From Acidimicrobiales bacterium (GTDB lineage: Bacteria > Actinomycetota > Acidimicrobiia > Acidimicrobiales > Iamiaceae): 64,000 nt of DNA. Under the pieces are notes generated by a model. The model was given only the letters and a program-made list of their open reading frames with translations, did not search any database and was not told the DNA's origin. The position numbers and the translations under genes are program-made. This document shows, one piece after another, positions 1-64,000 of this stretch (positions are counted from its first letter, which is position 1; every line of letters starts with the position of its first letter). The stretch is from NCBI GenBank assembly GCA_035547835.1, contig DASZTW010000012.1, positions 62,001 to 126,000 on the forward strand, in the 5' to 3' direction.

Positions 1-810
1 GTCGCGGGCTTCGACGTGCTCGCCCAACCCACCGAAGTGCGGCGGCGCATCGCGCTGGCCGCGCAGGACGCCACGGTCGACGAGCTGCTCACTGGCCGCG
101 AGAACCTCGTGATGTTGGGCGAGCTGCACCAGCTGCGGCGCCGCGACGCCAAGCGCCGCGCCGGCGAGCTGCTCACCGAGTTCTCGCTCGACGACGCCGC
201 CGACCGGGTGGTGTCCGGTTACTCGGGCGGCATGCGCCGCCGCCTCGACTTGGCGGCCACGTTGGTGGCTGGGCCCGAAGTGCTGTTCCTCGACGAGCCC
301 ACCACCGGTCTCGACCCCCGGGCGCGAGCCGAGCTGTGGGGCGTGCTCGACCTGTTGGTCGACCGCGGCACCACGCTGCTGCTCACCACCCAGTACCTCG
401 AGGAGGCCGACCGCCTCGCCGACGACATCTTGGTCGTCGACCACGGCCGGATCATCGCCCAAGGCGACGCCCGTGGCCTGAAGCGCCAAGTGGGCGGCGA
501 TCACATCGCGGTGGTGGTCACCGACGCCAGCCGTCTTCCCGACGCGGCGTCGATCCTCGCGTCGGCCGGGTCCGCTGAGCCGACGGTCGACGTGGCCGCG
601 CGCACCGCCGTGGTGCCGACCGCACTCGGCGTCGCTGCGCTCGGCGAGGTGGCGCGCGCAATGGAAGCGGCCGGCGTCGAGGTCGAGGACCTCGGCATGC
701 GGCAGCCCACGCTCGACGAGGTGTTCCTCACCCTCACGGGCTCACCGCCCGACGACGAATCCATCGACGGGGCCTCGGTCGCGTCGCGGTTCGAGGAGGT
801 GCCGGCGTGA
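1..810 (+). CDS. ABC exporter ATP-binding subunit (DrrA-like), 5' end outside window
   Basis: This is the ATPase half of an ABC-2 type exporter that moves a drug, lipid or polysaccharide out of the cell with the permease encoded next. The reading frame is open from base 1, so the N-terminus and the Walker A loop lie upstream of the window; 269 residues are visible. The visible part has the Q-loop region, the ABC signature (YSGGMRRRLDLA) and Walker B with D-loop (VLFLDEPTTGLDP), then the switch-region TTQYLEEAD, which is typical of the DrrA/NatA group. The last ~90 residues form the usual DrrA C-terminal domain. The stop overlaps the permease start by 4 bases, implying translational coupling. 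The substrate cannot be read from the sequence. Confidence 0.93.
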   Translation, partial: VAGFDVLAQPTEVRRRIALAAQDATVDELLTGRENLVMLGELHQLRRRDAKRRAGELLTEFSLDDAADRVVSGYSGGMRRRLDLAATLVAGPEVLFLDEPTTGLDPRARAELWGVLDLLVDRGTTLLLTTQYLEEADRLADDILVVDHGRIIAQGDARGLKRQVGGDHIAVVVTDASRLPDAASILASAGSAEPTVDVAARTAVVPTALGVAALGEVARAMEAAGVEVEDLGMRQPTLDEVFLTLTGSPPDDESIDGASVASRFEEVPA

Positions 811-1595
811 TCCACGACTCCTGGGTCCTCGCCCGGCGAGGTCTCATCCACATGCGGCGCCAGCCCGAGGCGCTGAGCGACGCCACCATCCAACCGATCA
901 TGTTCGTGGTGATGTTCGGCTATGTGTTCGGCGGCGCCATCCACGCGCCCAACGGCGGCAACTACCGCGAGTTCCTGATGGGCGGCATCTTCGCCCAGAC
1001 CATCGTGTTCACGGCGTTCGGCGTGGCGATGGCGCTGGCCAACGACCGCAAGAACGGTGCGATCGACCGGTTCCGCTCGTTGCCGCTCGCCCGCGGCGCG
1101 GTGCTCGGCGGCCACGCCTTGGCCAACTTGCTCAAAGCCCTGCTGCCGATCGCGCTGATGTCGATCTGCGGGCTGCTGGTGGGTTGGCGGATCCGCGGCA
1201 ACGTGCTCGACACGTTCGGCGGCTACGTGCTGCTGGTCGCGTTCGCGTTCGCCATGATCTGGATCGGCGTGCTGCTCGGCAGCATCGTCGAGACGCCCGA
1301 AGGGGTGCAGGGCATCGCGTTCGTGGCGCTGTTCCCGATCACCTTCGTGGCGAGCACGTTCGTGCCGGTCAAGAGCATGCCGGCAGGACTGCGCACGATC
1401 GCCCAGTGGAACCCCGTCACCACGTTCTCCGACGCGGTGCGGATCCAGTTCGGCAACCCGACCACCGCCGTGGGACCCCATGCGCCCTGGCCGGCGGCGC
1501 ACCCGCTCGCCTACACACTCGTGTGGATCTTCGCCATCGTCGGCATCGCCGCGCCGCTGGCCGTGCGCGCGTACCAACGCTCGATCGATTCCTGA
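807..1595 (+). CDS. ABC-2 type exporter permease (DrrB-like)
   Basis: A 262-residue membrane protein that pairs with the preceding ATPase. It starts at a GTG inside the ATPase stop (GTGA overlap). It begins with a short cytoplasmic segment and has about six hydrophobic segments. The ABC-2 signature region near residues 165-205 (EGVQGIAFVALFPITF, then STFVPVKSMP and a WNPVTTFSDAVR motif) is characteristic of DrrB/YadH permeases. Length is normal for the family. As nothing else in the operon is visible upstream, the cargo is unknown; daunorubicin resistance should not be assumed from the family name. Confidence 0.93.
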   Translation: MIHDSWVLARRGLIHMRRQPEALSDATIQPIMFVVMFGYVFGGAIHAPNGGNYREFLMGGIFAQTIVFTAFGVAMALANDRKNGAIDRFRSLPLARGAVLGGHALANLLKALLPIALMSICGLLVGWRIRGNVLDTFGGYVLLVAFAFAMIWIGVLLGSIVETPEGVQGIAFVALFPITFVASTFVPVKSMPAGLRTIAQWNPVTTFSDAVRIQFGNPTTAVGPHAPWPAAHPLAYTLVWIFAIVGIAAPLAVRAYQRSIDS

Positions 1596-1641
1596 GGAGT
1601 CGGTCGGGTCCTGGTCCCCATCGATTGCTGAGGGAATGGGC

Positions 1642-1660
1642 GGGGGAGCTACGGTCCCCC
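1642..1660 (+). promoter_or_regulatory. hairpin and possible -10 element in front of the thioesterase gene
   Basis: GGGGGA and TCCCCC form a 6-bp stem around a 7-base loop. The loop overlaps TACGGT (1650-1655), which fits the TAnnnT -10 consensus and lies 9 bases before the ATG at 1665. It may be a promoter for a nearly leaderless mRNA; the hairpin could also end the exporter transcript. Both readings are inference. Confidence 0.3.
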
Positions 1661-1664
1661 GACG

Positions 1665-2513
1665 ATGGCAGAGCAGCTCGACCAGGTCGTCGCCACGCTC
1701 GACGTCGCGCCCGGCGCCGACGGCCGGTGCCTCGCCCAGAACCTGGCGTCGCCGGGCGCCGTGGTCTTCGGCGGCCAGATGATCGCCCAGGCAATTCTGG
1801 CCGCCACCCGCTCGTTGCCCGACAAGTCCGTGCGCTCGGTCCACACCGTGTTCGCGCGCGGGGCCGCGGTCGACACCCCGCTCGAGCTCACCGTCCAACC
1901 GCTCCACAGCGGCCGGGCGGTCGGCAGCGTCAACGTCACGTTCGCCCAAGGTGACCGGCTCTGCGCGCAGTCGCTGTTGTTGCTCAGCGCGGAGGAGCCC
2001 GACTTCGTACGCCACGACGCGCCGTTCCCGTCCGGCACCGCATCGGCCGCCGACTCGCCCGAGGGGCACGACGAGGGTTGGTGGCAGACCCGGATCGTCG
2101 GGGGTGTCGACTTCAACGACCCCGCCCTGGTCGGACCGCCCGAGCTGCAAGTGTGGTCGCGGGTCGCGGGCACGCCCCCTGACGACCAGGCGTTGCACCA
2201 GGCGTTGCTGGCGTACGGCACCGAGGGGTTCCTGATCGCCACGGCCATGCGTCCCCACGAGGGAGTGGGCCAGGCGCTCGCGCACCGCACGGTGTCGACC
2301 AGCGTCCTCACCCACACTGTGACGTTCCACGAGGCGGTGCGCGCCGACCAGTGGAACTTGCTCGACATGCAGAGCACGCACGCCAGTCGCGGCCGCGCGT
2401 TCGGGCGCGGCCAGGTGTTCGACTCGGACGGCAACCACGTAGCGTCGATCCAGCAGGAGAGCCTCTTGCGGGCGGCGCCGGAGCGTTCGGGTGATGCGCC
2501 GCTGAAGTACTGA
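1665..2513 (+). CDS. acyl-CoA thioesterase II (TesB-like, double hotdog)
   Basis: A 282-residue cytoplasmic thioesterase that hydrolyses acyl-CoA to free acid and CoA. The N-terminal hotdog repeat has the family features FGGQMIAQAILAA and a VHTVFARGA segment followed by the R-x-V-x-V-x-F pattern; the second repeat carries DQWNLLDMQSTHASRGRAFGRG, the usual C-terminal TesB motif with an Asp and Gln/Thr around the active site. The length matches TesB proteins. It lies 69 bp after the exporter and 77 bp before two acyl-CoA dehydrogenases, so a role in acyl-CoA turnover is likely, though chain-length preference cannot be told. Confidence 0.92.
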   Translation: MAEQLDQVVATLDVAPGADGRCLAQNLASPGAVVFGGQMIAQAILAATRSLPDKSVRSVHTVFARGAAVDTPLELTVQPLHSGRAVGSVNVTFAQGDRLCAQSLLLLSAEEPDFVRHDAPFPSGTASAADSPEGHDEGWWQTRIVGGVDFNDPALVGPPELQVWSRVAGTPPDDQALHQALLAYGTEGFLIATAMRPHEGVGQALAHRTVSTSVLTHTVTFHEAVRADQWNLLDMQSTHASRGRAFGRGQVFDSDGNHVASIQQESLLRAAPERSGDAPLKY

Positions 2514-2590
2514 GAGGTCGGTCGACGAGGTGCGGCTGCGCCCGAGCAGCATCCCGTCGACCGTCTTGGAGGCATCGACCGGGGGAGCCA

Positions 2591-3613
2591 GTGGACTTAC
2601 GGATGACCGATGAGCAGGCCCAGCTCGTCGACGCGTTCTCGGCCTTGTACGCCAAGGAGTCGGGCACCGAGGCCGTGCGCGCCGCGGAGCCCGACGGGTT
2701 CGCGCCGTCGCTGTGGGCCAAGGTGTCCGAGCTGGGCGGGGTGGCCATGGCCGTGCCCGAAGCGGCGGGCGGCTGGGGTGCGTCGATGCTCGACCTCGGC
2801 CTGGTGGCCGAGCAACAGGGCCGGGCGCTGGCCTCGGTCCCCCTCATCGAAGGCCAAGTGGCGGCCCGTCTGCTCGCCCGCGCCGACCGTCCCGACGCCG
2901 CCCCGGTGCTCGCCGACCTGCTTGCCGGGGCCGCCATCGGCACCGTGGCGTTGCACGCGCCGGTCGGCGGCGAGGTGCGGATGTTGCCGGCCGGTCTGGT
3001 GTCCGACCATGTCGTGGCCCTCAACGGCGATCGCTTGGTGCTGGCACCTGTTGCCCACGGCCAGCGCACCCGCGTTGCCAACCTCGCGGCCATGCCGGTT
3101 GCCGACGTGCGGCTCGACAACCCTGTCGAGCTCGGCTCGGGGACGGGCGCGGTCGAGGCGCACGGGCGCGCGGTCGACGAGTGGCTCGCGCTCACCGCGT
3201 GCGCGCTCGTGGGAGCCGGCGCGCGGGGGCTCGAGATCGGCGTCGACTACGTGCAGCACCGCGAAGCGTGGGGGGTCCCGATCGGCTCGTTCCAGTCGAT
3301 CGCCCACCGCCTGGCCGACGCCGCGGCCGCGGTGGACGCCGCCCGCTTGCTGGCTTGGGAAGCGTGCTGGGCCTTCGACGAGGAACCCGACCGGTCGGCC
3401 GAGCTCGCGGCCATGGCGTTCGGGTTCGCGTACGAGACGGCCCGCGACGCCACGTACCTCAGCTTGCACTTCCACGGCGGCTACGGCTTCATGATGGAGC
3501 AGGACATCCAGCTGTACTTCCGGCGGGCCCGCGGCTGGGCCAACGTCTACGGCGACGCTCGGACGGCGTATCGAAGGGTCGCGGCGCACCGGCTGGGGGA
3601 ACGTGGGGCATGA
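2591..3613 (+). CDS. acyl-CoA dehydrogenase, small-subunit type (FadE)
   Basis: A 340-residue FAD-dependent acyl-CoA dehydrogenase, shorter than the ~390 residues of homotetrameric members. It starts at a GTG preceded by GGGGGAG. Conserved parts seen are the N-terminal helical domain (MTDEQAQLVDAF), the region around residue 215 (YVQHREAWGVPIGSFQSIAH) and the C-terminal HGGYGFMMEQDIQLYFRRAR motif of the flavin-contacting helices. The stop overlaps the next dehydrogenase start by 3 bases. Such short/long tandem pairs are known from actinobacterial steroid and fatty-acid catabolism, where they form alpha2beta2 enzymes; that assembly is inferred here. Confidence 0.9.
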   Translation: MDLRMTDEQAQLVDAFSALYAKESGTEAVRAAEPDGFAPSLWAKVSELGGVAMAVPEAAGGWGASMLDLGLVAEQQGRALASVPLIEGQVAARLLARADRPDAAPVLADLLAGAAIGTVALHAPVGGEVRMLPAGLVSDHVVALNGDRLVLAPVAHGQRTRVANLAAMPVADVRLDNPVELGSGTGAVEAHGRAVDEWLALTACALVGAGARGLEIGVDYVQHREAWGVPIGSFQSIAHRLADAAAAVDAARLLAWEACWAFDEEPDRSAELAAMAFGFAYETARDATYLSLHFHGGYGFMMEQDIQLYFRRARGWANVYGDARTAYRRVAAHRLGERGA

Positions 3614-4776
3614 CGATCGACTTCAGCCTCGGCCCGGAGAGCGACGACCTGCGCGAGGAAGTGCGGTCGTTCCTCGACGAGCACCTCACCCGCGAGATGG
3701 AGCAGCGCATCGACGAGACCGGCGTGCACCACGACGCCGGTTTCGTGCAGGCCATGCGCGAACGCGATTGGCTGGCGCCCGGCTGGCCCGCCGAGCTGGG
3801 TGGCCAGGGCATGGACCCGGTCGACGTGCTCCCGATCCGTGAGGAGTTCGCCCGCCGCAGCGCGCCGTACTACGGCATCGGGATCACGGCGATGGTGGCC
3901 AAAGTCCTCGCGGCGCTCGGCACCGAGGAGCAAAAGGCCGAGATCCTGCCCAAAGCGCTGAACGGCGAGGTGCTGATGGCGCTCGGGTTCACCGAGCCCG
4001 AGTGCGGCTCCGATGTCGCTGCGGCGCGCACCAAAGCCGTGCGCGACGGCGACGAGTGGGTGATCAGCGGCCAGAAGATGTTCACCACCAACGGTCACAT
4101 CGCGGATTACGTGTTCCTGCTCGCCCGCACCAATCCCGACGCGCCCAAGCACAAGGGCCTCACGGTGTTCCTGGTGCCGGTCGACCAGCCGGGGTTCGAG
4201 GCGCAGGCGGTGTACACGCTGTCGGGCGAGCGCACGAACATCACTTTCTACAACGAGCTGCGCGTGTCGGACCGGTGGCGGATCGGCGGCGTCGACAAGG
4301 GGTGGGCGGTGATGACCCACTCGCTGCAAGACGAGCACTCCAACGGCTTCGCGTTCCGGTCGCTCGCCGTGCTCGACCACCTCGAGCGCTGGGCCTCGGC
4401 CGACGGGCCCGACGGCACCCGTCCGGTCGACGATCCCGTGGTGGCGGTGGAGGTGGGCCGCATGGCCGCCGAGATCGAGGCCGGCAAGCTGCTCCAACGG
4501 CGAGCGGTCTGGATGTCGACGGTGGGCGAGGTCCCCGAGGCCGAAGGCCCGATGGCCAAGCTGTTCACGTCGGAGGCCTTCCAGCGTCACGCCCAGACGG
4601 CCGCCGAGCTGCTCGGCCCCGACGGCCTGCGCCGCTACCTCGACCCGAGCGCGCCGGAGGACGGTCGCATCGAGGAAGCCGTGCGCTTCTCGCTCGGCAC
4701 CACGATCTATGCCGGCACGTCGGAAGTGCAGCGCAACATCATCGCCCAGCGCGGCCTCAAGCTGCCGCGGTCCTGA
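3610..4776 (+). CDS. acyl-CoA dehydrogenase, large-subunit type (FadE)
   Basis: A 388-residue acyl-CoA dehydrogenase. The ATG at 3610 overlaps the stop of the preceding dehydrogenase, and the family fold starts immediately (IDFSLGPESDDLREEVRSF). The middle beta-domain shows ALGFTEPECGSDVAA and GQKMFTTNGHIADYVFLLAR, and the C-terminus ends with IYAGTSEVQRNIIAQRGL. In medium-chain enzymes the catalytic glutamate lies in YEGT; here that position is Ala (YAGT), so the base must lie elsewhere, as in isovaleryl-type or FadE heteromeric enzymes. Probably forms one enzyme with the neighbour; substrate unknown. Confidence 0.92.
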   Translation: MTIDFSLGPESDDLREEVRSFLDEHLTREMEQRIDETGVHHDAGFVQAMRERDWLAPGWPAELGGQGMDPVDVLPIREEFARRSAPYYGIGITAMVAKVLAALGTEEQKAEILPKALNGEVLMALGFTEPECGSDVAAARTKAVRDGDEWVISGQKMFTTNGHIADYVFLLARTNPDAPKHKGLTVFLVPVDQPGFEAQAVYTLSGERTNITFYNELRVSDRWRIGGVDKGWAVMTHSLQDEHSNGFAFRSLAVLDHLERWASADGPDGTRPVDDPVVAVEVGRMAAEIEAGKLLQRRAVWMSTVGEVPEAEGPMAKLFTSEAFQRHAQTAAELLGPDGLRRYLDPSAPEDGRIEEAVRFSLGTTIYAGTSEVQRNIIAQRGLKLPRS

Positions 4777-4840
4777 TCTGGCTGCGGGCCCCGTCGTAGC
4801 CGGCCGGGCTGGTGCACAGCGCCGGTGGTAGACCACCGGG

Positions 4841-5281
4841 ATCGAGCCGTCACCTGCCGTCGTCAACCATGTCGGGCTGTGCACCGCCGACCTCGAGCGC
4901 TCCCGCGCGTTCTACGTCGCGGTGTTCGGCTTCGAGGTCGAGCGTGAGCTGACCGTCCCCGACCAGGCGGCCGCAGAGCTGCTGGCGGTCGTACCACCGG
5001 TGGGCTTGACCGCCGTGTACCTGCGCCGGGGCGAGCTCGTGCTGGAGCTGTTGTCGTTCGACCGGCCCGGCAACCCGCCGTGGGCCAGACGGGTCATGAA
5101 CGAGCCCGGCCTCACCCACTTGTCGTTCTCGGTCGACGACCTGGCTGCCGCCGCGGCGTCGGTCGTCGTCCACGGCGGCGAAGTCGTGTACGAGTCGCTG
5201 CACGCGTACATGGTGCGCGATCCCGACGGCCAGCTCCTCGAGCTCCTCCCCATGTCCTACCGGGACCGGCTCCCCTCCTGA
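4841..5281 (+). CDS. VOC (glyoxalase/bleomycin-resistance fold) protein without a canonical start codon
   Basis: A small metalloprotein of the vicinal-oxygen-chelate superfamily. The first beta-strand with its metal-type histidine (VNHVGLCTADLERSRAFY) begins near 4862, the middle shows GLTAVYLRRGELVLELL and THLSFSVDDL, and the end is MVRDPDGQLLELLPMSYRDR, all typical of two betaalphabetabetabeta modules. The only ATG/GTG in frame is at 4922, which would delete the first strand and the histidine; an in-frame TAG sits at 4829. The start given is an ATC codon at 4841, the only plausible initiator left, so either rare ATC initiation, a mutated start or a sequence error applies. The end is secure, the start is not. 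Substrate unknown. Confidence 0.7.
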   Translation: MEPSPAVVNHVGLCTADLERSRAFYVAVFGFEVERELTVPDQAAAELLAVVPPVGLTAVYLRRGELVLELLSFDRPGNPPWARRVMNEPGLTHLSFSVDDLAAAAASVVVHGGEVVYESLHAYMVRDPDGQLLELLPMSYRDRLPS

Positions 5282-5371
5282 CGGAATTTTGGGGGTACCC
5301 CCCTCATGCACGCGCGGTGAGTGGTGGCGTACTGATGAGGTGAGCGGTGCGACCCTGGAGGGAGCGGGCGA
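5282..5371 (+). promoter_or_regulatory. intergenic region with GGGGGTACCCCC palindrome
   Basis: The 90-bp gap before the MauE-thioredoxin gene holds a perfect 12-bp palindrome, GGGGGTACCCCC at 5291-5302, preceded by TTTT. It may be a protein-binding site or part of a terminator for the VOC gene; a hairpin with a two-base loop is unlikely to be stable. GGAGGGAGC at 5357-5365 is a good ribosome-binding site for the gene at 5372. Confidence 0.35.
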
Positions 5372-6748
5372 ATGGACGTCTTGGTGTTGGCCAGCGCGGC
5401 CGTGGTCAGCGCGGTGGTGGCGGTGGCGGCGGCGGGCAAGCTGCGCGATCCCGACGGCCTGGTGGGGGCGCTACCCGGCCTGGGGATCTCCGATCGCCAC
5501 GGCCGTCTGATCGGGAGGTCGCTCCCGGTGGTGGAGCTGGCGCTGGGCGCGGCGTTGTGGGTGCCGGTGACGCGGCGGTGGGCGGGTGCCGGGGCGACGC
5601 TGCTCCTGCTCGTCTTCCTGGGTCTGGTGAGCGCCGCGGTGGTGCGGGGGCGACGGGTTCGTTGCGCCTGCTTCGGTTCGCTGAGCGCAGCCGACCTGTC
5701 GTGGACGTCGGTCCTGCGCAACGCGGTCCTCGTGGGGCTGGCCGCGATCGTTGCGGCACGGCCGGCCACGTGGGGCGCGGCCGCCCGCTCCGTCGACGGC
5801 GGCGGCGTCGTGCTCGCCCTCGGTGGGGTGGTGGGTGCGCTCGCGGTGTCCACTGCGCTGCTCGCCCGCCTCCAACTCGACCTGCTCCGGCGTTACGGCG
5901 AGGTCCTGAACCGGCTGGACAGCGGAGCCGCTCCCGGCACGACCACGCTTCGGGAGCCCGACTCGTTGATCGAGGTCGGTGCCGTGGCGCCCGGCGTGAC
6001 CGTCGGCGAGCTCGACCGCGGGCCGGTGGCGCTGCCGTCGCTGTGGGGCGCAGGCCGCGCCCTGCTCCTGTTCGTGAGCCCGAGCTGCGGTGCGTGCCGA
6101 TCGATCATGGGGCGCGTCGCCGAGTTCGCGAGCCGGCACCAGGACGTCGCGGTGGCGGTGATCTCGCCGCACAGCCCCCGCAAGACGCGCGACTCGCACC
6201 CGGGCGCGCCGATCCGTTGGTTGGTCGACCGCACCCAAGCGGCGTTCGAGGCGTTCGGGGTCACCCGCACGCCGATCGCGGTGTTGGTCGACGAGCACGG
6301 TGAGGTGGTCGAGACCGCACGCGGATCCGCACAGGTGGTCGCGCTGCTCGACGAGGTGGCCGTCACGACCTTGTCGCTCGACGACATCGAGCTTTTCGAC
6401 GAAGCGGGCAACCCGGCCGCGCTCCGCGACGTCGTCGGACCCGAAGGTGCGCTGCTGTTCTGGAACCCGGACTGCGGCTGGTGCCAGGAGCTCCAGCCGC
6501 AGCTGCCGACACACGACGGGGCGGTGGTGGGATCCACCGTGGCGATCGTGGCCGGTCCGATCAGAGCCGACGCGGGGCCGGGCAACGGCTGGCCGGTGTT
6601 GTTCGACCCGGGAAGGACCGCGGCCCGGGTCGCGGAGTCGCCCGGTACGCCGAGCTTGATCCGGTTGGCAGGCGGGCAGCCGCTCGGGCCCGCCGCGGCC
6701 GGCGGCCCGGCCGTCCTCGAAGCCTTGGGGGTGACCGTCGATGGCTGA
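5372..6748 (+). CDS. MauE-type membrane protein fused to two thioredoxin-like domains
   Basis: A 458-residue membrane thiol-redox protein. Residues ~1-150 are a four-helix MauE/DoxX-like membrane domain (starting VLASAAVVSAVVAVAAAGK; helix-flanking CACFGSL near residue 107, the MauE cysteine motif). Residues ~205-330 form a thioredoxin-like domain with C-G-A-C (SPSCGACRSIM, ~239-242). Residues ~335-455 form a second one with C-G-W-C (NPDCGWCQEL, ~368-371). MauE is known from methylamine dehydrogenase maturation, where it supports disulfide formation. No mau structural genes are nearby. The gene overlaps the next, a 20-cysteine exported protein, by 8 bases. I infer that it makes or isomerises disulfides in that partner. 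Confidence 0.85.
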   Translation: MDVLVLASAAVVSAVVAVAAAGKLRDPDGLVGALPGLGISDRHGRLIGRSLPVVELALGAALWVPVTRRWAGAGATLLLLVFLGLVSAAVVRGRRVRCACFGSLSAADLSWTSVLRNAVLVGLAAIVAARPATWGAAARSVDGGGVVLALGGVVGALAVSTALLARLQLDLLRRYGEVLNRLDSGAAPGTTTLREPDSLIEVGAVAPGVTVGELDRGPVALPSLWGAGRALLLFVSPSCGACRSIMGRVAEFASRHQDVAVAVISPHSPRKTRDSHPGAPIRWLVDRTQAAFEAFGVTRTPIAVLVDEHGEVVETARGSAQVVALLDEVAVTTLSLDDIELFDEAGNPAALRDVVGPEGALLFWNPDCGWCQELQPQLPTHDGAVVGSTVAIVAGPIRADAGPGNGWPVLFDPGRTAARVAESPGTPSLIRLAGGQPLGPAAAGGPAVLEALGVTVDG

Positions 6749-7523
6749 CGATCTCGACCGGCTCGCCCGCGCGCACGCGTCGGGCGACGTCAGCCGCCGC
6801 CGAGTGCTGGGGCTGCTGCTCGGCGCCTCGACCACGGCCGTGCTCGGCGGCACGGTGGGCGAGCGGATCCTCCGGAGCCGCAACGGCAACCAGGCCCTCG
6901 TGGCCACGACCCGAACCGCTGCGAAAGGAACCGCGCCGGCTCCAGTCGCGCCGCTGTCCGCGGCCAGCGGCGGCGACCCTGCCTGCACGTTGCCGAACAT
7001 GCGTCGGCCCCTGAACGGCCCCGGCGATTGTCCCGACAAGCGGATCACCAAACAGAACTACACCCCGACCTTCAACGGCTGTGGCTCGGCCGGTCTCGCT
7101 GGCTACCTGGTCCCCGATGACTTCGACGGCTACTCGTTCACGCCCGCATGTGACGAGCACGACCGTTGCTACGGCACCTGCAACTCGAACAAGGACACCT
7201 GCGACCAGAACTTCCTCAGGGACATGAACCAGATCTGTGACAGCCACTTCCTCGACTACACGTCGGGTCACAAGGACTGCCGCGACAACGCGTACATCTA
7301 CTACGACGCCGTGCACCTGATCGGCGGTGGGCCGTACGACGACGCACAAGTCGAGGCGTGCGACTGTTGCGAAGAGTTCGTCGAGTGCGTCTACTGCTTC
7401 TGCAACGACAAGTACTACGCCAGCGCGGTCGACTGCACCGGGGACTGTCACGCCTCGCTGTCGTGCTTCACCGGCATCTGCGTCCCCGCCGACACCCAAG
7501 ACTGCTTGCAGGCCTGGCGATGA
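6741..7523 (+). CDS. Tat-exported cysteine-rich protein resembling group XII secreted phospholipase A2
   Basis: A 260-residue exported protein. The N-terminus has a twin-arginine motif (SRRRVLG) before a hydrophobic stretch, so Tat export is likely. The mature part has 20 cysteines. Key features follow the order of group XII phospholipase A2: a calcium-loop-like NGCGSAGLAGYL, then ACDEHDRCYGTC with the catalytic-type His-Asp, then spaced K-D-T-C-D and a C-terminal YDAVHLIGGGPYDDAQ followed by a C-x-C-C cluster. In animal group XII enzymes the active-site segment reads CCxxHDRCYxTC; the first Cys is Ala here. Probable role: calcium-dependent phospholipid hydrolysis outside the cell, or lipid binding if catalysis is lost. 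A Cys-rich tail of ~70 residues has no counterpart that I recognise. Overlaps both neighbours. Confidence 0.75.
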   Translation: MADDLDRLARAHASGDVSRRRVLGLLLGASTTAVLGGTVGERILRSRNGNQALVATTRTAAKGTAPAPVAPLSAASGGDPACTLPNMRRPLNGPGDCPDKRITKQNYTPTFNGCGSAGLAGYLVPDDFDGYSFTPACDEHDRCYGTCNSNKDTCDQNFLRDMNQICDSHFLDYTSGHKDCRDNAYIYYDAVHLIGGGPYDDAQVEACDCCEEFVECVYCFCNDKYYASAVDCTGDCHASLSCFTGICVPADTQDCLQAWR

Positions 7524-10342
7524 CGCGCGCACGACGCATCCCGGTCGCGGCCATGGTGGTCGTCTTGGGCCTGGCCGTGGCCATGCCCATCGGCACGGCG
7601 CTGATGTCCACCGCCACCTCGGCGCCGACGCCACCGCCGACCAACCACCCGATGCCCGTTGCCTCGAACGACCCCGCGGTCGAGACCCCGGCGATGAGCG
7701 CCGACGGACGCTACGTGGCGTTCTCGTCACCGCTGCAGACCTTGGTGGCTGGTGACACGAACGGCGCGAGCGACGTGTTCGTGCTCGACCGGACGACCGG
7801 CGGGGTCCAGCAGGCCAGCGTCGACAGCTCCGGCACGGAGGGCGACGGCGACTCATACGCGCCGTCGATCAGCGCCGACGGCCGGTACGTCGTGTTCACG
7901 TCGACCGCCACCAACCTCGTGTCGGGCGCGCCCGGTGTGCGGGCGGTGTACCGCCACGACCTGCAGACCGGCGCCACGGTGCTGGCGAGCGTGCTGCCCG
8001 GCGGTGGCCTGCCGACGCTGCTCCCCGGGGCGAGCACCGGCGGTGCGCAGCAGGCCATCTCTGACGACGGTCGCTACGCCGTGTTCGAGTACGGCAACCC
8101 CCGCGGCGTGTACGTGCGCGACCTCGTCGCGGGTACGACCGCGCAGCTCGACGTCGGCAGCGGCGGCGCGGCGCCGGACGGCGCGAGCTTCGATCCGGTG
8201 ATCAGCGGCGACGGCTCACACGTCGCGTTCGAGTCCGTCGCCACCAACCTCGTGGCGGGCGACACCAACGGCGTCGAGGACGTGTTCGAGCGACCGACGG
8301 GTTCCACGTCGATCCAGCTCGTCAGCCAGCAGACGGGGGGCGGCCAGACCACCGACGCGGCCAACCGCCCGTCGATCAGCCAGACCGGTGACGTGGTGGC
8401 GTTCGAGTGGGGTGACGCCGTCTTCGTACGTGACGTCGGTGCCGGTACCACCACACGCGTCGCGCCCACCGGGGTGACGCCAGACCTGCGGTCCGGCGAC
8501 CCGCACGTGACCCGTGACGGTTCCGCGGTGTTCTTCTCGTCCGACGCCACCAACTTGGTCGGCGGCGACGCCAACAGCGCGCAGGACGTGTTCCGCTACG
8601 CGCGGTCGTCCGGCGCGGTCACGCGGGTGAGCGTCACGTCGGCCGGCAGCTCGGCCAACGGCTCGAGCGGTGCGCCCGCGCCCGACGGCGACGGAACGAT
8701 CGTGGCGTTCATCTCTGCGGCCACCAACCTCGGCGGCGGGGTGGCGGGCCGTCCCAACATGTTCATCCGTGACATCGCGGCGGGCACCACCCAGGTCGCC
8801 ACGCCGGCGGGGTTGCCCAACTTGGTGCAAGACGGCAGCTTTGAGCCCCCGGGCCTCCCGCACGAGAGCTACTTCGACAGCTTCGGGCTCCCGAGCACGA
8901 CCCACTTGGGCGCCTGGCAGATCGACCGGGGTGGCGTCGACGTGATCCACGACGTCGATGTCCCCGATGGCCTGCAGTTCCTCGACTTGAACGGGAACGG
9001 GTACGACCCGGGGAAGATCTCCCAGACCATCACCGTGCAGGAGCACCACCTGTACCTGGTCGGGTTCACGCTGTCGGCGAATACCAACGGCGGGCCCACG
9101 ATCAAGACCGTCGACGTGTCCTTCGGTGGCGTCACCCGCTCGTTCAGCGCGGACCTCACCGGTCACACCAGCTCGAACCTCGGCTGGACGGGGCATACGT
9201 TCGAAGTGGCCGCGTGCGGGCTCACATCGAGCCCTCTGGTGTTCGACTCGACGACGCCGAACGTCGACGGTGGCCAAAAGGGCCCGCAGCTCGACGCCGT
9301 CACCGTGTACGACATCACGCCGCCGAGCGGGTTGTCCTCATGCTCGCCGCCGAACCAGGGTGGTGGGGCGACCACCACCTCGGTGACGTCGTCGGCCAAC
9401 CCCTCGGTCTCGGGGCAGTCGGTCGCGTGGACGGCCACGGTGGGAGCCGACGGCGGCCCGGCCGCGGCCGGCAGCGTCCAGTGGAAGGTCGACGGAGTCG
9501 GCTCGGGTCTGCCGGTGGCGGTTGGCGCCGACGGCACCGCGACGCTCGTTCGTGGCGACCTCCAACCCGGTTCGCACCACATCGAGGCCGACTACCTCGG
9601 CACCGACGGGATCGATCCGAGCCAAGGCGACCTGACCCAGACGGTCAACAAGGGCGCCACCACCACCGTGGTGACGTCGAGCGCCAACCCGGTGCCGTGG
9701 GGCCAGTCCGTCACATTCACCGCGACCGTGAGCCCCCACGCGCCGGCCACGTCGGCCGCCGGAGCCCCCGGTGGGTCGGTGTCGTTCTCGGTCGACGGCG
9801 TGGCAGCCTCGTCGGCAACCCTGGCGGGCGGTCAGGCGACCTTTGCGGTCGACCTGCCGCCGGGCACGCACCACGTCGCGGCCACGTACGCGGGCGACAC
9901 CCGCTTCACCGGCAGCCAGTCCTCGGCGTACGCCGAATCGGTGACGTGTGATCGCACGTACACCGGCAACGTGAGCTCGGTGGTCGTCACGAGCGGCACC
10001 GCTTGTGTCGTCGGCGGCACGATCGCGGGCTCGGCGTCGGTCGTGGGCACCGGATCGCTCGCCCTCGTGGGCGCCACGGTCAACGTGTCGGTGTCCGACA
10101 ACCGGGGTGCCCGGTTGCTGGTGTGCAACACCCACGTGGACGGTTCGGTCGTGGTCCAGGCGTCGCCGGGCCCGGTCACCGTCGGCGACCCGGCGAGCGG
10201 ATGCGCGGGGAACACCATCGTCAACAGCCTGGTGCTGGTGAACGACACCGGTCACGTGGTGGCCGTCGGCAACCAGATCGGTCGTTCGCTCGTGAACTCC
10301 GGCAACCACGACGCCGACGTGCGCGACAACACGGTGGGCTGA
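7520..10342 (+). CDS. secreted multidomain protein: seven-blade propeller, anchor-type domain, Ig-like repeats
   Basis: A 940-residue secreted protein; the ATG at 7520 overlaps the previous stop and is followed by a clear signal peptide (basic RARR then VAAMVVVLGLAVAM). Residues ~55-430 contain seven TolB/PD40-like repeats of the form GRYVAFSS...NLV.GDTNG..DVFVRD, which would close a seven-blade propeller. Residues ~433-610 resemble a choice-of-anchor/DUF642 beta-sandwich (VQDGSFEPP). Two Ig-like (Big_3_5 type) repeats start near 614 and 711 (TTTSVTSSANPSVSGQSV; TTTVVTSSANPVPWGQSV). The last ~130 residues are rich in Val/Gly/Thr beta-strand repeats. No enzyme motif is visible; likely extracellular binding or adhesion. 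Co-translation with the phospholipase-like gene suggests joint export. Confidence 0.85.
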   Translation: MTRARRIPVAAMVVVLGLAVAMPIGTALMSTATSAPTPPPTNHPMPVASNDPAVETPAMSADGRYVAFSSPLQTLVAGDTNGASDVFVLDRTTGGVQQASVDSSGTEGDGDSYAPSISADGRYVVFTSTATNLVSGAPGVRAVYRHDLQTGATVLASVLPGGGLPTLLPGASTGGAQQAISDDGRYAVFEYGNPRGVYVRDLVAGTTAQLDVGSGGAAPDGASFDPVISGDGSHVAFESVATNLVAGDTNGVEDVFERPTGSTSIQLVSQQTGGGQTTDAANRPSISQTGDVVAFEWGDAVFVRDVGAGTTTRVAPTGVTPDLRSGDPHVTRDGSAVFFSSDATNLVGGDANSAQDVFRYARSSGAVTRVSVTSAGSSANGSSGAPAPDGDGTIVAFISAATNLGGGVAGRPNMFIRDIAAGTTQVATPAGLPNLVQDGSFEPPGLPHESYFDSFGLPSTTHLGAWQIDRGGVDVIHDVDVPDGLQFLDLNGNGYDPGKISQTITVQEHHLYLVGFTLSANTNGGPTIKTVDVSFGGVTRSFSADLTGHTSSNLGWTGHTFEVAACGLTSSPLVFDSTTPNVDGGQKGPQLDAVTVYDITPPSGLSSCSPPNQGGGATTTSVTSSANPSVSGQSVAWTATVGADGGPAAAGSVQWKVDGVGSGLPVAVGADGTATLVRGDLQPGSHHIEADYLGTDGIDPSQGDLTQTVNKGATTTVVTSSANPVPWGQSVTFTATVSPHAPATSAAGAPGGSVSFSVDGVAASSATLAGGQATFAVDLPPGTHHVAATYAGDTRFTGSQSSAYAESVTCDRTYTGNVSSVVVTSGTACVVGGTIAGSASVVGTGSLALVGATVNVSVSDNRGARLLVCNTHVDGSVVVQASPGPVTVGDPASGCAGNTIVNSLVLVNDTGHVVAVGNQIGRSLVNSGNHDADVRDNTVG

Positions 10343-10538
10343 ACCGGCCCTCGATCCGCACAGGCTCTTGACAGGGATCTCTCCGCGAACCGCACCGCAA
10401 GCCGGCCATCGCGCTTCATTCGGCAGCCGGCGAGACCCTGAGCGCGATTCCCGGCGGCCTCGATGGCGTAGAGCGGCGACTCGCCTCGGGCGCACCAGGT
10501 CGAGGCCCACCGCAGCCACCGCAAGAGCGGGCAACATC

Positions 10539-13169
10539 ATGGACGCCGACTTCGGGACGCTGCGCCCGCCGGGCATGGCCGCGGGCGGCGACTTCTCGGT
10601 GCGCTGGACCGGCGACATCCAGATCCCGACGACCGGCACCTACGGGTTCGGCACCCCGATCGCAGGGTCGAACACCGGCTGGGCCGAGGTGTACATCGAC
10701 GACCGCGGCGTCTCCGCCGGCCAGGTCACGTCCGGCCCCAAGGGCACGATTGCGTTGACAGCCGGCCGCCACCGCATGACCGTCATGTTCCACACCACCA
10801 AGTCCGGGTCCACCACCCAACCCGCCGGCGTGTACGTGCGTTACACGCCGCCGGGCGTGACGGGCCTGTACGCGCCGACCGGCATGCTGGTGCCCCGCTA
10901 CAACCTGGCGACCTCGTCGAGCGTGGATGACTCGACGGCGGGTTCGCCGCCCGGGTCGACCCGGACGTCATACCAGAATCCGTCGAACCTGTTGGCTACC
11001 AGCCAGGCCGTCGACCCCACCGGGTTGGACCTGGTGTCGGGCAGCGACTTCGGGGCGCGTGGCGACGGGAACTTCTACCGGTTGAAGTCGTCGACCATGC
11101 CGAGCGGTGAGGCCACGACCTACGGCTATTACGGCGCGTCCGAGACTGTGGCGGCGACGGGTTGTGGGGGCACGACGGCATGGCCGCAGCGTGGCGGCCT
11201 CGACACGACCACCAACCCCGACGGCCGGGTGGAACGCCAGATCCGCGACGACCACGGCCGGCAGATCGCGTCACGGACCGACGGCGACGCGGGATGGGTG
11301 TGCACCAGCTACGACGACCGCGGCCGACCGACGTCGGTGACCTACCCGGACCGCACCGTCACGTCTGACTACGCGGTGGCCGGCGACCCGTTGGTGACAT
11401 CAGTGAGCGACCCGGCCGGCACGATCACCACCCGTGTCGACCTGTTGGGCCGCACCGTGTCCTACACCGACGCGAAGAACCAGACGTCGACCACAACCTA
11501 TGACCAGGCCGGCCGGGTCACCGCGACCGCGGGACCCCAAGGCCCGGTCGCGTTCACCTATGACGCCGGCGGCCGGGAGACATCGCAGTCGTGGGACGGC
11601 GCCGTGGTCGCCCAGGTGACCTACGACGCGCACTTCGACCTTGCCTCGGTCGCCTACCCCACAGGGGCCGGTAACGGCGGCAACGGCACCACGCTCACGG
11701 TCGGGCGCGACGCCGACGGCCGCACCGACTCGTTGACCGCCACAGGCCCAGGCGGGGTCATCACCTCCGATCAGGTCGCGTCCGCGTCGGGATCGGGATA
11801 CTCCCAGTCAGGCCGAGTGGTGGCCGAACGAGTCGACGCCACCTCGGGCGCGGCGACCTCCACGTTCGCGTATGACACCGCTGGCCGCCTGACCGACGCG
11901 TCGGTCACCACGGGTAGTGGTGGGGGGTCTTCTACGCTGCATTACGTGTACGGCACGACCCCGGGGTGTGGCGCAGGCGCGATGGCGGATCCGGGCGCGG
12001 ACTCCAACCGGTCGTCGGTGACCATCGATGGCGCCACCACCGACTACTGCTACGGGCCCGGTGACCGCCTCGCCTCCACGTCAGGCGCCACGCCGGTCGG
12101 GACCGTAGGCTATGACGGGCACGGCAACACCACCACGCTCGGTGGCGACACCTACAACTGGGACGACGCAGACCGCCACACCTCCACCACCGCCGGGGCC
12201 ACCACCGTCACCTACCAGCGCGACGCCACAGACCGGGTGGTTGACCGCACCGCCGCGGGCACGACGGTCGCCTACAGCTACGCGACCGGTGGTGACAGCC
12301 CCGTCGCGGTCCTCGACAACACCGGGGCGGTCACCGCCCGGATGGTCGGGTTGCCGGGCGGCGTGACCGTCACCCGCCAAGCCAGCGGTGACACGTGGAG
12401 CTACCCGAACATCCACGGCGACGTCACCGCCACCACCAACAACACCGGCACCAAGGTGGGCGCGACGCTGCGGTATGACCCGTTCGGCAACCCCCTCACC
12501 GGCGTCGCCGACGATCTCCCCGGCGACTACGACTACGCCTGGCTCGGCACCAAAACCCGCCCCGTCGAACACCAAGGGGGGCTACGACCCACCATCGAGA
12601 TGGGCGCCCGACCGTATGACCCGCAACTCGGCAGATTCCTCACCGTCGACCCCATCCCCGGCGGCTCCGCCAACAACTACGACTACACCAACCAAAACCC
12701 AGTCAACGGAACCGACCTGACCGGCATGTACATGCCATGCGGCGCCACCGGCACCGCCAACTGCAACCACGGCCACCAAGGCGCCATCGCCGGAGTTGCT
12801 CGGCAGAACGCTCGACTACGCCGCGAGGGAATTGAGAAGTACGTCGGACATCAGGGCGCGCCGTCGCTCCGTGTCGCCGCGATCAGTGCATACACCAGCC
12901 CTCACGCCGGCCTGCTGAGCACATCGCGCACAGTAGGGAAGGCAGCATGGGACATGGTGAAGGTCGGAGCGTCGACTATCAGACCGCTGGCCAATCTCAT
13001 CATCGAGGCGCACGAAATGGCCATCGCCTGCCAAACAGGCGGCGCAGCGGGTGCATATGTAGGACTATACACTGCACTCTATACGGGCCCAGAGGCACCG
13101 GTCATAGGCGGAGGTGTCGGCTGTATCGCTGGCGCCGGTTACGTTGTCATTATCCATCGAACGAGGTAG
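10539..13169 (+). CDS. RHS-repeat protein with PA14 remnant and variable C-terminal tip, probably 5'-truncated
   Basis: The frame is open from 10368, but its first ~57 residues are Arg-rich and unlike protein, so I take the ATG at 10539. The product starts inside a PA14 beta-barrel (GGDFSVRWTGDI...YGFGTPI), missing its first strands, and has no signal peptide. RHS/YD repeats follow (YDDRGRPTSVTYPD, YDQAGRVTATAGP, YDTAGRLTDASVT and more), ending with the conserved core RPYDPQLGRFLTVDPIPGG and NPVNGTDLTG near 12720. The remaining ~148 residues are a variable tip with Gly/Ala-rich hydrophobic stretches (GGAAGAYVGLYTALYTG, VIGGGVGCIAGAGYVVII) encoded by lower-GC DNA. In RHS proteins this tip is usually a toxin. 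The missing N-terminus suggests a decayed or recombined gene. Confidence 0.8.
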   Translation: MDADFGTLRPPGMAAGGDFSVRWTGDIQIPTTGTYGFGTPIAGSNTGWAEVYIDDRGVSAGQVTSGPKGTIALTAGRHRMTVMFHTTKSGSTTQPAGVYVRYTPPGVTGLYAPTGMLVPRYNLATSSSVDDSTAGSPPGSTRTSYQNPSNLLATSQAVDPTGLDLVSGSDFGARGDGNFYRLKSSTMPSGEATTYGYYGASETVAATGCGGTTAWPQRGGLDTTTNPDGRVERQIRDDHGRQIASRTDGDAGWVCTSYDDRGRPTSVTYPDRTVTSDYAVAGDPLVTSVSDPAGTITTRVDLLGRTVSYTDAKNQTSTTTYDQAGRVTATAGPQGPVAFTYDAGGRETSQSWDGAVVAQVTYDAHFDLASVAYPTGAGNGGNGTTLTVGRDADGRTDSLTATGPGGVITSDQVASASGSGYSQSGRVVAERVDATSGAATSTFAYDTAGRLTDASVTTGSGGGSSTLHYVYGTTPGCGAGAMADPGADSNRSSVTIDGATTDYCYGPGDRLASTSGATPVGTVGYDGHGNTTTLGGDTYNWDDADRHTSTTAGATTVTYQRDATDRVVDRTAAGTTVAYSYATGGDSPVAVLDNTGAVTARMVGLPGGVTVTRQASGDTWSYPNIHGDVTATTNNTGTKVGATLRYDPFGNPLTGVADDLPGDYDYAWLGTKTRPVEHQGGLRPTIEMGARPYDPQLGRFLTVDPIPGGSANNYDYTNQNPVNGTDLTGMYMPCGATGTANCNHGHQGAIAGVARQNARLRREGIEKYVGHQGAPSLRVAAISAYTSPHAGLLSTSRTVGKAAWDMVKVGASTIRPLANLIIEAHEMAIACQTGGAAGAYVGLYTALYTGPEAPVIGGGVGCIAGAGYVVIIHRTR

Positions 13170-13175
13170 GTCAGC

Positions 13176-13700
13176 GTGGCCCCACGAACGCGAGGGTGGA
13201 TTCGAGATTTTCGCAAGGCGACACCACTCCAGGGGCAGGCTGCGGTCCTGGCTTGGTTCGCACTGATCTGCCTTGCGGCAGGCGTCGGGATCTTCGGACT
13301 CGTCGTGGGCGTCTGGATCGTTGGTGTCATCGTGTTGCTCATGGCGGTGGCCACGGCAGCGTGGTCGCTCTTGGGGCTTCGCCGGTACGTGGTCGGACTT
13401 CGCGCCGAGCGTTCAACCGGGCCGAAGCCGTTCGTCGCTCCCGCAGACCTGGTCGCCTCAACCTCGGAGTCCGTGTCAGACTTCGGCCCTCCCCCGGGAC
13501 CGCGCTTGAACTCTCCGTCGAGGTTCATCGCCGTGCTGGTGTGCGTTCTCGGCGTCCCATCGATTGTCATCTTGATCGCCCGGCTGGTGAGCGGCGAGCA
13601 CATCAGCGCAAGCCTGATCGCGCAGGTGGTCTTCACGGTGCTGCTATTCGTGACGATCCTCAGGTGCGTTACCGTCGGCCGACCGGCCCGGTGGCGCTGA
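13176..13700 (+). CDS. small four-helix membrane protein, candidate immunity protein
   Basis: A 174-residue protein of no family I recognise, starting at GTG six bases after the RHS stop. Two hydrophobic segments lie at ~22-65 (AVLAWFALICLAAGVGIFGL and VGVIVLLMAVATAAW) and two at ~115-165 (FIAVLVCVLGVPSIVILIA and QVVFTVLLFVTIL), separated by a soluble loop with Pro/Ser-rich sequence. The position directly behind an RHS tip is where immunity genes sit in polymorphic toxin loci, and a membrane protein would suit a membrane-acting tip. That function is inferred from position and topology only. Confidence 0.7.
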   Translation: MAPRTRGWIRDFRKATPLQGQAAVLAWFALICLAAGVGIFGLVVGVWIVGVIVLLMAVATAAWSLLGLRRYVVGLRAERSTGPKPFVAPADLVASTSESVSDFGPPPGPRLNSPSRFIAVLVCVLGVPSIVILIARLVSGEHISASLIAQVVFTVLLFVTILRCVTVGRPARWR

Positions 13701-13751
13701 TCGGCATCGCTGAGCCGGCGCGGGCTCGCTGGTTGAGCCAGCAGGGCGGGA

Positions 13752-13991
13752 TTGCAGTCTGTTCCGTTCGCGGCAGCACTGTTCCTCGGGACCGCGCCGT
13801 CCTTCTTCACGAATCGGACCGTGCGGTCGATAGCCAGGACCGACGGGGTGTCGTGGGTGATCGCTCTCGTCCTCCTCGGCGTCGGCACTCTCTGGGGCCC
13901 GTCCTGGCTCCGAGTCGGCTGCAACGCCTTCCTCTGGATCCCTGCCACGGGCCTGGTTGTCAGCACCTGCCGCGCCCCACGCCAAGCCTGA
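13752..13991 (+). CDS. small hydrophobic protein, possible second immunity or remnant
   Basis: A 79-residue frame starting at TTG with codon use (third positions mostly G/C) like a real gene. It has a hydrophobic N-terminal stretch and a central segment WVIALVLLGVGTLWG, then FLWIPATGLVVSTC. No family is recognised. It lies 51 bp after the membrane protein behind the RHS gene and could be a further immunity protein or the C-terminal part of a broken membrane protein. No good ribosome-binding site is visible upstream of the TTG. Confidence 0.4.
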   Translation: MQSVPFAAALFLGTAPSFFTNRTVRSIARTDGVSWVIALVLLGVGTLWGPSWLRVGCNAFLWIPATGLVVSTCRAPRQA

Positions 13992-14123
13992 TCGGCGGTG
14001 ATCCGGCGGCGGCCACGCTCCCGGCACGGATCTCCTTCTCTTCGGTCAATGTCGACGGCCCGGTTGGCATGGTCTCGAGGCCGCCACTCGACGGGCGGGT
14101 GCGGGTGCGGTCAGCCTGGCGAG

Positions 14124-14630
14124 GTGCGCGACCACATCCTGTTCCTCTGCACCGGCAACGCGGCTCGCTCGGTGATGGCTGGCGCGGCCCTGCGCGCCCA
14201 CCTCCCCGACGCCGAGATCGAGACCGCCGGCACGCTCACCATCGACGGTCAGCCGATGAGCTGGCGTACCCGCAAGGCGCTCGAGTCGGTGGGACTGACG
14301 GTGCCGCGCCACCTGAGTCGTCAAGTGGCACCGGGCGACCTGGCGCGGGCCGCGCTGGTGGTGGGACTGGCGCCGGAGCATGTGAGCTGGGTGCGCCGCG
14401 AGCAGCCGTCGGCCGCGGCGCGGACCGCCACGTTGAAGCGATTGTGTCGCGACCTTCCCGGCACGGCCGGGCCGCTCGGCAAGCGAGTGGCGGGCCTGCA
14501 CCTCGCCGAGGTCGAGCTCGGCGGCTGGGAGGAAGTGGTGGATCCTGGTGGCGGCGACGCCGACACGTTCTCGGCGTGTGCCCGCGAGATCGTGGGGCTG
14601 GTCGAGCAGTTGGCCGCGACGTTGCGTTGA
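14124..14630 (+). CDS. low-molecular-weight protein-tyrosine-phosphatase family protein
   Basis: A 168-residue cytoplasmic phosphatase. The P-loop C-T-G-N-A-A-R-S (HILFLCTGNAARSVMAGAAL) lies at the N-terminus if translation starts at the GTG at 14124, as it should in this fold; the frame remains open upstream but that part is not protein-like. Other signs are AGTLTIDGQPMSWRTRKAL (arsenate-reductase/LMW-PTP helix) and the late VVDPGGGD, matching the general-acid Asp-Pro. The substrate could be phosphotyrosine or another phosphoester. The last 10 codons and stop are repeated just downstream. It is convergent with the MerR gene. Confidence 0.85.
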   Translation: MRDHILFLCTGNAARSVMAGAALRAHLPDAEIETAGTLTIDGQPMSWRTRKALESVGLTVPRHLSRQVAPGDLARAALVVGLAPEHVSWVRREQPSAAARTATLKRLCRDLPGTAGPLGKRVAGLHLAEVELGGWEEVVDPGGGDADTFSACAREIVGLVEQLAATLR

Positions 14631-14688
14631 GCGGCTGGCGGTGGCGGGCGGTCGAGCAGCTGGCCGCGGCGTTGCGTTGAGCGGGTGA
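14601..14688 (+). repeat. tandem near-duplicate of the phosphatase 3' end
   Basis: Bases 14601-14638 (last codons VEQLAATLR, stop and following bases) recur at 14651-14688, exactly 50 bp later, with only three or so changes. The second copy also encodes VEQLAAALR-stop. This looks like a recent slipped-strand or replication duplication of the gene end. Confidence 0.8.
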
Positions 14689-14694
14689 GCAGGT

Positions 14695-14723
14695 GGCGGT
14701 GGTGATCGACCGGGACCACCGCC
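14695..14723. terminator. hairpin between convergent genes
   Basis: GGCGGTGGT at 14695-14703 pairs perfectly with ACCACCGCC at 14715-14723 around an 11-base loop. It lies between the converging phosphatase and MerR genes and could end both transcripts. No T-run follows, which is usual for GC-rich actinobacteria. Confidence 0.5.
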
Positions 14724-14733
14724 GCCACGGGCG

Positions 14734-15219
14734 TCAGGGCTCGACGATGGTGACGCCGAGCTCGTCGGCCTTGGCTCGGTAGCGCTCGGCGGTGGCCTCG
14801 AGCTCGTCGTTGAAGGCCTGGAGGAGCTGGAGCTTCTCGCGCACCAGCTCGCGCTGGTGGTGGTTGAGCTCGATGGCCTCGTGGACGATCTCGCGCCGGC
14901 GGGTCTGCGACACACCCGCCCGCACCTCCGAACGGAGCTCGAGGATCCGGTCGTCGGCGGCGAGGATCACGCGGATGCGATCGAGGTCGAAGCCCATCAC
15001 GTCGCGCAGTCGCAGGATCCGGGCGAGCCGTTCGAGATCGGCTTCGGAGTAGCGACGGTCGCCACCGGGGCTGCGGCCGGACGGTTCCAGCAGGCCGACT
15101 TCCTGGTAGTAGCGCAGGGTCCGGGTGGAGACGCCGGCTCGCTCGGCTGCGGCTCCGATGCGGAGCGTGGGGTCGGCTGCGGTGACGTCGGGGTCGACGG
15201 CGTGCGTGTCGCGGCTCAC
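14734..15219 (-). CDS. MerR family transcriptional regulator
   Basis: A 161-residue regulator. The N-terminal winged helix-turn-helix is clear: LRIGAAAERAGVSTRTLRYY, then QEVGLLEPSGRSPGGDRRYSE and LARILRLRDVMGFDLDRIRVIL. The C-terminal half is a long coiled coil (residues ~95-155), with no metal-binding cysteines, so the inducer is more likely an organic compound than a metal. The GTG start overlaps the stop of the DHA2 exporter gene by three bases, so the two are one transcription unit. It probably binds the palindrome at 17024-17041 and controls its own operon. Confidence 0.92.
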   Translation of the reverse strand: MSRDTHAVDPDVTAADPTLRIGAAAERAGVSTRTLRYYQEVGLLEPSGRSPGGDRRYSEADLERLARILRLRDVMGFDLDRIRVILAADDRILELRSEVRAGVSQTRRREIVHEAIELNHHQRELVREKLQLLQAFNDELEATAERYRAKADELGVTIVEP

Positions 15220-17003
15220 GCGGGCACCCACTCGTCGGGCAACGACTCGGCGAGGGCCTCCCCGGTGGACTCCTCGTCCTCCGAGTGCACGTACTTCGCG
15301 CCGCGCATCCACGACGCCCATGCGGCGATCAGGCACATGATCAGCGACGCGGTGAACGCGATGCGCAGACCGTTCAGGAACGGCTTGCCGATCAGCTTCG
15401 GGAAGAACTTCTTGCCGGTGAGCACGGCGAGGTCCTTCGGGTGGTGCTGGTGCATCCACTCGTACGCGGTGGGCGGCGCAGCCTGCCCGGCCACAGGCTT
15501 GGTGGCCGGCACCTGCTCGAGCATGGATTCCACCGGGTTGTAGCCGAGGAACGCAGCGAACAGCGATCCGACAGGTGGTTCGCCGCTGATGACCGCGGTG
15601 GGCACGGCCGGGACGTTGTGGGCTTCGAAGCCCGCACGGATCGCGCCGGGCAGCGACGCCGCCATGCCCACGATCATCAGGGAGAAGAACACGCCGATCG
15701 ACAGCACCATCCCGGTGTTCTGGAAGGTGGCGCGCATGCCGGAGGCGGCGCCGCGCTGGTTCGCGGGCACGCTGTTCATGATGCCGGTGGTGTTGGGTGC
15801 GGCGAACAGGCCCATGCCGGTGCCGTTGAGCAACAACAACAGGGCGAACACCCAGAACGTGAAGTCGGTGGGGAGCAACATCAGCAGCCCGAAGCTCGCC
15901 GCCGCGAGGAACATGCCGCCGGTTGCGAACGGCCGCGCGCCGTAGCGGTCCGACAACCAGCCCGACGCCGGGCCGGACACGAGGAAGCCAGCCGTCAGGG
16001 GCAGCATGTAGATGCCGGCCCACAGTGGCGTGTCGACGAAGTTGTAGCCGTGCAGCGGGAGCCAGATCCCCTGCAGCCAGATGATCAACATGAACTGCAG
16101 GCCGCCGCGGCCGATCGACGACAGCAGGCTGGCGGCGTTGCCCATCGCGAACGCGCGGATCCGGAACAGCTTCAAGTGGAACATCGGTTGCGCGACGCGG
16201 GTCTCGATGTAGCAGAACACCAAGAGCACGGCGGCGCCACCGATCAGCTCGAACAGGACCCACGGGCCGGTCCAGCCCATGTCGCCGCCACCGTGGGGCA
16301 TCAACCCGTACGTGAGGCCGATCAGGATCATCACGAGCCCGACGCCGAACGTGAGGTTGCCCCACCAGTCGACTTTGGCCTCGGTCGTGGTGCCGACCTC
16401 GCGGAGCTTGAGGTACGCCCACACGGTGCCGAACAGACCGATCGGCACGTTGATCCAGAACACGGCTCGCCAGTCGACGTCGGCGAGCAAGCCGCCGACG
16501 ATCAGACCCACGAACGACCCGGAGATGCCGGCCACCACGTTGATGCCCATGGCCATGCCGCGCTCCGCCACCGGGAAGGCGTCGGTGAGGATCGCCGTCG
16601 AGTTGGCCATCAACAACGCACCGCCGACGCCTTGCACGATCCGAAAGACGATCAGCCACATGGCGCCACCGCCGCCGGTCCACGGGCACAACGACAGCGC
16701 GAGCGAGGCCACCGAGAAGATCAAGAACCCCGCGTTGTACATGCGGACCCGGCCGTAGATGTCGCCGAGGCGCCCGAACGTCACCACCAACACGGCCGTG
16801 ACCACCAGGTAACCCATCAGCATCCACAGCAGGTAGCCGATGTTCGAGGGCTGCAGAGGATCGAGGTGGATGCCACGGAAGATCGCCGGCAGCGAGATCA
16901 ACACGATCGAGCTGTCGAGCGCGGCCATGAAGATCCCGAGGGTGGTGTTCGACAGCGCCGTCCACTTGTAGCGGTCGGCTGGCTGGGCTGCGTCTTGGTG
17001 CAC
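15216..17003 (-). CDS. MFS multidrug exporter, DHA2 (EmrB/QacA) family
   Basis: A 595-residue proton-coupled drug exporter with about 14 transmembrane segments. Family signs are the first-helix motif AALDSSIVLISLPAI, the loop-2 motif GRLGDIYGRV and the 14-helix length. A hydrophilic insertion of ~90 residues (NPVESMLEQVPATKPVAGQ... to KFFPKLIGKPF) sits between the last helices, longer than in EmrB. Translation starts at GTG 17003. The gene is followed with a 4-base overlap by a MerR regulator, a normal arrangement for inducible efflux. Substrate unknown. Confidence 0.92.
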   Translation of the reverse strand: MHQDAAQPADRYKWTALSNTTLGIFMAALDSSIVLISLPAIFRGIHLDPLQPSNIGYLLWMLMGYLVVTAVLVVTFGRLGDIYGRVRMYNAGFLIFSVASLALSLCPWTGGGGAMWLIVFRIVQGVGGALLMANSTAILTDAFPVAERGMAMGINVVAGISGSFVGLIVGGLLADVDWRAVFWINVPIGLFGTVWAYLKLREVGTTTEAKVDWWGNLTFGVGLVMILIGLTYGLMPHGGGDMGWTGPWVLFELIGGAAVLLVFCYIETRVAQPMFHLKLFRIRAFAMGNAASLLSSIGRGGLQFMLIIWLQGIWLPLHGYNFVDTPLWAGIYMLPLTAGFLVSGPASGWLSDRYGARPFATGGMFLAAASFGLLMLLPTDFTFWVFALLLLLNGTGMGLFAAPNTTGIMNSVPANQRGAASGMRATFQNTGMVLSIGVFFSLMIVGMAASLPGAIRAGFEAHNVPAVPTAVISGEPPVGSLFAAFLGYNPVESMLEQVPATKPVAGQAAPPTAYEWMHQHHPKDLAVLTGKKFFPKLIGKPFLNGLRIAFTASLIMCLIAAWASWMRGAKYVHSEDEESTGEALAESLPDEWVPA

Positions 17004-17023
17004 GGGTGGCTCCGGGGAGAAAA

Positions 17024-17041
17024 CTTTACGTCGACGTAAAG
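17024..17041. promoter_or_regulatory. perfect 18-bp palindrome, probable MerR operator
   Basis: CTTTACGTCGACGTAAAG is a perfect inverted repeat ending 21 bp upstream of the exporter start codon. MerR proteins bind such dyads inside the promoter spacer. A degenerate copy (CTTCACGTGCGCGTCAAA, 17053-17070, 12 of 18 matching) lies 29 bp further upstream over the phosphotransferase stop. Confidence 0.7.
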
Positions 17042-17065
17042 CTACCGGAGAACTTCACGTGCGCG

Positions 17066-18436
17066 TCAAATTCGCTCGTAGTCGGGGTGCGCGACGGCGA
17101 GCTTGTCGCGCACCGACGCCCACACCGCGGCTTTCACCTCGTCGAAGCGGTCGTCGAGCTCGCCGGCCCGGATCGCGGCGGCGAGCGCGCCGTCGTCGGC
17201 GAACCCGAGCGCCGCCAGACGATCGCGGTGCGCGGCAGCTTGCGACGAGCCCATCTCGATCTGGCGGCGGACCTGGTCGACCACGTTGGCGGCCACCCGG
17301 GTGTGGAACTGCACCCGGCCGCTGGTGGCGCCCATCACGTCGTCGCGCAGGAAGCCTGCCACTGCGTCGAGGAGCTCGACCGCGCTCGGCACGTCGTGCG
17401 GCGCTTCGGGGTGGCCGACCGTGGCGGCGGGGGCGGGCAGGTCCGTGAGGGCCGGGCCGGGCAGCAACGCGAGGAGGTCGTGTTCGTTCTCGCAGACCCG
17501 TCGCCCGATCGCAGCCAGCTCGACCGATCGCACGTATCCGCTGCGGTGGCGCGAGGCCTGCGCGATGCACATCACCCCCCACGCAAGCGTCCCGTACGCC
17601 TCCCACCACCGCAGGTCGTCGAGCGTGAGGGGCAGCCCGCCGGCGGCCAGGTAGGAGTCGAGGAGCTGCTCGTGGCTGCCCAACCCCGCGGCGGCACCGG
17701 CGCCCCCGAACCGCCACGCCCGCACGCACATCCAACCCAGGTCCTCGCCTGGGTCGCCGAGGTGCGCGAGCTCCCAGTCGACCACGGCAGCCAACCCGTC
17801 GTCGTCGACGATCCAGTTGCCGAGCCGGAAGTCGCCGTGCACGACACACGGCCCGACTTCGCCGGGCCGGTGCTGGTCGAGCCAGCGCAGGCCCAACTCG
17901 AGCGCGGCATGCGGCTCGCCGAACAAGTCGAGCGCGCTGCGGAAGCGGGCCACCGGGTCGGTGATGGTCTGCTGTGGCGCCGTCTCCGTGGGCAGGCGGT
18001 GGATGCGCGCCAGCGCGTCGGCCGCCTGGTCGACGACACGCGTCCGGGCCGTGGCGTAACGGTCGTCGCGCAGGATGCGCCGCGCGATCGTCTCTCCGTC
18101 GACGTGGTCGCACAGCGCCCACGACGTGCCGAGCGCGCCCGCATCCGCCGGCAGGTCGGGGTCGCCCGACGCGGCGAGCACCTCGGCAGTGGGCACCCCT
18201 GCGGCGTGCGCGGCCCGCACCAGCGCCGCTTCGCCGGCCATGTCGACGCCCTGGGAGCTCATGCCGCTCGGCGTGCTCGTGCGCTGCAGGATCACCCGGC
18301 GATCGCCGCTCGCGGTGCGCACCGTGGCGGACCAGGTCTCGCGCGACGCGCCACCGGTGAGGCGTGCGAGGCCGGTCACCTCGCCCTGCATGAGCGCGGC
18401 GAGCGCGGCGGTGAGCGGGGCGGTGTCGTCGGCCAT
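17066..18436 (-). CDS. phosphotransferase (APH/ACAD10-like) fused to a DUF6285-like domain
   Basis: A 456-residue protein. Residues ~1-330 are an aminoglycoside-phosphotransferase/protein-kinase-like fold: a Gly-rich loop LTGGASRETW, catalytic loop CVVHGDFRLGNWIVDDDG (HGDxxxxN) and metal-binding VVDWELAHLGDPGEDLG. This subgroup, like the kinase part of ACAD10, is usually linked to acyl-CoA metabolism rather than antibiotic resistance. Residues ~350-456 (VPSAVELLDAVAGFLRDDV, FHTRVAANVVDQVRRQIEMG) match what I know as DUF6285, usually a separate downstream protein. ATG 18454 is an alternative start six codons earlier. The phosphate acceptor is unknown. Confidence 0.85.
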   Translation of the reverse strand: MADDTAPLTAALAALMQGEVTGLARLTGGASRETWSATVRTASGDRRVILQRTSTPSGMSSQGVDMAGEAALVRAAHAAGVPTAEVLAASGDPDLPADAGALGTSWALCDHVDGETIARRILRDDRYATARTRVVDQAADALARIHRLPTETAPQQTITDPVARFRSALDLFGEPHAALELGLRWLDQHRPGEVGPCVVHGDFRLGNWIVDDDGLAAVVDWELAHLGDPGEDLGWMCVRAWRFGGAGAAAGLGSHEQLLDSYLAAGGLPLTLDDLRWWEAYGTLAWGVMCIAQASRHRSGYVRSVELAAIGRRVCENEHDLLALLPGPALTDLPAPAATVGHPEAPHDVPSAVELLDAVAGFLRDDVMGATSGRVQFHTRVAANVVDQVRRQIEMGSSQAAAHRDRLAALGFADDGALAAAIRAGELDDRFDEVKAAVWASVRDKLAVAHPDYERI

Positions 18437-18499
18437 GGTTTGCAGCGTAGGCATGTCGCGAGTTCCGGCGGCGGTGCCCGAAATGGCACACTTTCGCCC

Positions 18500-19996
18500 G
18501 TGGGGACTCGGGGGAGGGACACCAGCGTCGACGCGCCGTGGCCGATGTGGCTGCTCGGGCTCGTCATCATGATCGACCAGGTCGACCAGAACATCGTGCG
18601 TGGCGTGGTGACGCCCCTGCAGAAGGATCCGCGGCTGCACGTCACCGACTTGCAGATCGGCTTGTTGCTGTCGTGCTTCGTGGTCGTCAACGGGCTGATC
18701 ACCGTGCCGGCTGGCTACCTGGCCGACCGTTGGAACCGCAGCCGCACGATCGGCCACACGATCATCGGGTGGTCGGGCCTCACCGCGCTCACCGCCGCGT
18801 CGCCCAACTACGGGGTGCTGCTCGGCGTCCGCAGCGCGCTCGGCTTCGGCCAGGCCATCACCGAACCGTCGGCTGCCAGCCTGCTCGGCGACTTCTACAG
18901 CGCAGAGAAGCGCGGGCTCGCGTTCTCCGTGCAGCAATGCCTGTTCTTCGTCGGGTTCGCGCTGGGCATCGGCCTCGGCGGCATCGTCGGCAACACGCTG
19001 GGTTGGCGCTGGGCCTTCCTGCTGGTCGGCACGCCAGGCGTCGTGATCGCACTGTTCGTCTACCGGCTGCGCGAGCCCAAGCGGGGCGAGTCCGACCGAG
19101 CCCACGTCGGCGCGCACCACCTGCACGACGAGCCTGACGAGCCGCTGTTCGAGGACGGTTTCCGGGCGTTCACCCGCGACATGGTCGGCGGGCTGCGCGC
19201 GGATGCCCGCACGATCCTCGGGATCACCACGATGCGCTACGCGCTCGTGGGCGTGGCGTCGCTGTTGTTCACCATCACCGCGATCGCCGCGGCCATGCCG
19301 CAGTTCTACGAACGCCAGCTCCACGTGAAGACCGGCTCGGCGGAAGCGTTGGTCGCGCTGCTCGTACTGCTCGGCGGCATCCCCGGCGTGCTGCTCGGCG
19401 GCCGGTTCGCCGACCGGTACATGACCAAGATCCGCGGCGCCCGCATGGCCATCCCCGCCTACTGCCTGTTCGTCGGCAATGCCCTGTTCGCGATCAGCTA
19501 CCTGCGGCTGCCGTTCAAGTTCGCGTACCCGCTCGAGATCGTCGGCTTCTTCATCATCTGCATGGCGATCCCCGCCCTGCGCGCGGGGCTCACCGATGCG
19601 GTCCCGGCCAACTTGCGAGGCTCCGGCTTCGGGTTCTTCAACCTCACGTCGGTGATCCTCGGCCAAGGCGTGTCGTCGCTGGTCGTGTTCCCGCTCGCCG
19701 GCGCGTTCGGCGGCAACTACCGCGTGGCGTTCTTGTTGATGAGCCCACCCGTGTTCATCGGTGCGTTCATCTTGTTGCGGGCCCGCGAGCACCTCGACGC
19801 GGACGCCGCCAAGATCTTCGAGGCGATCGTGACGGCCATGCAGGAGCAGCAGGCCCGCGAGGCCGAGCACGAGGCGGCCCGGGTCCACGACCACGCCGCC
19901 GACGGGTCGGACTCGATCGAGGCCGGCCTCGACGCTGGTGTGGGGGCCGGCGGCGGTGACGAGCCCGACTCTGTGGGCACCACGGCGCCGCGCTGA
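18500..19996 (+). CDS. MFS transporter, spinster/GudP-like
   Basis: A 498-residue major-facilitator carrier with 12 predicted helices, starting at a GTG 63 bp from the divergent phosphotransferase. Early motifs are MIDQVDQNIVRGVVTPL, the loop GYLADRWNRSRTIG and the helix-4 region GFGQAITEPSAASLLGDFY, which recall spinster-like lipid/sugar-phosphate carriers. A ~45-residue hydrophilic loop separates the two six-helix halves, and the last ~55 residues form an Ala/Glu/Asp-rich cytoplasmic tail. Its substrate and regulation are not evident. Confidence 0.9.
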   Translation: MGTRGRDTSVDAPWPMWLLGLVIMIDQVDQNIVRGVVTPLQKDPRLHVTDLQIGLLLSCFVVVNGLITVPAGYLADRWNRSRTIGHTIIGWSGLTALTAASPNYGVLLGVRSALGFGQAITEPSAASLLGDFYSAEKRGLAFSVQQCLFFVGFALGIGLGGIVGNTLGWRWAFLLVGTPGVVIALFVYRLREPKRGESDRAHVGAHHLHDEPDEPLFEDGFRAFTRDMVGGLRADARTILGITTMRYALVGVASLLFTITAIAAAMPQFYERQLHVKTGSAEALVALLVLLGGIPGVLLGGRFADRYMTKIRGARMAIPAYCLFVGNALFAISYLRLPFKFAYPLEIVGFFIICMAIPALRAGLTDAVPANLRGSGFGFFNLTSVILGQGVSSLVVFPLAGAFGGNYRVAFLLMSPPVFIGAFILLRAREHLDADAAKIFEAIVTAMQEQQAREAEHEAARVHDHAADGSDSIEAGLDAGVGAGGGDEPDSVGTTAPR

Positions 19997-20047
19997 CCTC
20001 TGGCCCCGGCAGGTAGGTGCGTCCCCCGGCTGGCTGACGTCGGGTGG

Positions 20048-20890
20048 CTACCAGCCCTGGTACGTCGGCGTGCGGCGCTCGATGAACGACTGCACGCCTT
20101 CTTGCGCGTCGACCGAGCCCATGTTCATCTCCTGCGCCCACGCTTCTGCCGCGAGCGCCGTGTCGCGGTCGGACTCGAGCGACCGGTTCAACAGCCACTT
20201 GGTGAGCGCGATGCTGTGCGTCGGGCCGTCGGCGAGGCGGTCGGCCCATTCGCTGGCGGCAGCATGGAGCTCGCCGTCGGGCACGACCCGGTTGATCAGG
20301 CCGAGTTCGAGCGCCTCGGTGGCGCGGACGCTGTCGCCGAAGAACATCAGCTCCTTCGCCTTGTGCATGCCGACGAGACGGGGGAGCAGGTACGCGCCGC
20401 CGCCGTCGGGAACCAGCGCGCGGCGAACGAAGACCTCGATGAAGCGGGCCGACTCGACCGCGATCACGAGGTCGGCGGCCAATGCCAAGTGCGCGCCGAT
20501 GCCGGCGGCGGTGCCGTTGACAGCGGCGATCACCGGCTTGTCGCAGTCGAGGACGCTGGTGACGAGGCGCTGCGCGCCGGTTCGGATCATGCGCCGGACG
20601 GTGCCGACCGGCTGTTCGGGGGCGTGATCGGGCTTGGGGACCGTCGGCTGCGATGCCCGGAGGTCGGCGCCGGTGCAGAACGCGTCGCCGGTGGCCGTCA
20701 GCACGACCGCTCGCACGTGGTGGTCGCCGCTCGCCGCGTCGAGCAGGTCGATCACCCGGTTGCGTTGGTCGGGCGAGATGGCGTTCTTCACGTCGGGCCG
20801 GTCGAGCGTGATCCACGCCACCGCGCCATCGAGGCGGTGTCGGACCTGCTCGTCGAGCGGGCGGTCGGCGGAAGGGGTCTGGTCGGTCAC
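20048..20890 (-). CDS. enoyl-CoA hydratase/isomerase family protein
   Basis: A 280-residue crotonase-fold enzyme acting on acyl-CoA thioesters. The oxyanion-hole segments are DAFCTGADLRA and AAVNGTAAGIGAHLALAADL. In place of the hydratase glutamate near residue 164, the sequence reads RRALVPDGGGAYLLPRLVG; an Asp in PDGGG is typical of PaaG-like isomerases and related crotonases rather than classical hydratases. The start chosen is GTG 20890 (VTDQTPSADRPLDEQ). It converges with the MFS gene and is divergent from a DoxX gene. The precise reaction is unclear. Confidence 0.88.
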   Translation of the reverse strand: MTDQTPSADRPLDEQVRHRLDGAVAWITLDRPDVKNAISPDQRNRVIDLLDAASGDHHVRAVVLTATGDAFCTGADLRASQPTVPKPDHAPEQPVGTVRRMIRTGAQRLVTSVLDCDKPVIAAVNGTAAGIGAHLALAADLVIAVESARFIEVFVRRALVPDGGGAYLLPRLVGMHKAKELMFFGDSVRATEALELGLINRVVPDGELHAAASEWADRLADGPTHSIALTKWLLNRSLESDRDTALAAEAWAQEMNMGSVDAQEGVQSFIERRTPTYQGW

Positions 20891-20938
20891 GGCGGCCGAT
20901 CGTACCGACCAGGTGGCGACGGCTGACAGACTGCGGGC

Positions 20939-21457
20939 ATGAGCGATCTCGATGCTTTGAACCTCGGCCTGCTGATCCTGCGGGTCGTGATCGGCCTCAC
21001 GTTGGCCGCGCACGGCTACAACAAGTTCTTCGGCGGCGGGCGCATCCCGGGAACCGCCGCGTGGTTCGACTCGATGGGCATGCGACCCGGCAAGTTGCAA
21101 GCCGTGATGGCCGCGTCGATGGAGATGATCTCCGGCATCTTGCTCGCCGTCGGGTTGCTCACCCCGTTCGCGGGCGCCGGGTTCGTCGGCCTGATGTGCG
21201 TCGCGTACTACACGGTGCACCGGCCGAACGGATTCTTCATCGTGAAGTCGGGCTACGAGTACAACGTCATCCTCGCCACGATCGGCGTCGCCCTCGCCGT
21301 CACCGGCGCTGGCCAGTGGTCGCTCGACGACAAGCTCGGCATCTGGACCTCGCTCAACGGCTGGCCCGGCCTGCTCATCGCGGTGGTCGGAGGTGTCGGC
21401 GGCGCCGTCGCCCTCCTCGCTGCCTGCTACCGCCCTCCGGCGAAGTCCACCGACTAG
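20939..21457 (+). CDS. DoxX family membrane protein
   Basis: A 172-residue four-helix membrane protein. The first helix ends with the family motif GLTLAAHGYNKFFGGG followed by TAAWFDSMGMRPG, and the second helix reads MEMISGILLAVGLLTP, all typical of DoxX/DoxD-like proteins. Such proteins are linked to thiol redox balance and membrane oxidoreductases, but most have no proven job. It stands alone between a crotonase (divergent) and a thiolase (convergent). Confidence 0.88.
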   Translation: MSDLDALNLGLLILRVVIGLTLAAHGYNKFFGGGRIPGTAAWFDSMGMRPGKLQAVMAASMEMISGILLAVGLLTPFAGAGFVGLMCVAYYTVHRPNGFFIVKSGYEYNVILATIGVALAVTGAGQWSLDDKLGIWTSLNGWPGLLIAVVGGVGGAVALLAACYRPPAKSTD

Positions 21458-21503
21458 ATCCCCGAACTGCGCGTGAAAACCGACCGTGGCAGCGGGAATG
21501 CAG

Positions 21504-21521
21504 GCGCGGAAGGGTCCGCGC
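21504..21521. terminator. hairpin between convergent DoxX and thiolase genes
   Basis: GCGCGGA (21504-21510) and TCCGCGC (21515-21521) form a perfect 7-bp stem with a 4-base AGGG loop, 47 bp after the DoxX stop and just before the thiolase stop on the other strand. No T-tract. Confidence 0.55.
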
Positions 21522-21527
21522 AGGTCC

Positions 21528-22718
21528 TCAGCTCAGCTCCGACCCCCAGATGCCGACGAAGCTGACCATCTCGCCGGGGTAGCCGCCGAGGTTGTGGGTC
21601 AGCGCGAGCGTGCGGTCGTTGCGCACCGCCCGCTCGTCGGGCACTTCCTTGCGGAGCTGGAGCCACACCTCGTACAGCATGCGAAGGCCCGACGCTCCGA
21701 CGGGGTGGCCGAAGCTCTTCAGGCCGCCGTCGGTGTTCACGGGCAGCTCGCCGGTGAGGTCGAACACGCCGGCGGTGACGTCCTTGTAGGCCTGGCCGCG
21801 CTCGGAGAACCGCAGGTCCTCCATGAGCACCAGCTCGGTGGGGGTGAAGCAGTCGTGCACTTCGGCCAGTGCGAGCTCGTGGCGGGGGTCGGTGATCCCG
21901 GCTTGCGCGTACGCGTCGTCGGCCGCAGCGGCGCACTCGCTGAGCGTCGTGTAGTCGTAGTCGGGGTCGAGCATGCCCGAGCCGTTGCCGGCCACCATCG
22001 ACAGGGCTTTGATGTAGATCGGCTTGTCGGTGTAGCGGTGCGCATCCTCGGCCCGCACCACGATCGCGGCCGCCGCGCCGTCCGCGACGCCGGCACAGTC
22101 GAACACGCCGAGACGCCCGGCGACCGCGGCCATGTTGCAGATCGCGTCGACCGACATCTCCTTGCGGAACTGGGCCAGCGGGTTGCGCGCTCCGTTGGCG
22201 TGGTTCTTGGAGGCGATCCGGGCCACCACCCGACGCAGCTCGTCCTCATCGACGCCGTAGCGCTGCGAGTACGCCGGAAGGATCAAGCTGAACATCGCCG
22301 CCGCGGTGAGGCTGCGGGCCGTGCCGTCGTTCGGGATCGGGAAGGCGTTGAGGCCCTGGTAGCCGCCATCCTTCACTTTCTCGGCGCCGACGGCCATCGC
22401 CACGTCGTACGCGCCGGACGCGACCGCGTACGCCGCTTGGCGCAGCGCCTCCGAGCCGGTGGCGCACATGTTCTCGACACGGGTGACGGGCTTGTTGTGC
22501 AGCTTCAGCGGTGACCCGAGGGCGAGGCCGCTCATGGCCGACTGTGCGGTGCCGAACCAGTACGCGTCGACGTCGTCCTTGGCGACCCCGGCCGACTGGT
22601 AGCACCCTTCGGCCGCGTCGATGATCAGGTCGTCGAGGCCTTTGTCCCAGTGCTCGCGAAACGGCGTGCAGCTCGCGCCGACGATGGCGACTCGGTCTCG
22701 GATGCCATGCGATCCCAT
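21528..22718 (-). CDS. thiolase / lipid-transfer-protein-like acetyl-CoA acyltransferase
   Basis: A 396-residue thiolase-fold enzyme of the SCP2-thiolase/Ltp group. The acyl-accepting cysteine is in RVENMCATGSEALRQAA (Cys85), the second motif is EVHDCFTPTELVLMEDL and the third is KSFGHPVGASGLRMLYE, whose His activates CoA. The usual C-terminal C-x-G motif is replaced by THNLGGYPGEMVSF, as in Ltp proteins and archaeal thiolases that work with an OB-fold partner. It follows, 9 bp downstream, a fused HMG-CoA-synthase-like/OB-fold protein. Likely action: C-C bond cleavage or formation on a CoA ester; direction and substrate unknown. Confidence 0.9.
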   Translation of the reverse strand: MGSHGIRDRVAIVGASCTPFREHWDKGLDDLIIDAAEGCYQSAGVAKDDVDAYWFGTAQSAMSGLALGSPLKLHNKPVTRVENMCATGSEALRQAAYAVASGAYDVAMAVGAEKVKDGGYQGLNAFPIPNDGTARSLTAAAMFSLILPAYSQRYGVDEDELRRVVARIASKNHANGARNPLAQFRKEMSVDAICNMAAVAGRLGVFDCAGVADGAAAAIVVRAEDAHRYTDKPIYIKALSMVAGNGSGMLDPDYDYTTLSECAAAADDAYAQAGITDPRHELALAEVHDCFTPTELVLMEDLRFSERGQAYKDVTAGVFDLTGELPVNTDGGLKSFGHPVGASGLRMLYEVWLQLRKEVPDERAVRNDRTLALTHNLGGYPGEMVSFVGIWGSELS

Positions 22719-22727
22719 GGATGCTCC

Positions 22728-24158
22728 TCAGTCGCCGGCCGGTGTGGTGGTCACCGGGTGCGCCTTCCAGAAGTAGTTGGCGATGGTGTCGCCGGTGTTG
22801 AGCCGGCGGAAGGTCATCTCGACACGGTCGCCGACCCGAACTTCGGTGGCGGCGACATCGGTGAGCTCCATCGGCAGTCTGCCGCCACCGTCGAAGTCGA
22901 CCACCGCGAAGACCACGGGCGGGCTGGGGGAGTACACCAGCCGGTCGACCGTGAACGCGACGATCGTGCCCTCGACGTCGGCCATCGGCGCAGGCTCCAT
23001 GTCGTCAACCCCCCCGCCCTGCCACGACACCCGGGCCGGCGGGAGGTGCAGCGCGCCGCTCTGGCGGTCGCGCGATCCGACGAAGCCGTACTTCCAGTCG
23101 AAGCTGCGACCGGCGGCCGAGGCGGACATCCGTGCAGGCTCGGGGCGGCGGGGTGGCTCGACGGTCACCATGCCCCGCCACGAGAGGAACTTGGCGTAGG
23201 GGAGACCAGCGTCGCCGGTCGCGATCTGCGCGGCCACGGTGCGAGCCGGCCGCCAGGAGGCGATGGCGGGGGTGGCTCGGAAGATCAGCACGTCGACGCC
23301 GTCGGCCAGCGACACCAGCGCGAGCACGTCGCCCGGCCCGCACTGCTCGAGCTCGTTGGCCAGCAGCAGAGCGGCCTGCGCGGTGGCCGGGTTCCCGACG
23401 CTCGCGGTGAGGTCGTCGGCGACCTTCGCGGGCTCGGCCCCGAGCTTGCGCTGGGCGGCCTTCACGGCGCGGGTGTGCGAGCCGGCGACGATCAACGTGG
23501 TGACGTCGGCCGGGGCGAGCCCGGCGTCCTTCAGCGCGTCGTACCACGCCAAGTCGACGAGCGGCCCGTACTGCGTCTCGGCGAAGCGCTCCTCCCAGTG
23601 CCGGGGGCGGCTGTCGCCCGGCGTGCGCCACTGGTCGAGGAACTCACGGGTGGCCGATCCCTGGCCGACCAGCTCGGCGATGACCGGCCTGGCCGAGTCG
23701 TCGCCCACCAGCAGCGCGGCCGCCGCGTCGCCGCCGGCCGCTTCATCGCCGGAGGTGGGCAGGCCCGTGCGGATGTCGCTGGCGACGACCAACGTCGCCC
23801 CCCCGGGCCGCAGCGCGGCCCGCAGCGCGCCGACACCGGAGCGGATCCCGCCCCCGAGGTCGTACGCTGCCGTGGCGCTGTCGAGTCGCAGGGCAGCGTG
23901 CACCACCCCCGCGTTGGTCTTGTCGAGGTACACGGGGCTCGAAGTGGCCAAGGTGAGCGCTTCGAGCTGTGAGGCGCCCGCGGGCGCGGCGGCCAGCGCG
24001 AGGCGTCCGGCGGCCACGGCAAGCGTGGTGGTGTCCTCGTCGTAGCTGGCCACGGCGCGGGTGCCCTTGCCGCCGCCGGTCCCCATGACCTCGGCGATCT
24101 TGGCCCGGTCGAGGCGGTGGTGGGGGACGTAGCCAGCGGCGCTGATGATGCCCTGCAT
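22728..24158 (-). CDS. HMG-CoA-synthase-like domain fused to a DUF35 OB-fold domain
   Basis: A 476-residue protein. Residues ~1-320 have a ketoacyl-synthase/HMG-CoA-synthase fold (MQGIISAAGYVPHHRL, YDEDTTTLAVAAGRLAL, SSPVYLDKTNAGVVHAAL, GDAAAALLVG). The catalytic-Cys segment reads ATAAYDLGGGIRSGVGAL, with no cysteine. Residues ~340-476 form a DUF35/ChsH2-like OB-fold (PARVSWQGGG, EGTIVAFTVDRLVYSPSPP, VGDRVEMTFRRL); its rubredoxin-like zinc loop reads YGFVGSRDRQSGALHLPP and lacks the cysteines. In archaea, thiolase, HMG-CoA synthase and DUF35 form a channelling complex; here two parts are fused and the thiolase follows. The lost residues argue against mevalonate synthesis and for a scaffold or altered reaction. 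Confidence 0.85.
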   Translation of the reverse strand: MQGIISAAGYVPHHRLDRAKIAEVMGTGGGKGTRAVASYDEDTTTLAVAAGRLALAAAPAGASQLEALTLATSSPVYLDKTNAGVVHAALRLDSATAAYDLGGGIRSGVGALRAALRPGGATLVVASDIRTGLPTSGDEAAGGDAAAALLVGDDSARPVIAELVGQGSATREFLDQWRTPGDSRPRHWEERFAETQYGPLVDLAWYDALKDAGLAPADVTTLIVAGSHTRAVKAAQRKLGAEPAKVADDLTASVGNPATAQAALLLANELEQCGPGDVLALVSLADGVDVLIFRATPAIASWRPARTVAAQIATGDAGLPYAKFLSWRGMVTVEPPRRPEPARMSASAAGRSFDWKYGFVGSRDRQSGALHLPPARVSWQGGGVDDMEPAPMADVEGTIVAFTVDRLVYSPSPPVVFAVVDFDGGGRLPMELTDVAATEVRVGDRVEMTFRRLNTGDTIANYFWKAHPVTTTPAGD

Positions 24159-24179
24159 TCCGTTCAGCTTAGGGTCCCG

Positions 24180-24221
24180 TCTGACGGTCCGTCAGATTGG
24201 CGGAGGCGGTGAATATACGAT
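24180..24221. promoter_or_regulatory. operator TCTGAC-N5-GTCAGA and -10 element between divergent lipid genes
   Basis: TCTGACGGTCCGTCAGA (24180-24196) is an inverted repeat with 6-bp arms; it lies 21 bp from the ATG at 24158 and 31 bp from the ATG at 24228. TACGAT (24216-24221) fits a -10 element six bases before the CaiB ATG, implying a leaderless transcript. Matching operators occur at 47572 and 49700. Confidence 0.7.
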
Positions 24222-24227
24222 CCGGGC

Positions 24228-25478
24228 ATGCGTCTCGGAGACATCGCCAACGCCGAAGCAGCACCGTTCGGCAAGCCGCTCGACGGTGTGCGCGTGCTGG
24301 CAGCGGAGCAGATGCAGTCGCTCCCGTTCGCAACGCAGCTGCTGGCACGACTCGGCGCCGACGTGGTCAAGGTCGAGTCGCCCAAAGGCGGCGAGTCCGG
24401 ACGTGGTGCAGTCCCGTTCATGGAAGCGCCGACCGGCGAGAAGGTCGGTGCCACGTTCTTGCGCAACAACTTGGGGAAGCGGTCGGTCACGCTCGACTTG
24501 AAGAGCGAGCGCGGACGGGACCTGTTCCTCGACCTCGCCGGGCGATTCGACGTGGTGGCCGAGAACTTCAAGGCCGGGACCATGGACCGCATGGGTCTGG
24601 GCTACGAGGCGGTCTCGGCGCGTTGGCCGGCCGTGGTCTACGTGTCGGTGTCGGGGTTCGGGAACACCACCGAGTCCCCGTATCGCGACTGGCCGGCGTA
24701 CGCGGCGATCGCCGAGGCCATGTCGGGCATCTACGACTACAAGGCCGAGCCGGGTCGCCCGCCGGTCGTCAACCCCGTCGGCGGCCTCGGCGACATCGGC
24801 TCCGCGCTGTTCGCGGCCGTCGGCATCCTGGCTGCGCTCCGCCATCGTGACGCAACCGGTCGCGGCCAGTACCTCGACGTCGCGATGTACGACGCCATGG
24901 TCTCGATGACCGATCTGGTGACGAACTTCTGGTCGATGGGCCTGCGCCCGCAGCCGGGGCGGCACCTGCCGCTGATCATGGACGGCTTCCGCGCGGATGA
25001 CGGCTGGTTCATCGTGCAGGTCGGCCGTGAGCACCAGTTCGAGCTCCTGGCGCGAACGGTGGGATGCCCCGAGTGGCTCGACGACCCGCGCTTCGCCACG
25101 CGGCAGGGTTGGGCCGACCACCTCGACGACGTGATCCGCCCGGCCGTCGAGGCGTGGGCGCACGGCCGCTCGAAGGGCGACGTGTGCCGCGAGCTCGCTG
25201 CGGTGGGCCTGGCCGCCGGGCCTTGCAACGCCGCGCCCGACGTGATCGCCGACCCCCACGTGCGCGACCGCCACATGCTGGTCGAGTGCGAGCGCAGCGA
25301 CGGCGTGGCCGATCCGGTGCTGGTGCCGGGCAACCCGATCAAGTTGTCGAGCGTCGCGGAAGGTCCCGAGACTCGGGTGCCGTGGTTGGGGGAGCACACC
25401 GACACGGTGCTGGCGACCGAGTTGGGTCTCGACGAAGCCGCGCTGGCCGAGCTGCGCGCGGCAGGCGTCATCGCCTGA
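24228..25478 (+). CDS. class III CoA-transferase (CaiB/BaiF family)
   Basis: A 416-residue CoA-transferase that moves CoA between carboxylic acids. Family marks are LDGVRVLAAEQMQSLPFATQ, LLARLGADVVKVESPKGG, the NNLGKRSVTLDLKSERG segment, and GGLGDIGSALFAAVGILAAL, which contains the catalytic aspartate (Asp189). The C-terminal part has the usual DPHVRDRHM motif (ADPHVRDRHMLVECE). It is transcribed away from the HMGCS-like/thiolase operon and shares its operator, so it may activate the acid that those enzymes process. Likely leaderless start. Confidence 0.92.
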   Translation: MRLGDIANAEAAPFGKPLDGVRVLAAEQMQSLPFATQLLARLGADVVKVESPKGGESGRGAVPFMEAPTGEKVGATFLRNNLGKRSVTLDLKSERGRDLFLDLAGRFDVVAENFKAGTMDRMGLGYEAVSARWPAVVYVSVSGFGNTTESPYRDWPAYAAIAEAMSGIYDYKAEPGRPPVVNPVGGLGDIGSALFAAVGILAALRHRDATGRGQYLDVAMYDAMVSMTDLVTNFWSMGLRPQPGRHLPLIMDGFRADDGWFIVQVGREHQFELLARTVGCPEWLDDPRFATRQGWADHLDDVIRPAVEAWAHGRSKGDVCRELAAVGLAAGPCNAAPDVIADPHVRDRHMLVECERSDGVADPVLVPGNPIKLSSVAEGPETRVPWLGEHTDTVLATELGLDEAALAELRAAGVIA

Positions 25479-25504
25479 ACGCCCGCGCGGCGCGATCCTC
25501 GCCC

Positions 25505-25522
25505 GCCGACGCGGTCGTCGGC
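25505..25522. terminator. hairpin between convergent genes
   Basis: GCCGAC (25505-25510) and GTCGGC (25517-25522) form a 6-bp stem around GCGGTC, between the CaiB gene and the converging small protein gene. No T-run. Confidence 0.4.
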
Positions 25523-25540
25523 CGGTTCCGTGGTCGGGGG

Positions 25541-25888
25541 CTACGGCGGTGGGCTGTCGTCGACCTTGACGCCGTGCTCCTCCAAGATTCGCTGTACGGC
25601 AGCAGGATCCTTCGGCGTGATCGCCGGCCGGAGCCGGTTCCCCTCGACGTCGAGCACGAGAGCGGTCGACTTGCGGGGCCGGCCGGTGTCGAGGTTGTAC
25701 CAGTGGGTGAGGTCGCCGGAGCCCCACAGCCGCCACTTGCCCCGCACCACGCCGAGCGGCCACTCACGGACCCACTTGATCGACGAGTACCGCACCCGCT
25801 TGGGACCCCAGAGGTAGTACCAGCGGATCAACACGCCGTCGTCGTCACACGCGATGTTGCCGTCGTCGTAAAGCATCGCATCGCCCAT
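25541..25888 (-). CDS. small hypothetical protein with PH-like fold features
   Basis: A 115-residue cytoplasmic protein, starting at ATG 25888 (MGDAMLYDDGNIACDDDG); an upstream GTG-type extension is not protein-like. It alternates short beta-strands rich in Trp and Tyr (VLIRWYYLWGPKRVRYSSI, LWGSGDLTHWYNLDTGR) and ends in a short helix (DPAAVQRILEEHGVKV), which resembles bacterial PH-domain proteins. No catalytic motif is visible. It converges with the CaiB gene and is divergent from the sulfatase; function unknown. Confidence 0.7.
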   Translation of the reverse strand: MGDAMLYDDGNIACDDDGVLIRWYYLWGPKRVRYSSIKWVREWPLGVVRGKWRLWGSGDLTHWYNLDTGRPRKSTALVLDVEGNRLRPAITPKDPAAVQRILEEHGVKVDDSPPP

Positions 25889-25963
25889 TGGCCGCGAGGC
25901 TACCGGCCCCGAACCCGCCACGTCTGTCGACGACGCCCAGCTCGACGCCGTCGATCTCGCGCC

Positions 25964-25985
25964 TATAATTCTAACGATCGTTCGG
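25964..25985 (+). promoter_or_regulatory. consensus -10 box and AACGATCGTT palindrome before the first sulfatase gene
   Basis: TATAAT at 25964-25969 is a perfect -10 hexamer, unusual in this GC-rich DNA, with TCGACG about 16 bp upstream as a weak -35. It is followed at once by the 10-bp palindrome AACGATCGTT (25973-25982), a TetR-type operator form, which would cover the transcription start. The sulfatase ATG follows at 26002. Confidence 0.6.
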
Positions 25986-26001
25986 ATATTGGGGGCGACC
26001 G

Positions 26002-27552
26002 ATGCGGATCATCTACTTCGACATCGACACGCTGCGGCCGGACCACCTCGGCTGCTACGGCTATCACCGCGACACCAGCCCCAACATCGACGCGCTCGCC
26101 GCCGCGGGGACTCGCTTCGACAACGTCTACGCCTCCGACGTGCCGTGCCTGCCGAGTCGCACGGCCTTGATCACCGGCCGGTTCGGCATCCAGACCGGTG
26201 TGGTCAACCACGGTGGTCGGGGCGCCAACCTCGACCTCGCTCCTGAAGGCGCGCAGCGCAGCTTCCTGTCCGAGCTGTCCGTGCAGTCGTGGGCCGCACG
26301 GTTCTTCTGGAAGGGCTACCGGACCGCGTCGTTCTCGAGCTTCCCGATCCGGCACGCGGCCACGTGGTGGACCGTCGGGTTCCAGGAGATGATCGACGCG
26401 TCGCGGGGCATGGGCGGCGAGACGGCAGACCGAGTCGTGCCCGACGTGCTCGGCTGGATCGACCGCCACGGCCGCGAAGACCACTGGTTCTGCCACGTGC
26501 ACCTGTGGGACCCGCACACGCCGTACAACACGCCCCCGGCGTTCGGAAACCCCTTCGAGGGCGACCCGATCCCTGCCTGGTACACGGAGGACGTGCGCGC
26601 GCGGCATTGGGGTCTGCCGGGGCCGCACTCGGCGCAAGAGCCGTTCGGCTTCCGTCCCGATGAGTTCGGTGACGCCGGCGCGCGCCAGCCGATCGACCTT
26701 GCCGACCTCCCGGCCGTGAAGGTGATGTTCGACGGTTACGACGTCGGCATCCGCTACGCGGACGACCACGTCGGGCGCGTGCTGTCGAAGCTCGACGAGG
26801 TCTCTGCCCTCGACGACACGCTCGTGATGGTCGCGTCAGATCATGGCGAGGGGTTCGGCGAGCTCGGTGTGTACGCCGACCACCAAGCGGCCGACGAGGC
26901 CACCGCGCACATCCCGATGATCCTGCGCGGGCCAGGCGTGCCGGTGGGCGTCGACCGCTCGCTCCACTACCACCTCGACGTGGGCGCCACCGTGACCGAG
27001 CTCGCCGGTGCGACCCCGCCGGCGGTGTGGGACGGCACGTCGTTCGCGGCGGCCCTGCGCGACGGGCGCGAGGAGGGCCGCGAGTTCCTGGTGACCTCGC
27101 AAGGGGCGTGGTCGTGCCAGCGGGGATTGCGCACCGGCGACCACCTGTACCTCCGCACGATGCACAGCGGCTACCACGACTGGGCCGACGAGATGCTGTT
27201 CGACCTCTCGACCGACCCCCACGAACAGCACGACTTGGCGGGGGAGCGCCCCGAGCTCGTGATGGCGGCGTCGCAGCAGCTCGACCGATGGATCACCGAG
27301 CAGCTCGCAGCAAGCGTCGACCACGTCGACCCGCTCGTGATCGTGATGGCCGAGGGCGGTCCCTTTCACACCCGGGGGAGGCTGCGTGCCTACCTCGAAC
27401 GGCTGCGCACCACCGGCCGCGGCCAATGGGCTGACCTGTTGGCCGAGCGTTACGCCGCCGATCTCGACGTGCGGCCCGCGATCTCCGACGCGCTCATCGA
27501 AGCGTTCGCCAGCCTCAACCCGAAGCTCGCCGGCAAGCTGAAGCCCGCATGA
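26002..27552 (+). CDS. type I sulfatase (formylglycine family), cytoplasmic
   Basis: A 516-residue sulfatase of the alkaline-phosphatase superfamily that removes sulfate esters. The N-terminal strand MRIIYFDIDTLRPDHLGCYG carries the calcium-binding aspartates, and VPCLPSRTALITGR contains Cys49 in C-L-P-S-R, a perfect formylglycine motif. Further metal-site motifs are HLWDPHTPYNTPP and VASDHGEGFGELG. There is no signal peptide: the fold starts at residue 2. It has its own regulated promoter and converges with the TetR-GH1 pair, whose partners downstream include two other sulfatases and a hexosaminidase, so a sulfated sugar is a reasonable substrate. Confidence 0.92.
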   Translation: MRIIYFDIDTLRPDHLGCYGYHRDTSPNIDALAAAGTRFDNVYASDVPCLPSRTALITGRFGIQTGVVNHGGRGANLDLAPEGAQRSFLSELSVQSWAARFFWKGYRTASFSSFPIRHAATWWTVGFQEMIDASRGMGGETADRVVPDVLGWIDRHGREDHWFCHVHLWDPHTPYNTPPAFGNPFEGDPIPAWYTEDVRARHWGLPGPHSAQEPFGFRPDEFGDAGARQPIDLADLPAVKVMFDGYDVGIRYADDHVGRVLSKLDEVSALDDTLVMVASDHGEGFGELGVYADHQAADEATAHIPMILRGPGVPVGVDRSLHYHLDVGATVTELAGATPPAVWDGTSFAAALRDGREEGREFLVTSQGAWSCQRGLRTGDHLYLRTMHSGYHDWADEMLFDLSTDPHEQHDLAGERPELVMAASQQLDRWITEQLAASVDHVDPLVIVMAEGGPFHTRGRLRAYLERLRTTGRGQWADLLAERYAADLDVRPAISDALIEAFASLNPKLAGKLKPA

Positions 27553-27562
27553 GCCGTGCTCG

Positions 27563-27583
27563 GCGCGCTCCGGCAGTGCGCGC
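27563..27583. terminator. hairpin between convergent sulfatase and TetR genes
   Basis: Two GCGCGC blocks (27563-27568 and 27578-27583) pair around a 9-base loop, 11 bp after the sulfatase stop. No T-run; weak evidence. Confidence 0.35.
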
Positions 27584-27640
27584 GGCTGCCTCGCCGAAGC
27601 AAGCGATCCTGGGTTGCGGGGCCACGACGGCCTGCGAAGG

Positions 27641-28279
27641 TCAGTCGCGCTCCAACTCGCGGCTGAGGCGATCGATGTAGGCGTCGACGGTCGCGACCAG
27701 GTCGACGTTGGCGGGGTCGACGAGCCACTGGATCTCCAGCCCCATGAGCACCGCGAGGATCTCCGCGGCCAGCAGGTCGACGTCGATCGTGGCATCGATG
27801 ACGCCGCGGCGTTGCTCGGCGAGCAAGGTCTCGCGCGCCACGGCACGACCCGCCGCATAGCGCTCGGTGAAGAAGTCGTGGAGCGGGTCGTCGCGATCGA
27901 GGTTCTCCGCGCCGAGCACCACGTACAGCCGCGTGAACACGGCCGTCTCCACGTTGTGGCGCGCGATCTCCCTGATCGTGTCGAGCGTGAACTCCTCGAT
28001 CGACGGCAGGTCCTGCCCTTCGGCACGCTGGCGTTCCTCCATGACTTCCTGGAGCAGCCGTTCCTTGGTGCCGAAGTAGTAGAGGAGCCCGGGCGCGGTC
28101 ATGCCCACCTTGTCGGCCAAGGCTGCGATCCCCGTGCCCCGGTAGCCGTTGGCGGCGAACAGCTCCACCGCGCTGTCGAGGATCTGCTGGCGGCGGGCAT
28201 CGCCGCGCGGTTGGCGGCTGCGGTCGTCGGCTCCGGCCGTCGCCCGGCGCCGCGTCTTGCGTGGGCGGTTCGTGGTCAT
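27641..28279 (-). CDS. TetR family regulator of the sulfated-glycan locus
   Basis: A 212-residue TetR protein. The basic N-terminal arm (MTTNRPRKTRRRA) precedes a standard helix-turn-helix: RRQQILDSAVELFAANGYRG, IAALADKVGMTAPGLLYYF and GTKERLLQEVM. The C-terminal domain would bind the inducer, which cannot be identified. The ATG at 28279 overlaps the stop of the GH1 gene (ATGA), so both are on one transcript starting in the 29479-29710 region. The twin inverted repeats there are the best candidates for its operators, giving a feedback loop over both arms of the locus. Confidence 0.9.
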   Translation of the reverse strand: MTTNRPRKTRRRATAGADDRSRQPRGDARRQQILDSAVELFAANGYRGTGIAALADKVGMTAPGLLYYFGTKERLLQEVMEERQRAEGQDLPSIEEFTLDTIREIARHNVETAVFTRLYVVLGAENLDRDDPLHDFFTERYAAGRAVARETLLAEQRRGVIDATIDVDLLAAEILAVLMGLEIQWLVDPANVDLVATVDAYIDRLSRELERD

Positions 28280-29478
28280 GAGCTCGCCGCTGCGGTGAGG
28301 CGGCGAGCTCGGGCCACCTGGCCGAGCCACCGGGCCGACGGCTTCGCGGTGCGGTCGAACGTGTTCGGATCCCAGCTGACCAGCCCGAACGTGGGTCGGT
28401 ACGAGCCCCACTCGTAGTTGTCGAGCAAGCTCCAGTGCAGGTAGCCGCGCACGTCGGCACCGTCGGCCATGGCGGCGAGCAGGCTGTCGAGCGCGCCTTG
28501 GGTGTAGGCGATGCGACGGTCATCGTCGTCGGTGGCGATGCCGTTCTCGGTGATCAGGATCGGCACGTCGCCGACCACGTCGCGGGCTTGGCGCACCGCG
28601 TCGCCGGCTGCGGGCGGGTAGTACTCCCAGCCGGTGAGCGTCCGCTCGTCCTCAGGGTCGTCGCGAATCTCGCCGTCTGGCCCGAACACCGTGCGGGTGT
28701 ACGACTGCACGCCCACGAAGTCGTCGTCGCGGCTCACCTCGAGGAAGGGGTCGTTCACCGTTGCGGAGTACCTGGCCGCGAGCTGCTCGCCGCCCGGCCG
28801 CGCGTGCACCACCTGGTTGGCGATCGACCAACCGACTTTCATGTCGGGGTGATCGCGGTGGAGCACGTCGCGTGCCGCGCGATGCGCCGCGATGGTGGCG
28901 TCGCGCATGGCGGGGTCCGGTGGCGGGAGGGGTCCGACGAACCCTTCGAGGTCGTCGGAAGAGCCGCCGGTGATGAAGCGGCCCATGATCGCCACCATGT
29001 TCGGTTCGTTGATGGTGACCACCCAGCGCACGCCGTCGAGGATCGGTCGCAGGGCGTGCACGTAGGCAGCGAAGCGGTCGGCCACGGTGTCGGCGCCCCA
29101 ACCCCCCTCACCCGTCAGCCAATGCGGGCTCGTGAAGTGGTGCAACGTGATCACGGGTTCGATGCCGCGCGCGCGGCACCCGTCGACGATGCGGCCGTAG
29201 TGCAGGAGCTCGGCTCTGGAGAACACGCCTGGCTCCGGCTCGATCCGCGCCCACTCGATGCTGAAGCGGTACGCGTTGAAGCCCAGGTCCGCGACCAGAT
29301 CGAGGTCGTCGCGCCAGCGGTGGTAGCTGTCGGCGGCGTCACCGCTGGGCTCCTTCATCGGGCTGTTCGGCTGGTGCTCGATGCGCCAGAAGTCGCTGTT
29401 GACGTTGCCGCCTTCGATCTGGTGCGCGGCGGTCGACGCGCCGAACAGGAACCCTGCTGGGAACTGGTCGCTCGTCAT
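28276..29478 (-). CDS. glycoside hydrolase family 1 beta-glycosidase, cytoplasmic
   Basis: A 400-residue (beta/alpha)8 retaining glycosidase. The N-terminal signature FPAGFLFGASTAAHQIEG, the acid/base glutamate in TINEPN (~Glu158) and the nucleophile in ILITENG (~Glu311) are all present, with YRFSIEWARIEPEPG and the aglycone-site HWSLLDNYEWGSYRPTFGLV. It is about 50 residues shorter than many GH1 enzymes. No signal peptide. GH1 enzymes cleave beta-glucosides, galactosides or related beta-linked sugars. GGGGGAT before the ATG is its ribosome-binding site. Position in the sulfatase/GH20 locus suggests action on an imported, desulfated oligosaccharide. Confidence 0.93.
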   Translation of the reverse strand: MTSDQFPAGFLFGASTAAHQIEGGNVNSDFWRIEHQPNSPMKEPSGDAADSYHRWRDDLDLVADLGFNAYRFSIEWARIEPEPGVFSRAELLHYGRIVDGCRARGIEPVITLHHFTSPHWLTGEGGWGADTVADRFAAYVHALRPILDGVRWVVTINEPNMVAIMGRFITGGSSDDLEGFVGPLPPPDPAMRDATIAAHRAARDVLHRDHPDMKVGWSIANQVVHARPGGEQLAARYSATVNDPFLEVSRDDDFVGVQSYTRTVFGPDGEIRDDPEDERTLTGWEYYPPAAGDAVRQARDVVGDVPILITENGIATDDDDRRIAYTQGALDSLLAAMADGADVRGYLHWSLLDNYEWGSYRPTFGLVSWDPNTFDRTAKPSARWLGQVARARRLTAAASS

Positions 29479-29524
29479 GAGGCATCCCCCGGTGTCGACG
29501 TGTGCGCCTTGCTCGGGACAACGA

Positions 29525-29544
29525 ATTCTTACGAGTGTAAGAAT
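29525..29544. promoter_or_regulatory. inverted-repeat operator, copy 1
   Basis: ATTCTTACGAGTGTAAGAAT has perfect 8-bp arms around GAGT. It is part of a 26-bp block (29521-29546) of which 22 bases recur in copy 2. It lies 46 bp before the GH1 start codon, so it is placed to repress the leftward transcript. Confidence 0.8.
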
Positions 29545-29644
29545 ATAGCGCAGACCGTGCCAGCCCACGATGTTTTCAGGCTGGCACGAGGCCACCGGCC
29601 CGCGATCCGTGATCGCCGCACCCGCGGAGACGCTTGCCAAACGA

Positions 29645-29664
29645 ATTCTTATAGATGTAAGAAT
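29645..29664. promoter_or_regulatory. inverted-repeat operator, copy 2
   Basis: ATTCTTATAGATGTAAGAAT is the second copy, exactly 120 bp from the first and in the same orientation, 46 bp before the binding-protein start codon. TATAGAT inside it could be a -10 element, so bound repressor would block RNA polymerase. Confidence 0.8.
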
Positions 29665-29710
29665 ATCGGCGGACCAGGTTGGACGCGGGACTCACCTCGT
29701 GGGGGGACAC

Positions 29711-31045
29711 ATGCACGGTTCACGATCCAGGATCGGGGGCGTGGTCGCCGTCGCCCTGGCGGTCACGCTGATGGCTGGCTGCTCGGTGTCGAGCGACAAG
29801 AACGCCACGAGCAGCGACAGCGGGTCCGCTACCGCCGTCGCCGCGCGGCACTTCGCCACGACGCCCAAGCAGGGTGTCACCAAGGACACCGTCACGCTCG
29901 GCGTGGCGATGATCGACTTCGAGAAGGTGAAGGAGCAGTACGGCGTCGATCTCGAAGGCGCGCTGCCAGACGGGATCTTCGACGCACTGGCCGCTTCGGT
30001 GAACAACAAGGGCGGCATCCACGGTCGCAAAGTCGTGCTGAAGAAGCGCCTCTTCATGCCGATCGGCACCGAAGACAGCGAGAAGAGCTGCCGCGAGCTC
30101 ACCGAGGACGACAAGGTCTTCGCCGTGATGGGCGCGTACCTGGGCGACAACGCGCTGTGCGTCACCGAAACCCACGCCATCCCGTACTTCAGCGCGTGGG
30201 GCCTGAACCCCGAGCGTCAGCAGCGCTCGAAGGCCCCGTACCTCACGACCGGCAATGGCGACGCCAACAACGCGTCGGTCGCGATGAAGAAGCTGATCGA
30301 CAACGGCACGCTCGAGCACAAGAAGGTCGCGGTGTTCTGGGACTCGGACACCCCCGACTCGGTGATCAACACGAACCTGTTGCCCACGCTGGAAGGGGGC
30401 GGTGTCAAGGTGGTCTCGAAGGCCAAGCTGCCCCAGACCACCGATGCCGTACAGGCCGGTAGCGACTTCGACCGCATCATGCAGCGCTTCCAAGCCGACG
30501 GTGCCGACACGGTGGTGTTCTGGTCGGGCATGGGTGTGGTGGTTCCCGGGTTGCAGCGGCTCACCAGCTACCACCCCAAGATCATCTTCACCAACGGTCA
30601 GGCGATCGGCGCCGACGCGCTCACGAACTTCGGTCTCACCAAGGCCTCCTCGCTCGACGGGGCGATCCTCGTGGTGTCGTCGGGCGACTCGGCAACGCTC
30701 GAGCGTGACCCCGGCTACCTGGTCTGCATCAAGGCGATCAACGACAACTCCAACTTGAACGTGAAGCCCAGCGACACGGAATCGAAGAAGGAGAACCCGA
30801 GCTCCAAGGGCTACGGGCAGCTCAGCAACGTGTGCCAGATCTGGCAGCTGACGGTCAAAGTGCTCACCGCGGCGGGGCCCAACCTCTCATCGCAGTCGAT
30901 CGTCGACGGGCTCGCCAAGCTCAAGTCGTTCTCGGTCACTGCCATCCCGCACGCCTCGCTCAGCCCAACCAAGTGGACGACCGGGGCGCCGATGCGGACG
31001 TGGCACTACGACCACGCGAGCACCTCGTTCGTGCTCGACAAGTGA
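29711..31045 (+). CDS. Liv-type ABC substrate-binding lipoprotein
   Basis: A 444-residue lipoprotein of the type I periplasmic-binding fold (LivJ/urea/amide group). The start at ATG 29711 gives a normal lipoprotein signal peptide (MHGSRSRIGGVVAVALAVTL) with lipobox MAGC, so the protein is anchored outside the membrane. The fold starts at VTLGVAMIDFEKVKEQYGVD and has NNKGGIHGRKVVLKK, the usual hinge-side motif of this family. Although the family name refers to branched-chain amino acids, members bind many small polar molecules, and here it precedes a glycan-hydrolase operon. It is the ligand receptor for the two transporter fusion proteins that follow at 9 and 4 bp spacing. Confidence 0.9.
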   Translation: MHGSRSRIGGVVAVALAVTLMAGCSVSSDKNATSSDSGSATAVAARHFATTPKQGVTKDTVTLGVAMIDFEKVKEQYGVDLEGALPDGIFDALAASVNNKGGIHGRKVVLKKRLFMPIGTEDSEKSCRELTEDDKVFAVMGAYLGDNALCVTETHAIPYFSAWGLNPERQQRSKAPYLTTGNGDANNASVAMKKLIDNGTLEHKKVAVFWDSDTPDSVINTNLLPTLEGGGVKVVSKAKLPQTTDAVQAGSDFDRIMQRFQADGADTVVFWSGMGVVVPGLQRLTSYHPKIIFTNGQAIGADALTNFGLTKASSLDGAILVVSSGDSATLERDPGYLVCIKAINDNSNLNVKPSDTESKKENPSSKGYGQLSNVCQIWQLTVKVLTAAGPNLSSQSIVDGLAKLKSFSVTAIPHASLSPTKWTTGAPMRTWHYDHASTSFVLDK

Positions 31046-31054
31046 TCGGCTGAG

Positions 31055-33241
31055 ATGGACGACGCGAGCGGGCTCTCGACCCTGACCCACGGCCTGCTCG
31101 ACGCCGAGGACGAGCGTCTCGGGTCAGCAGGTGAGGTCGACAGGGACATCGACGAGTCCGTCCTGCCGGGAGTCGGGGAGCAGGAGCGCTCGCTGTGGGC
31201 CGGGCTCGCCGCCGGTGGCGGGGCGTTCACGTTCGTCGTCTTGGTGCTGATGAACAGCCTCGACCAGCTCGAGGCCGCGGGCATGGCCGTGCTCGGCCCC
31301 GACATCGGCAAGTCGCTGGGCGTCAGCGAGGGCGTGATCGTGTTCGTCACGTCGGCGTCGGCCGCGTTCGTGGTACTCGGCGTGGTGCCGATGGCCTGGC
31401 TCGCCGACCGGGTCCGTCGGTCCCCGCTGGTGGGCATCTGCGGATTGGTCTTCAGTGCCATGGCCGCGCTGTCCGGCGCGGCGGTCAACGCGTTCATGCT
31501 GTTCTGGACGCGCTTCGGTGTGGGCGTGTCGCAAGCGCACACGATCCCGGTGCACTCGGCGATCCTCGCCGACGCCTACCCGATCGGCATCCGCGGCCGC
31601 ATGGCGTCGTTCAACGGCACGGTCGGTCGTATCGCCGGCGCCGCCAGCCCGGTGCTGGTCGGCGGCATCGCGGCCCTGTTCGGCGGCGCGGCCGAAGGCG
31701 GATGGCGATGGTCGTTCATCTTGCTGGCGATCCCCGTGGCCGCCGTGTCGTTGCTGGCGTTCAAGATGAAAGAACCGGTGCGGGGCCGGTGGGAACGCGA
31801 ATCGGTGATCGGGGGCGCGCCCGCCGCCGACGTCGAGGTGCCGATCTCGATCGAGATGGCGTTCGCCCGCCTCAACCAGATCAAGACGCTGCGCACCTTG
31901 GCGTTGGCGTTCGCCGCCATCGGGTTCCAGCTGTTCCCGATGGTCTCGCTCACCAACTTCTTCTTGCGCGACAACTACGGGCTCGACGCGTTCCATCGCG
32001 GCTTGGTCGCGTCGTGCGGCGGTGCGCTGGTGATCTTCGTGCTGCCGTTCACCGGCAAGCGGTTCGACGCGCTGTACCGCGTGAGCCCGCCGCGGGCGAT
32101 GCGGATCCTGGCCCTGTTGATCTTGCCGGCCGCCTTGCTCACGCCGCTGCAGTTCAACATGCCCAATGCCGTGGCCTTCACGGTCGTGATGGCACCCGGC
32201 ACGGTGCTCACGGCAACCGCGTTCGCCATGGTGGCCCCGATCGTGCAAGGCGTGATCCCGTACCGGTTGCGCTCACTCGGCATCGCGTACGCGGCCATCT
32301 ACATCTTCTTGTTCGGCGCGGTCGGGGGCTCGCTGATCGGCTCGGCACTGGCCTCGTCACTCGGCGACGGTCCCGCGATCATGATCTGCGCCATCCCGTC
32401 GGCCGTCGTGGCCACGTTGCTGTTGCTCCGCGGTTCGTGGTCGATCGACGCCGACTTGCAGATGATCGTGGCCGACATCCGCGACGAGCAGGCGGAGCGC
32501 GAGCGTCAGCTCGCCGACCCGGAGACGATCCCGGCCCTGGCGCTGTCGGACATCGATTTCAGCTACGGCAACGTGCAAGTGCTGTTCGGCGTCGACTTGC
32601 AGGTCGCGAGAGGCGAGACGCTCGCCCTGCTCGGCACCAACGGCGCCGGCAAGTCGACCATCTTGCGCGTGGTGGCGGGCCTGGGCACGCCGTCGGCCGG
32701 CGCGGTGCGCCTCAACGGCCGCACGATCACGTTCACGTCGCCCGAGCAACGCATCGCGATGGGCATCCAACTGCTCCCGGGTGGCAAGGGCGTGTTCCCG
32801 TCGCTGAGCGTGGCCGAGAACCTCGAAGTGGCGTCCTACGTGCTCGACCGGCCGGTGCGTGCGGCGCGCGTCGAGCGCGTGTGGGAGCTGTTCCCCGACT
32901 TGCGCGCGCACGCCAAGCAGGGCGCCGGCACCCTGTCGGGTGGCCAGCAGCAGCAGCTGGCCCTCGCCCGGGTGCTGCTCCACGACCCCGAACTGCTGCT
33001 CATCGACGAGCTGTCGCTCGGCCTCGCTCCTGCGGTGGTCGAGGACCTGCTCGGCGTCATCGAGCGTCTCAAGGGGTCGGGCCAGACGATGGTGATCGTG
33101 GAGCAGTCGCTGAACATCGCGTTGCAAGTAGCGGACCGCGCCGTGTTCCTCGAGAAGGGCGCGGTGCGTTTCGACGGCGACGCGCGCGAGCTGGCCGCGC
33201 GCGACGACCTGGCCCGCGCGGTGTTCCTCGGAGGCCGGTGA
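31055..33241 (+). CDS. MFS permease fused to a LivF-type ABC ATPase
   Basis: A 728-residue fusion. Residues ~48-460 are a 12-helix major-facilitator permease (GGAFTFVVLVLMNSLDQLE, loop AWLADRVRRSPLVG, GVGVSQAHTIPVHSAILAD). Residues ~490-728 are a full ABC ATPase: Walker A LGTNGAGKST, Q-loop GIQLLPGGKGVFPSL, signature LSGGQQQQLALARVLL, Walker B LLLIDELSLGLAP and switch IVEQS. The ABC part is LivF-like. No frameshift joins them; the linker is a charged helix (VADIRDEQAERERQLADPE). Together with the next protein it completes a Liv importer. Whether the MFS half transports, senses or merely anchors is unknown. Confidence 0.92.
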   Translation: MDDASGLSTLTHGLLDAEDERLGSAGEVDRDIDESVLPGVGEQERSLWAGLAAGGGAFTFVVLVLMNSLDQLEAAGMAVLGPDIGKSLGVSEGVIVFVTSASAAFVVLGVVPMAWLADRVRRSPLVGICGLVFSAMAALSGAAVNAFMLFWTRFGVGVSQAHTIPVHSAILADAYPIGIRGRMASFNGTVGRIAGAASPVLVGGIAALFGGAAEGGWRWSFILLAIPVAAVSLLAFKMKEPVRGRWERESVIGGAPAADVEVPISIEMAFARLNQIKTLRTLALAFAAIGFQLFPMVSLTNFFLRDNYGLDAFHRGLVASCGGALVIFVLPFTGKRFDALYRVSPPRAMRILALLILPAALLTPLQFNMPNAVAFTVVMAPGTVLTATAFAMVAPIVQGVIPYRLRSLGIAYAAIYIFLFGAVGGSLIGSALASSLGDGPAIMICAIPSAVVATLLLLRGSWSIDADLQMIVADIRDEQAERERQLADPETIPALALSDIDFSYGNVQVLFGVDLQVARGETLALLGTNGAGKSTILRVVAGLGTPSAGAVRLNGRTITFTSPEQRIAMGIQLLPGGKGVFPSLSVAENLEVASYVLDRPVRAARVERVWELFPDLRAHAKQGAGTLSGGQQQQLALARVLLHDPELLLIDELSLGLAPAVVEDLLGVIERLKGSGQTMVIVEQSLNIALQVADRAVFLEKGAVRFDGDARELAARDDLARAVFLGGR

Positions 33242-33245
33242 ACCC

Positions 33246-36152
33246 GTGCTGGCGGCGATCGCCCCGACGCAGGTGCTGGCCGACGGCCTGATCAACGGCC
33301 TCGTGTACGGCCTGGTGGGTATGGGCGTGGTGCTCGTGTACCGCTCGACGAGAGTCATCAACTTCGCGGTGGGCGCGATGGGCCTGCCCGGCGCCGCGCT
33401 GGTGATGCTGCTCGGCGTCCAGTACCACTTCCCGTACTGGTTGTCGGTGGTGGTCGCGCTGCTCGCCGGCACGGCGTTCGCACTCGCGGCGGAGCTGATC
33501 GTGATACGGCGGTTGTTCCACGCGCCGCGCGTCATCTTGTTGGTGGCCACCATCGGGCTGGCCCAGCTCGCCCTGGCGCTCACGATGGCGCTCCCCGACA
33601 TCACCGAGCTGCACGCGGCATACCCCACCGCGTGGGGTCGGTCGCTCCACCTCGGCAGCGTCGAGCTGTCGGGCCCCGACCTCATGACGCTGGTCACCGT
33701 GCCGTTGGTGGCCGGCGCCCTCAGCTGGCTCATGGCGCGCACCCGGTTCGGCCGCTCGGTGGCCGCGTCGGCCGACAACCCCGACCTGTCGCGCATGTCG
33801 GGCATCAACCCCAAACTCGTGTCGAGCGCCGTGTGGGCGATCGCGGGCCTGATCTCGACCGTGTCGCTGATCTTGATCGCCGGGCGAACCGGCCAAGTCA
33901 CCCAAGTCGCGACGCTCGGGCCGGCCACTCTGACGCGGGGTCTGATCGTGGCGGTCTTGGCGGGCATGGCGTCGTTCTCGCGCTCGCTGCTCGCCGGGAT
34001 CGCGGTCGGCCTGGTGGAAGCGGTCGTGCAGTTCCACGCAGTGACCGACCCCGGGCGCTTCGAGTCGTGGCTGCTGCTGGCCGTGCTCGTCGCGGTGTTC
34101 TGGCAGGCGCGCCGCCAGGCAGCCGACACGGGCGCCGTGTTCTCGTTCGCGCCTCGCTCCAAACCGATCCCGATGGCGATCCGCGACCGCTGGTGGGTGC
34201 GGTACCACGGCCGCATCTTGTTCATGGTGGCCTTGGCGATCGGTGTCGCCGCGCCCCTGATCGCGACGGCGCCCACGCGTTCGTACCTGTACGCGTCGAT
34301 CCTGTGCTTCGCGCTGGTGGCGTTGTCGGTCTCGGTCATCACCGGCTGGTCGGGCCAGCTGTCGCTGGGGCAGATGGCGTTCGCCGGCGTGGCGGCGCTC
34401 GGCACGGCCACGCTCGTGCGCGGCGCGACGTACCACATCGGTCTGCCCGGCGGGCAGGTGCTGAAGATCCAAGTACCGCACTTGTCGATGCCGGTCGCGG
34501 TGTTGATCATGACCCTGGTCACTGCCGCGGTGGCCACCCTCATCGGCGTCGGCGCCTTGCGCATCCGCGGCTTGCTGCTCGGCGTCTCGACGTTCGTGTT
34601 CGCGTATGCCGCGCAGCAGGACCTGTTCCACTTCGCCGTGTTCACTGGCGGGTTGCAGCCTCCGATCCGCGCGCCGCGCGGGACGTTGTTCAGCCTCGAC
34701 CTCACCGAGCAGCGCACCTTCTACTGGGTCGTGCTGGGCGTCTTCGCGGTGGTGATGTCGGTGGTGGCGCGGCTGCGTCGCCGCGGACCTGGTCGCGCCT
34801 TGGTGGCGGTGCGCGACAACCAGGCCACGGCCTCGGGGTACACCGTCAACCCCACCCGCACGAAGCTCGCCGGCTTCGCGGTGTCGGGGGCGATCGCTGC
34901 GCTCGGCGGCGCGTTGCTCGGCCTGCTCAGCCAGAACATCAACACCAACCAGCTCTTCGTGGTCGGCGACTCGCTCGACGTGGTGGCGATCGCGGTGATC
35001 GGCGGGCTCGGGTCGGTGGCGGGGCCGCTCCTCGGGGCGCTGTGGGTCAAGGGTCTTCCCGCGTTCTTCCCCGACAACGACCTGGTGCCCCTGTTCAGCT
35101 CGAGCATCGGCCTGCTGTTGCTGTTGCTGTACTTCCCCGGCGGCCTGGTGCAGATCGGCTACTGGGCCCGCGACGCCGTGTTCGCGTGGGCGGCCAAGCG
35201 TGCTCCCGAAGTCGAGCGCGTTCGCGCACCCGCGGTGCCGACGCGCCGATCGCCCCGGCTGGCGGCCGGTGACGCAAGTGACGCGGCTGGCGCACCTGGT
35301 GCACCGGGCGAGCGCGGGGAAGGGGAAGCGGCCGAGGCGACCGCCGCCCTGGCGGCGAACGAGATCAAGGTGCACTTCGGCGGGGTGCGGGCAGTCGACG
35401 GCGCGTCGATCACGGTGCGACGCGGAGAAGTGGTCGGGCTGATCGGCACCAACGGCGCGGGGAAGTCGACGCTGCTCAACGCGGTCGGCGGCTACGTGCG
35501 CGCCGAGGGCGAGGTGTGGGTGCACGGCACCCGCGTGGACGGCATGGCACCGCACCGCCGGGCTCGTCTTGGTTTGGGGCGCACCTTCCAAGCCGCCAAC
35601 CTGTTCCCCGAGCTCACCGTGCGCGACACCGTGATGGTCGCCCTGGAAGCCCGCAGCCGCACGAGCATGTTGGCCACCGCGTTCGCGTACCCGCCGGCCG
35701 GTGCCGCGGAGCGCCGCAAGGCCGCCGAAGCCGCCGAGCTGATCGACTTCCTCGGGCTCGGTCGCTACGCGGACTCATTCGTCTCGGACCTGTCGACCGG
35801 TACGCGCCGGATCGTCGAGCTGGCCGGCGTGCTCGCCCTCGATCCCGATGTGCTGTGCCTCGACGAGCCGACTGCGGGCGTGGCGCAGCGCGAGACGGAG
35901 GCCTTCGGGCCATTGCTGTTGGCCATCCGGCGCGAGCTCGGGGCGTCGCTGCTGATCGTCGAGCACGACATGCCGCTGATCATGTCGATGTCGGACCGGG
36001 TGTACTGCCTCGAAGCCGGCCGTGTCATCGCCGAAGGTCCACCGGCGCGCGTGCGCGAGGATCCGCGGGTGATCGCCAGCTACCTCGGCACCGACGCGCG
36101 TGCGATCGACCGCAGCGATGCCGCTCGACCGCAGACCGCAGGCACCCGATGA
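33246..36152 (+). CDS. LivH-LivM-LivG triple fusion of a branched-chain-type ABC importer
   Basis: A 968-residue protein joining both permeases and one ATPase. Residues ~1-290 are LivH-like (GLINGLVYGLVGMGVVLVYR, RVINFAVGAMG, GLIVAVLAGMASF). Residues ~310-640 are LivM-like (LSVITGWSGQLSLGQ-type motif, GALRIRGLLLGVSTFVFAYA, IAVIGGLGSVAGPLLGALW). After a ~60-residue Ala/Pro/Gly-rich linker, residues ~700-945 are LivG-like: Walker A GTNGAGKST, GLGRTFQAANLFPELTV, signature LSTGTRRIVELAGVLA, Walker B VLCLDEPTAGVA and IVEHD. GTG start four bases after the previous stop. With the MFS-LivF fusion it gives two permeases and two ATPases in two polypeptides. Confidence 0.93.
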   Translation: MLAAIAPTQVLADGLINGLVYGLVGMGVVLVYRSTRVINFAVGAMGLPGAALVMLLGVQYHFPYWLSVVVALLAGTAFALAAELIVIRRLFHAPRVILLVATIGLAQLALALTMALPDITELHAAYPTAWGRSLHLGSVELSGPDLMTLVTVPLVAGALSWLMARTRFGRSVAASADNPDLSRMSGINPKLVSSAVWAIAGLISTVSLILIAGRTGQVTQVATLGPATLTRGLIVAVLAGMASFSRSLLAGIAVGLVEAVVQFHAVTDPGRFESWLLLAVLVAVFWQARRQAADTGAVFSFAPRSKPIPMAIRDRWWVRYHGRILFMVALAIGVAAPLIATAPTRSYLYASILCFALVALSVSVITGWSGQLSLGQMAFAGVAALGTATLVRGATYHIGLPGGQVLKIQVPHLSMPVAVLIMTLVTAAVATLIGVGALRIRGLLLGVSTFVFAYAAQQDLFHFAVFTGGLQPPIRAPRGTLFSLDLTEQRTFYWVVLGVFAVVMSVVARLRRRGPGRALVAVRDNQATASGYTVNPTRTKLAGFAVSGAIAALGGALLGLLSQNINTNQLFVVGDSLDVVAIAVIGGLGSVAGPLLGALWVKGLPAFFPDNDLVPLFSSSIGLLLLLLYFPGGLVQIGYWARDAVFAWAAKRAPEVERVRAPAVPTRRSPRLAAGDASDAAGAPGAPGERGEGEAAEATAALAANEIKVHFGGVRAVDGASITVRRGEVVGLIGTNGAGKSTLLNAVGGYVRAEGEVWVHGTRVDGMAPHRRARLGLGRTFQAANLFPELTVRDTVMVALEARSRTSMLATAFAYPPAGAAERRKAAEAAELIDFLGLGRYADSFVSDLSTGTRRIVELAGVLALDPDVLCLDEPTAGVAQRETEAFGPLLLAIRRELGASLLIVEHDMPLIMSMSDRVYCLEAGRVIAEGPPARVREDPRVIASYLGTDARAIDRSDAARPQTAGTR

Positions 36153-36213
36153 GGTACCCGGCGGTGACCCGGAGGTCGGCCGCTCGGCCGGCACCTGAGC
36201 GGGGGGACCGCTG

Positions 36214-38001
36214 ATGCACGCCGACGACTTGTTGCTCGTTCCCCGCCCGCGCTCGATCGAGTTGCTCGACGGCGGCGCACCGGCGGGCGGCACGAGCTCG
36301 TTCCAACAGGACCGCGATCTCGAAGCCGAGGGCTACACCATCGACGCCGGGCCGGGCGGGGTGGCGGTGCGCCACGGCTCCCGTGCCCGGCGCCACGCGG
36401 TGGCACTGCTCGAGCAGTTGCGTGCCCAGTGCGACGGCGCCGTGCCGTGCTGTCATGTGGTCGACGGTCCTGCCATCGCGGTGCGCGGCTACATGCTCGA
36501 CGTGAGCCGCGACCGAGTGCCCACCCGCGACACGCTCAGCCGGCTGGTCGAGTTGTTGGCGTTGGCCCGCTACAACCACTTCGAGCTGTACGTGGAGCAC
36601 CCGTTCGAGTTCGCGGGGCACGAGGTGGTGTGGAAGGACGCTTCGCCGCTGACCGGCGACGACCTCGAGTGGCTCGACCACCTCTGCGCCGAGCACGGCA
36701 TCGACCTGGTGGTCAACCAGAACACGTTCGGTCACATGGGCCGATGGCTGGCACACGACGAGTACCGCTGGCGCGCGGAGTGCCCCGACGGGTTCGAGAT
36801 CGTCGACGGGGTGGCGATGCCGCCGTCGCTGCTCGCGCCGACACCCGACAACGCCGAGTTCGCCCTGGGCCTGGTCCGCCAGCAGCTCGCGCACGTGCGC
36901 AGCCGCCAGGTCAACATCGGCTGCGACGAGACGTTCGAGCTCGGGCAGGGGTACAGCGCGCAGGCCGTGGCCGAACGTGGCAAAGGTGCGGTGTACGGCG
37001 AGCACCTCATGCGCCTCGCCGAGCCGCTGATCGCCGACGGCCTCCACGTGTTGTTCTGGGGCGACATCGCCGGCCGCCACCCCGAGGTCCTCGCCGCCTT
37101 GCCGGCCGACTCGATGACCGCGCTGGTGTGGCAGTACGAGGCGCCATCTGACCGCGACCACGCCGGGCCCCCGGCATCGCTCGCCGAGATCTTCGACCGC
37201 CTCGACATGCATCTCCCGAGCCCTGCGGGTTTCGTGGAAGGGGTGCGACCGTTCGCCGACGCGGGCTTCCCGTTCTGGGTGTGCCCGGGCACCTCGTCGT
37301 GGAACTCGATCGTGGGGCGCATCGACAACGCCAAGGCCAACCTGGTCGACGCAGCGACGATCGGCGTTGCCCGCGGCGCGGGCGGGCTGCTCGTCACCGA
37401 CTGGGGCGACAACGGGCACTTCCAACCACCGTCGGTCAGCTTCGGGCCGTTGGTGTACGGCGGCGCGCTCGCTTGGGATCCCCGGGCCAACGTCGACCTC
37501 GACCTGGCAACGGTGCTCGATCGGTACGTGTTCGCCGACGAAGCGGGCGTGCTCGGCGCCGCGCTCGACCGGCTCGGCCGCATGTGGGCCCAGACCGGTC
37601 AGAAGGGGTCGAACGGGAGCCCGCTGCTCGCGGCGCTCTGCCCGTCGCAGGTCCACTTCGTGTCCGGCGAGCCCGACGCCGCCAAAGTCGGCGCAGTGGC
37701 CGACGACATCGACGAGTTGCTCGCTCAGCTCGACCAGGCCGCGCCCGCATGCGCCGATGGCGAACTCGTCGTGCAGGAGCTCGCGGTGGCGGCCCGCATG
37801 GCACGCCACGGCGCCTGGCGCCTTCTCGCGAAAGCCGGAGGCCCGGCCCGCTCCAACGCGATGCTTGCGGCCGACCTCGACGACCTGATCGCCGACTACG
37901 AACAGGCGTGGCTCGCACGGAGCCGGCCCGGTGGGCTCGCCGACAGCCGTGCCCACCTCGAAGCCACCCGAGCGCAGTACGACCGCAGCGCCCCGCGCTG
38001 A
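36214..38001 (+). CDS. glycoside hydrolase family 20 beta-N-acetylhexosaminidase-like enzyme, cytoplasmic
   Basis: A 595-residue protein with the GH20 layout: an N-terminal alpha/beta domain (VPRPRSIELLDGG, residues ~1-90) and a (beta/alpha)8 barrel starting at IAVRGYMLDVSRDRVPT. The catalytic pair is Asp238-Glu239 in NIGCDETFELGQG, where GH20 enzymes have GxDE; they use the substrate acetamido group for catalysis. VLFWGDIAGRHPEV supplies the usual Trp. No signal peptide, strong GGGGGGAC ribosome-binding site. Expected substrate: terminal GlcNAc or GalNAc, possibly sulfated. It follows the transporter and precedes two sulfatases. Confidence 0.85.
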   Translation: MHADDLLLVPRPRSIELLDGGAPAGGTSSFQQDRDLEAEGYTIDAGPGGVAVRHGSRARRHAVALLEQLRAQCDGAVPCCHVVDGPAIAVRGYMLDVSRDRVPTRDTLSRLVELLALARYNHFELYVEHPFEFAGHEVVWKDASPLTGDDLEWLDHLCAEHGIDLVVNQNTFGHMGRWLAHDEYRWRAECPDGFEIVDGVAMPPSLLAPTPDNAEFALGLVRQQLAHVRSRQVNIGCDETFELGQGYSAQAVAERGKGAVYGEHLMRLAEPLIADGLHVLFWGDIAGRHPEVLAALPADSMTALVWQYEAPSDRDHAGPPASLAEIFDRLDMHLPSPAGFVEGVRPFADAGFPFWVCPGTSSWNSIVGRIDNAKANLVDAATIGVARGAGGLLVTDWGDNGHFQPPSVSFGPLVYGGALAWDPRANVDLDLATVLDRYVFADEAGVLGAALDRLGRMWAQTGQKGSNGSPLLAALCPSQVHFVSGEPDAAKVGAVADDIDELLAQLDQAAPACADGELVVQELAVAARMARHGAWRLLAKAGGPARSNAMLAADLDDLIADYEQAWLARSRPGGLADSRAHLEATRAQYDRSAPR

Positions 38002-38020
38002 CGCAGCGAAAGGAGCTCTC

Positions 38021-39550
38021 ATGTCCGAACCGGCCCAAGCCGCGCCAGCGATGCCGCGCAACGTGGTGGTGGTGCTGCTCGACAGCCTGAACCGCCATCT
38101 GGTTGGCCCGTACGGTGCCACCGAGTTCGACACGCCGAACCTCGACCGTCTCGCGGCACGGTCGCTGCGCTTCACCCGCCACTACACGGGGTCGTTGCCG
38201 TGCATGCCCGCTCGGCACGACCTGCTCGTGGGCGCGCTCGACTTCCTCTGGCGACCTTGGGGGTCGGTGGAGATCTGGGAGGACGCGATCACGTACGAGC
38301 TGCGCCGCAGCGGCGTCACGTCGATGCTGGTGTCGGACCACCCGCACCTGTTCGAGACGGGCGGCGAGAACTACCACACCGACTTCTCGGCGTGGGACTA
38401 CGTGCGCGGCCACGAAGGCGACCCCTGGCGCACCTGTCCCGACCCGTCGTTCGTGGGTGCACCGGTGTCGCCGACCGGGTTCCGTCACCCTTACGACGAC
38501 TCGCGGACGTGGTTCCGCAGCGAGGACGACTTCCCGGGCCCCCGCACCATGGCCACCGCAGCCGCCTGGCTCGAGACCGAGGCCCCGCACGCGGATCGCT
38601 ACTTCCTGCTCATCGACGAGTTCGACCCCCACGAGCCGTTCGACACCCCGGAGCGGTGGGCGACCCGCTACGACGACAGCATCGAGCCGCGGATCATCTG
38701 GCCGCCGTACGTGACCGACGCCCTGGCCGAAGGTCGCGTCACACCCGAGGACGGCCGCCGCATCCGAGCCGCGTACGGCGCCAAGCTGTCGATGATCGAC
38801 CACCATCTCGGCCGCATCCTCGACCAACTCGACCGTGACGGCGCGTGGGGCGACACGGCGGTGGTGCTGTGCACCGACCACGGCCACTACCTCGGCGAGC
38901 ACGACGCGTTCGGTAAGCCGGGGCTTCCGCTGTACGAGACGATGAGCCACATCCCGCTGCTGGTGGCCTGGCCGGGCGCGGCACCCCGCGACGTCGACGC
39001 CCTCACCACGACCGTCGACATCTTCGCCACGTTGTGCGACGTGTTCGGCGTGGTACCCCAGCACCGGACCCACGGCCGCTCGCTCGTGCCGCTGCTCACC
39101 GGCGAGGCCACCGCCGTGCGCGACTGGGCGCTGATGGGCGTGTGGGGCCGGCAGGTGCACGTGACCGATGGACGTCGCAAGTACGCGCGGGCGGCGAACG
39201 AGGAGAACCGGCCCCTGTCGATGTGGTCGAACCGCTGGTCGACCATGCCCGTGCACGCCTTCCCCGAGTTCCGACTGCTGCCGCGTCCCGACCGGCGAGC
39301 GGTGCTCGACTTCATGCCCGGCTCCGACGTGCCGGTGATCCGTCAGCCGTACGCGCCCGGCGACCTGGTGCCCATGTGGGCGTCGGGCACTCCCGGCCAC
39401 TCCCACGTGTGGAACGTCGACGACGACCCCGCCGAGGAGCACGATCTCGCTGGCACGTCGGTCGAGCGCGAGTTGGAGGAGCTGTTGCGCACCGCCCTCG
39501 ACGACGTCGACGCGCCGCACGACCAGCTCGAGCGGTTGGGGCTGGCATGA
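38021..39550 (+). CDS. type I sulfatase with CMPAR motif, cytoplasmic
   Basis: A 509-residue sulfatase. AAAGGAG lies six bases before ATG 38021. The N-terminal strand NVVVVLLDSLNRHLVGPYG holds the first metal aspartate; Cys61 is in SLPCMPARHDLLVG, which obeys the C-x-P-x-R formylglycine rule. DEFDPHEPFDTP and CTDHGHYLGEHDAFGKPG supply metal and sulfate ligands. No signal peptide. It lies 19 bp behind the hexosaminidase gene, so co-expression is very likely. It probably removes sulfate from sugar residues of the imported fragment; which position is not deducible. Confidence 0.92.
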   Translation: MSEPAQAAPAMPRNVVVVLLDSLNRHLVGPYGATEFDTPNLDRLAARSLRFTRHYTGSLPCMPARHDLLVGALDFLWRPWGSVEIWEDAITYELRRSGVTSMLVSDHPHLFETGGENYHTDFSAWDYVRGHEGDPWRTCPDPSFVGAPVSPTGFRHPYDDSRTWFRSEDDFPGPRTMATAAAWLETEAPHADRYFLLIDEFDPHEPFDTPERWATRYDDSIEPRIIWPPYVTDALAEGRVTPEDGRRIRAAYGAKLSMIDHHLGRILDQLDRDGAWGDTAVVLCTDHGHYLGEHDAFGKPGLPLYETMSHIPLLVAWPGAAPRDVDALTTTVDIFATLCDVFGVVPQHRTHGRSLVPLLTGEATAVRDWALMGVWGRQVHVTDGRRKYARAANEENRPLSMWSNRWSTMPVHAFPEFRLLPRPDRRAVLDFMPGSDVPVIRQPYAPGDLVPMWASGTPGHSHVWNVDDDPAEEHDLAGTSVERELEELLRTALDDVDAPHDQLERLGLA

Positions 39551-39602
39551 GCGCGCGGCACGGTGCCGAGCGGAGCGTGACGCGACCAGAGGAGGACGAC
39601 CG

Positions 39603-41099
39603 GTGAGCCGACCGAACATCGTGGTGTTCATCCCCGACCAGCTGCGCTACGACGCGCTCGGTTGCTCGGGCAATCCGGTGGCGAGCACGCCGAACATCGA
39701 CGCGCTCGCGGCCCGGGGCACGCGCTTCGCCAACGCGTTCGGGCAGCACCCGTTCTGCTCGCAGAGCCGGGTGTCGTTCCTCACCGGTTGGTACCCGCAT
39801 GTACACGGGCACCGCACCCTCACGCAGCTGATCAAGCCGTGGCACCCCGACTCGCTCGGGCTGCTGAAGGCGTCGGGCTACCACGTGGCCCACGCAGGGA
39901 TCCGTGGCGACACGTACGCGCCGGGCGGCACCAAGGCGTCGACGTCGCGGTTCGGCTGGACCGAGATGCCCGAGGCCCTGTACTCACGGAGCCCGTACGG
40001 CCCAGATCACCGCTTCGGTCGGGCCTTCTACCACGGGCAGCGCCCCGAGCCGCTGGTCGACATGGACGAGGCCACGGTCCGCACCGCCCTGGCATGGCTG
40101 GCCGAGGGCCTGCCCGAGCCGTGGGTGCTGTACGTGCCGCTGGTCTTCCCGCACCCGCCGTTCGAGGTGGCCGACCCGTGGTACTCGTTGCACGACCGCG
40201 CGGATGTGCCGTTGCCGGTCGCGCCGCCCACGTCGACCGACGGCGAACCGGTGTTCAAGCGCGAGATCCGCGCCCGTTACGGCCTCGACCGGCTCGACGA
40301 AGCAGAGTGGCGGGAGCTGGTGGCCACGTACTACGGCATGGTCTCGCGCGTCGACGACATGTTGGGCCGCGTGCTGGGCGGGGTGGCGGCGGCGGGAGCA
40401 GAGGACCGTACCGCGGTGTTGTTCTTCCCCGACCACGGCGAGTACCTCGGCGATCACGGCCTGATCGAGAAGTGGGTCTCCGGTCAGGACGAGTGCTTGT
40501 TGCACAACCCGCTGATCGTGCACGTGCCTGGTGGGCGCGAGGGGCAGGTCGCCGAGGGCATGGCGGAGCTGATCGACGTGGCGCCGACCCTGCTCGAGCT
40601 CGGCGAAGTCGACGTGCCGCACCGCCAGTTCGGTCGCAGCCTCGTGCACCTCGCCCATGACGCCACGGCTGACCACCGCGACATCGCGTGCAGCGACGGG
40701 GGGCTCGCGCTCGAGGATGCGTCGAGCTCCGGGCCGCAGCCGTTCCCGTACGACCTCAAGCACGGGCTGGAGCGCGAGGTGCCGCTCACCGCAGGAAAGG
40801 TGTCCACGTTGCGGACCGACCGGTGGACGTACGTGCACCGCTCCCACGAAGGCCCCGAGCTGTACGACCGCATCGCCGACCCGCACGAGACGCGCAACCT
40901 CGCGGGCGACGACGCCCACGCCGCGGTCGCCGACGAGCTGCGCGGTCGGTTGCTGTCGTGGTTGGTCGAGACGGCCGACGTGATCGGGCCGACCGACCCC
41001 CGCAACGACCTCGACGGCGCGCAGCTCCCGGACGCGGCCTGGGAGTTGTTCGCCCGTCTGCTGCCCAAGGAGTACTTCTCGAAGGCCGACGACGACTGA
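39603..41099 (+). CDS. type I sulfatase with unusual CSQSR motif, cytoplasmic
   Basis: A 498-residue sulfatase-fold hydrolase starting at GTG 39603 after GGAGGACGACC. Metal strand: NIVVFIPDQLRYDALGCSG. The active-site segment is HPFCSQSRVSFLTGWYPHVH, with Cys52 in C-S-Q-S-R, so the proline of the C-x-P-x-R formylglycine motif is Gln. FPDHGEYLGDHGLIEKWVSG is the second metal motif. Length, overall motifs and position behind another sulfatase support a real sulfatase. Whether formylglycine is formed at this cysteine is uncertain; phosphonate or phosphate-ester hydrolysis is an alternative. Last gene of the run from 29711. Confidence 0.9.
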   Translation: MSRPNIVVFIPDQLRYDALGCSGNPVASTPNIDALAARGTRFANAFGQHPFCSQSRVSFLTGWYPHVHGHRTLTQLIKPWHPDSLGLLKASGYHVAHAGIRGDTYAPGGTKASTSRFGWTEMPEALYSRSPYGPDHRFGRAFYHGQRPEPLVDMDEATVRTALAWLAEGLPEPWVLYVPLVFPHPPFEVADPWYSLHDRADVPLPVAPPTSTDGEPVFKREIRARYGLDRLDEAEWRELVATYYGMVSRVDDMLGRVLGGVAAAGAEDRTAVLFFPDHGEYLGDHGLIEKWVSGQDECLLHNPLIVHVPGGREGQVAEGMAELIDVAPTLLELGEVDVPHRQFGRSLVHLAHDATADHRDIACSDGGLALEDASSSGPQPFPYDLKHGLEREVPLTAGKVSTLRTDRWTYVHRSHEGPELYDRIADPHETRNLAGDDAHAAVADELRGRLLSWLVETADVIGPTDPRNDLDGAQLPDAAWELFARLLPKEYFSKADDD

Positions 41100-41107
41100 T
41101 GCCCTGA

Positions 41108-41257
41108 CCACAAACGTTCGACGCGCTCAGGGCGGCCAGGCTTGCCGTTCACGGCGTTCCCCTCCTCACCGCAGCTACGGCCGCGGTGCTGCGCGGCGCG
41201 GTGGCCGAGTTCCGCCAGCGCGACGTGGTCGCCACCACTGCTCGCGTCGAGCGCTGA
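41108..41257 (+). pseudogene. possible C-terminal gene remnant in a 178-bp gap
   Basis: The gap between the last sulfatase and the inositol-phosphate synthase holds a ~48-codon open stretch ending in TGA at 41255, reading FDALRAARLAVHGVPLLTAA and ending VATTARVER. Composition and codon use look like coding DNA, but there is no start codon in the first part and no family I can name. It may be the tail of a lost gene; chance is also possible. Confidence 0.2.
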
Positions 41258-41277
41258 AGGGCGAGCCGGCCCCGCGT

Positions 41278-42600
41278 TCAGTCGTAGTACTCGGCGCCGA
41301 GGTGGGTGATCGGCTCGTCGCCCTTCAGGCGGCGCAGGGTGTTCTTCAGCTTCATGAGCTGGATGAACAAGTCGTGCTCGGGATACACGCCTGAGGCGAC
41401 CGGCTGCGGGCTCTTCCAGTAGAAGCTGAGCCACTCCTGCACACCGCTCATGCCGGCGCGGCGGGCCAAGTCGAGGAACAGCGCGAGGTCGAGCACGATC
41501 GGCGCCGCGAGGATCGAGTCGCGGCACAAGAAGTCGACCTTGATCTGCATCTTGTACCCGAGCCACCCGAAGATGTCGATGTTGTCCCACCCCTCCTTGT
41601 TGTCGCCGCGGGGCGGGTAGTAGTTGATGCGCACGACGTGGGTCATGTCGCCGTACAGGTCGGGGTTGCGCTCGGGCTCGAAGATCGTGTCGAGCACACC
41701 CAGCTTCGACACTTCCTTGGTCTTGAACGACTCGGGGTCGTCGAGTACCTCGCCGTCGCGGTTGCCCAAGATGTTGGTGGAGTACCAGCCCTCGACGCCG
41801 AGCATCCGGGCCTTGAAGCCCGGCCCCAGGATGGTCTTCATCAGCGTCTGGCCGGTCTTGAAGTCCTTGCCGGTGATCGGCACGTTGTTCTGGCGGGCCA
41901 GCTCGAGCAACGCCGGCGTGTCCAGCGCCAGGTTCGGCGCGCCGTTGGCATACGGGATGCCGAGCTTGAGGCAGGCGTACGCGTAGATCTGGCTCGGCGC
42001 GATGTCGGGGCTCGACTCCTTCAGCCCCTGCTCGAACGCGGCGAGGTTCTCGTGGACCGCGGTGGGTTCGCGGTACACCTCGGTGGAGCCGCACCAGACC
42101 GCCACCAGCCGGTCGCACCGGTTGTCCTCGCTGAACTTCTGGATGTCGGCGACGAGCTGTTCCGCCAGCTCCCACTTCGATGCATCGGGCTTGATGTTGT
42201 CGCCGTGCAGGTTGCGGACGAACTCCTGCTCGAACACCGCCGGCATCGGTTGGATGGCCCGCAGCTCCTCGCCGAGGTCCTCGAGCAGGTGCTTTTCGAG
42301 CACGCCGGCGCGGCTGGCGGCCTGGTACGCGTCGTCGGAGAAGACGTCCCAACCGCCGAACGCGAGCTGGTCGAGGCCGGCCAGCGGCACGTAGTCCTTG
42401 ATCATCGGGACGTTGTTGTCGTCGCGGCGCCCGAGGCGGATCGTGCCCATCTGCGTCAGCGAGCCGATCGGCTTGGCGAGGCCCTTGCGCGCGGCCAGCA
42501 CCCCTGCGATGAACGTGGTGCCCACAGCTCCCATCCCCGGGAGGAGCACGCCGAGCTTCCCTTCGGCGGGTGCGATCTCGACGTTGTTCTCCAGGGGCAC
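41278..42600 (-). CDS. ino1: myo-inositol-1-phosphate synthase
   Basis: A 440-residue NAD-dependent enzyme that converts glucose-6-phosphate to 1D-myo-inositol 3-phosphate, the first step to phosphatidylinositol and mycothiol in actinobacteria. The NAD-binding motif GVLLPGMGAVGTTFIAG is followed by family blocks such as VWCGSTEVYREPTA, PNLALDTPALLELARQNNVP, ITGKDFKTGQTLMKTILGPG, GWYSTNILGNRDGEVLDDP and KMQIKVDFLCRDSILAAPIV, which include catalytic lysines. Longer than the ~360-residue mycobacterial enzyme and closer to the archaeal/eukaryote-like group. It is a single gene with its own promoter region downstream of the PhyH gene's stop. Confidence 0.92.
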   Translation of the reverse strand: MPLENNVEIAPAEGKLGVLLPGMGAVGTTFIAGVLAARKGLAKPIGSLTQMGTIRLGRRDDNNVPMIKDYVPLAGLDQLAFGGWDVFSDDAYQAASRAGVLEKHLLEDLGEELRAIQPMPAVFEQEFVRNLHGDNIKPDASKWELAEQLVADIQKFSEDNRCDRLVAVWCGSTEVYREPTAVHENLAAFEQGLKESSPDIAPSQIYAYACLKLGIPYANGAPNLALDTPALLELARQNNVPITGKDFKTGQTLMKTILGPGFKARMLGVEGWYSTNILGNRDGEVLDDPESFKTKEVSKLGVLDTIFEPERNPDLYGDMTHVVRINYYPPRGDNKEGWDNIDIFGWLGYKMQIKVDFLCRDSILAAPIVLDLALFLDLARRAGMSGVQEWLSFYWKSPQPVASGVYPEHDLFIQLMKLKNTLRRLKGDEPITHLGAEYYD

Positions 42601-42644
42601 GGTGGTTCTCCTCGGGTCGGGGGGCGGTCTCGCAGGTTACCGGG

Positions 42645-43874
42645 TCACCGGCGCGCCGCCGGCTGCGAGACCGTGGTGGGCGCGCCTTCGCGGATGCGAG
42701 CCAGCTTGGTCTCGCCGGGCGCGCGGCCGCCGTCGCGCGACGGCATCGAGAAGTCGGTGTACAGGACCCGGCGTTCTCGCTGCACGGGCGGCTGGCTCAT
42801 GTGCAGCGTGCAGCTGAGGTGCACGGTGACGTCGCCGGTAGAGGTGGGCAAGTCGATCTGCGGCAGGTCGAGGTTGTCGCGCACGAACCCGGCCTGGATC
42901 AGCGTGCGGTGCGAGCCCGCCACCACCCGCAGCTGGCCTGACGCGGCATCGGCGCCGGTGACCGAGATGCCGACGGTGAGCGAACAACACCGGTAGGAGT
43001 GGCTGCCCAGGCTGCAGTCCTTGTGCCAGGGGACGTCGGAGATGCCCTTCACCACTCCGAGCGGTTTCACGAGCGCTTCCACCAAGTTGCGGTTCGGGCC
43101 GGGCTTGGCGTTGCGGTGGCCGTCGGTGGTGAGGCGAGCGATCGACTGGAGGCGGTCATCGGTGAGCATTGCAGCGGTGGCGGGTGAACGGTCCTGGAAG
43201 TACTGCATGCGCACGAGCCGGTTGGTGCCGTCGTCGGTCTCGGCCCACCAGGAGCGGTTGTCGCCAGGGGAGTAGTCGGCGGCGGCGCGGTCCATGTCGG
43301 CACTGATCTCGGCCATCTCCTCAGGATCGAAGACGCCTTCGAGGTGCAAGAAACCGGCCTCGCCGAGGAAGTGCGCGATGTCGTCGGGGTCGTCGCCGAT
43401 GCGAAAGGCTCGGTGCAGGCCGAGCGGCGAGCCGTCGCGGTCGTGGAACTCGACCGATCCGGTCGTGTGCAGCGGCCGCCCGTCGATCACCGACCGCAGC
43501 ACCACCGTCCAATCGAGGAGGGCCTGGAACGGGCCGCGCACCAGGTCGAGGTCGCCGCCGGTCATCAACCCCACCGGAGTGCACGTGTCGTTGACGAGGT
43601 CGGACAACGACTCGGCGTCGAGCCGCCAGTGGGTCCTGGCGCTCGCGGCGTCGTGGGCGCGGCCGACGGTGAAGTGCTGGCCGTCGAACGCGAGCTGCCA
43701 GATGGTGCCGTCGACCTCGACGGCGATCGGCCGCAAGTCGAGCTCGCGTGCCCCCGGCGCCGCGAGCGCGGTGTTGGCGTCGAACCGCGCGGGGAGCGTC
43801 TGGTCGAAGAACTCGCTGGGGTCCACCGATTGCTCGTCCGCTGCCGTCCGGGTGCGCTGGTCGACCGAGATCAC
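42645..43874 (-). CDS. SCP2-like domain fused to a phytanoyl-CoA dioxygenase (PhyH) domain
   Basis: A 409-residue fusion, GTG start. Residues ~18-115 resemble a sterol-carrier SCP2 domain (LRPIAVEVDGTIWQLAFDG, LSDLVNDTCTPVGLMTGGDL, RGPFQALLDWTVVLRSVIDG). Residues ~140-400 are a PhyH-type Fe(II)/2-oxoglutarate oxygenase: GFLHLEGVFDPEEMAEISAD, metal ligands H-x-D in VPWHKDCSLGSH, and a distal His in VHLSCTLHMSQPP. The likely role is hydroxylation of a lipid or acyl-CoA delivered by the carrier domain. Neighbours are a FadD ligase upstream and Ino1 downstream. Substrate unknown. Confidence 0.85.
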   Translation of the reverse strand: MISVDQRTRTAADEQSVDPSEFFDQTLPARFDANTALAAPGARELDLRPIAVEVDGTIWQLAFDGQHFTVGRAHDAASARTHWRLDAESLSDLVNDTCTPVGLMTGGDLDLVRGPFQALLDWTVVLRSVIDGRPLHTTGSVEFHDRDGSPLGLHRAFRIGDDPDDIAHFLGEAGFLHLEGVFDPEEMAEISADMDRAAADYSPGDNRSWWAETDDGTNRLVRMQYFQDRSPATAAMLTDDRLQSIARLTTDGHRNAKPGPNRNLVEALVKPLGVVKGISDVPWHKDCSLGSHSYRCCSLTVGISVTGADAASGQLRVVAGSHRTLIQAGFVRDNLDLPQIDLPTSTGDVTVHLSCTLHMSQPPVQRERRVLYTDFSMPSRDGGRAPGETKLARIREGAPTTVSQPAARR

Positions 43875-43894
43875 GCCCGGGAGCCTACGACCAT

Positions 43895-43978
43895 CCCCGT
43901 TCTGGGCTGCTTTCTACGCGTCCCAGCACGTAATAATCAGCCCAGAACGGGAGGGGTCAGCCCAGAACGGGAGAGGGG
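43895..43978. repeat. triplicated CAGCCCAGAACGGG element, one copy inverted
   Basis: The 104-bp gap between the PhyH and FadD genes holds CAGCCCAGAACGGG twice in tandem (43938-43951 and 43958-43971, 20 bp apart) and once inverted (43895-43909, reading CCCCGTTCTGGGCTG). Inverted and direct copies can pair as a 14-bp stem with a ~28-base loop. It could be a terminator of the FadD transcript, a regulator-binding array or a dispersed genomic repeat. Confidence 0.75.
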
Positions 43979-45493
43979 TCAGGTGGTCGGGTCGGTGTGG
44001 GGCTGCTCGTGGGCGGCGAGGCGACGGCGGTCGAGCTTGTGGACCGCCGTCAACGGGAGCTCGTCGACGACCCGCATCGCCTCGGGCAACTTGTGGTGGG
44101 CGAGCCGGTCAGCCGCGAACGACCGCAAATCGTCGAGCGACGGCGACGCGACGCCGGGCCGCGCCACCACCACGGCTACGCCGATCTCGCCCATCACCGG
44201 GTCGGGCCGCGGCACGATCGCCACCGACGACACGGCCGGGTGCTGCTCCAGCACCGCTTCCACTTCGAGCGGGAACACGTTGTAGCCGCCGCGGATGTAC
44301 ATCTCCTTGCTGCGCCCGGCGAGGTGCAGCAAGCCTCGCTCGTCGATCCAGCCGAGGTCGCCGCTGTGCAGCCAGCCGCCGCGCAACGTGCGGGCCGTCT
44401 CCTCCGGTGCGTTCCAGTAGCCGCGGAACATGGCGGGGGAGCGCAGGCACACTTCGCCGGTCTCGCCGAGCGGGACGGCTCGATCGGACTCGTCGCGGAT
44501 CTCGAGGTCGATGCCGTCGCGCGGCCGGCCGACGCTGTGGAGCGCTTCGTCGTCGTCGGCGTCGAACGCGGTGCCGGTGCCGACGCCGCCCGACTCCGTC
44601 GACGAGTACCGGATCGAGTACGCCGCGCCGAAACGGCGTCGGGCTTCGTCGACCAGCGCCGGCGACGACGGCCCCGCACCGGCGATGAGGGCCTGCACGC
44701 ACGACAAGTCGCGCTGGTCGAAACGGGGATCGCGCAGCATCAGCGCCACTTGCGGGGCCACGGTCCCGATCACGGGCATCCGGGTGCGCTCCACCAGGTC
44801 GAGCACGTCGGCGGCCCGCCAGCGGTGCAGCAAGTGGGTGGTGCCGCCGAGGCGCAAGTACCACGGCAGTTTGGTCATGAAGCCGATGTGCGCGAACTGG
44901 GTGGATGCCAGCATCGGCGCGCCCCCGCCCCATCTGTCACCGACGTCGAACGCGGTGATGGCCGCCAGCTCCCGATTGGTGAACCAGGCACCTTTCGGTG
45001 TGCCGGTGGTGCCGGACGTGAGCACGATCGCCACCGGACGGTCCACCTCGTCGGCCGACGGCGGTGGGGCATCGCCGCGGTGCCCGCGGCGGAGCCCGGC
45101 GAGGATCTCCGGCGCGGCGGCGGCGGGTGCGACGTCGACCACCGCGAGGTCGCCGGGCAGCGACGGCGCCACGTCGGGCGACGCCAGCGCCAACTTCGGG
45201 CCGACCACGCTGAGCGCGGCCGCCTGCTCTGGCAGGGCGAGTCGGGGGTTCACACCCACCGTCGTAGCCCCGAGCTTGGCCAGCGCCGCGTACGCCACCA
45301 CGTAGTCGGGCGTCGACGGTAGCAACAGCGCCACGACGTCGCGGGCGCCGACGCCGCGGGCGGCCAGGCCGACCGCAGCTTCGTCGGACAGCTGGTCGAG
45401 GTCGCGGAACGACACGTGCCAACCGTCGGCCGCCGCGAACGCGATGGCGCCGCCGAACCGCCGGGCCGCTTCGGTGACCGTCGACGCCAACAT
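43979..45493 (-). CDS. acyl-CoA synthetase / AMP-binding ligase (FadD-like)
   Basis: A 504-residue member of the adenylate-forming family that joins a carboxylic acid to CoA through an acyl-AMP. The phosphate-binding P-loop is VLTSGTTGTPKGAWFTN, the A5-type motif is YSSTESGGVGTG, the aspartate/hinge region is GWLHSGDLGWIDERGLLHLAGRSKEMYIRGG, and the C-terminal catalytic lysine lies near TAVHKLDRR. Start ATG 45493 preferred over TTG 45496. It is followed, across the repeat array, by the SCP2-PhyH gene and lies 58 bp behind a crotonase, suggesting joint work in lipid or steroid side-chain metabolism. Confidence 0.9.
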   Translation of the reverse strand: MLASTVTEAARRFGGAIAFAAADGWHVSFRDLDQLSDEAAVGLAARGVGARDVVALLLPSTPDYVVAYAALAKLGATTVGVNPRLALPEQAAALSVVGPKLALASPDVAPSLPGDLAVVDVAPAAAAPEILAGLRRGHRGDAPPPSADEVDRPVAIVLTSGTTGTPKGAWFTNRELAAITAFDVGDRWGGGAPMLASTQFAHIGFMTKLPWYLRLGGTTHLLHRWRAADVLDLVERTRMPVIGTVAPQVALMLRDPRFDQRDLSCVQALIAGAGPSSPALVDEARRRFGAAYSIRYSSTESGGVGTGTAFDADDDEALHSVGRPRDGIDLEIRDESDRAVPLGETGEVCLRSPAMFRGYWNAPEETARTLRGGWLHSGDLGWIDERGLLHLAGRSKEMYIRGGYNVFPLEVEAVLEQHPAVSSVAIVPRPDPVMGEIGVAVVVARPGVASPSLDDLRSFAADRLAHHKLPEAMRVVDELPLTAVHKLDRRRLAAHEQPHTDPTT

Positions 45494-45551
45494 CAAGACA
45501 GGCGGCGCCGCTGCGTGGGCGCGGACCCCGGCCGGGGGTCGTTTCGCGCGG

Positions 45552-46352
45552 TCATCGGGTGCGCCACTTGGCGCGCTCGCCCGACGTGAACGCCTCGGAT
45601 CCTGCTTCCATCGTGTCTTGGCGCATGCCGAGGTTCAAGAACACGTTGCCGAGCTCGGTGGCTTGCGCGGCGGAGAGGTCGCGGGCGGCCCACAACGTGC
45701 GGACGGTGGCCTCCACCGGCCCTGGTGGTTGCGACGCGATCCGCTCCGCTGCCCACATCGCCGCGTCTTCGAGTTGGTCGGCCGGCACGACTTCGGTCAC
45801 CAGCCCGATCTCCCGCGCGGTTGCTGCGGTGATGCGTTCGTGGTTGCCCAGCAACGTCATCCGCATCAGGTCGCCGAACGGCATGCGCGGCATCAGCGCG
45901 ACCGGCTCGAACACGGCGGGCATGCCGTACGTGACGTGGGGATCGAAGAACGTGGCGTGTTCGGCTGCGATGAGAAAGTCGGCTTCGGCCAACAAGTAGA
46001 AGGCCCCGCCGCACGCCATGCCGTTGACCGCGGCGATCACCGGTCGCCAGTAGCCGTTGCTCCGCGGGCCGAGCTGCTTGCCCGGGTCCTCATACGTGTA
46101 CGGCGAGAAGTCGTAGACCCGCCCGCCCTCGGCCGGCACGACGTCGCGGTCGATGCCCGTGCAGAACGCCTTGTCGCCGCTGCCGGTGAGCACCACGGCC
46201 CGGACGGAGTCGTCGTGGCGCAACCGCTGCCACAGCCCGGCGAGTTCGTCGCACATCTTCAAGTCGAACGCGTTGTGGCGGTCGGGCCGGTCGAGCGTGA
46301 CCAAGCCGACTGCGCCGCGCTGCTCCCACCGGATCGTCTCGAGCTCGGCCAT
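45552..46352 (-). CDS. enoyl-CoA hydratase/isomerase family protein
   Basis: A 266-residue crotonase-fold protein. The oxyanion-hole segments are KAFCTGIDRDVVPAE and IAAVNGMACGGAFYLLAEADF. The catalytic region reads DPHVTYGMPAVFEPVALMPR and lacks the canonical glutamates of hydratases, so the reaction could be isomerisation, hydrolysis or C-C cleavage. An insertion (EGGRVYDFSPYTYEDPGKQL) follows the first loop. It is 16 bp downstream of the amidohydrolase gene and probably co-transcribed with it from the operator at 47572. Confidence 0.88.
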   Translation of the reverse strand: MAELETIRWEQRGAVGLVTLDRPDRHNAFDLKMCDELAGLWQRLRHDDSVRAVVLTGSGDKAFCTGIDRDVVPAEGGRVYDFSPYTYEDPGKQLGPRSNGYWRPVIAAVNGMACGGAFYLLAEADFLIAAEHATFFDPHVTYGMPAVFEPVALMPRMPFGDLMRMTLLGNHERITAATAREIGLVTEVVPADQLEDAAMWAAERIASQPPGPVEATVRTLWAARDLSAAQATELGNVFLNLGMRQDTMEAGSEAFTSGERAKWRTR

Positions 46353-46368
46353 GGCCTGGAGTCTGCCG

Positions 46369-47562
46369 TCAGTCGGGGTCGAGCGAGAGCATGCGGATCG
46401 CGTTGCCTCGCATCACTTTGTAGATCTGCTCGTCGGTGAGGCCCTCGGTGAGCTGCTCGGCAACGGCCAAGGTGTCGGGCCAAGTGGAGTCGGTGTGCGG
46501 GTAGTCGGTCTCGAACGTGATGTTGTCCTCGCCGATCTCGTTGATCGACACGAGCCCGTGTCGGTCGCGGAAGAAGCAGCCGAAGACGCTGCGGAAGTAG
46601 TACGTGCTCGGGGGTTCGGGGATCAGGTCTTTCACCCCGCCCCACGCCCGGTGCTCGCGCCACACGTCGTCGGCCCGCTCGATGATGTAGGGGAGCCAAC
46701 CGATCTGCCCTTCGCTGTACGCGAGCTTCAGGTCGGGGAACTTCACCAGCTTTCCGCTGAACAGCCAGTCGGTGAGCGACGCCATGGCGTTGTTGAAGCT
46801 GAGCGTGGCCGCCACGGCAACCGGCGCATCGCCCGATGTGGCCGGCATGCGCGACGACGACCCGATGTGCATGTTGATGGTGGTGTGGGTGTCTTCACAT
46901 GCGGCGAGGAACGGGTCCCAGAAGTCGGTGTGGATCGACGGCAGGCCGAGGTGCGCGGGGATCTCGCTGAAGCACACCGCGTGGACGCCCCGCTCGGCGT
47001 TGCGCCGCACTTCGGCGGCGGCCAGCTCCGCGTCCCACAGCGGCACAATGATGAGCGGGATCAGTGCGCCGTCCGAGTCGCCGCACCACTCTTCGACCAT
47101 CCAGTCGTTGTACGCCTTGACGCATGCCAGCCCCATGTCGCGGTCGGGATGCTCGGTGAACGTCTGGCCGCAGAACCGGGGGAACGTCGGGAAGCACAGT
47201 GACGCTTCGACGTGGTTCATGAGCTGGTCGTCGATGCGGGCTTTGGGGTCGTAGCAGCCGGGACGCATCTCGTCGTACGTCATCGGCGTCATCGTCATCT
47301 CGTCGCGTGAGTAGCCGACTGCGGCGACGTGGCGTTTGTGGATGTAGACGAGGTCGCCGAAGACCCAGCAGTCGGCGGGTTGGCCGTCGGGGTCGAACGC
47401 CTGCTCGTACGCGCCACCGCCGATGTGCTTCATGGCGCCGATCCCGCGGCGCTCGACCCTCGGTCCGTCAGCCCGGAACTTCTCCGGGAGCCAGTTCTCC
47501 CACACGTGGGGTGGCTCGACGACGTGGTCGTCGACGCTGATGATCATGGGCAGGTCCGGCAT
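46369..47562 (-). CDS. amidohydrolase-related (ACMSD-like) metal-dependent hydrolase
   Basis: A 397-residue TIM-barrel protein of the amidohydrolase-2 group. It begins with IISVDDHVVEPPHVW, the metal-binding HxH-type first strand in its D-x-H form, and has VEASLCFPTFPRFCGQ, TTINMHIGSSSRMP (barrel His) and FETDYPHTDSTWPDT (metal/catalytic Asp). ATG 47562 is preferred over 47571 because the operator at 47572 abuts the latter and CAGAAT would be a -10 placed for a leaderless mRNA. Members of this group in actinobacteria often accompany acyl-CoA and steroid-degradation genes; hydrolysis or decarboxylation are both possible. Confidence 0.88.
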   Translation of the reverse strand: MPDLPMIISVDDHVVEPPHVWENWLPEKFRADGPRVERRGIGAMKHIGGGAYEQAFDPDGQPADCWVFGDLVYIHKRHVAAVGYSRDEMTMTPMTYDEMRPGCYDPKARIDDQLMNHVEASLCFPTFPRFCGQTFTEHPDRDMGLACVKAYNDWMVEEWCGDSDGALIPLIIVPLWDAELAAAEVRRNAERGVHAVCFSEIPAHLGLPSIHTDFWDPFLAACEDTHTTINMHIGSSSRMPATSGDAPVAVAATLSFNNAMASLTDWLFSGKLVKFPDLKLAYSEGQIGWLPYIIERADDVWREHRAWGGVKDLIPEPPSTYYFRSVFGCFFRDRHGLVSINEIGEDNITFETDYPHTDSTWPDTLAVAEQLTEGLTDEQIYKVMRGNAIRMLSLDPD

Positions 47563-47571
47563 GACCCACAT

Positions 47572-47588
47572 TCTGACACCCCGTCAGA
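47572..47588. promoter_or_regulatory. operator TCTGAC-N5-GTCAGA before the amidohydrolase gene
   Basis: TCTGACACCCCGTCAGA has perfect 6-bp arms and the same 5-base spacing as the sites at 24180 and 49700. It sits 10 bp upstream of the preferred ATG (47562) and over the -10 region of the leftward promoter, a repressor position. Confidence 0.75.
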
Positions 47589-47676
47589 TTTCGTGTCGAA
47601 CGTGTGCGTGCGCGACCTGGCCGACCGCAGAGCGTGGGATGATGGTTCCTTCGTCAGCGGGTTCTGGGGAGTCACG

Positions 47677-49656
47677 ATGGGTTTCGGTGCGCGTGCGGCG
47701 GCCGCGCTGGTGCTGTTCGCGTTGTCGGTTGCCGGGGCCGTGGTCGGTCCGGTCGCGGACACGTCGTCTCCGGCCTCGGCGATGAGCGCGACGTCCGCGC
47801 TCCAGACGGTCGAGTACCACGGCTACCGCTTCCGAGTGCCGTCGTCGTGGCCGGTCATCGACTTGGACGAGGACCCGACGGCGTGCGTTCGCCTTGACCG
47901 CCACGCCGTGTACCTCGGCGAGCCGGGCGACGTGCAGGACTGCCCGGCACGGCTGCTCGGCCGCGTCGCGACCGTGATGGTCGAGCCGGCCGCCCCCACC
48001 CGCGCAGGCGACGTGCTCACCTCGGTGGTGGCCACGGCCGGATCGCTCCCCGTGCTCGATTCCACGGCGAGCACCACCCACCAGCAACGGCTCGAGATCC
48101 CCGGCGCCGACGTGCTGGTGACCACCACGTGGGCGGACGCCGACCGCTCGGTGGTCGAGTCGATCCTCCGCAGCGGTGAGCTGCTGGCCGATGCGGCTGC
48201 GCCGCTCGCGTCGTCGGCGCCGTCGGGGTCGTCGCCCCGAGCCGGGCTGCGCGCCGACGCGCAAGCCGCGCCGCAGGCGTCGGCGCAGGCGACCCCCGTG
48301 CCGAGCACCAACCTCCAGCACGTCACCGGCGGAGGGTTCGATGCGTGCAAGTTGCCGTCGGACCCGGCGACCATGGCCGGCATCAAGAACCGGACGGGCT
48401 GGGTGGCGGCAGGCTTCTACCTCGGCGGCGTCAACGCCAGCTGCCCCCAGGCGGACTTCGGGCCCAGCTGGGTGAAAGCGGTGGCACAGCAAGGCTGGAC
48501 GCTGATCCCGATCTGGGTCGGCCTCCAGTTCGGGCACTGTGGTCCGCCGACCTCGTTCCAGTGTGCGGCCGCCGGCGATGGCAACCAGGCCTACCAACAA
48601 GGTGTCAACGAAGCGAGCGCCGCCGTCACCGTGGCGCGGTCAGTCGGTCTCGGTCCGACCAGCCCGATCTACCTCGACATCGAGGCGTACGCACGCAACG
48701 CCACGATCGACGCGTCCATGCAGTCGTTCACGCGGGGTTGGACGCTCCAGCTCCACGCGCTGGGCTACCGGTCGGGTTACTACTCGAGCGCCGAGTACGG
48801 CATCGACGTGCTGTCCAAAGCCGCGCAGAAGGGCGCGAGCGGCCTTCCCGACAACTTGTGGATCGCCCGTTGGAACTGCTCGGCGTCCACGTCCGACACC
48901 GTGCTGCCGTCGTCGCTGTGGGTGGGGCACCGGATCCATCAGTACGGCACTGGCAACCCGCCTTGTTCGGGGTTGCCGGAGATCGGTTTCGAGTACGACG
49001 CCGATTACGTCGACGCGGAGACGTCGGGTAGCGGTTTGCGCGCGTTCATCGAAGCGTTGTTCACCGACTTCCTCGGTCGGGCGCCCACCGAGTCGGAGAT
49101 CGCGGCGTACGTGGGTGCCGCGCAGCATTACTCACGCACCGACTTGGCGCTGCAGCTCGCTCGGCAGCCGGCATGGGTCGCGCACATCGTCGCGGACCTG
49201 TACCAAAGGACCCTGCACCGCAACCCGGACGCAGCCGGCTTGAACTACTGGACGTCGCAGATCTCCAGCGGCCGCATGAGCGTGGCCCAGGTCGCTGCCA
49301 ACTTCTACGGCTCGCAGGAGTACTACTTGGGTGCCGGCGGATCGGACATCAAGACGTGGGTCACCGACTTGTACCGCCAGATCCTCGGTCGCGCGCCGGA
49401 CAACGACGGCTTGTGGTTCTGGGCGGTGACCGCGGTGCGCAACGGCCGCGTCGCGGTCGCATACGACTTCTACCAATCGACGGAGTCGGCGCTCGACCGC
49501 GTGTCGTCGCTGTACCACACGCTGCTGGGCCGGTCGCCCGACGCGGTCGGGCAGCGGGCGTGGGTGCCGGCGGTGAAGCTGTTCGGCGACTTGGCGCTCG
49601 CCGCCACCTTGGCCGGTAGCACCGAGTACTACGCCCGCGCCCAGCTGCGCTTCTGA
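47677..49656 (+). CDS. secreted protein with DUF1906 glycoside-hydrolase-like and DUF4214 domains
   Basis: A 659-residue exported protein. ATG 47677 follows GGGGAG and starts a signal peptide (RAAAALVLFALSVAGAVVG). Residues ~40-165 form an uncharacterised domain with HGYRFRVPSSWPVIDLDED; a Ser/Ala linker follows. Residues ~215-450 match the DUF1906/Rv2525c-like (beta/alpha)8 fold: GGGFDACKLPSDPATMAG, GFYLGGVNASCPQ, and the acidic strand PIYLDIEAYARNA, known in family members that may act on peptidoglycan or cell-wall glycans. Residues ~452-659 hold three DUF4214-like repeats (FTDFLGRAPTESE, YQRTLHRNPDAAGLNYW, YRQILGRAPDNDG). No cell-wall anchor motif is seen. Likely envelope-associated. Confidence 0.88.
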   Translation: MGFGARAAAALVLFALSVAGAVVGPVADTSSPASAMSATSALQTVEYHGYRFRVPSSWPVIDLDEDPTACVRLDRHAVYLGEPGDVQDCPARLLGRVATVMVEPAAPTRAGDVLTSVVATAGSLPVLDSTASTTHQQRLEIPGADVLVTTTWADADRSVVESILRSGELLADAAAPLASSAPSGSSPRAGLRADAQAAPQASAQATPVPSTNLQHVTGGGFDACKLPSDPATMAGIKNRTGWVAAGFYLGGVNASCPQADFGPSWVKAVAQQGWTLIPIWVGLQFGHCGPPTSFQCAAAGDGNQAYQQGVNEASAAVTVARSVGLGPTSPIYLDIEAYARNATIDASMQSFTRGWTLQLHALGYRSGYYSSAEYGIDVLSKAAQKGASGLPDNLWIARWNCSASTSDTVLPSSLWVGHRIHQYGTGNPPCSGLPEIGFEYDADYVDAETSGSGLRAFIEALFTDFLGRAPTESEIAAYVGAAQHYSRTDLALQLARQPAWVAHIVADLYQRTLHRNPDAAGLNYWTSQISSGRMSVAQVAANFYGSQEYYLGAGGSDIKTWVTDLYRQILGRAPDNDGLWFWAVTAVRNGRVAVAYDFYQSTESALDRVSSLYHTLLGRSPDAVGQRAWVPAVKLFGDLALAATLAGSTEYYARAQLRF

Positions 49657-49699
49657 GGCGTCCGGCCCGGCGCTGGTTCGCAGGACGCAGCCGAGGGTG

Positions 49700-49722
49700 C
49701 CTGACGAGGTGTCAGATAGGGT
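49700..49722 (+). promoter_or_regulatory. operator CCTGAC-N5-GTCAGA and -10 element before the FadD3-like gene
   Basis: CCTGACGAGGTGTCAGA (49700-49716) is the third site of the set. TAGGGT (49717-49722) follows directly and fits TAnnnT, six bases before ATG 49729, so the mRNA is probably leaderless and the operator lies between -35 and -10. Confidence 0.7.
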
Positions 49723-49728
49723 CACGAG

Positions 49729-51333
49729 ATGACCGACGACCCGCAGCGGGCTGACCACCGGTGGGGCACCACCGGCGCGCTGGTGCGCGACGCGGTCGAC
49801 CGCTTCGGTGCGGCAGAGGCTGTGGTCGACGGCGAGGTGCGGCTGAGCTGGGATGACTTGGGCGAGCGGGTCGATGCCGCCGCGCGGGCGTTCCTCGCGG
49901 CGGGCGTCGAAGTCGGCGACCGGGTGGCCATCTGGGCGCCGAACATGTGGGAGTGGCCGGTCGCACTGCTGGGGTTGCAGTCGGTGGGCGGCGTGCTGGT
50001 GCCGCTCAACACCCGTTACAAGGGAGACGAAGCCGCGTACATCCTCGGCGCCAGCCGGGCGAAGATCCTGCTGACGGTCAACGGGTTCCTCGGCTACGAC
50101 TACGCCGACATGTTGCGCCGCACCGGCGTCGATCTGCCTGCGCTGGAGGGCACGGTGATCCTCCGCGGCCACGCGCCCGACGGCGCCCAGACGTGCGAGG
50201 AGTTCGTGCAAGCGGGTGCCGCGGTGGGCGACGACATGCTCGCGGCCCGGCAGGCGTCGATAGGTCCCGGCGACTTGAGCGACATGCTGTTCACCTCGGG
50301 CACCACCGGTCGCCCCAAGGGCGTGCTGGCCGAGCACGGCCAAGCGCTGCGTTGCGTGCAGAACTGGGCGGAGGGCGTGGGCTTGCGGGCCGACGACCGC
50401 TACTTGATCGTCAACCCGTTCTTCCACTCGTTCGGGTACAAGGCAGGGATCCTCGCGTGCCTCGTCACCGGCGCCACCATGGTGCCGCTCGCGGTGTTCG
50501 ACGTGGCCCGGATCACCGAGCTGATCGAGGTCGAGCGCGTGTCGATGCTGCCGGGGCCGCCCACCTTGTACCAGACCATGTTGAACGACCCCGACCTCGC
50601 CCGGCGCGACCTGTCGTCGCTCCGGTTGGCGGTGACGGGTGCGGCCGCCATCCCCGTCGAGCTCGTGCGGCGCATGCGTGACGACCTCGGTTTCCAGACC
50701 GTCGTCACGGCGTACGGGCTCACCGAAGCCAACGGCTTCGTCACGATGTGCCACCACGACGACGACCCCGTGGTGATCGCAACCACGTCGGGTCGGGCGA
50801 TGCTCGACGTCGAGGTGCGAGTGGTCGACGACGACGGGCGGGAAGTGCCGCGCGGCGAGCCCGGCGAGATCGTGGCTCGTGGCTACAACGTGATGCGCGG
50901 CTACTTCGAGGACCCCGTCCGCACCGCCGAGGCCATCGATGCCGAGGGTTGGCTGCACACCGGAGACATCGGGGTCATGGACGAGCAGGGCAACATCCGC
51001 ATCACCGACCGCAAGAAGGACATGTTCATCTCGGGCGGCTTCAACGCGTACCCGGCCGAGATCGAGAACACCTTGAGCGAGCACCCGGGCATCGCGCAGG
51101 CGGCGGTGGTCGGCGTGCCCGACGAGCGACTCGGCGAGGTGGGCGTGGCGTTCGTGGTGGCCCGCACCGGCGTCGATGTCGATCCGGCCGAAGTGGTCGA
51201 CTGGAGCCGCGAGCGCATGGCCAACTACAAGGTTCCCCGCCGGGTGTTGGTCGTCGATTCGTTGCCGACCAACGCATCGGGCAAGGTCCTCAAGTACGAG
51301 CTGCGCGGGGCAGCGACCGAAGGAGCGAGGTGA
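49729..51333 (+). CDS. FadD3-like acyl-CoA synthetase
   Basis: A 534-residue adenylate-forming ligase. P-loop: FTSGTTGRPKGVLAEHGQAL; then DRYLIVNPFFHSFGYKAGIL, LPGPPTLYQTMLNDPDLA, TAYGLTEANGFVTMC, WLHTGDIGVMDEQGNIRITD and the C-terminal lysine in NASGKVLKYEL. The NPFFHxFGYKAGILACL and LPGPPT blocks are those I know from FadD3, which activates the steroid C/D-ring acid HIP in cholesterol degradation. By motif resemblance this may be a steroid-acid or other cyclic-acid ligase; substrate identity is inference. Its stop overlaps the start of a TetR regulator. Confidence 0.9.
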   Translation: MTDDPQRADHRWGTTGALVRDAVDRFGAAEAVVDGEVRLSWDDLGERVDAAARAFLAAGVEVGDRVAIWAPNMWEWPVALLGLQSVGGVLVPLNTRYKGDEAAYILGASRAKILLTVNGFLGYDYADMLRRTGVDLPALEGTVILRGHAPDGAQTCEEFVQAGAAVGDDMLAARQASIGPGDLSDMLFTSGTTGRPKGVLAEHGQALRCVQNWAEGVGLRADDRYLIVNPFFHSFGYKAGILACLVTGATMVPLAVFDVARITELIEVERVSMLPGPPTLYQTMLNDPDLARRDLSSLRLAVTGAAAIPVELVRRMRDDLGFQTVVTAYGLTEANGFVTMCHHDDDPVVIATTSGRAMLDVEVRVVDDDGREVPRGEPGEIVARGYNVMRGYFEDPVRTAEAIDAEGWLHTGDIGVMDEQGNIRITDRKKDMFISGGFNAYPAEIENTLSEHPGIAQAAVVGVPDERLGEVGVAFVVARTGVDVDPAEVVDWSRERMANYKVPRRVLVVDSLPTNASGKVLKYELRGAATEGAR

Positions 51334-52001
51334 TGGGCGACGCGGCGGCCGACGAGGAGGACTTGCGGGCCGTCGACGGCCGGGTGCCGGGCCGGCGCGG
51401 GCGGGCCACCCGTCAACGTCTGCTCGAGTGCACGAAAGACATGCTGCGCTCGTCGTCGTACCGCGACTTGAAAGTGGTGGAGATCGCCCGTGAGGCCGGC
51501 ACGTCGCCGGCCACCTTCTACCAGTACTTCCCCGACGTCGAGTCGGCCGTGCTGGCCTTGGCCGAGGAGATGGCCGAGGACAAGGTCCGCTTCGCCCGCA
51601 TCGTCCGCGACGGGAGCTGGAAGGGCCGCGGCGGGTTCGACCGCGCGCTCGCGCTCGCCGATGAGTTCCTGGCGTTCTGGGACGACCACCAGCCGATCTT
51701 GCGGGTGGTCGACCTGGCGGCCGAGGAAGGCGACCTGCGCTTTCGTCGCATGCGCACGATGATGCTCAACGAGGTGTTCAACTTGTTGACCGACGCCGTG
51801 TCGCAGATGAAGGCCGACGGCCGCCACCCTGACGAGGTCAGCCCCGAGGCGACGGCGGCGACGATGGTGTCGATGCTGGCGCACGTCTCGGCGCATCGCT
51901 ACGGCCTGGAGTTCTGGGGCATCCCCACGCGCGACCTCCGGGTGAGCATGGCCCGCACGCTGTACTGGTCGGTCACCGGCCAGAAGCCCCCGCAAGCCTG
52001 A
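51333..52001 (+). CDS. TetR family regulator, candidate for the TCTGAC-N5-GTCAGA regulon
   Basis: A 222-residue TetR protein, ATG overlapping the FadD3-like stop by one base (TGATG). The helix-turn-helix reads RATRQRLLECTKDMLRSSSY, LKVVEIAREAGTSPATFYQYF and PDVESAVLALAEEMA. The ligand-binding domain has WDDHQPILRVVDLAAEEGDLRF and a C-terminal helix with HRYGLEFWGIPTRDLR. Being on the same transcript as a gene with an operator of this set, it is the most economical candidate repressor; acyl-CoA or a steroid-CoA would be the expected ligand. It does not closely resemble KstR or KstR2. Confidence 0.88.
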   Translation: MGDAAADEEDLRAVDGRVPGRRGRATRQRLLECTKDMLRSSSYRDLKVVEIAREAGTSPATFYQYFPDVESAVLALAEEMAEDKVRFARIVRDGSWKGRGGFDRALALADEFLAFWDDHQPILRVVDLAAEEGDLRFRRMRTMMLNEVFNLLTDAVSQMKADGRHPDEVSPEATAATMVSMLAHVSAHRYGLEFWGIPTRDLRVSMARTLYWSVTGQKPPQA

Positions 52002-52013
52002 TCCGAACTTCGC

Positions 52014-52044
52014 AGAGTTGGGGGCGCCATGGCCCCACCACTCT
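52014..52044. terminator. bidirectional hairpin between convergent TetR and decarboxylase-like genes
   Basis: AGAGT-TGGGG (52014-52023) pairs with CCCCA-CC-ACTCT (52033-52044) with a two-base bulge and a 9-base loop. It fills the 53-bp gap between converging genes; the loop contains GCCATGGC. No T-run. Confidence 0.55.
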
Positions 52045-52054
52045 CCGAGAGTCG

Positions 52055-52747
52055 TCAGAGCGGGGTGGCCTCGCCGAACGTGCCGTGCATGTGCTCGGTC
52101 CACGTCGACAGGACGGCGGGCGCGGGGAGGCCGAGGCCGGCCAGCGCCCGGGCGATCGGGTGGTCGCCCAACTCGAGTCGCACGCCGTCGCCGCCGACCA
52201 CGACCTGGGAGCCCTTGCCGCCCTGGGTGAAGGGCGTGGTGTGCGGCGCGCCGTCGAGGTACGTGTACGTGGCCATCTCCATGTCGGCCTGCTCGTCGCT
52301 GCCGCCACGGGGCACGGTGATGTCGAGCACGAGCTGGCCGTCCATCTCGAGGCGCCACCGCGACGCGTCGTCGGTGACGTCGTTCACGATGTGCTCAACG
52401 GTCTTCGGGAACCCCCAGATCCGGCAGCCCGCCTCGCACGTGAACTCCTGGTCGACGGGCAAGTGCACGATGAACGTGCCGGCCGCGTCGTCGCCCGCGC
52501 CGCGGGGCCTGGCGAACAGCGTGAGGCCGATCTCGAGGTAGTCGCCGAGGTCGTTGTCGCGGTAGTCGATGAGTGCCACCGCGAGTTGGGCGCGCCCGGG
52601 CGCCGACTCGACCACCTCGAACGCGTCGCCGGGCAGCCACGCCTGCGCCGTCGCGGCGTCGACGTCGAAGATGGCGGTGCCGGCCGACGCGTCGCGCACC
52701 TCGACGGGCATGGCCACCGTGCGGCCCTGGATCTCGTACGTCTTCAT
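52055..52747 (-). CDS. acetoacetate decarboxylase-like protein
   Basis: A 230-residue member of the acetoacetate decarboxylase (ADC) superfamily. The Schiff-base segment is CRIWGFPKTVEHIVND: the lysine after GFP matches Lys115 of clostridial ADC, but the following residue is Thr where ADC has a second lysine that lowers its pKa. YLEIGLTLFARPRG matches the region of the conserved Glu. It therefore can form an imine but may not decarboxylate; related proteins catalyse aldol or dehydration reactions. It lies 37 bp behind the LLM oxidoreductase gene on the same strand and likely shares its transcript. Confidence 0.85.
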   Translation of the reverse strand: MKTYEIQGRTVAMPVEVRDASAGTAIFDVDAATAQAWLPGDAFEVVESAPGRAQLAVALIDYRDNDLGDYLEIGLTLFARPRGAGDDAAGTFIVHLPVDQEFTCEAGCRIWGFPKTVEHIVNDVTDDASRWRLEMDGQLVLDITVPRGGSDEQADMEMATYTYLDGAPHTTPFTQGGKGSQVVVGGDGVRLELGDHPIARALAGLGLPAPAVLSTWTEHMHGTFGEATPL

Positions 52748-52784
52748 CGGTCCCTCCCGTACCTCGGTCCGTCCCGCCGGTCGG

Positions 52785-53672
52785 TCAGCGGTTGACCTTG
52801 GCGATGATCTGCTCGGCGAAGCGCTCGATGCTGGTGCGCACGTGCTCTGCGTCGTAGCCGTAGCCGTCCTTGGCGGGCGCTCGGCTGAGCCACGGCGCGC
52901 ACTGCACGCCGGTCACGCCGAGGTCGCCGAGCCGCTTGTACAACTCCGCGTCGGGCATGGCGTGCACGGCTGCCACGATCTCGAAGGGCTTGCTGTCGGT
53001 GCCCGCCGCCTTGCGGCGCCGGGCCATGTCGTGCAGCAGCGGTTCGAGCTCCTCGGGTCGCTTGGCGCTCGGTGGCAGCCAGCCGTCGCCCACCTGTGCG
53101 GCCCGTTCGAGCGCGCGGTCCGAGTCGCCCCCGATGTACAGCGGTACCGGCCGGGAGGGGACGGGCTCCATGCGCAGCTCGTCGAAATCGAAGAACTCGC
53201 CGTGGTGCTCGACCCAGCCTCCGGCCAAGAGGCGGGGGAGCACCTCGAGGAGCTCGTCGAGCCGGCGACCGCGGGTGTGGAAGTCCTGCCCGGTCTGCAC
53301 GAACTCGTCCTCACACCAGCCGGCCGCGACACCGAGCGTCATGCGGCCGCCCGAGATCACCGCGGCGGTCGACAGACCTTTCGCCACGGTGAAGAGGTCG
53401 CGGGCGGGCGCCACGTAGACGTTGGTCATGAACCGCACGTTGGTGGTGAGCACCGCCATCGCCGAGGTCACCGCGAACGGGTCGGGGTAGTGGGTGTCGG
53501 GTCGCCAGAGCGGCTCGCCGTCGGCCGTGTACGGATAGCGCGTCTTGTAGTCGCGGGCGAAGAACAGGTGATCCGGCACCATCATCCCGGCGAGCTCGCA
53601 TGCGTCGGCGGTGCGGGCCGCCTCCAGCTGCACGTCGGTGTCGAGGAAGGCGACGGAAGCCCAGAAGTCCAT
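52785..53672 (-). CDS. LLM-class F420-dependent oxidoreductase, TIGR03619-like
   Basis: A 295-residue luciferase-like (beta/alpha)8 oxidoreductase, most likely using F420 as in other actinobacteria. Signs are DHLFFARDYKTRYPYTADG, the strand NVRFMTNVYVAPARDLFTVA, SGGRMTLGVAAGWCEDEF, RPVPLYIGGDSDRALERAA and VGDGWLPPSAK. Members often reduce ketones or enoyl groups in lipid and steroid breakdown. It is divergent from an SDR gene with a KstR-like box in the 73-bp gap. ATG 53672 starts the fold directly. Confidence 0.9.
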   Translation of the reverse strand: MDFWASVAFLDTDVQLEAARTADACELAGMMVPDHLFFARDYKTRYPYTADGEPLWRPDTHYPDPFAVTSAMAVLTTNVRFMTNVYVAPARDLFTVAKGLSTAAVISGGRMTLGVAAGWCEDEFVQTGQDFHTRGRRLDELLEVLPRLLAGGWVEHHGEFFDFDELRMEPVPSRPVPLYIGGDSDRALERAAQVGDGWLPPSAKRPEELEPLLHDMARRRKAAGTDSKPFEIVAAVHAMPDAELYKRLGDLGVTGVQCAPWLSRAPAKDGYGYDAEHVRTSIERFAEQIIAKVNR

Positions 53673-53694
53673 GGGAGCCTCGCGGGTAGAAAAC

Positions 53695-53708
53695 GAGAAC
53701 GTGTTCTA
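53695..53708. promoter_or_regulatory. KstR-like operator between divergent LLM and SDR genes
   Basis: GAGAACGTGTTCTA fits the published KstR consensus TnnAACnnGTTnnA at all but the first base. KstR is the TetR repressor of cholesterol catabolism in mycobacteria and rhodococci. The site is centred in the 73-bp gap and could control both genes. Confidence 0.6.
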
Positions 53709-53745
53709 CCATCCCGCGAGAGGGCGGGCGAGGAGGGAGCAGCTC

Positions 53746-54537
53746 ATGGCGGTACTCGACGGCCACCGGGTGGTGATCACCGGCGGCGCATCGGGCATCG
53801 GCGCGGCGACGGCCCGGCTGATGGCCGCCGAAGGCGCGCGCGTGGCGATCGTCGATCGCGACGAGGGCGGCGCGGCCGAAGTCGCGGCTGCCACCGGCGG
53901 CGTGGCGTTCGGGGCCGACGTGGCCGACTCGTCCGCGGTCGGCGAAGCGATCTCGGCTGCTGCCGCGGAGCTCGGCGGCGTCACTGACCTGTTCGCCAAC
54001 GCGGGCGTCGGGATCCTCAAGCCGCTCCACACCTACACCGATGCCGAGTGGCGGTTGGTGCTCGACGTCAACTTGACCGGCACGTTCAACTGCGTGCGTT
54101 CCGTCCTTCCGCTGCTCGCCGAGCGGGGCGGGTCGATCGTGACGAGCGCGTCGGCCGTCGCGCACCGACCCACCCGAGGCGAAGGCCCGTATTGCGCGGC
54201 CAAGGCGGGCGTCGTGTCGCTGACGAAGTCGATCGCGCTGGAGTATGGCCCGCGGGTGCGGGCGAACTGCGTGTCGGGAGGATTCATCGACTCGCCGCTC
54301 ACCGAGGTCGTGATCGCCAACGACGAGCTGCGCTCGCCGCTCGACGCGGTCACGCCGCTCGGGCGGGCCGGCAGCGCGGATGAAGTCGCTTCGGTGGTGG
54401 TGTTCCTCTGCTCTGACGCGGCGCGCTACATGACCGGCCAGGACATCGTGATCGACGGGGGCGGCACCCTCCCGAGCGCGCAGGTCGACCACTTGTTGCG
54501 CCCTATGGTCGATCCACCGCTGAGTCCTTGGCGTTGA
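53746..54537 (+). CDS. short-chain dehydrogenase/reductase
   Basis: A 263-residue classical SDR. NAD(P)-binding TGGASGIGAA, cofactor aspartate in VAIVDRDEGG (Asp at the end of beta-2, favouring NAD), NAG motif FANAGVGIL, catalytic Ser in SIVTSASAVAHRP, Tyr-Lys in YCAAKAG, and the C-terminal DIVIDGGGTLPS. AGGAGGGA eight bases before the ATG is a strong ribosome-binding site. It probably oxidises a hydroxyl group on a lipid, acyl-CoA or steroid; the KstR-like box favours the last but does not prove it. Confidence 0.93.
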   Translation: MAVLDGHRVVITGGASGIGAATARLMAAEGARVAIVDRDEGGAAEVAAATGGVAFGADVADSSAVGEAISAAAAELGGVTDLFANAGVGILKPLHTYTDAEWRLVLDVNLTGTFNCVRSVLPLLAERGGSIVTSASAVAHRPTRGEGPYCAAKAGVVSLTKSIALEYGPRVRANCVSGGFIDSPLTEVVIANDELRSPLDAVTPLGRAGSADEVASVVVFLCSDAARYMTGQDIVIDGGGTLPSAQVDHLLRPMVDPPLSPWR

Positions 54538-54550
54538 CGCCGGCCGAGGT

Positions 54551-54573
54551 ACCGCCCCGGTTGCTCAGGCGGT
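54551..54573. terminator. hairpin at the convergent SDR/flavin-fold gene junction
   Basis: ACCGCC (54551-54556) and GGCGGT (54568-54573) form a 6-bp stem with an 11-base loop that spans the stop codon of the leftward gene. Weak terminator candidate. Confidence 0.35.
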
Positions 54574-55209
54574 GAGGCGACCCACGCTGGCGGGGATCGG
54601 CGTGCCGGCAGGGACCCGGTCGTCGGGCACCGGCACGCCGAACGTCGTGGTCACCGGCACGACACCCGCCCAGATCGGCAGGTCGTAGTCGTCGGGCTCG
54701 TCGTTGGCCGGCCCGGTCCGCACTTTGGCGGAGGCCTCCTCGAGCGACAGCGCCAACACGTTGACGCTGCGCACTTCCTTGTCGGTCGGCACGCGGGCTT
54801 CGTCGTAGCGGCCCGGTACGACGTGGTCGGTGATGACCCGCAGCGCTTCGGCCTTCTCGTCGCGGTCGGTCACTTTGCGGGCGCGGCCGAGCACGACGAC
54901 CGAGCGGTAGTTGATCGAGTGGTGGAACGACGAGCGGGCCAGCACCAGCCCGTCGACCACGGTTGCGGTGAGGCACATGTCGGCCCCCGCGTCGAGGGTG
55001 CGCAACATGCGGCTGGCGGGCGAACCGTGCACGTAGACGTTGGCGTCCGACCGGGCGCAGATCGTGGGGATGACGTACGGCTGGTCGTCGACCACGAACC
55101 CGATGTGGCAGATGGTGGCGGCGTCGAGGATCGCCGCGACGGTCGCGTCGTCGTAGTGGCCCCGCTCCGGGAGGCGCTTCACGGTCGTTCGGCTGGTCGG
55201 CGCGTTCAT
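54565..55209 (-). CDS. pyridoxamine 5'-phosphate oxidase-fold (NimA-like) protein
   Basis: A 214-residue split-barrel flavin-binding protein. ATICHIGFVVDDQPYVIPTI is the usual first strands of the NimA/PNPOx-like group, followed by NVYVHGSPASRMLRTL, VDGLVLARSSFHHSINYRSV and VVVLGRARKV. It probably binds FMN or F420 and reduces a small molecule; vitamin B6 synthesis is unlikely for this subgroup. It starts at ATG 55209 and is divergent from the FadD gene at 55273 across 63 bp. Confidence 0.88.
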   Translation of the reverse strand: MNAPTSRTTVKRLPERGHYDDATVAAILDAATICHIGFVVDDQPYVIPTICARSDANVYVHGSPASRMLRTLDAGADMCLTATVVDGLVLARSSFHHSINYRSVVVLGRARKVTDRDEKAEALRVITDHVVPGRYDEARVPTDKEVRSVNVLALSLEEASAKVRTGPANDEPDDYDLPIWAGVVPVTTTFGVPVPDDRVPAGTPIPASVGRLTA

Positions 55210-55272
55210 GCTGCATAAGCTCACACGCCGGCAGAGATCCACCGAGCGATTTTCGCCGGGAAGGGGGACGGG

Positions 55273-56862
55273 GTGGCCGAGGCCGAGATCATCCGCGACG
55301 CCACGTCGATGTGGGACCTGATCGACCGGCGAGCCACGCTCAGCCCGGATCGCCCGATGCTCATCGACGAGTCCGACCGCACGGTGACGTTCGGCGAGTT
55401 CCGCGACCGGGTGGAACGGGTCGCGGCGGGGCTGGCCGCCGCGTACGGCATCGGCGAGGGCACCACGGTCGCGTGGCAGCTCCCGACCCGCGTCGACACC
55501 ATCGTGTTGTCGTCTGCGCTCGCACGCCTGGGCGCCGTGCAGAGCCCGATCCTGCACTTGTACCGCGAGCGCGAGGTCGGGTTCTCGCTGCGCCAGACCG
55601 GCGCCGAGCTGTTCTTCGTTCCGGGCGAGTTCCGCGGCTTCGACTTCGTCGAGCTCGCGGAATCGGTCAACGCGGGGCTCGAGCACCCGCCGAAGATCGT
55701 GGTGGTCGACGCCGACCACCCGCTGCCCGAAGGCGACCCGGCCACGCTCGACGCCCTCCCGGCGGTGGCCAAAGGGGAGGCGCCGGTTCGCTGGATCTAC
55801 TACACGTCGGGCAGCACGTCGGATCCCAAAGGCGTGCAGCACACCGACCAGACCCTCATCGCCGGCGGCTGGGGGCTCGCGAAGGCCCTCGACATGTCGC
55901 CCGACGATGTCGGGTCGATGGCGTTCCCTTACGCCCACATCGCCGGCCCCGACTACCTCGTCACGATGTTGTGCCTGGGGTTCCCGGCTGTCGTGGTCGA
56001 AGCGTTCGTGATCGCCGACGCGCTGCCCTTCTACCGCCGCCACGGCGTGACGATGGCGGGTGGCGGCCCGGCGTTCTACGTGATGTTCCTGGGCGAGCAG
56101 CGCAAGCAGCCCGACGAGCCGATCCTGCCCACGTTGCGGCTCATGTCGGGCGGTGGCGGCCCCAAGGCACCCGAGCACCACTTCGCCGTGCAGCGTGAGA
56201 TCGGGGGGCGGGGCATCGTGCACGGCTACGGCATGACCGAGGTGCCGATGATCGCCAACGGATCGCCGACCGACACCGACGAGCAGCTCGCCAACACCGA
56301 CGGCTCGCCGATCGAGGGCATCGAGGTGCGGATGGTCACGATCGACGGGTGCGACGCGGCGCCGGGCGAGGAAGGCGAAGTGCGGGTGAAGGGCCCGATG
56401 GTGTTCGAGGGTTACCTCGATCCGGCGCTCGACGAAGAGGCGTTCGACGAGCAGGGCTACTTCCGCACGGGCGATCTCGGGATCCTCCGCCCCGACGGGC
56501 ACTTGAGCCTCACGGGCCGGCTCAAAGACGTCATCGTCCGCAAAGGCGAGAACATCTCGGCCAAGGAGATCGAGGACGTGCTCGCCGCGCACCCGAAAGT
56601 CGCCGACGTCGCGGTGATCGGCGTGCCCGACGCCGAGCGCGGCGAACGGGTGTGCGCGGTGGTCCAACCCGCTGACGCGGCCGACCCGTTGACGTTCGAC
56701 GAGATGGTTCGGTGCTGTCGCGACGCCAAGCTGATGACCCAGAAGATCCCCGAGCAGCTCGAGGTGCGCGCCGACATGCCACGGGCGTCGATCGGCAAGA
56801 TCGTCAAGAAGGACCTGCGCGCCGAGTACGCGGCGAAGGCGTGGCCGGGCACGTCGACGTGA
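55273..56862 (+). CDS. acyl-CoA synthetase / AMP-binding ligase (FadD-like)
   Basis: A 529-residue adenylate-forming ligase starting at GTG after AAGGGGG. P-loop: YYTSGSTSDPKGVQHTD; core motifs VHGYGMTEVPMIANG, YFRTGDLGILRPDGHLSLTGRLKD split over the hinge, and VIVRKGENISAKEIEDV. The C-terminal catalytic lysine lies in MPRASIGKIVKKDL. The HIAGPDYL segment in place of the usual aromatic acyl-pocket motif suggests a bulky or cyclic acid, but this is inference. Neighbouring lipid genes suggest entry of a fatty or steroid acid into beta-oxidation. Confidence 0.9.
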   Translation: MAEAEIIRDATSMWDLIDRRATLSPDRPMLIDESDRTVTFGEFRDRVERVAAGLAAAYGIGEGTTVAWQLPTRVDTIVLSSALARLGAVQSPILHLYREREVGFSLRQTGAELFFVPGEFRGFDFVELAESVNAGLEHPPKIVVVDADHPLPEGDPATLDALPAVAKGEAPVRWIYYTSGSTSDPKGVQHTDQTLIAGGWGLAKALDMSPDDVGSMAFPYAHIAGPDYLVTMLCLGFPAVVVEAFVIADALPFYRRHGVTMAGGGPAFYVMFLGEQRKQPDEPILPTLRLMSGGGGPKAPEHHFAVQREIGGRGIVHGYGMTEVPMIANGSPTDTDEQLANTDGSPIEGIEVRMVTIDGCDAAPGEEGEVRVKGPMVFEGYLDPALDEEAFDEQGYFRTGDLGILRPDGHLSLTGRLKDVIVRKGENISAKEIEDVLAAHPKVADVAVIGVPDAERGERVCAVVQPADAADPLTFDEMVRCCRDAKLMTQKIPEQLEVRADMPRASIGKIVKKDLRAEYAAKAWPGTST

Positions 56863-57122
56863 TCTGGTCAGCAGGGCCTCGAGCCCGTCTCGCCTGATCC
56901 TTCTCGCGGCAGCCGCGGTGGGCGCTCCTGTGGTGCGCCCGAGACGACACGGACGTTGCCATCGGAAGCACGGAGCGGGTCAGGCGACGATCAAGACGTC
57001 CGTTGCGGCGTGAAACGGCCTCGGTGGCTCATCGGGCGTTGCCGGACCAGGCGGGACCACGTGGTCGTCATCTGCCGCCACCACCCGCGTCGTCGCCCGG
57101 TGGGGTGCGGGGCGCATCAGCC
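56863..57122 (+). other. 260-bp intergenic region without a convincing gene
   Basis: Nothing coding is convincing here; the upstream extension of the next frame is Arg/Pro-rich and shadow-like. A GGGCGC/GCGCCC hairpin (56920-56940, 9-base loop) could end the FadD transcript. The promoter of the glycosyltransferase gene should lie in the second half, but no clear box stands out. Confidence 0.5.
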
Positions 57123-59681
57123 ATGATGGGAGCGATGACGGCGGCAAGGTCGGGGCCTGGGCGGCAGGGGAGGGCGGTCGGTCGCCTCCTCGTCGACCTG
57201 GTAGGCCAGCGCGACCACACTGAGATCGACCCGGCGATCCTCGATCTCGTCGCACGGTTGGTCGCCGATCGCCGGGTCGACGAGTTGGCCGTGCTTTTCA
57301 CGCCCGATCCCGGCGGCGTGCCGACCGGCTACTTGTTGCGGACCGGCGTGTCGGGCGGCTGGGAGCCACCGAGCGACGCGATGGTCGACGACCCGATCGA
57401 GGCGTGGGAAACCTTCCGGCGCAGCGGCGACGGTACCGAGTTCGTGGCCGTGTGCGACGACGTGGAGCGGCGCGTGGCGGTGCGCCAGGGCCAAGGCACG
57501 GTGCGGTTCCTCGACATCGACGCACTCGCCATCGACGGACCGCGCCGCACCGAGATGCTGGCGGCATGGAGCCGCTTCGGTGGCCTGGCCCCCGCACCGC
57601 GCCCGGCGGCGCGCGGCGAGGGGCACGGCGGGTCGGGTGTGCTCGCCGCCGACATGTCGATCCCCGACCCCGAGGAAGCGACGAGCGGCCCACCCTCTGA
57701 CACGCCCGACGCGACCGCGTCGCGTGAAGCTGCGAGGTCCGAGGGGGTGCCGTCCGCGCCGGCACTGTCTGGGCCGACGCTGCCCGCGTCGGCCACGCCG
57801 CCGGCTGCGGCCGTGGTGGTCGGCCCGGCGGTGCCTGCGGAGACGGTCGCCGCCCCGGCCGCGCCCGGCACGACGGTGCCTGACGACGAGACGGCTGACT
57901 TCTACCGCGACCAGGACCACCGACCACCGCTGCGCGAGCGGCTGGGTCAGGTCGAGCGGTGGAAGGCCGCGTACTGGGGTTTGGCCCTGGTGACGGTGTT
58001 CTTCGTGTGGGTGTTCATCCGCTTCACGCTCGACGACTCGTTCATCACGTGGCGCTACGGCCAGACCCTGGTGCACAGCGGTCACTGGAACTGGAACCCC
58101 ACCGGCCCCCGGGTCGAGGCATACACCAACACGTTGTACGCGGTGGTGTCGATCATCCCGGCCTTGTTGCGGATCCCGGTCGAGCTGTTCTTCAAGCTCG
58201 TGTCGCTCGGCATCTTGGCCGGGTACGTCGCGGGGGTGCGGCGTGCCGGGTTGCCTCGCCGCCAGGAGTTCCTCTTGTTGGCGGTGGCGCTGGCCAGCCC
58301 GGTGTTCTACTTGCAGCTGTTCGGCGGGCTCGAGACGGCGTCGTTCGCGTTGCTGATCGCGGTGGTGTTCTCGATGGTGTACCGCACGGGCGAGCTGACC
58401 GTGTGGGGCTACGTGGCTGCCGCCGCCCTGGCCTCGAGCCGCCCCGAAGGGATCGTGTTCGCCGGTGTGGCGATGGTGTGGGCGCTGCTCATCGACCGCA
58501 CGCCGCGCCATGCGCGCGGCCTCGGATGGGTCTGTGGCGGGTGGGTGGTCTACTGGCTGTGGCGCTGGCAGCACTTCGGCTGGTTCTTCCCGAACCCGTT
58601 CTACGAGAAGTCCACCAACGGCGGCCCGGCTTCGCACAAGGCGGTCGACGCCCTGTCCTCGCTGTCGCCGGTGCTGGCGTTGGCCGCCATCGCCGGGCTC
58701 GTGGCGGTGCTGTTCGTGCGGCGCGCCGAGGGGCCGAAGCGGAGCCGCGCCGAACGGCTGCAGGACGCCACCCCGTTCGTGTTGGCGGTGGTCGCTGCGA
58801 CGATCGTGCTGGGGCTGTACAAGAGCTCGAACCTCGCGATGGACCCCGCCCACCGCTTCTACTGGCAGCTGCTGTTCCCGGTGGTGGTCGTGGTGCTCAG
58901 CCGCCCACTCGCGATCGCCGCGTTCGGTGGCGACGCACGGACCGAGCGCTATGTCGGGCGCGACCTCGGCGGGCTGCTCGGTGTCGGCGTCGCCATGGCC
59001 GCAGTGGTGGCCTGGGAGCCGCTCGACCTCAAGACCGGGCTGGTACCGCTTGTCGCCGCGGTCGTGGTGCTGTGCGCGGTGCTGGCGCGGGTCGCGTGGC
59101 GCAACCCGCTCGCCGTCGGTGTCGCCGCGATCGCGCTGGCGGTCGGTGTGGGGTACATGGGTGCCAACGACGCGATCGGCTGGCTGGCCTACCGGTACCG
59201 CTTGCAGGACGCGCACGAGGCCTTCGGGCACGTGCTGCGCGACGCGCATTTCGAGGGCGGCGTGGCCACGTTCGACGCCGGCGTCCTGCCGTACTTGCTC
59301 GACAACCAAGTGGTCGACGTCGGTGGGTTGGCAGATGCCGACGTCGTCCACGGTGGCCTCACCCTCGACGACCTGCGCCGCGCGCACGTCGACCTCGTGA
59401 TCCTCGGCTTCCACTCCTCGGCGCTGAGCCCCGACATCTTCGGCGGGCCGGGCGCCCCCACCGCGCGGCAGTACGCGGACACGAACAAGTACTGGACGGC
59501 CGCCGGGGTGATGTTCCAACCGGGCTACTTCCTGAACTACTTGATGAGCCCGAAGCTGGCGCAGACCGGCCTGCCCGCCAAGATCCAACCCGTCACCGAC
59601 GCGTCGGTGCGCGCCAACTCGCGCTCTGACACCGACATCGTGCTCGACAACCTGTGGGGCTTCCCGTTCCTGTCGTCGTGA
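57123..59681 (+). CDS. GT-C fold membrane glycosyltransferase (AftB-like) with cytoplasmic N-terminal extension
   Basis: An 852-residue protein. Residues ~1-160 form a soluble domain (LLVDLVGQRDHTEIDPAILD, LAVLFTPDPGGVPTGYLLR) joined by an Ala/Pro/Ser-rich linker (~190-270). Residues ~290-700 carry about nine to ten membrane helices. The first outer loop has the GT-C signature: FTLDDSFITWRYGQTLVHSG with the double Asp, then HWNWNPTGPRVEAYTNTLYA. This pattern is shared by AftB-type arabinofuranosyltransferases, which use decaprenyl-phospho-arabinose. The last ~150 residues are extracytoplasmic (GVATFDAGVLPYLLDNQVVD). A cell-envelope polysaccharide role is likely; sugar unknown. Confidence 0.85.
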   Translation: MMGAMTAARSGPGRQGRAVGRLLVDLVGQRDHTEIDPAILDLVARLVADRRVDELAVLFTPDPGGVPTGYLLRTGVSGGWEPPSDAMVDDPIEAWETFRRSGDGTEFVAVCDDVERRVAVRQGQGTVRFLDIDALAIDGPRRTEMLAAWSRFGGLAPAPRPAARGEGHGGSGVLAADMSIPDPEEATSGPPSDTPDATASREAARSEGVPSAPALSGPTLPASATPPAAAVVVGPAVPAETVAAPAAPGTTVPDDETADFYRDQDHRPPLRERLGQVERWKAAYWGLALVTVFFVWVFIRFTLDDSFITWRYGQTLVHSGHWNWNPTGPRVEAYTNTLYAVVSIIPALLRIPVELFFKLVSLGILAGYVAGVRRAGLPRRQEFLLLAVALASPVFYLQLFGGLETASFALLIAVVFSMVYRTGELTVWGYVAAAALASSRPEGIVFAGVAMVWALLIDRTPRHARGLGWVCGGWVVYWLWRWQHFGWFFPNPFYEKSTNGGPASHKAVDALSSLSPVLALAAIAGLVAVLFVRRAEGPKRSRAERLQDATPFVLAVVAATIVLGLYKSSNLAMDPAHRFYWQLLFPVVVVVLSRPLAIAAFGGDARTERYVGRDLGGLLGVGVAMAAVVAWEPLDLKTGLVPLVAAVVVLCAVLARVAWRNPLAVGVAAIALAVGVGYMGANDAIGWLAYRYRLQDAHEAFGHVLRDAHFEGGVATFDAGVLPYLLDNQVVDVGGLADADVVHGGLTLDDLRRAHVDLVILGFHSSALSPDIFGGPGAPTARQYADTNKYWTAAGVMFQPGYFLNYLMSPKLAQTGLPAKIQPVTDASVRANSRSDTDIVLDNLWGFPFLSS

Positions 59682-59745
59682 CGGGACCGGCCCGCCGCGC
59701 GGCCGCACTACGGTCGGGCGAGCAGCGACTCATCAAGGGGATCAC

Positions 59746-61470
59746 ATGCTGGAGCACTTCCAGGCCGCGTGGGCGGAGCTGACCGCCGACGGCGCGCCGT
59801 TCGCGATGGTCGACACCACCGTCGACGGCGTGCCCATGCGCGTCTTCCCATCCGCGCCCAACGACATGAAGACGATCTGGGACATCAGCGCGAACTACGC
59901 CGATCGCGACTATCTGGTGTTCGAGGACGAGCGCCACACGTACGGCGAGGTCCGCGCCCAGGTCAACGCGCTGGCGCACTGGTTGCGCACCGAGCACGGT
60001 GTGGGCCGAGGCGATCGGGTCGCCGTGTCGATGCGCAACTACCCCGAGTGGATCGTCACGTACTGGGCCACCGTCGCGCTCGGCGCCGCGCTCGTCGGCA
60101 TGAACGCGTGGTGGACGGGCCCGGAGATGGAGTTCGGCCTGACCGATTCCGCGCCGAAGGCCCTGATCGTCGACGAAGAACGCCTCGAGCGGGTGACGCC
60201 CCACCTCGACAAGTTGCGTGAAGCCGGGCCGCTGCCTGTGGTGCTCGTGCGCGCCGAGCCGCCTGCCGGCAACGACACGGTGCGGTGGGACGACCTCATG
60301 GCGGCCGACGGGGTCGACGAGCCGCCTGCGATCGAGATCGACAGCAACGACGACGCGTGCATCTTCTACACGTCGGGCACCACGGGCTTCCCGAAAGGCG
60401 CGCAGCTGACCCACCGCGGCTCGGTGCACAACATCCTCCACCTGATGTTCTGGGCGGCGGTGTCGGCCCGGGCCGCCGAGCTCGAGGGCAAGTCCGACAA
60501 CGTCGCGGCACCCGAGCAGCCCGGCGGTCAGCTGGTGTTCATGGCCCCCACGCCGCTGTTCCACGTCACGGCCTGCAACTGCGTCCTGCACCCCGCCACG
60601 CTGGCCGGCGCGCGGGTGGTGCTCACGTACAAGTGGAACGCCGCCCGGGCGATCGAGCTCATCGAACGAGAGCGGGTCACGAACTTCTCGGGCGTGCCAA
60701 CCATGACCCGCGAGATGCTCGCCCACCCCGACTGGGCCAAGCGTGACACGTCGAGCTTGCGTGGTCTCGGCGGTGGTGGTGCACCGCTGCAAGCAGACCT
60801 GGTGGCCAAGATCGACAAGTCGGTGAAAGGCGCCGCGTCGACGGGCTACGGGCTCACCGAGACGCACGGCATCGTCACCGCCAGCAGCGGCGCGTTCTTC
60901 GTCGACAAGCCCGACTCGGCCGGGCCGGTCGTGCCCACGCTCGACGCCAAGCTCGTCGACGACGACGGCAGCGAACTGCCTGCCTCGCCGACCACCGTGG
61001 GGCAGCTGTGCGTGCGCGGCTCGGTGGTCATCAAGGGCTACCTCAACCAACCGGAGGCCACCGCCGACGCGATCCGCGACGGCTGGTTCAACACCGGCGA
61101 CGTGGCGCGCATCGACGAGGACGGCTTCGTGTTCATCGTCGACCGGGTGAAGGACATGGTCCTGCGCGGCGGCGAGAACGTGTACTGCAGCGAAGTCGAG
61201 GCGGTGATCTACGAGCACGACGACGTGGCCGAAGTCGCGGTCTTCGGCGTGCCCGACGAACGGTTGGGGGAGGAGGTCGCGGCCGCCGTCTACCCGGTCG
61301 AGGGCGCCACGATCGACCCCGAGGAGCTGCAGGCCTTCGTCGGCGAGCGCTTGGCGAAGTTCAAGGTGCCCAGCCGCATCTGGGTGCTCGACGAGCCCCT
61401 GCCGCGCAACGCCAACCAGAAGTTCCTCAAGCGGGAGCTCAAGGCCTCGCTGGTCGGCGACGACGGGTAG
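59746..61470 (+). CDS. long-chain-type acyl-CoA synthetase (FadD-like)
   Basis: A 574-residue adenylate-forming ligase. P-loop FYTSGTTGFPKGAQLTHRGS, then FMAPTPLFHVTACNC, TGYGLTETHGIVTAS, WFNTGDVARIDEDGFVFIVD, RVKDMVLRGGENVYCSEVEA and the catalytic lysine in RNANQKFLKREL. About 65 residues lie between the P-loop and the FMAPTPLFHV block, with EGKSDNVAAPEQPGG as an insertion. ATG 59746 follows GGGG; TACGGT at 59710-59715 could be the -10 element. Substrate likely a medium or long-chain fatty acid. Confidence 0.92.
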   Translation: MLEHFQAAWAELTADGAPFAMVDTTVDGVPMRVFPSAPNDMKTIWDISANYADRDYLVFEDERHTYGEVRAQVNALAHWLRTEHGVGRGDRVAVSMRNYPEWIVTYWATVALGAALVGMNAWWTGPEMEFGLTDSAPKALIVDEERLERVTPHLDKLREAGPLPVVLVRAEPPAGNDTVRWDDLMAADGVDEPPAIEIDSNDDACIFYTSGTTGFPKGAQLTHRGSVHNILHLMFWAAVSARAAELEGKSDNVAAPEQPGGQLVFMAPTPLFHVTACNCVLHPATLAGARVVLTYKWNAARAIELIERERVTNFSGVPTMTREMLAHPDWAKRDTSSLRGLGGGGAPLQADLVAKIDKSVKGAASTGYGLTETHGIVTASSGAFFVDKPDSAGPVVPTLDAKLVDDDGSELPASPTTVGQLCVRGSVVIKGYLNQPEATADAIRDGWFNTGDVARIDEDGFVFIVDRVKDMVLRGGENVYCSEVEAVIYEHDDVAEVAVFGVPDERLGEEVAAAVYPVEGATIDPEELQAFVGERLAKFKVPSRIWVLDEPLPRNANQKFLKRELKASLVGDDG

Positions 61471-61489
61471 CGCCGAACCCGGCCCGACG

Positions 61490-63280
61490 TCAGCCGCCGC
61501 CTCCCGACCGGGCCCGGTTGAACTGGAACACGGGCGGCCCGCCCGTGACGATGCCGCCGTTGCGCCCGTTGGTGCCGTTCGACGACGACGTGGCGGAGTC
61601 GGGCAGCGGTTCGGACAAGTCGGCCAGTGCCACGCGGTCTCCGGCGCGGAGGCCCGACTTGATCTCGGTCCACGTCGAGTCCATCGCGCCCACGGTCACG
61701 GCTTTGCGCGTGCCCTTCCCTCCGCTGACCACGGTCACGAAGTGGCGCCCGACGAGCGTCTCGACGGCTGATGTCGGCACCGCCAAGCCGTTTCGGCTCG
61801 CGGCCGTGACGATCGACGTGTTCGCCGTCGCGCCGTTGGTGAGGCCGTCGCTGTCGTCTTGCAGGCCGATCACCACCGGATAGACCGTGTCGCCCGTGCT
61901 GGCGTTGGTGGTGCCGGCCACACCGATCGCCACGACTTGGCCGTGCAAGGCCGTCGCGTGGCCGTCGGGCGTGACCGACGCATCCTGACCGACCTCGAGG
62001 TTGGGGAGGTCGGTGACCGCCACCGTGGTCGTGACCTCGTAGCCGCCTTCGCCTTTGATGACGATGTTCGTGCTGGTCGACGCAGCGCTCACCGAGCTGC
62101 CGACCGTCACGTTGACGGCTTCGACGGTGCCGGCGATCGGGCTGACCACCGTGGCTTGCGCGACCGCCTGCTGGGCGACGGCCACCTGGTCGCTCGCCGC
62201 GTCGACGGCTTTCTGGTAGGCCACGAGGTCAGAGGCCGAAGGGGCGGTCGAGCCACCACTGCCGCCCGAGCCCTTCGTCGCCGACCCGTTCGAGCCGGTC
62301 GCGCCCGAGCCCGACGCGCCGGATCCCTGCGACCGGTCGGTGCCGGTCGCGCCGCCCGTCGAGGGCGTGCTCGACGGCGTCGACGAGCCCGAGCTCGATC
62401 CCTTCGCGGCCTGCTCGAGCAGCGAGCTGAGGTGGTCGACCGCCTTCTGGAGCGCGCCCTGGTCCTTCGACACCGTGGCCTGCGCGTCGATCACGCTCTG
62501 CAGCGCCTGCTGGCAGGCGGTGATGTCGCTGGTCGACGGCGAGCTGCTCGAGCTCACCGCTGCGCAGACGTTCGACGAGTTGGTGATGGCGGCCTGGGCG
62601 GCGGCGAGGTCCTGGTCGACCTGCTGTTGGGCGGCGAGCACGGCTTGTTGGGCGTCGGAGATGTCGGCACTGCTGGGCGCGCTGCTCGTCGAGCTCGTGG
62701 GCGACCCGCTGCCCGAGCCGCCGTTCGGGCTGGTCCCGCCGCTGGTCCCGCCGCCGGGGCCGGCGGTGTACGCGGCCGAGTCGAACGGCACGGCAGCACC
62801 GGTGGCCGACGTGGTCACCGCGCCACTTCCGCCGCTGCCCGACCTGCCGCTGCCGCTGAGGCCGGGGTTCTGGCCGTCCAAAGCCTCCTGCAGCGCGAGC
62901 TGGGCCTGCGCGAGCGCGGCCTGCTTGTCCGACAACGACGCTTGCAGCGCGCTGGCGTCGAGGGCGGCCAGGACTTGGCCGGTCGTCACTGTGTCGCCGA
63001 CGCTGACGTCGACCGACTTCACGGTGCCGCTCACCGGGAAGGCGACGGTGGCCTGGCGAACCGGCTGCACGACCGCCACGGCGTCGATCGTCTGTTGCAC
63101 GGGATGACGGCCGACGGTCGCCGTGCGGTACGACGCGGAGCCGGAGTCGGACCCACTGGCGGCCACGACCGAGCCGGCGATGACCGCGCCCACGGCGACC
63201 AGCGCTGCGCCGGCCACCACCAGGCGGCGCTTCTTGCGCTGCGGCCGGCGACTCGAGGGGAACGGGTTGGCATCGGTCAT
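61490..63280 (-). CDS. HlyD/MacA-like periplasmic adaptor with long low-complexity insertion
   Basis: A 596-residue membrane-fusion-type protein. One N-terminal transmembrane helix (RRLVVAGAALVAVGAVIAGS) follows a basic start. A biotinyl-lipoyl half-motif (AFPVSGTVKSVDVSVGDTVT) near residue 90 and its second half (TVVSPIAGTVEAVNVTVGSS) near 380 flank a coiled-coil hairpin, which here is interrupted by two Gly/Ser/Thr-rich stretches (~150-220 and ~300-350). The beta-barrel and membrane-proximal domains follow (TTVAVTDLPNLEVGQDASV, AVPTSAVETLVGRHFVTVV). It ends in a Gly-rich tail. One base separates it from the upstream permease gene, so the two form a MacAB-like unit; in a Gram-positive cell it would span the wall. 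Confidence 0.88.
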   Translation of the reverse strand: MTDANPFPSSRRPQRKKRRLVVAGAALVAVGAVIAGSVVAASGSDSGSASYRTATVGRHPVQQTIDAVAVVQPVRQATVAFPVSGTVKSVDVSVGDTVTTGQVLAALDASALQASLSDKQAALAQAQLALQEALDGQNPGLSGSGRSGSGGSGAVTTSATGAAVPFDSAAYTAGPGGGTSGGTSPNGGSGSGSPTSSTSSAPSSADISDAQQAVLAAQQQVDQDLAAAQAAITNSSNVCAAVSSSSSPSTSDITACQQALQSVIDAQATVSKDQGALQKAVDHLSSLLEQAAKGSSSGSSTPSSTPSTGGATGTDRSQGSGASGSGATGSNGSATKGSGGSGGSTAPSASDLVAYQKAVDAASDQVAVAQQAVAQATVVSPIAGTVEAVNVTVGSSVSAASTSTNIVIKGEGGYEVTTTVAVTDLPNLEVGQDASVTPDGHATALHGQVVAIGVAGTTNASTGDTVYPVVIGLQDDSDGLTNGATANTSIVTAASRNGLAVPTSAVETLVGRHFVTVVSGGKGTRKAVTVGAMDSTWTEIKSGLRAGDRVALADLSEPLPDSATSSSNGTNGRNGGIVTGGPPVFQFNRARSGGGG

Positions 63281-63281
63281 G

Positions 63282-64000
63282 TCACTCGCTCCGGAGGGCG
63301 TCGATGGGCGCGAGCCGTGCGGCACGCGAGGCGGGGTAGACGCCGAACACCAGCCCGACGACGACCGACACCGCGATGGCGAGCAGCGCGACCGTTGCCG
63401 ACAAGTCGATGCGCGAGCTGCTGACGTGCGGGAGGATCAGCGCGCCGGCGATGCCGACGAGGACACCGAGCAACCCGCCGGCCAGGCCGAGCACCGATGC
63501 CTCCACCAGGAACTGACGGCGCACGTCGCGCTGCTGGGCGCCGAGGGCCTTGCGCAGCCCGATCTCGCGCACACGCTCGGTGACCGACACCAACATGATG
63601 TTCATCACGCCGATGCCGCCGACCAGCAGCGCGATCACGGCGATCCCACCGAGCATCACGGTGAGCGTCGAGTTGACCGACGTGGCGGCCTGCAGGATCG
63701 ACTGCTGTGTGGCGATCGAGAAGTCGGCCTGCGTCGGCACCGTGATGTGGTGCAGGTTGAGCAGCGTCGCGTTGGCCTCCTGATAAGCAGCCGACAACGC
63801 GCCCGCTGAAGTGGCCTTCACGTAGATCGAGCTGACCGAGTTTCGCGAGGTGCCGCCCACGAGCCGTTGCTGGTACGTCGACATCGGCACGATCGCGATG
63901 TCGTTGTTCGACGTGTCGTCGGAGCTGCTCAGCGACTGGAGCACGCCGACGACCTGGAGCTCGGTGCCGTCGTACGTCACGGTCTCGCCGACGGGATCCC
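63282..64000 (-). CDS. MacB-like ABC permease (FtsX fold), cut by the right window edge
   Basis: Only the C-terminal ~239 residues are in the window; the frame runs off at base 64000. The visible part has the periplasmic domain (VTYDGTELQVVGVLQSL, NDIAIVPMSTYQQRLVGG) and three transmembrane helices in the MacB/FtsX order, with the characteristic motif VTERVREIGLRKALGAQQRDVRRQFLVE in pieces and the end ASRAARLAPIDALRSE. With the adaptor it forms an export or mechanotransmission complex; the ATPase should lie just beyond the edge. Confidence 0.92.
   Translation of the reverse strand, partial: DPVGETVTYDGTELQVVGVLQSLSSSDDTSNNDIAIVPMSTYQQRLVGGTSRNSVSSIYVKATSAGALSAAYQEANATLLNLHHITVPTQADFSIATQQSILQAATSVNSTLTVMLGGIAVIALLVGGIGVMNIMLVSVTERVREIGLRKALGAQQRDVRRQFLVEASVLGLAGGLLGVLVGIAGALILPHVSSSRIDLSATVALLAIAVSVVVGLVFGVYPASRAARLAPIDALRSE

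Follow-up and report, generated by a model that had tools for sequence, protein, structure and literature searches.

The closest described system is the Liv/HAAT importer (LivFGHM with LivJ/K), the core of which comprises a lipoprotein, a membrane path made by LivH and LivM, and the ATP-hydrolyzing subunits LivF and LivG. The locus analysed here has the same parts in one operon, namely a Peripla_BP_6 lipoprotein, two BPD_transp_2 domains, a LivG with a BCA_ABC_TP_C tail and a LivF, but it differs in that LivF carries an MFS carrier at its N terminus and that LivH, LivM and LivG form one chain. As energy classes, MFS carriers and ABC transporters are kept apart, and the conserved chain described here joins both. 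ArsAB and LplT-Aas are other cases of a secondary carrier combined with an ATPase or of an MFS protein fused to an enzyme, but neither is a Liv system: ArsA falls outside the ABC ATPases, and Aas is an acyltransferase/synthetase. No relevant description of MFS-ABC, MFS-LivF or Liv-MFS fusions was found in the open-licence full-text literature, although proteins of the MFS-LivF type already lie in public genomes. On the carrier side, the nearest described proteins are the Spinster family (HnSpns, Spns1/2) and the ACS-type MFS member DgoT, a D-galactonate:H+ symporter. The intracellular proton switch of HnSpns is Glu129 (PMC9440201), and in DgoT both Asp46 and Glu133 are required for active transport (PMC6532931).

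The locus lies in a 64,000-nucleotide stretch of an Acidimicrobiales genome (3.7 Mb, 97% complete, 22 contigs), and this whole stretch is referred to as the window; the features are collected in Table 1. A first-pass annotation had described a 12-helix MFS permease joined in frame to a complete LivF ATPase, followed 4 bp downstream by LivH, LivM and LivG in one 968-residue chain, and both proteins were recovered as such from the open reading frames and by the Pfam and NCBIfam domain searches. In the MFS-LivF protein, MFS_1 covers residues 75-424 (E 1.8e-27) and ABC_tran covers residues 512-652 (E 2.3e-27), and the LivF part has its LSGGQ signature intact along with both Walker motifs, A (GTNGAGKST) and B (LLLIDE). 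The LivHMG chain contains BPD_transp_2 twice, ABC_tran and BCA_ABC_TP_C (6.1e-11), and its translated LivG part has a variant signature, LSTGTRR, with the Walker motifs and the switch histidine retained. In the NCBIfam comparison, residues 495-727 of MFS-LivF aligned with LivF/UrtE and residues 701-949 of LivHMG with LivG, with best scores of about 172-201 bits against equivalog cut-offs of 286-441 for LivF, LivG and Urt, a test of substrate-level identity and not of ABC type, and in this respect too the system differs from Liv/HAAT. The lipoprotein that the first-pass annotation had placed in front of the carrier is present and matches Peripla_BP_6, but its start most likely lies not at the open reading frame start, 29570, but at the downstream position given in Table 1 (MHGSRSR...); its stop codon is separated from the MFS-LivF start by 9 bp.

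Table 1. Features of the MFS-LivF locus and its surroundings (positions in the window).
Feature	Position	Strand	Basis or remarks
Sulfatase, CLPSR motif, separate unit upstream	26002..27552	+	6.2e-34
TetR-type regulator (TetR_N, TetR_C_6)	27641..28411	-	Pfam
GH1 family glycosidase, divergent from importer operon	28276..29481	-	GH1 1.1e-66; start inferred
Palindromic operator-like site ATTCTTACGAGTGTAAGAAT	29525..29544	.	Genome-wide site search
Second operator-like site ATTCTTATAGATGTAAGAAT	29645..29664	.	Genome-wide site search
Liv-type solute-binding lipoprotein, Peripla_BP_6, lipobox LMAGC	29711..31045	+	GGGGGG before the ATG; start picked by eye
MFS-LivF fusion protein, 728 aa	31055..33241	+	Pfam, NCBIfam; AF2 model pLDDT 84.8, pTM 0.82
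MFS carrier domain, residues 45-460, 12 TM, Spinster/DgoT-like fold	31187..32434	+	Motif A D118-R119-R122, TM1 D70/E73, TM4 R153
Predicted continuous helix 438-487, from TM12 through the cytosol to LivF	32366..32515	+	AF2 model, alignment
LivF ATPase domain, residues 495-727	32537..33235	+	Pfam, NCBIfam; intact LSGGQ, Walker A and Walker B
LivH-LivM-LivG fusion protein, 968 aa, GTG start	33246..36152	+	Pfam, NCBIfam
LivH subdomain of LivHMG	~33261-34115	+
LivM subdomain of LivHMG	~34191-35195	+
LivG subdomain of LivHMG	~35340-36101	+
GH20-like protein, next gene after LivHMG	36214..38001	+	Glyco_hydro_20 22.6 bits, cut-off 22.3
Sulfatase, CMPAR motif	38021..39550	+	Sulfatase 5.9e-31; start with AAAGGAG site
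Sulfatase, CSQSR motif	39603..41099	+	1.7e-36

To evaluate the distribution of the fusion, window-type MFS sequences were used as queries in a scan of about 85,000 species genomes, which yielded 187 relatives. MFS-LivF was in one frame in 80 of the 80 best of these 187, and the next reading frame encoded LivH(-LivM-LivG) in every best-80 locus whose contig reaches far enough; one contig (L182) ends inside MFS-LivF, and in one locus (L153) LivHMG is split over two reading frames. A near full-length match was found in at least 35 of the 61 nearest relatives searched, and the fusion was present in all 40 inspected loci from relatives. These 40 loci revealed two arrangements: layout A, that of the window, in which MFS-LivF is followed by LivH-LivM-LivG, and layout B, in which LivH-LivM is followed by MFS-LivF-LivG; the source genome has one locus of each. 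Because the scan used window-type sequences, a profile of both layouts being too divergent, the best-80 set leans to layout A. Fusion-bearing organisms include the isolates Embleya scabrispora, Yinghuangia, Parafrankia, Catenulispora rubra and Streptomyces nymphaeiformis, as well as many Acidimicrobiia. In a phylum-wide sample of 396 genomes, strong matches were found in about 19, across several classes, the direct sampling of the fusion being confined to Actinomycetota.

The possibility that an assembly or frame artefact produced the fusion in the window is negligible: we found no point in its support, and it is ruled out by the 80 independent loci, those of the Embleya, Yinghuangia, Parafrankia, Catenulispora and Streptomyces isolates among them, in which the parts are likewise fused. 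A frame error between the MFS and ATPase parts was one of two findings that the first-pass annotation had named as speaking against its claim, and no such error is seen in the 80 best or the 40 inspected loci. The other was the occurrence of separate, unlinked parts at homologous loci in close relatives; two unfused members (L084 and L086) were found, but on the MFS tree they are nested within the fused clade and far from the window's own subclade, in which every copy found is fused.

A single group on that tree, with a support of 99, holds 76 fused copies together with 2 unfused ones. The unfused L084, which belongs to the source genome, and L086 nest within the layout B part, an arrangement that fits an apparent secondary loss of LivF, and because these nested copies keep the carrier motifs, the MFS half can exist without LivF. 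L084 (L084:8837-10780; source genome C15:83253-84482) is a stand-alone MFS in which the TM1 acids, motif A and the TM4 arginine are kept, and there are no Liv genes within about 9 kb. The MFS of L095 (L095:7787-13274, genome G245), a locus with MFS-LivF and LivHMG, groups with unfused MFS proteins outside the main group on a long branch, and may stem from another event, independent of the first, in which an MFS became fused to LivF. The LivF tree was poorly resolved, with support too weak for counting fusion events.

Not every part of the operon is unusual. The source genome has two systems without MFS in the order J, LivF, LivH-LivM-LivG (L204 and L205) and one in the order LivH-LivM, LivF-LivG (L206), and these resemble the fused systems in gene order and fusions apart from the MFS, which their LivF lacks. 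Because of the former two, the LivHMG fusion must be regarded as ordinary in this genome, and it is rejected as the odd part of the locus, although the first-pass annotation had listed it beside the MFS-LivF fusion and set both against the separate subunits of known Liv importers. Because such systems exist, a Liv core of this kind can also do without the MFS. In layouts A and B alike, the MFS precedes LivF as an added module, and the novelty lies in this module; the departure from the textbook Liv scheme that had been claimed for an MFS tethered to LivF is real. Since the parts all come from known families and what is unusual is their combination, we regard the system as a variant of the Liv importer rather than a new kind.

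The MFS half was folded alone because a Foldseek search with the full-length protein was swamped by ABC ATPases. The AF2 model (pLDDT 88.8) has a 12-TM MFS fold, and the Foldseek matches included DgoT, Spns1, Spns2 and sialin, the top match being DgoT (6e9n, TM-score 0.73/0.79), with TM-scores of up to 0.79/0.84 for Spns1. By HMM alignment, the best sequence match of the MFS profile to a solved structure was the bacterial Spinster HnSpns (6e8j, E 1.1e-14), with R153 on Arg122, E73 on Asp41 and K160 on Glu129. In an alignment of 157 fused rows (132 of class A, corresponding to layout A, and 25 of class B, corresponding to layout B), the motif A (DRxxR) that lies between TM2 and TM3 has D118 in 126/132 class A and 25/25 class B rows and R122 in all. 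The near-invariant positions are D118, R119 and R122 of motif A, R153 in TM4, the TM4-5 motif and WR in TM6, and an acidic D70 or E73 occurs together with R153 in 146 of the 157 rows. Motif A, the TM1 acid and the Arg122-equivalent are thus shared with Spinster. The median dN/dS over 29 independent pairs was 0.067 for the MFS half and 0.086 for LivF, and the low value rules out a vestigial MFS half. Taken together, the survey, fold and selection data point to a maintained carrier.

The fused proteins differ from Spinster, aside from the attached ABC ATPase, at the TM4 proton switch. The glutamate equivalent to HnSpns Glu129 is missing in nearly all of the 157 fused rows, position 160 being K in 118, Q in 15, R in 8 and E in 2, with Q in the window copy. 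The same position distinguishes them from DgoT, as we take its Glu133 to be the counterpart of HnSpns Glu129. Residue E71 in TM1 and K/R160 covary, with 6 independent pairs changing the same way and 0 the other way (median p 0.03), the pairs within layout A alone being too few for significance; the window copy, with Q71 and Q160, is without the usual E71/K160 pair. Unfused actinobacterial relatives likewise lack the TM4 glutamate, with Q in its place in the other MFS of the window and in L094; therefore, its loss predates or is independent of the fusion, and it was not upheld as a mark of the fusion. That other MFS (window 16931-19993; MFS_1 1.6e-44, OATP 7.3e-12) is a distant unfused relative. 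Given the missing glutamate, the carrier may be driven in a way unlike its relatives, or may have turned into a regulator.

The genes around the operon suggest that the cargo is not an amino acid, as in Liv/HAAT, but a glycoside or sulfated compound. The operon is flanked by GH1 and GH20-like proteins and sulfatases (Table 1), and no signal peptide was seen by eye in the GH1, the GH20-like protein or the three sulfatases of the window. Among 111 neighbour proteins of about 28 other window-type loci there were 7 of GH3, 3 of GH2, 2 of GH78, 3 sulfatases and 3 of LacI, families that are absent from the 25 commonest among 86 layout B neighbours, a control that was drawn from a different genome sample and covers those 25 families only. 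From this neighbourhood, the cargo is likely a glycoside, sulfated in the source genome, that is imported whole and degraded inside the cell. The divergent gap upstream of the lipoprotein gene contains two copies of a 20-bp palindrome, for which the shuffled expectation in the window was 0.01, and a genome-wide search that allowed up to 3 mismatches gave no further copy. Because the sites occur nowhere else, they fit a TetR operator specific to the importer locus, and the position of the TetR-type regulator makes it the probable ligand of these two putative operators. It further appears that many actinobacterial proteins whose annotation reflects a single half, either as a branched-chain amino acid ATPase or as an MFS, belong to a glycoside-importing family.

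We propose that the lipoprotein would bind a sulfated or glycosylated compound, for which LivH-LivM would make the path while the LivF:LivG pair spends ATP. A complete Spinster/DgoT-like MFS carrier precedes LivF in the chain, linked to its N terminus by one predicted continuous helix, so that one MFS carrier would stand beside each importer. The MFS half would move a second solute of the pathway, such as a released sugar, an aglycone or some other product of hydrolysis, or would give the compound itself a second route; that it transports, its cargo and direction, and any coupling to ATP are what we infer. The fusion would ensure 1:1 co-assembly and could let the nucleotide state of LivF influence the MFS half. 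We give somewhat better than even chances to this reading, in which an ABC importer of glycosides is assembled together with an MFS carrier that serves the same pathway with a second solute; it draws on sequence-level evidence, namely the fusion, its conservation and selection, the carrier motifs and the glycoside/sulfatase context. The first-pass annotation had left three ideas side by side, an ATP-gated carrier, a sensor and a two-route importer, and the survey, fold and selection data favour the MFS as a carrier in its own right, so that the system would be a two-route unit; gating and sensing stay as rivals.

As a sensor, the MFS half would be a transceptor that detects a compound outside or inside the cell and, by way of LivF, restrains or permits the activity of the Liv importer. 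The loss of the canonical proton switch, the tight linkage to one subunit and the ability of the importer core to exist without an MFS, as in the MFS-less systems, are all consistent with this, but a sensor need not retain carrier charge pairs, whereas nearly all copies have preserved motif A and the TM1/TM4 pair, the E71 and K160 positions covary, and the unfused copies are conserved as well. We consider a transceptor rather unlikely.

An ATP-gated or ATP-energised MFS, in which LivF motion transmitted through the TM12-linker helix replaces the lost proton switch while the same ATPase powers the Liv importer, is likewise judged unlikely. In the model of the full chain, the helix comprising residues 438-487 is predicted to be unbroken from TM12 to LivF, and the pTM of 0.82 for the two domains is compatible with such transmission; D467 in this linker is invariant in 157/157 aligned fused rows, E478 is conserved in class A, and the switch glutamate is replaced in nearly all fusions. 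However, the same glutamate is changed in unfused relatives, which unties its loss from the fusion, the class B linkers share D467 yet lack the acidic stretch, and both unfused members persist without LivF. A purely structural role as anchor or scaffold, in which the MFS half would do no more than keep LivF at the membrane and aid assembly, appears distinctly improbable. Its attachment to LivF only would suit such a role, and the fusion of LivH-LivM-LivG is in line with a wider tendency of these genomes to tether subunits, but the MFS has a dN/dS no higher than that of the ATPase, its conserved sites are charges of the gating and pore type, and a scaffold requires neither. A fusion that is under strong selection and occurs in several Actinomycetota classes and in cultured isolates makes the gating or driving of an MFS fold by an ATPase testable.

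Several further observations were made in the inspected loci. Three MFS-LivF loci (L119, L130 and L155) come from bins that bear the names Bifidobacterium breve, Acidobacteria and Terriglobia, respectively, and probably lie on mis-binned actinobacterial contigs. In a number of layout B systems (L044, L063-L065, L068, L071, L073, L074, L076, L077, L080, L092 and L097), a protein of about 565 aa comes next; 2 of the 3 that were tested had no Pfam match and 1 matched Peripla_BP_6, and this protein likely represents a divergent binding-protein family. In Parafrankia sp. EUN1f (L117:4127-9052), a GH3 beta-glucosidase-type enzyme is followed by MFS-LivF in one uninterrupted frame, possibly a triple fusion of glycosidase, carrier and ATPase, or possibly two in-frame genes without an intervening stop codon.
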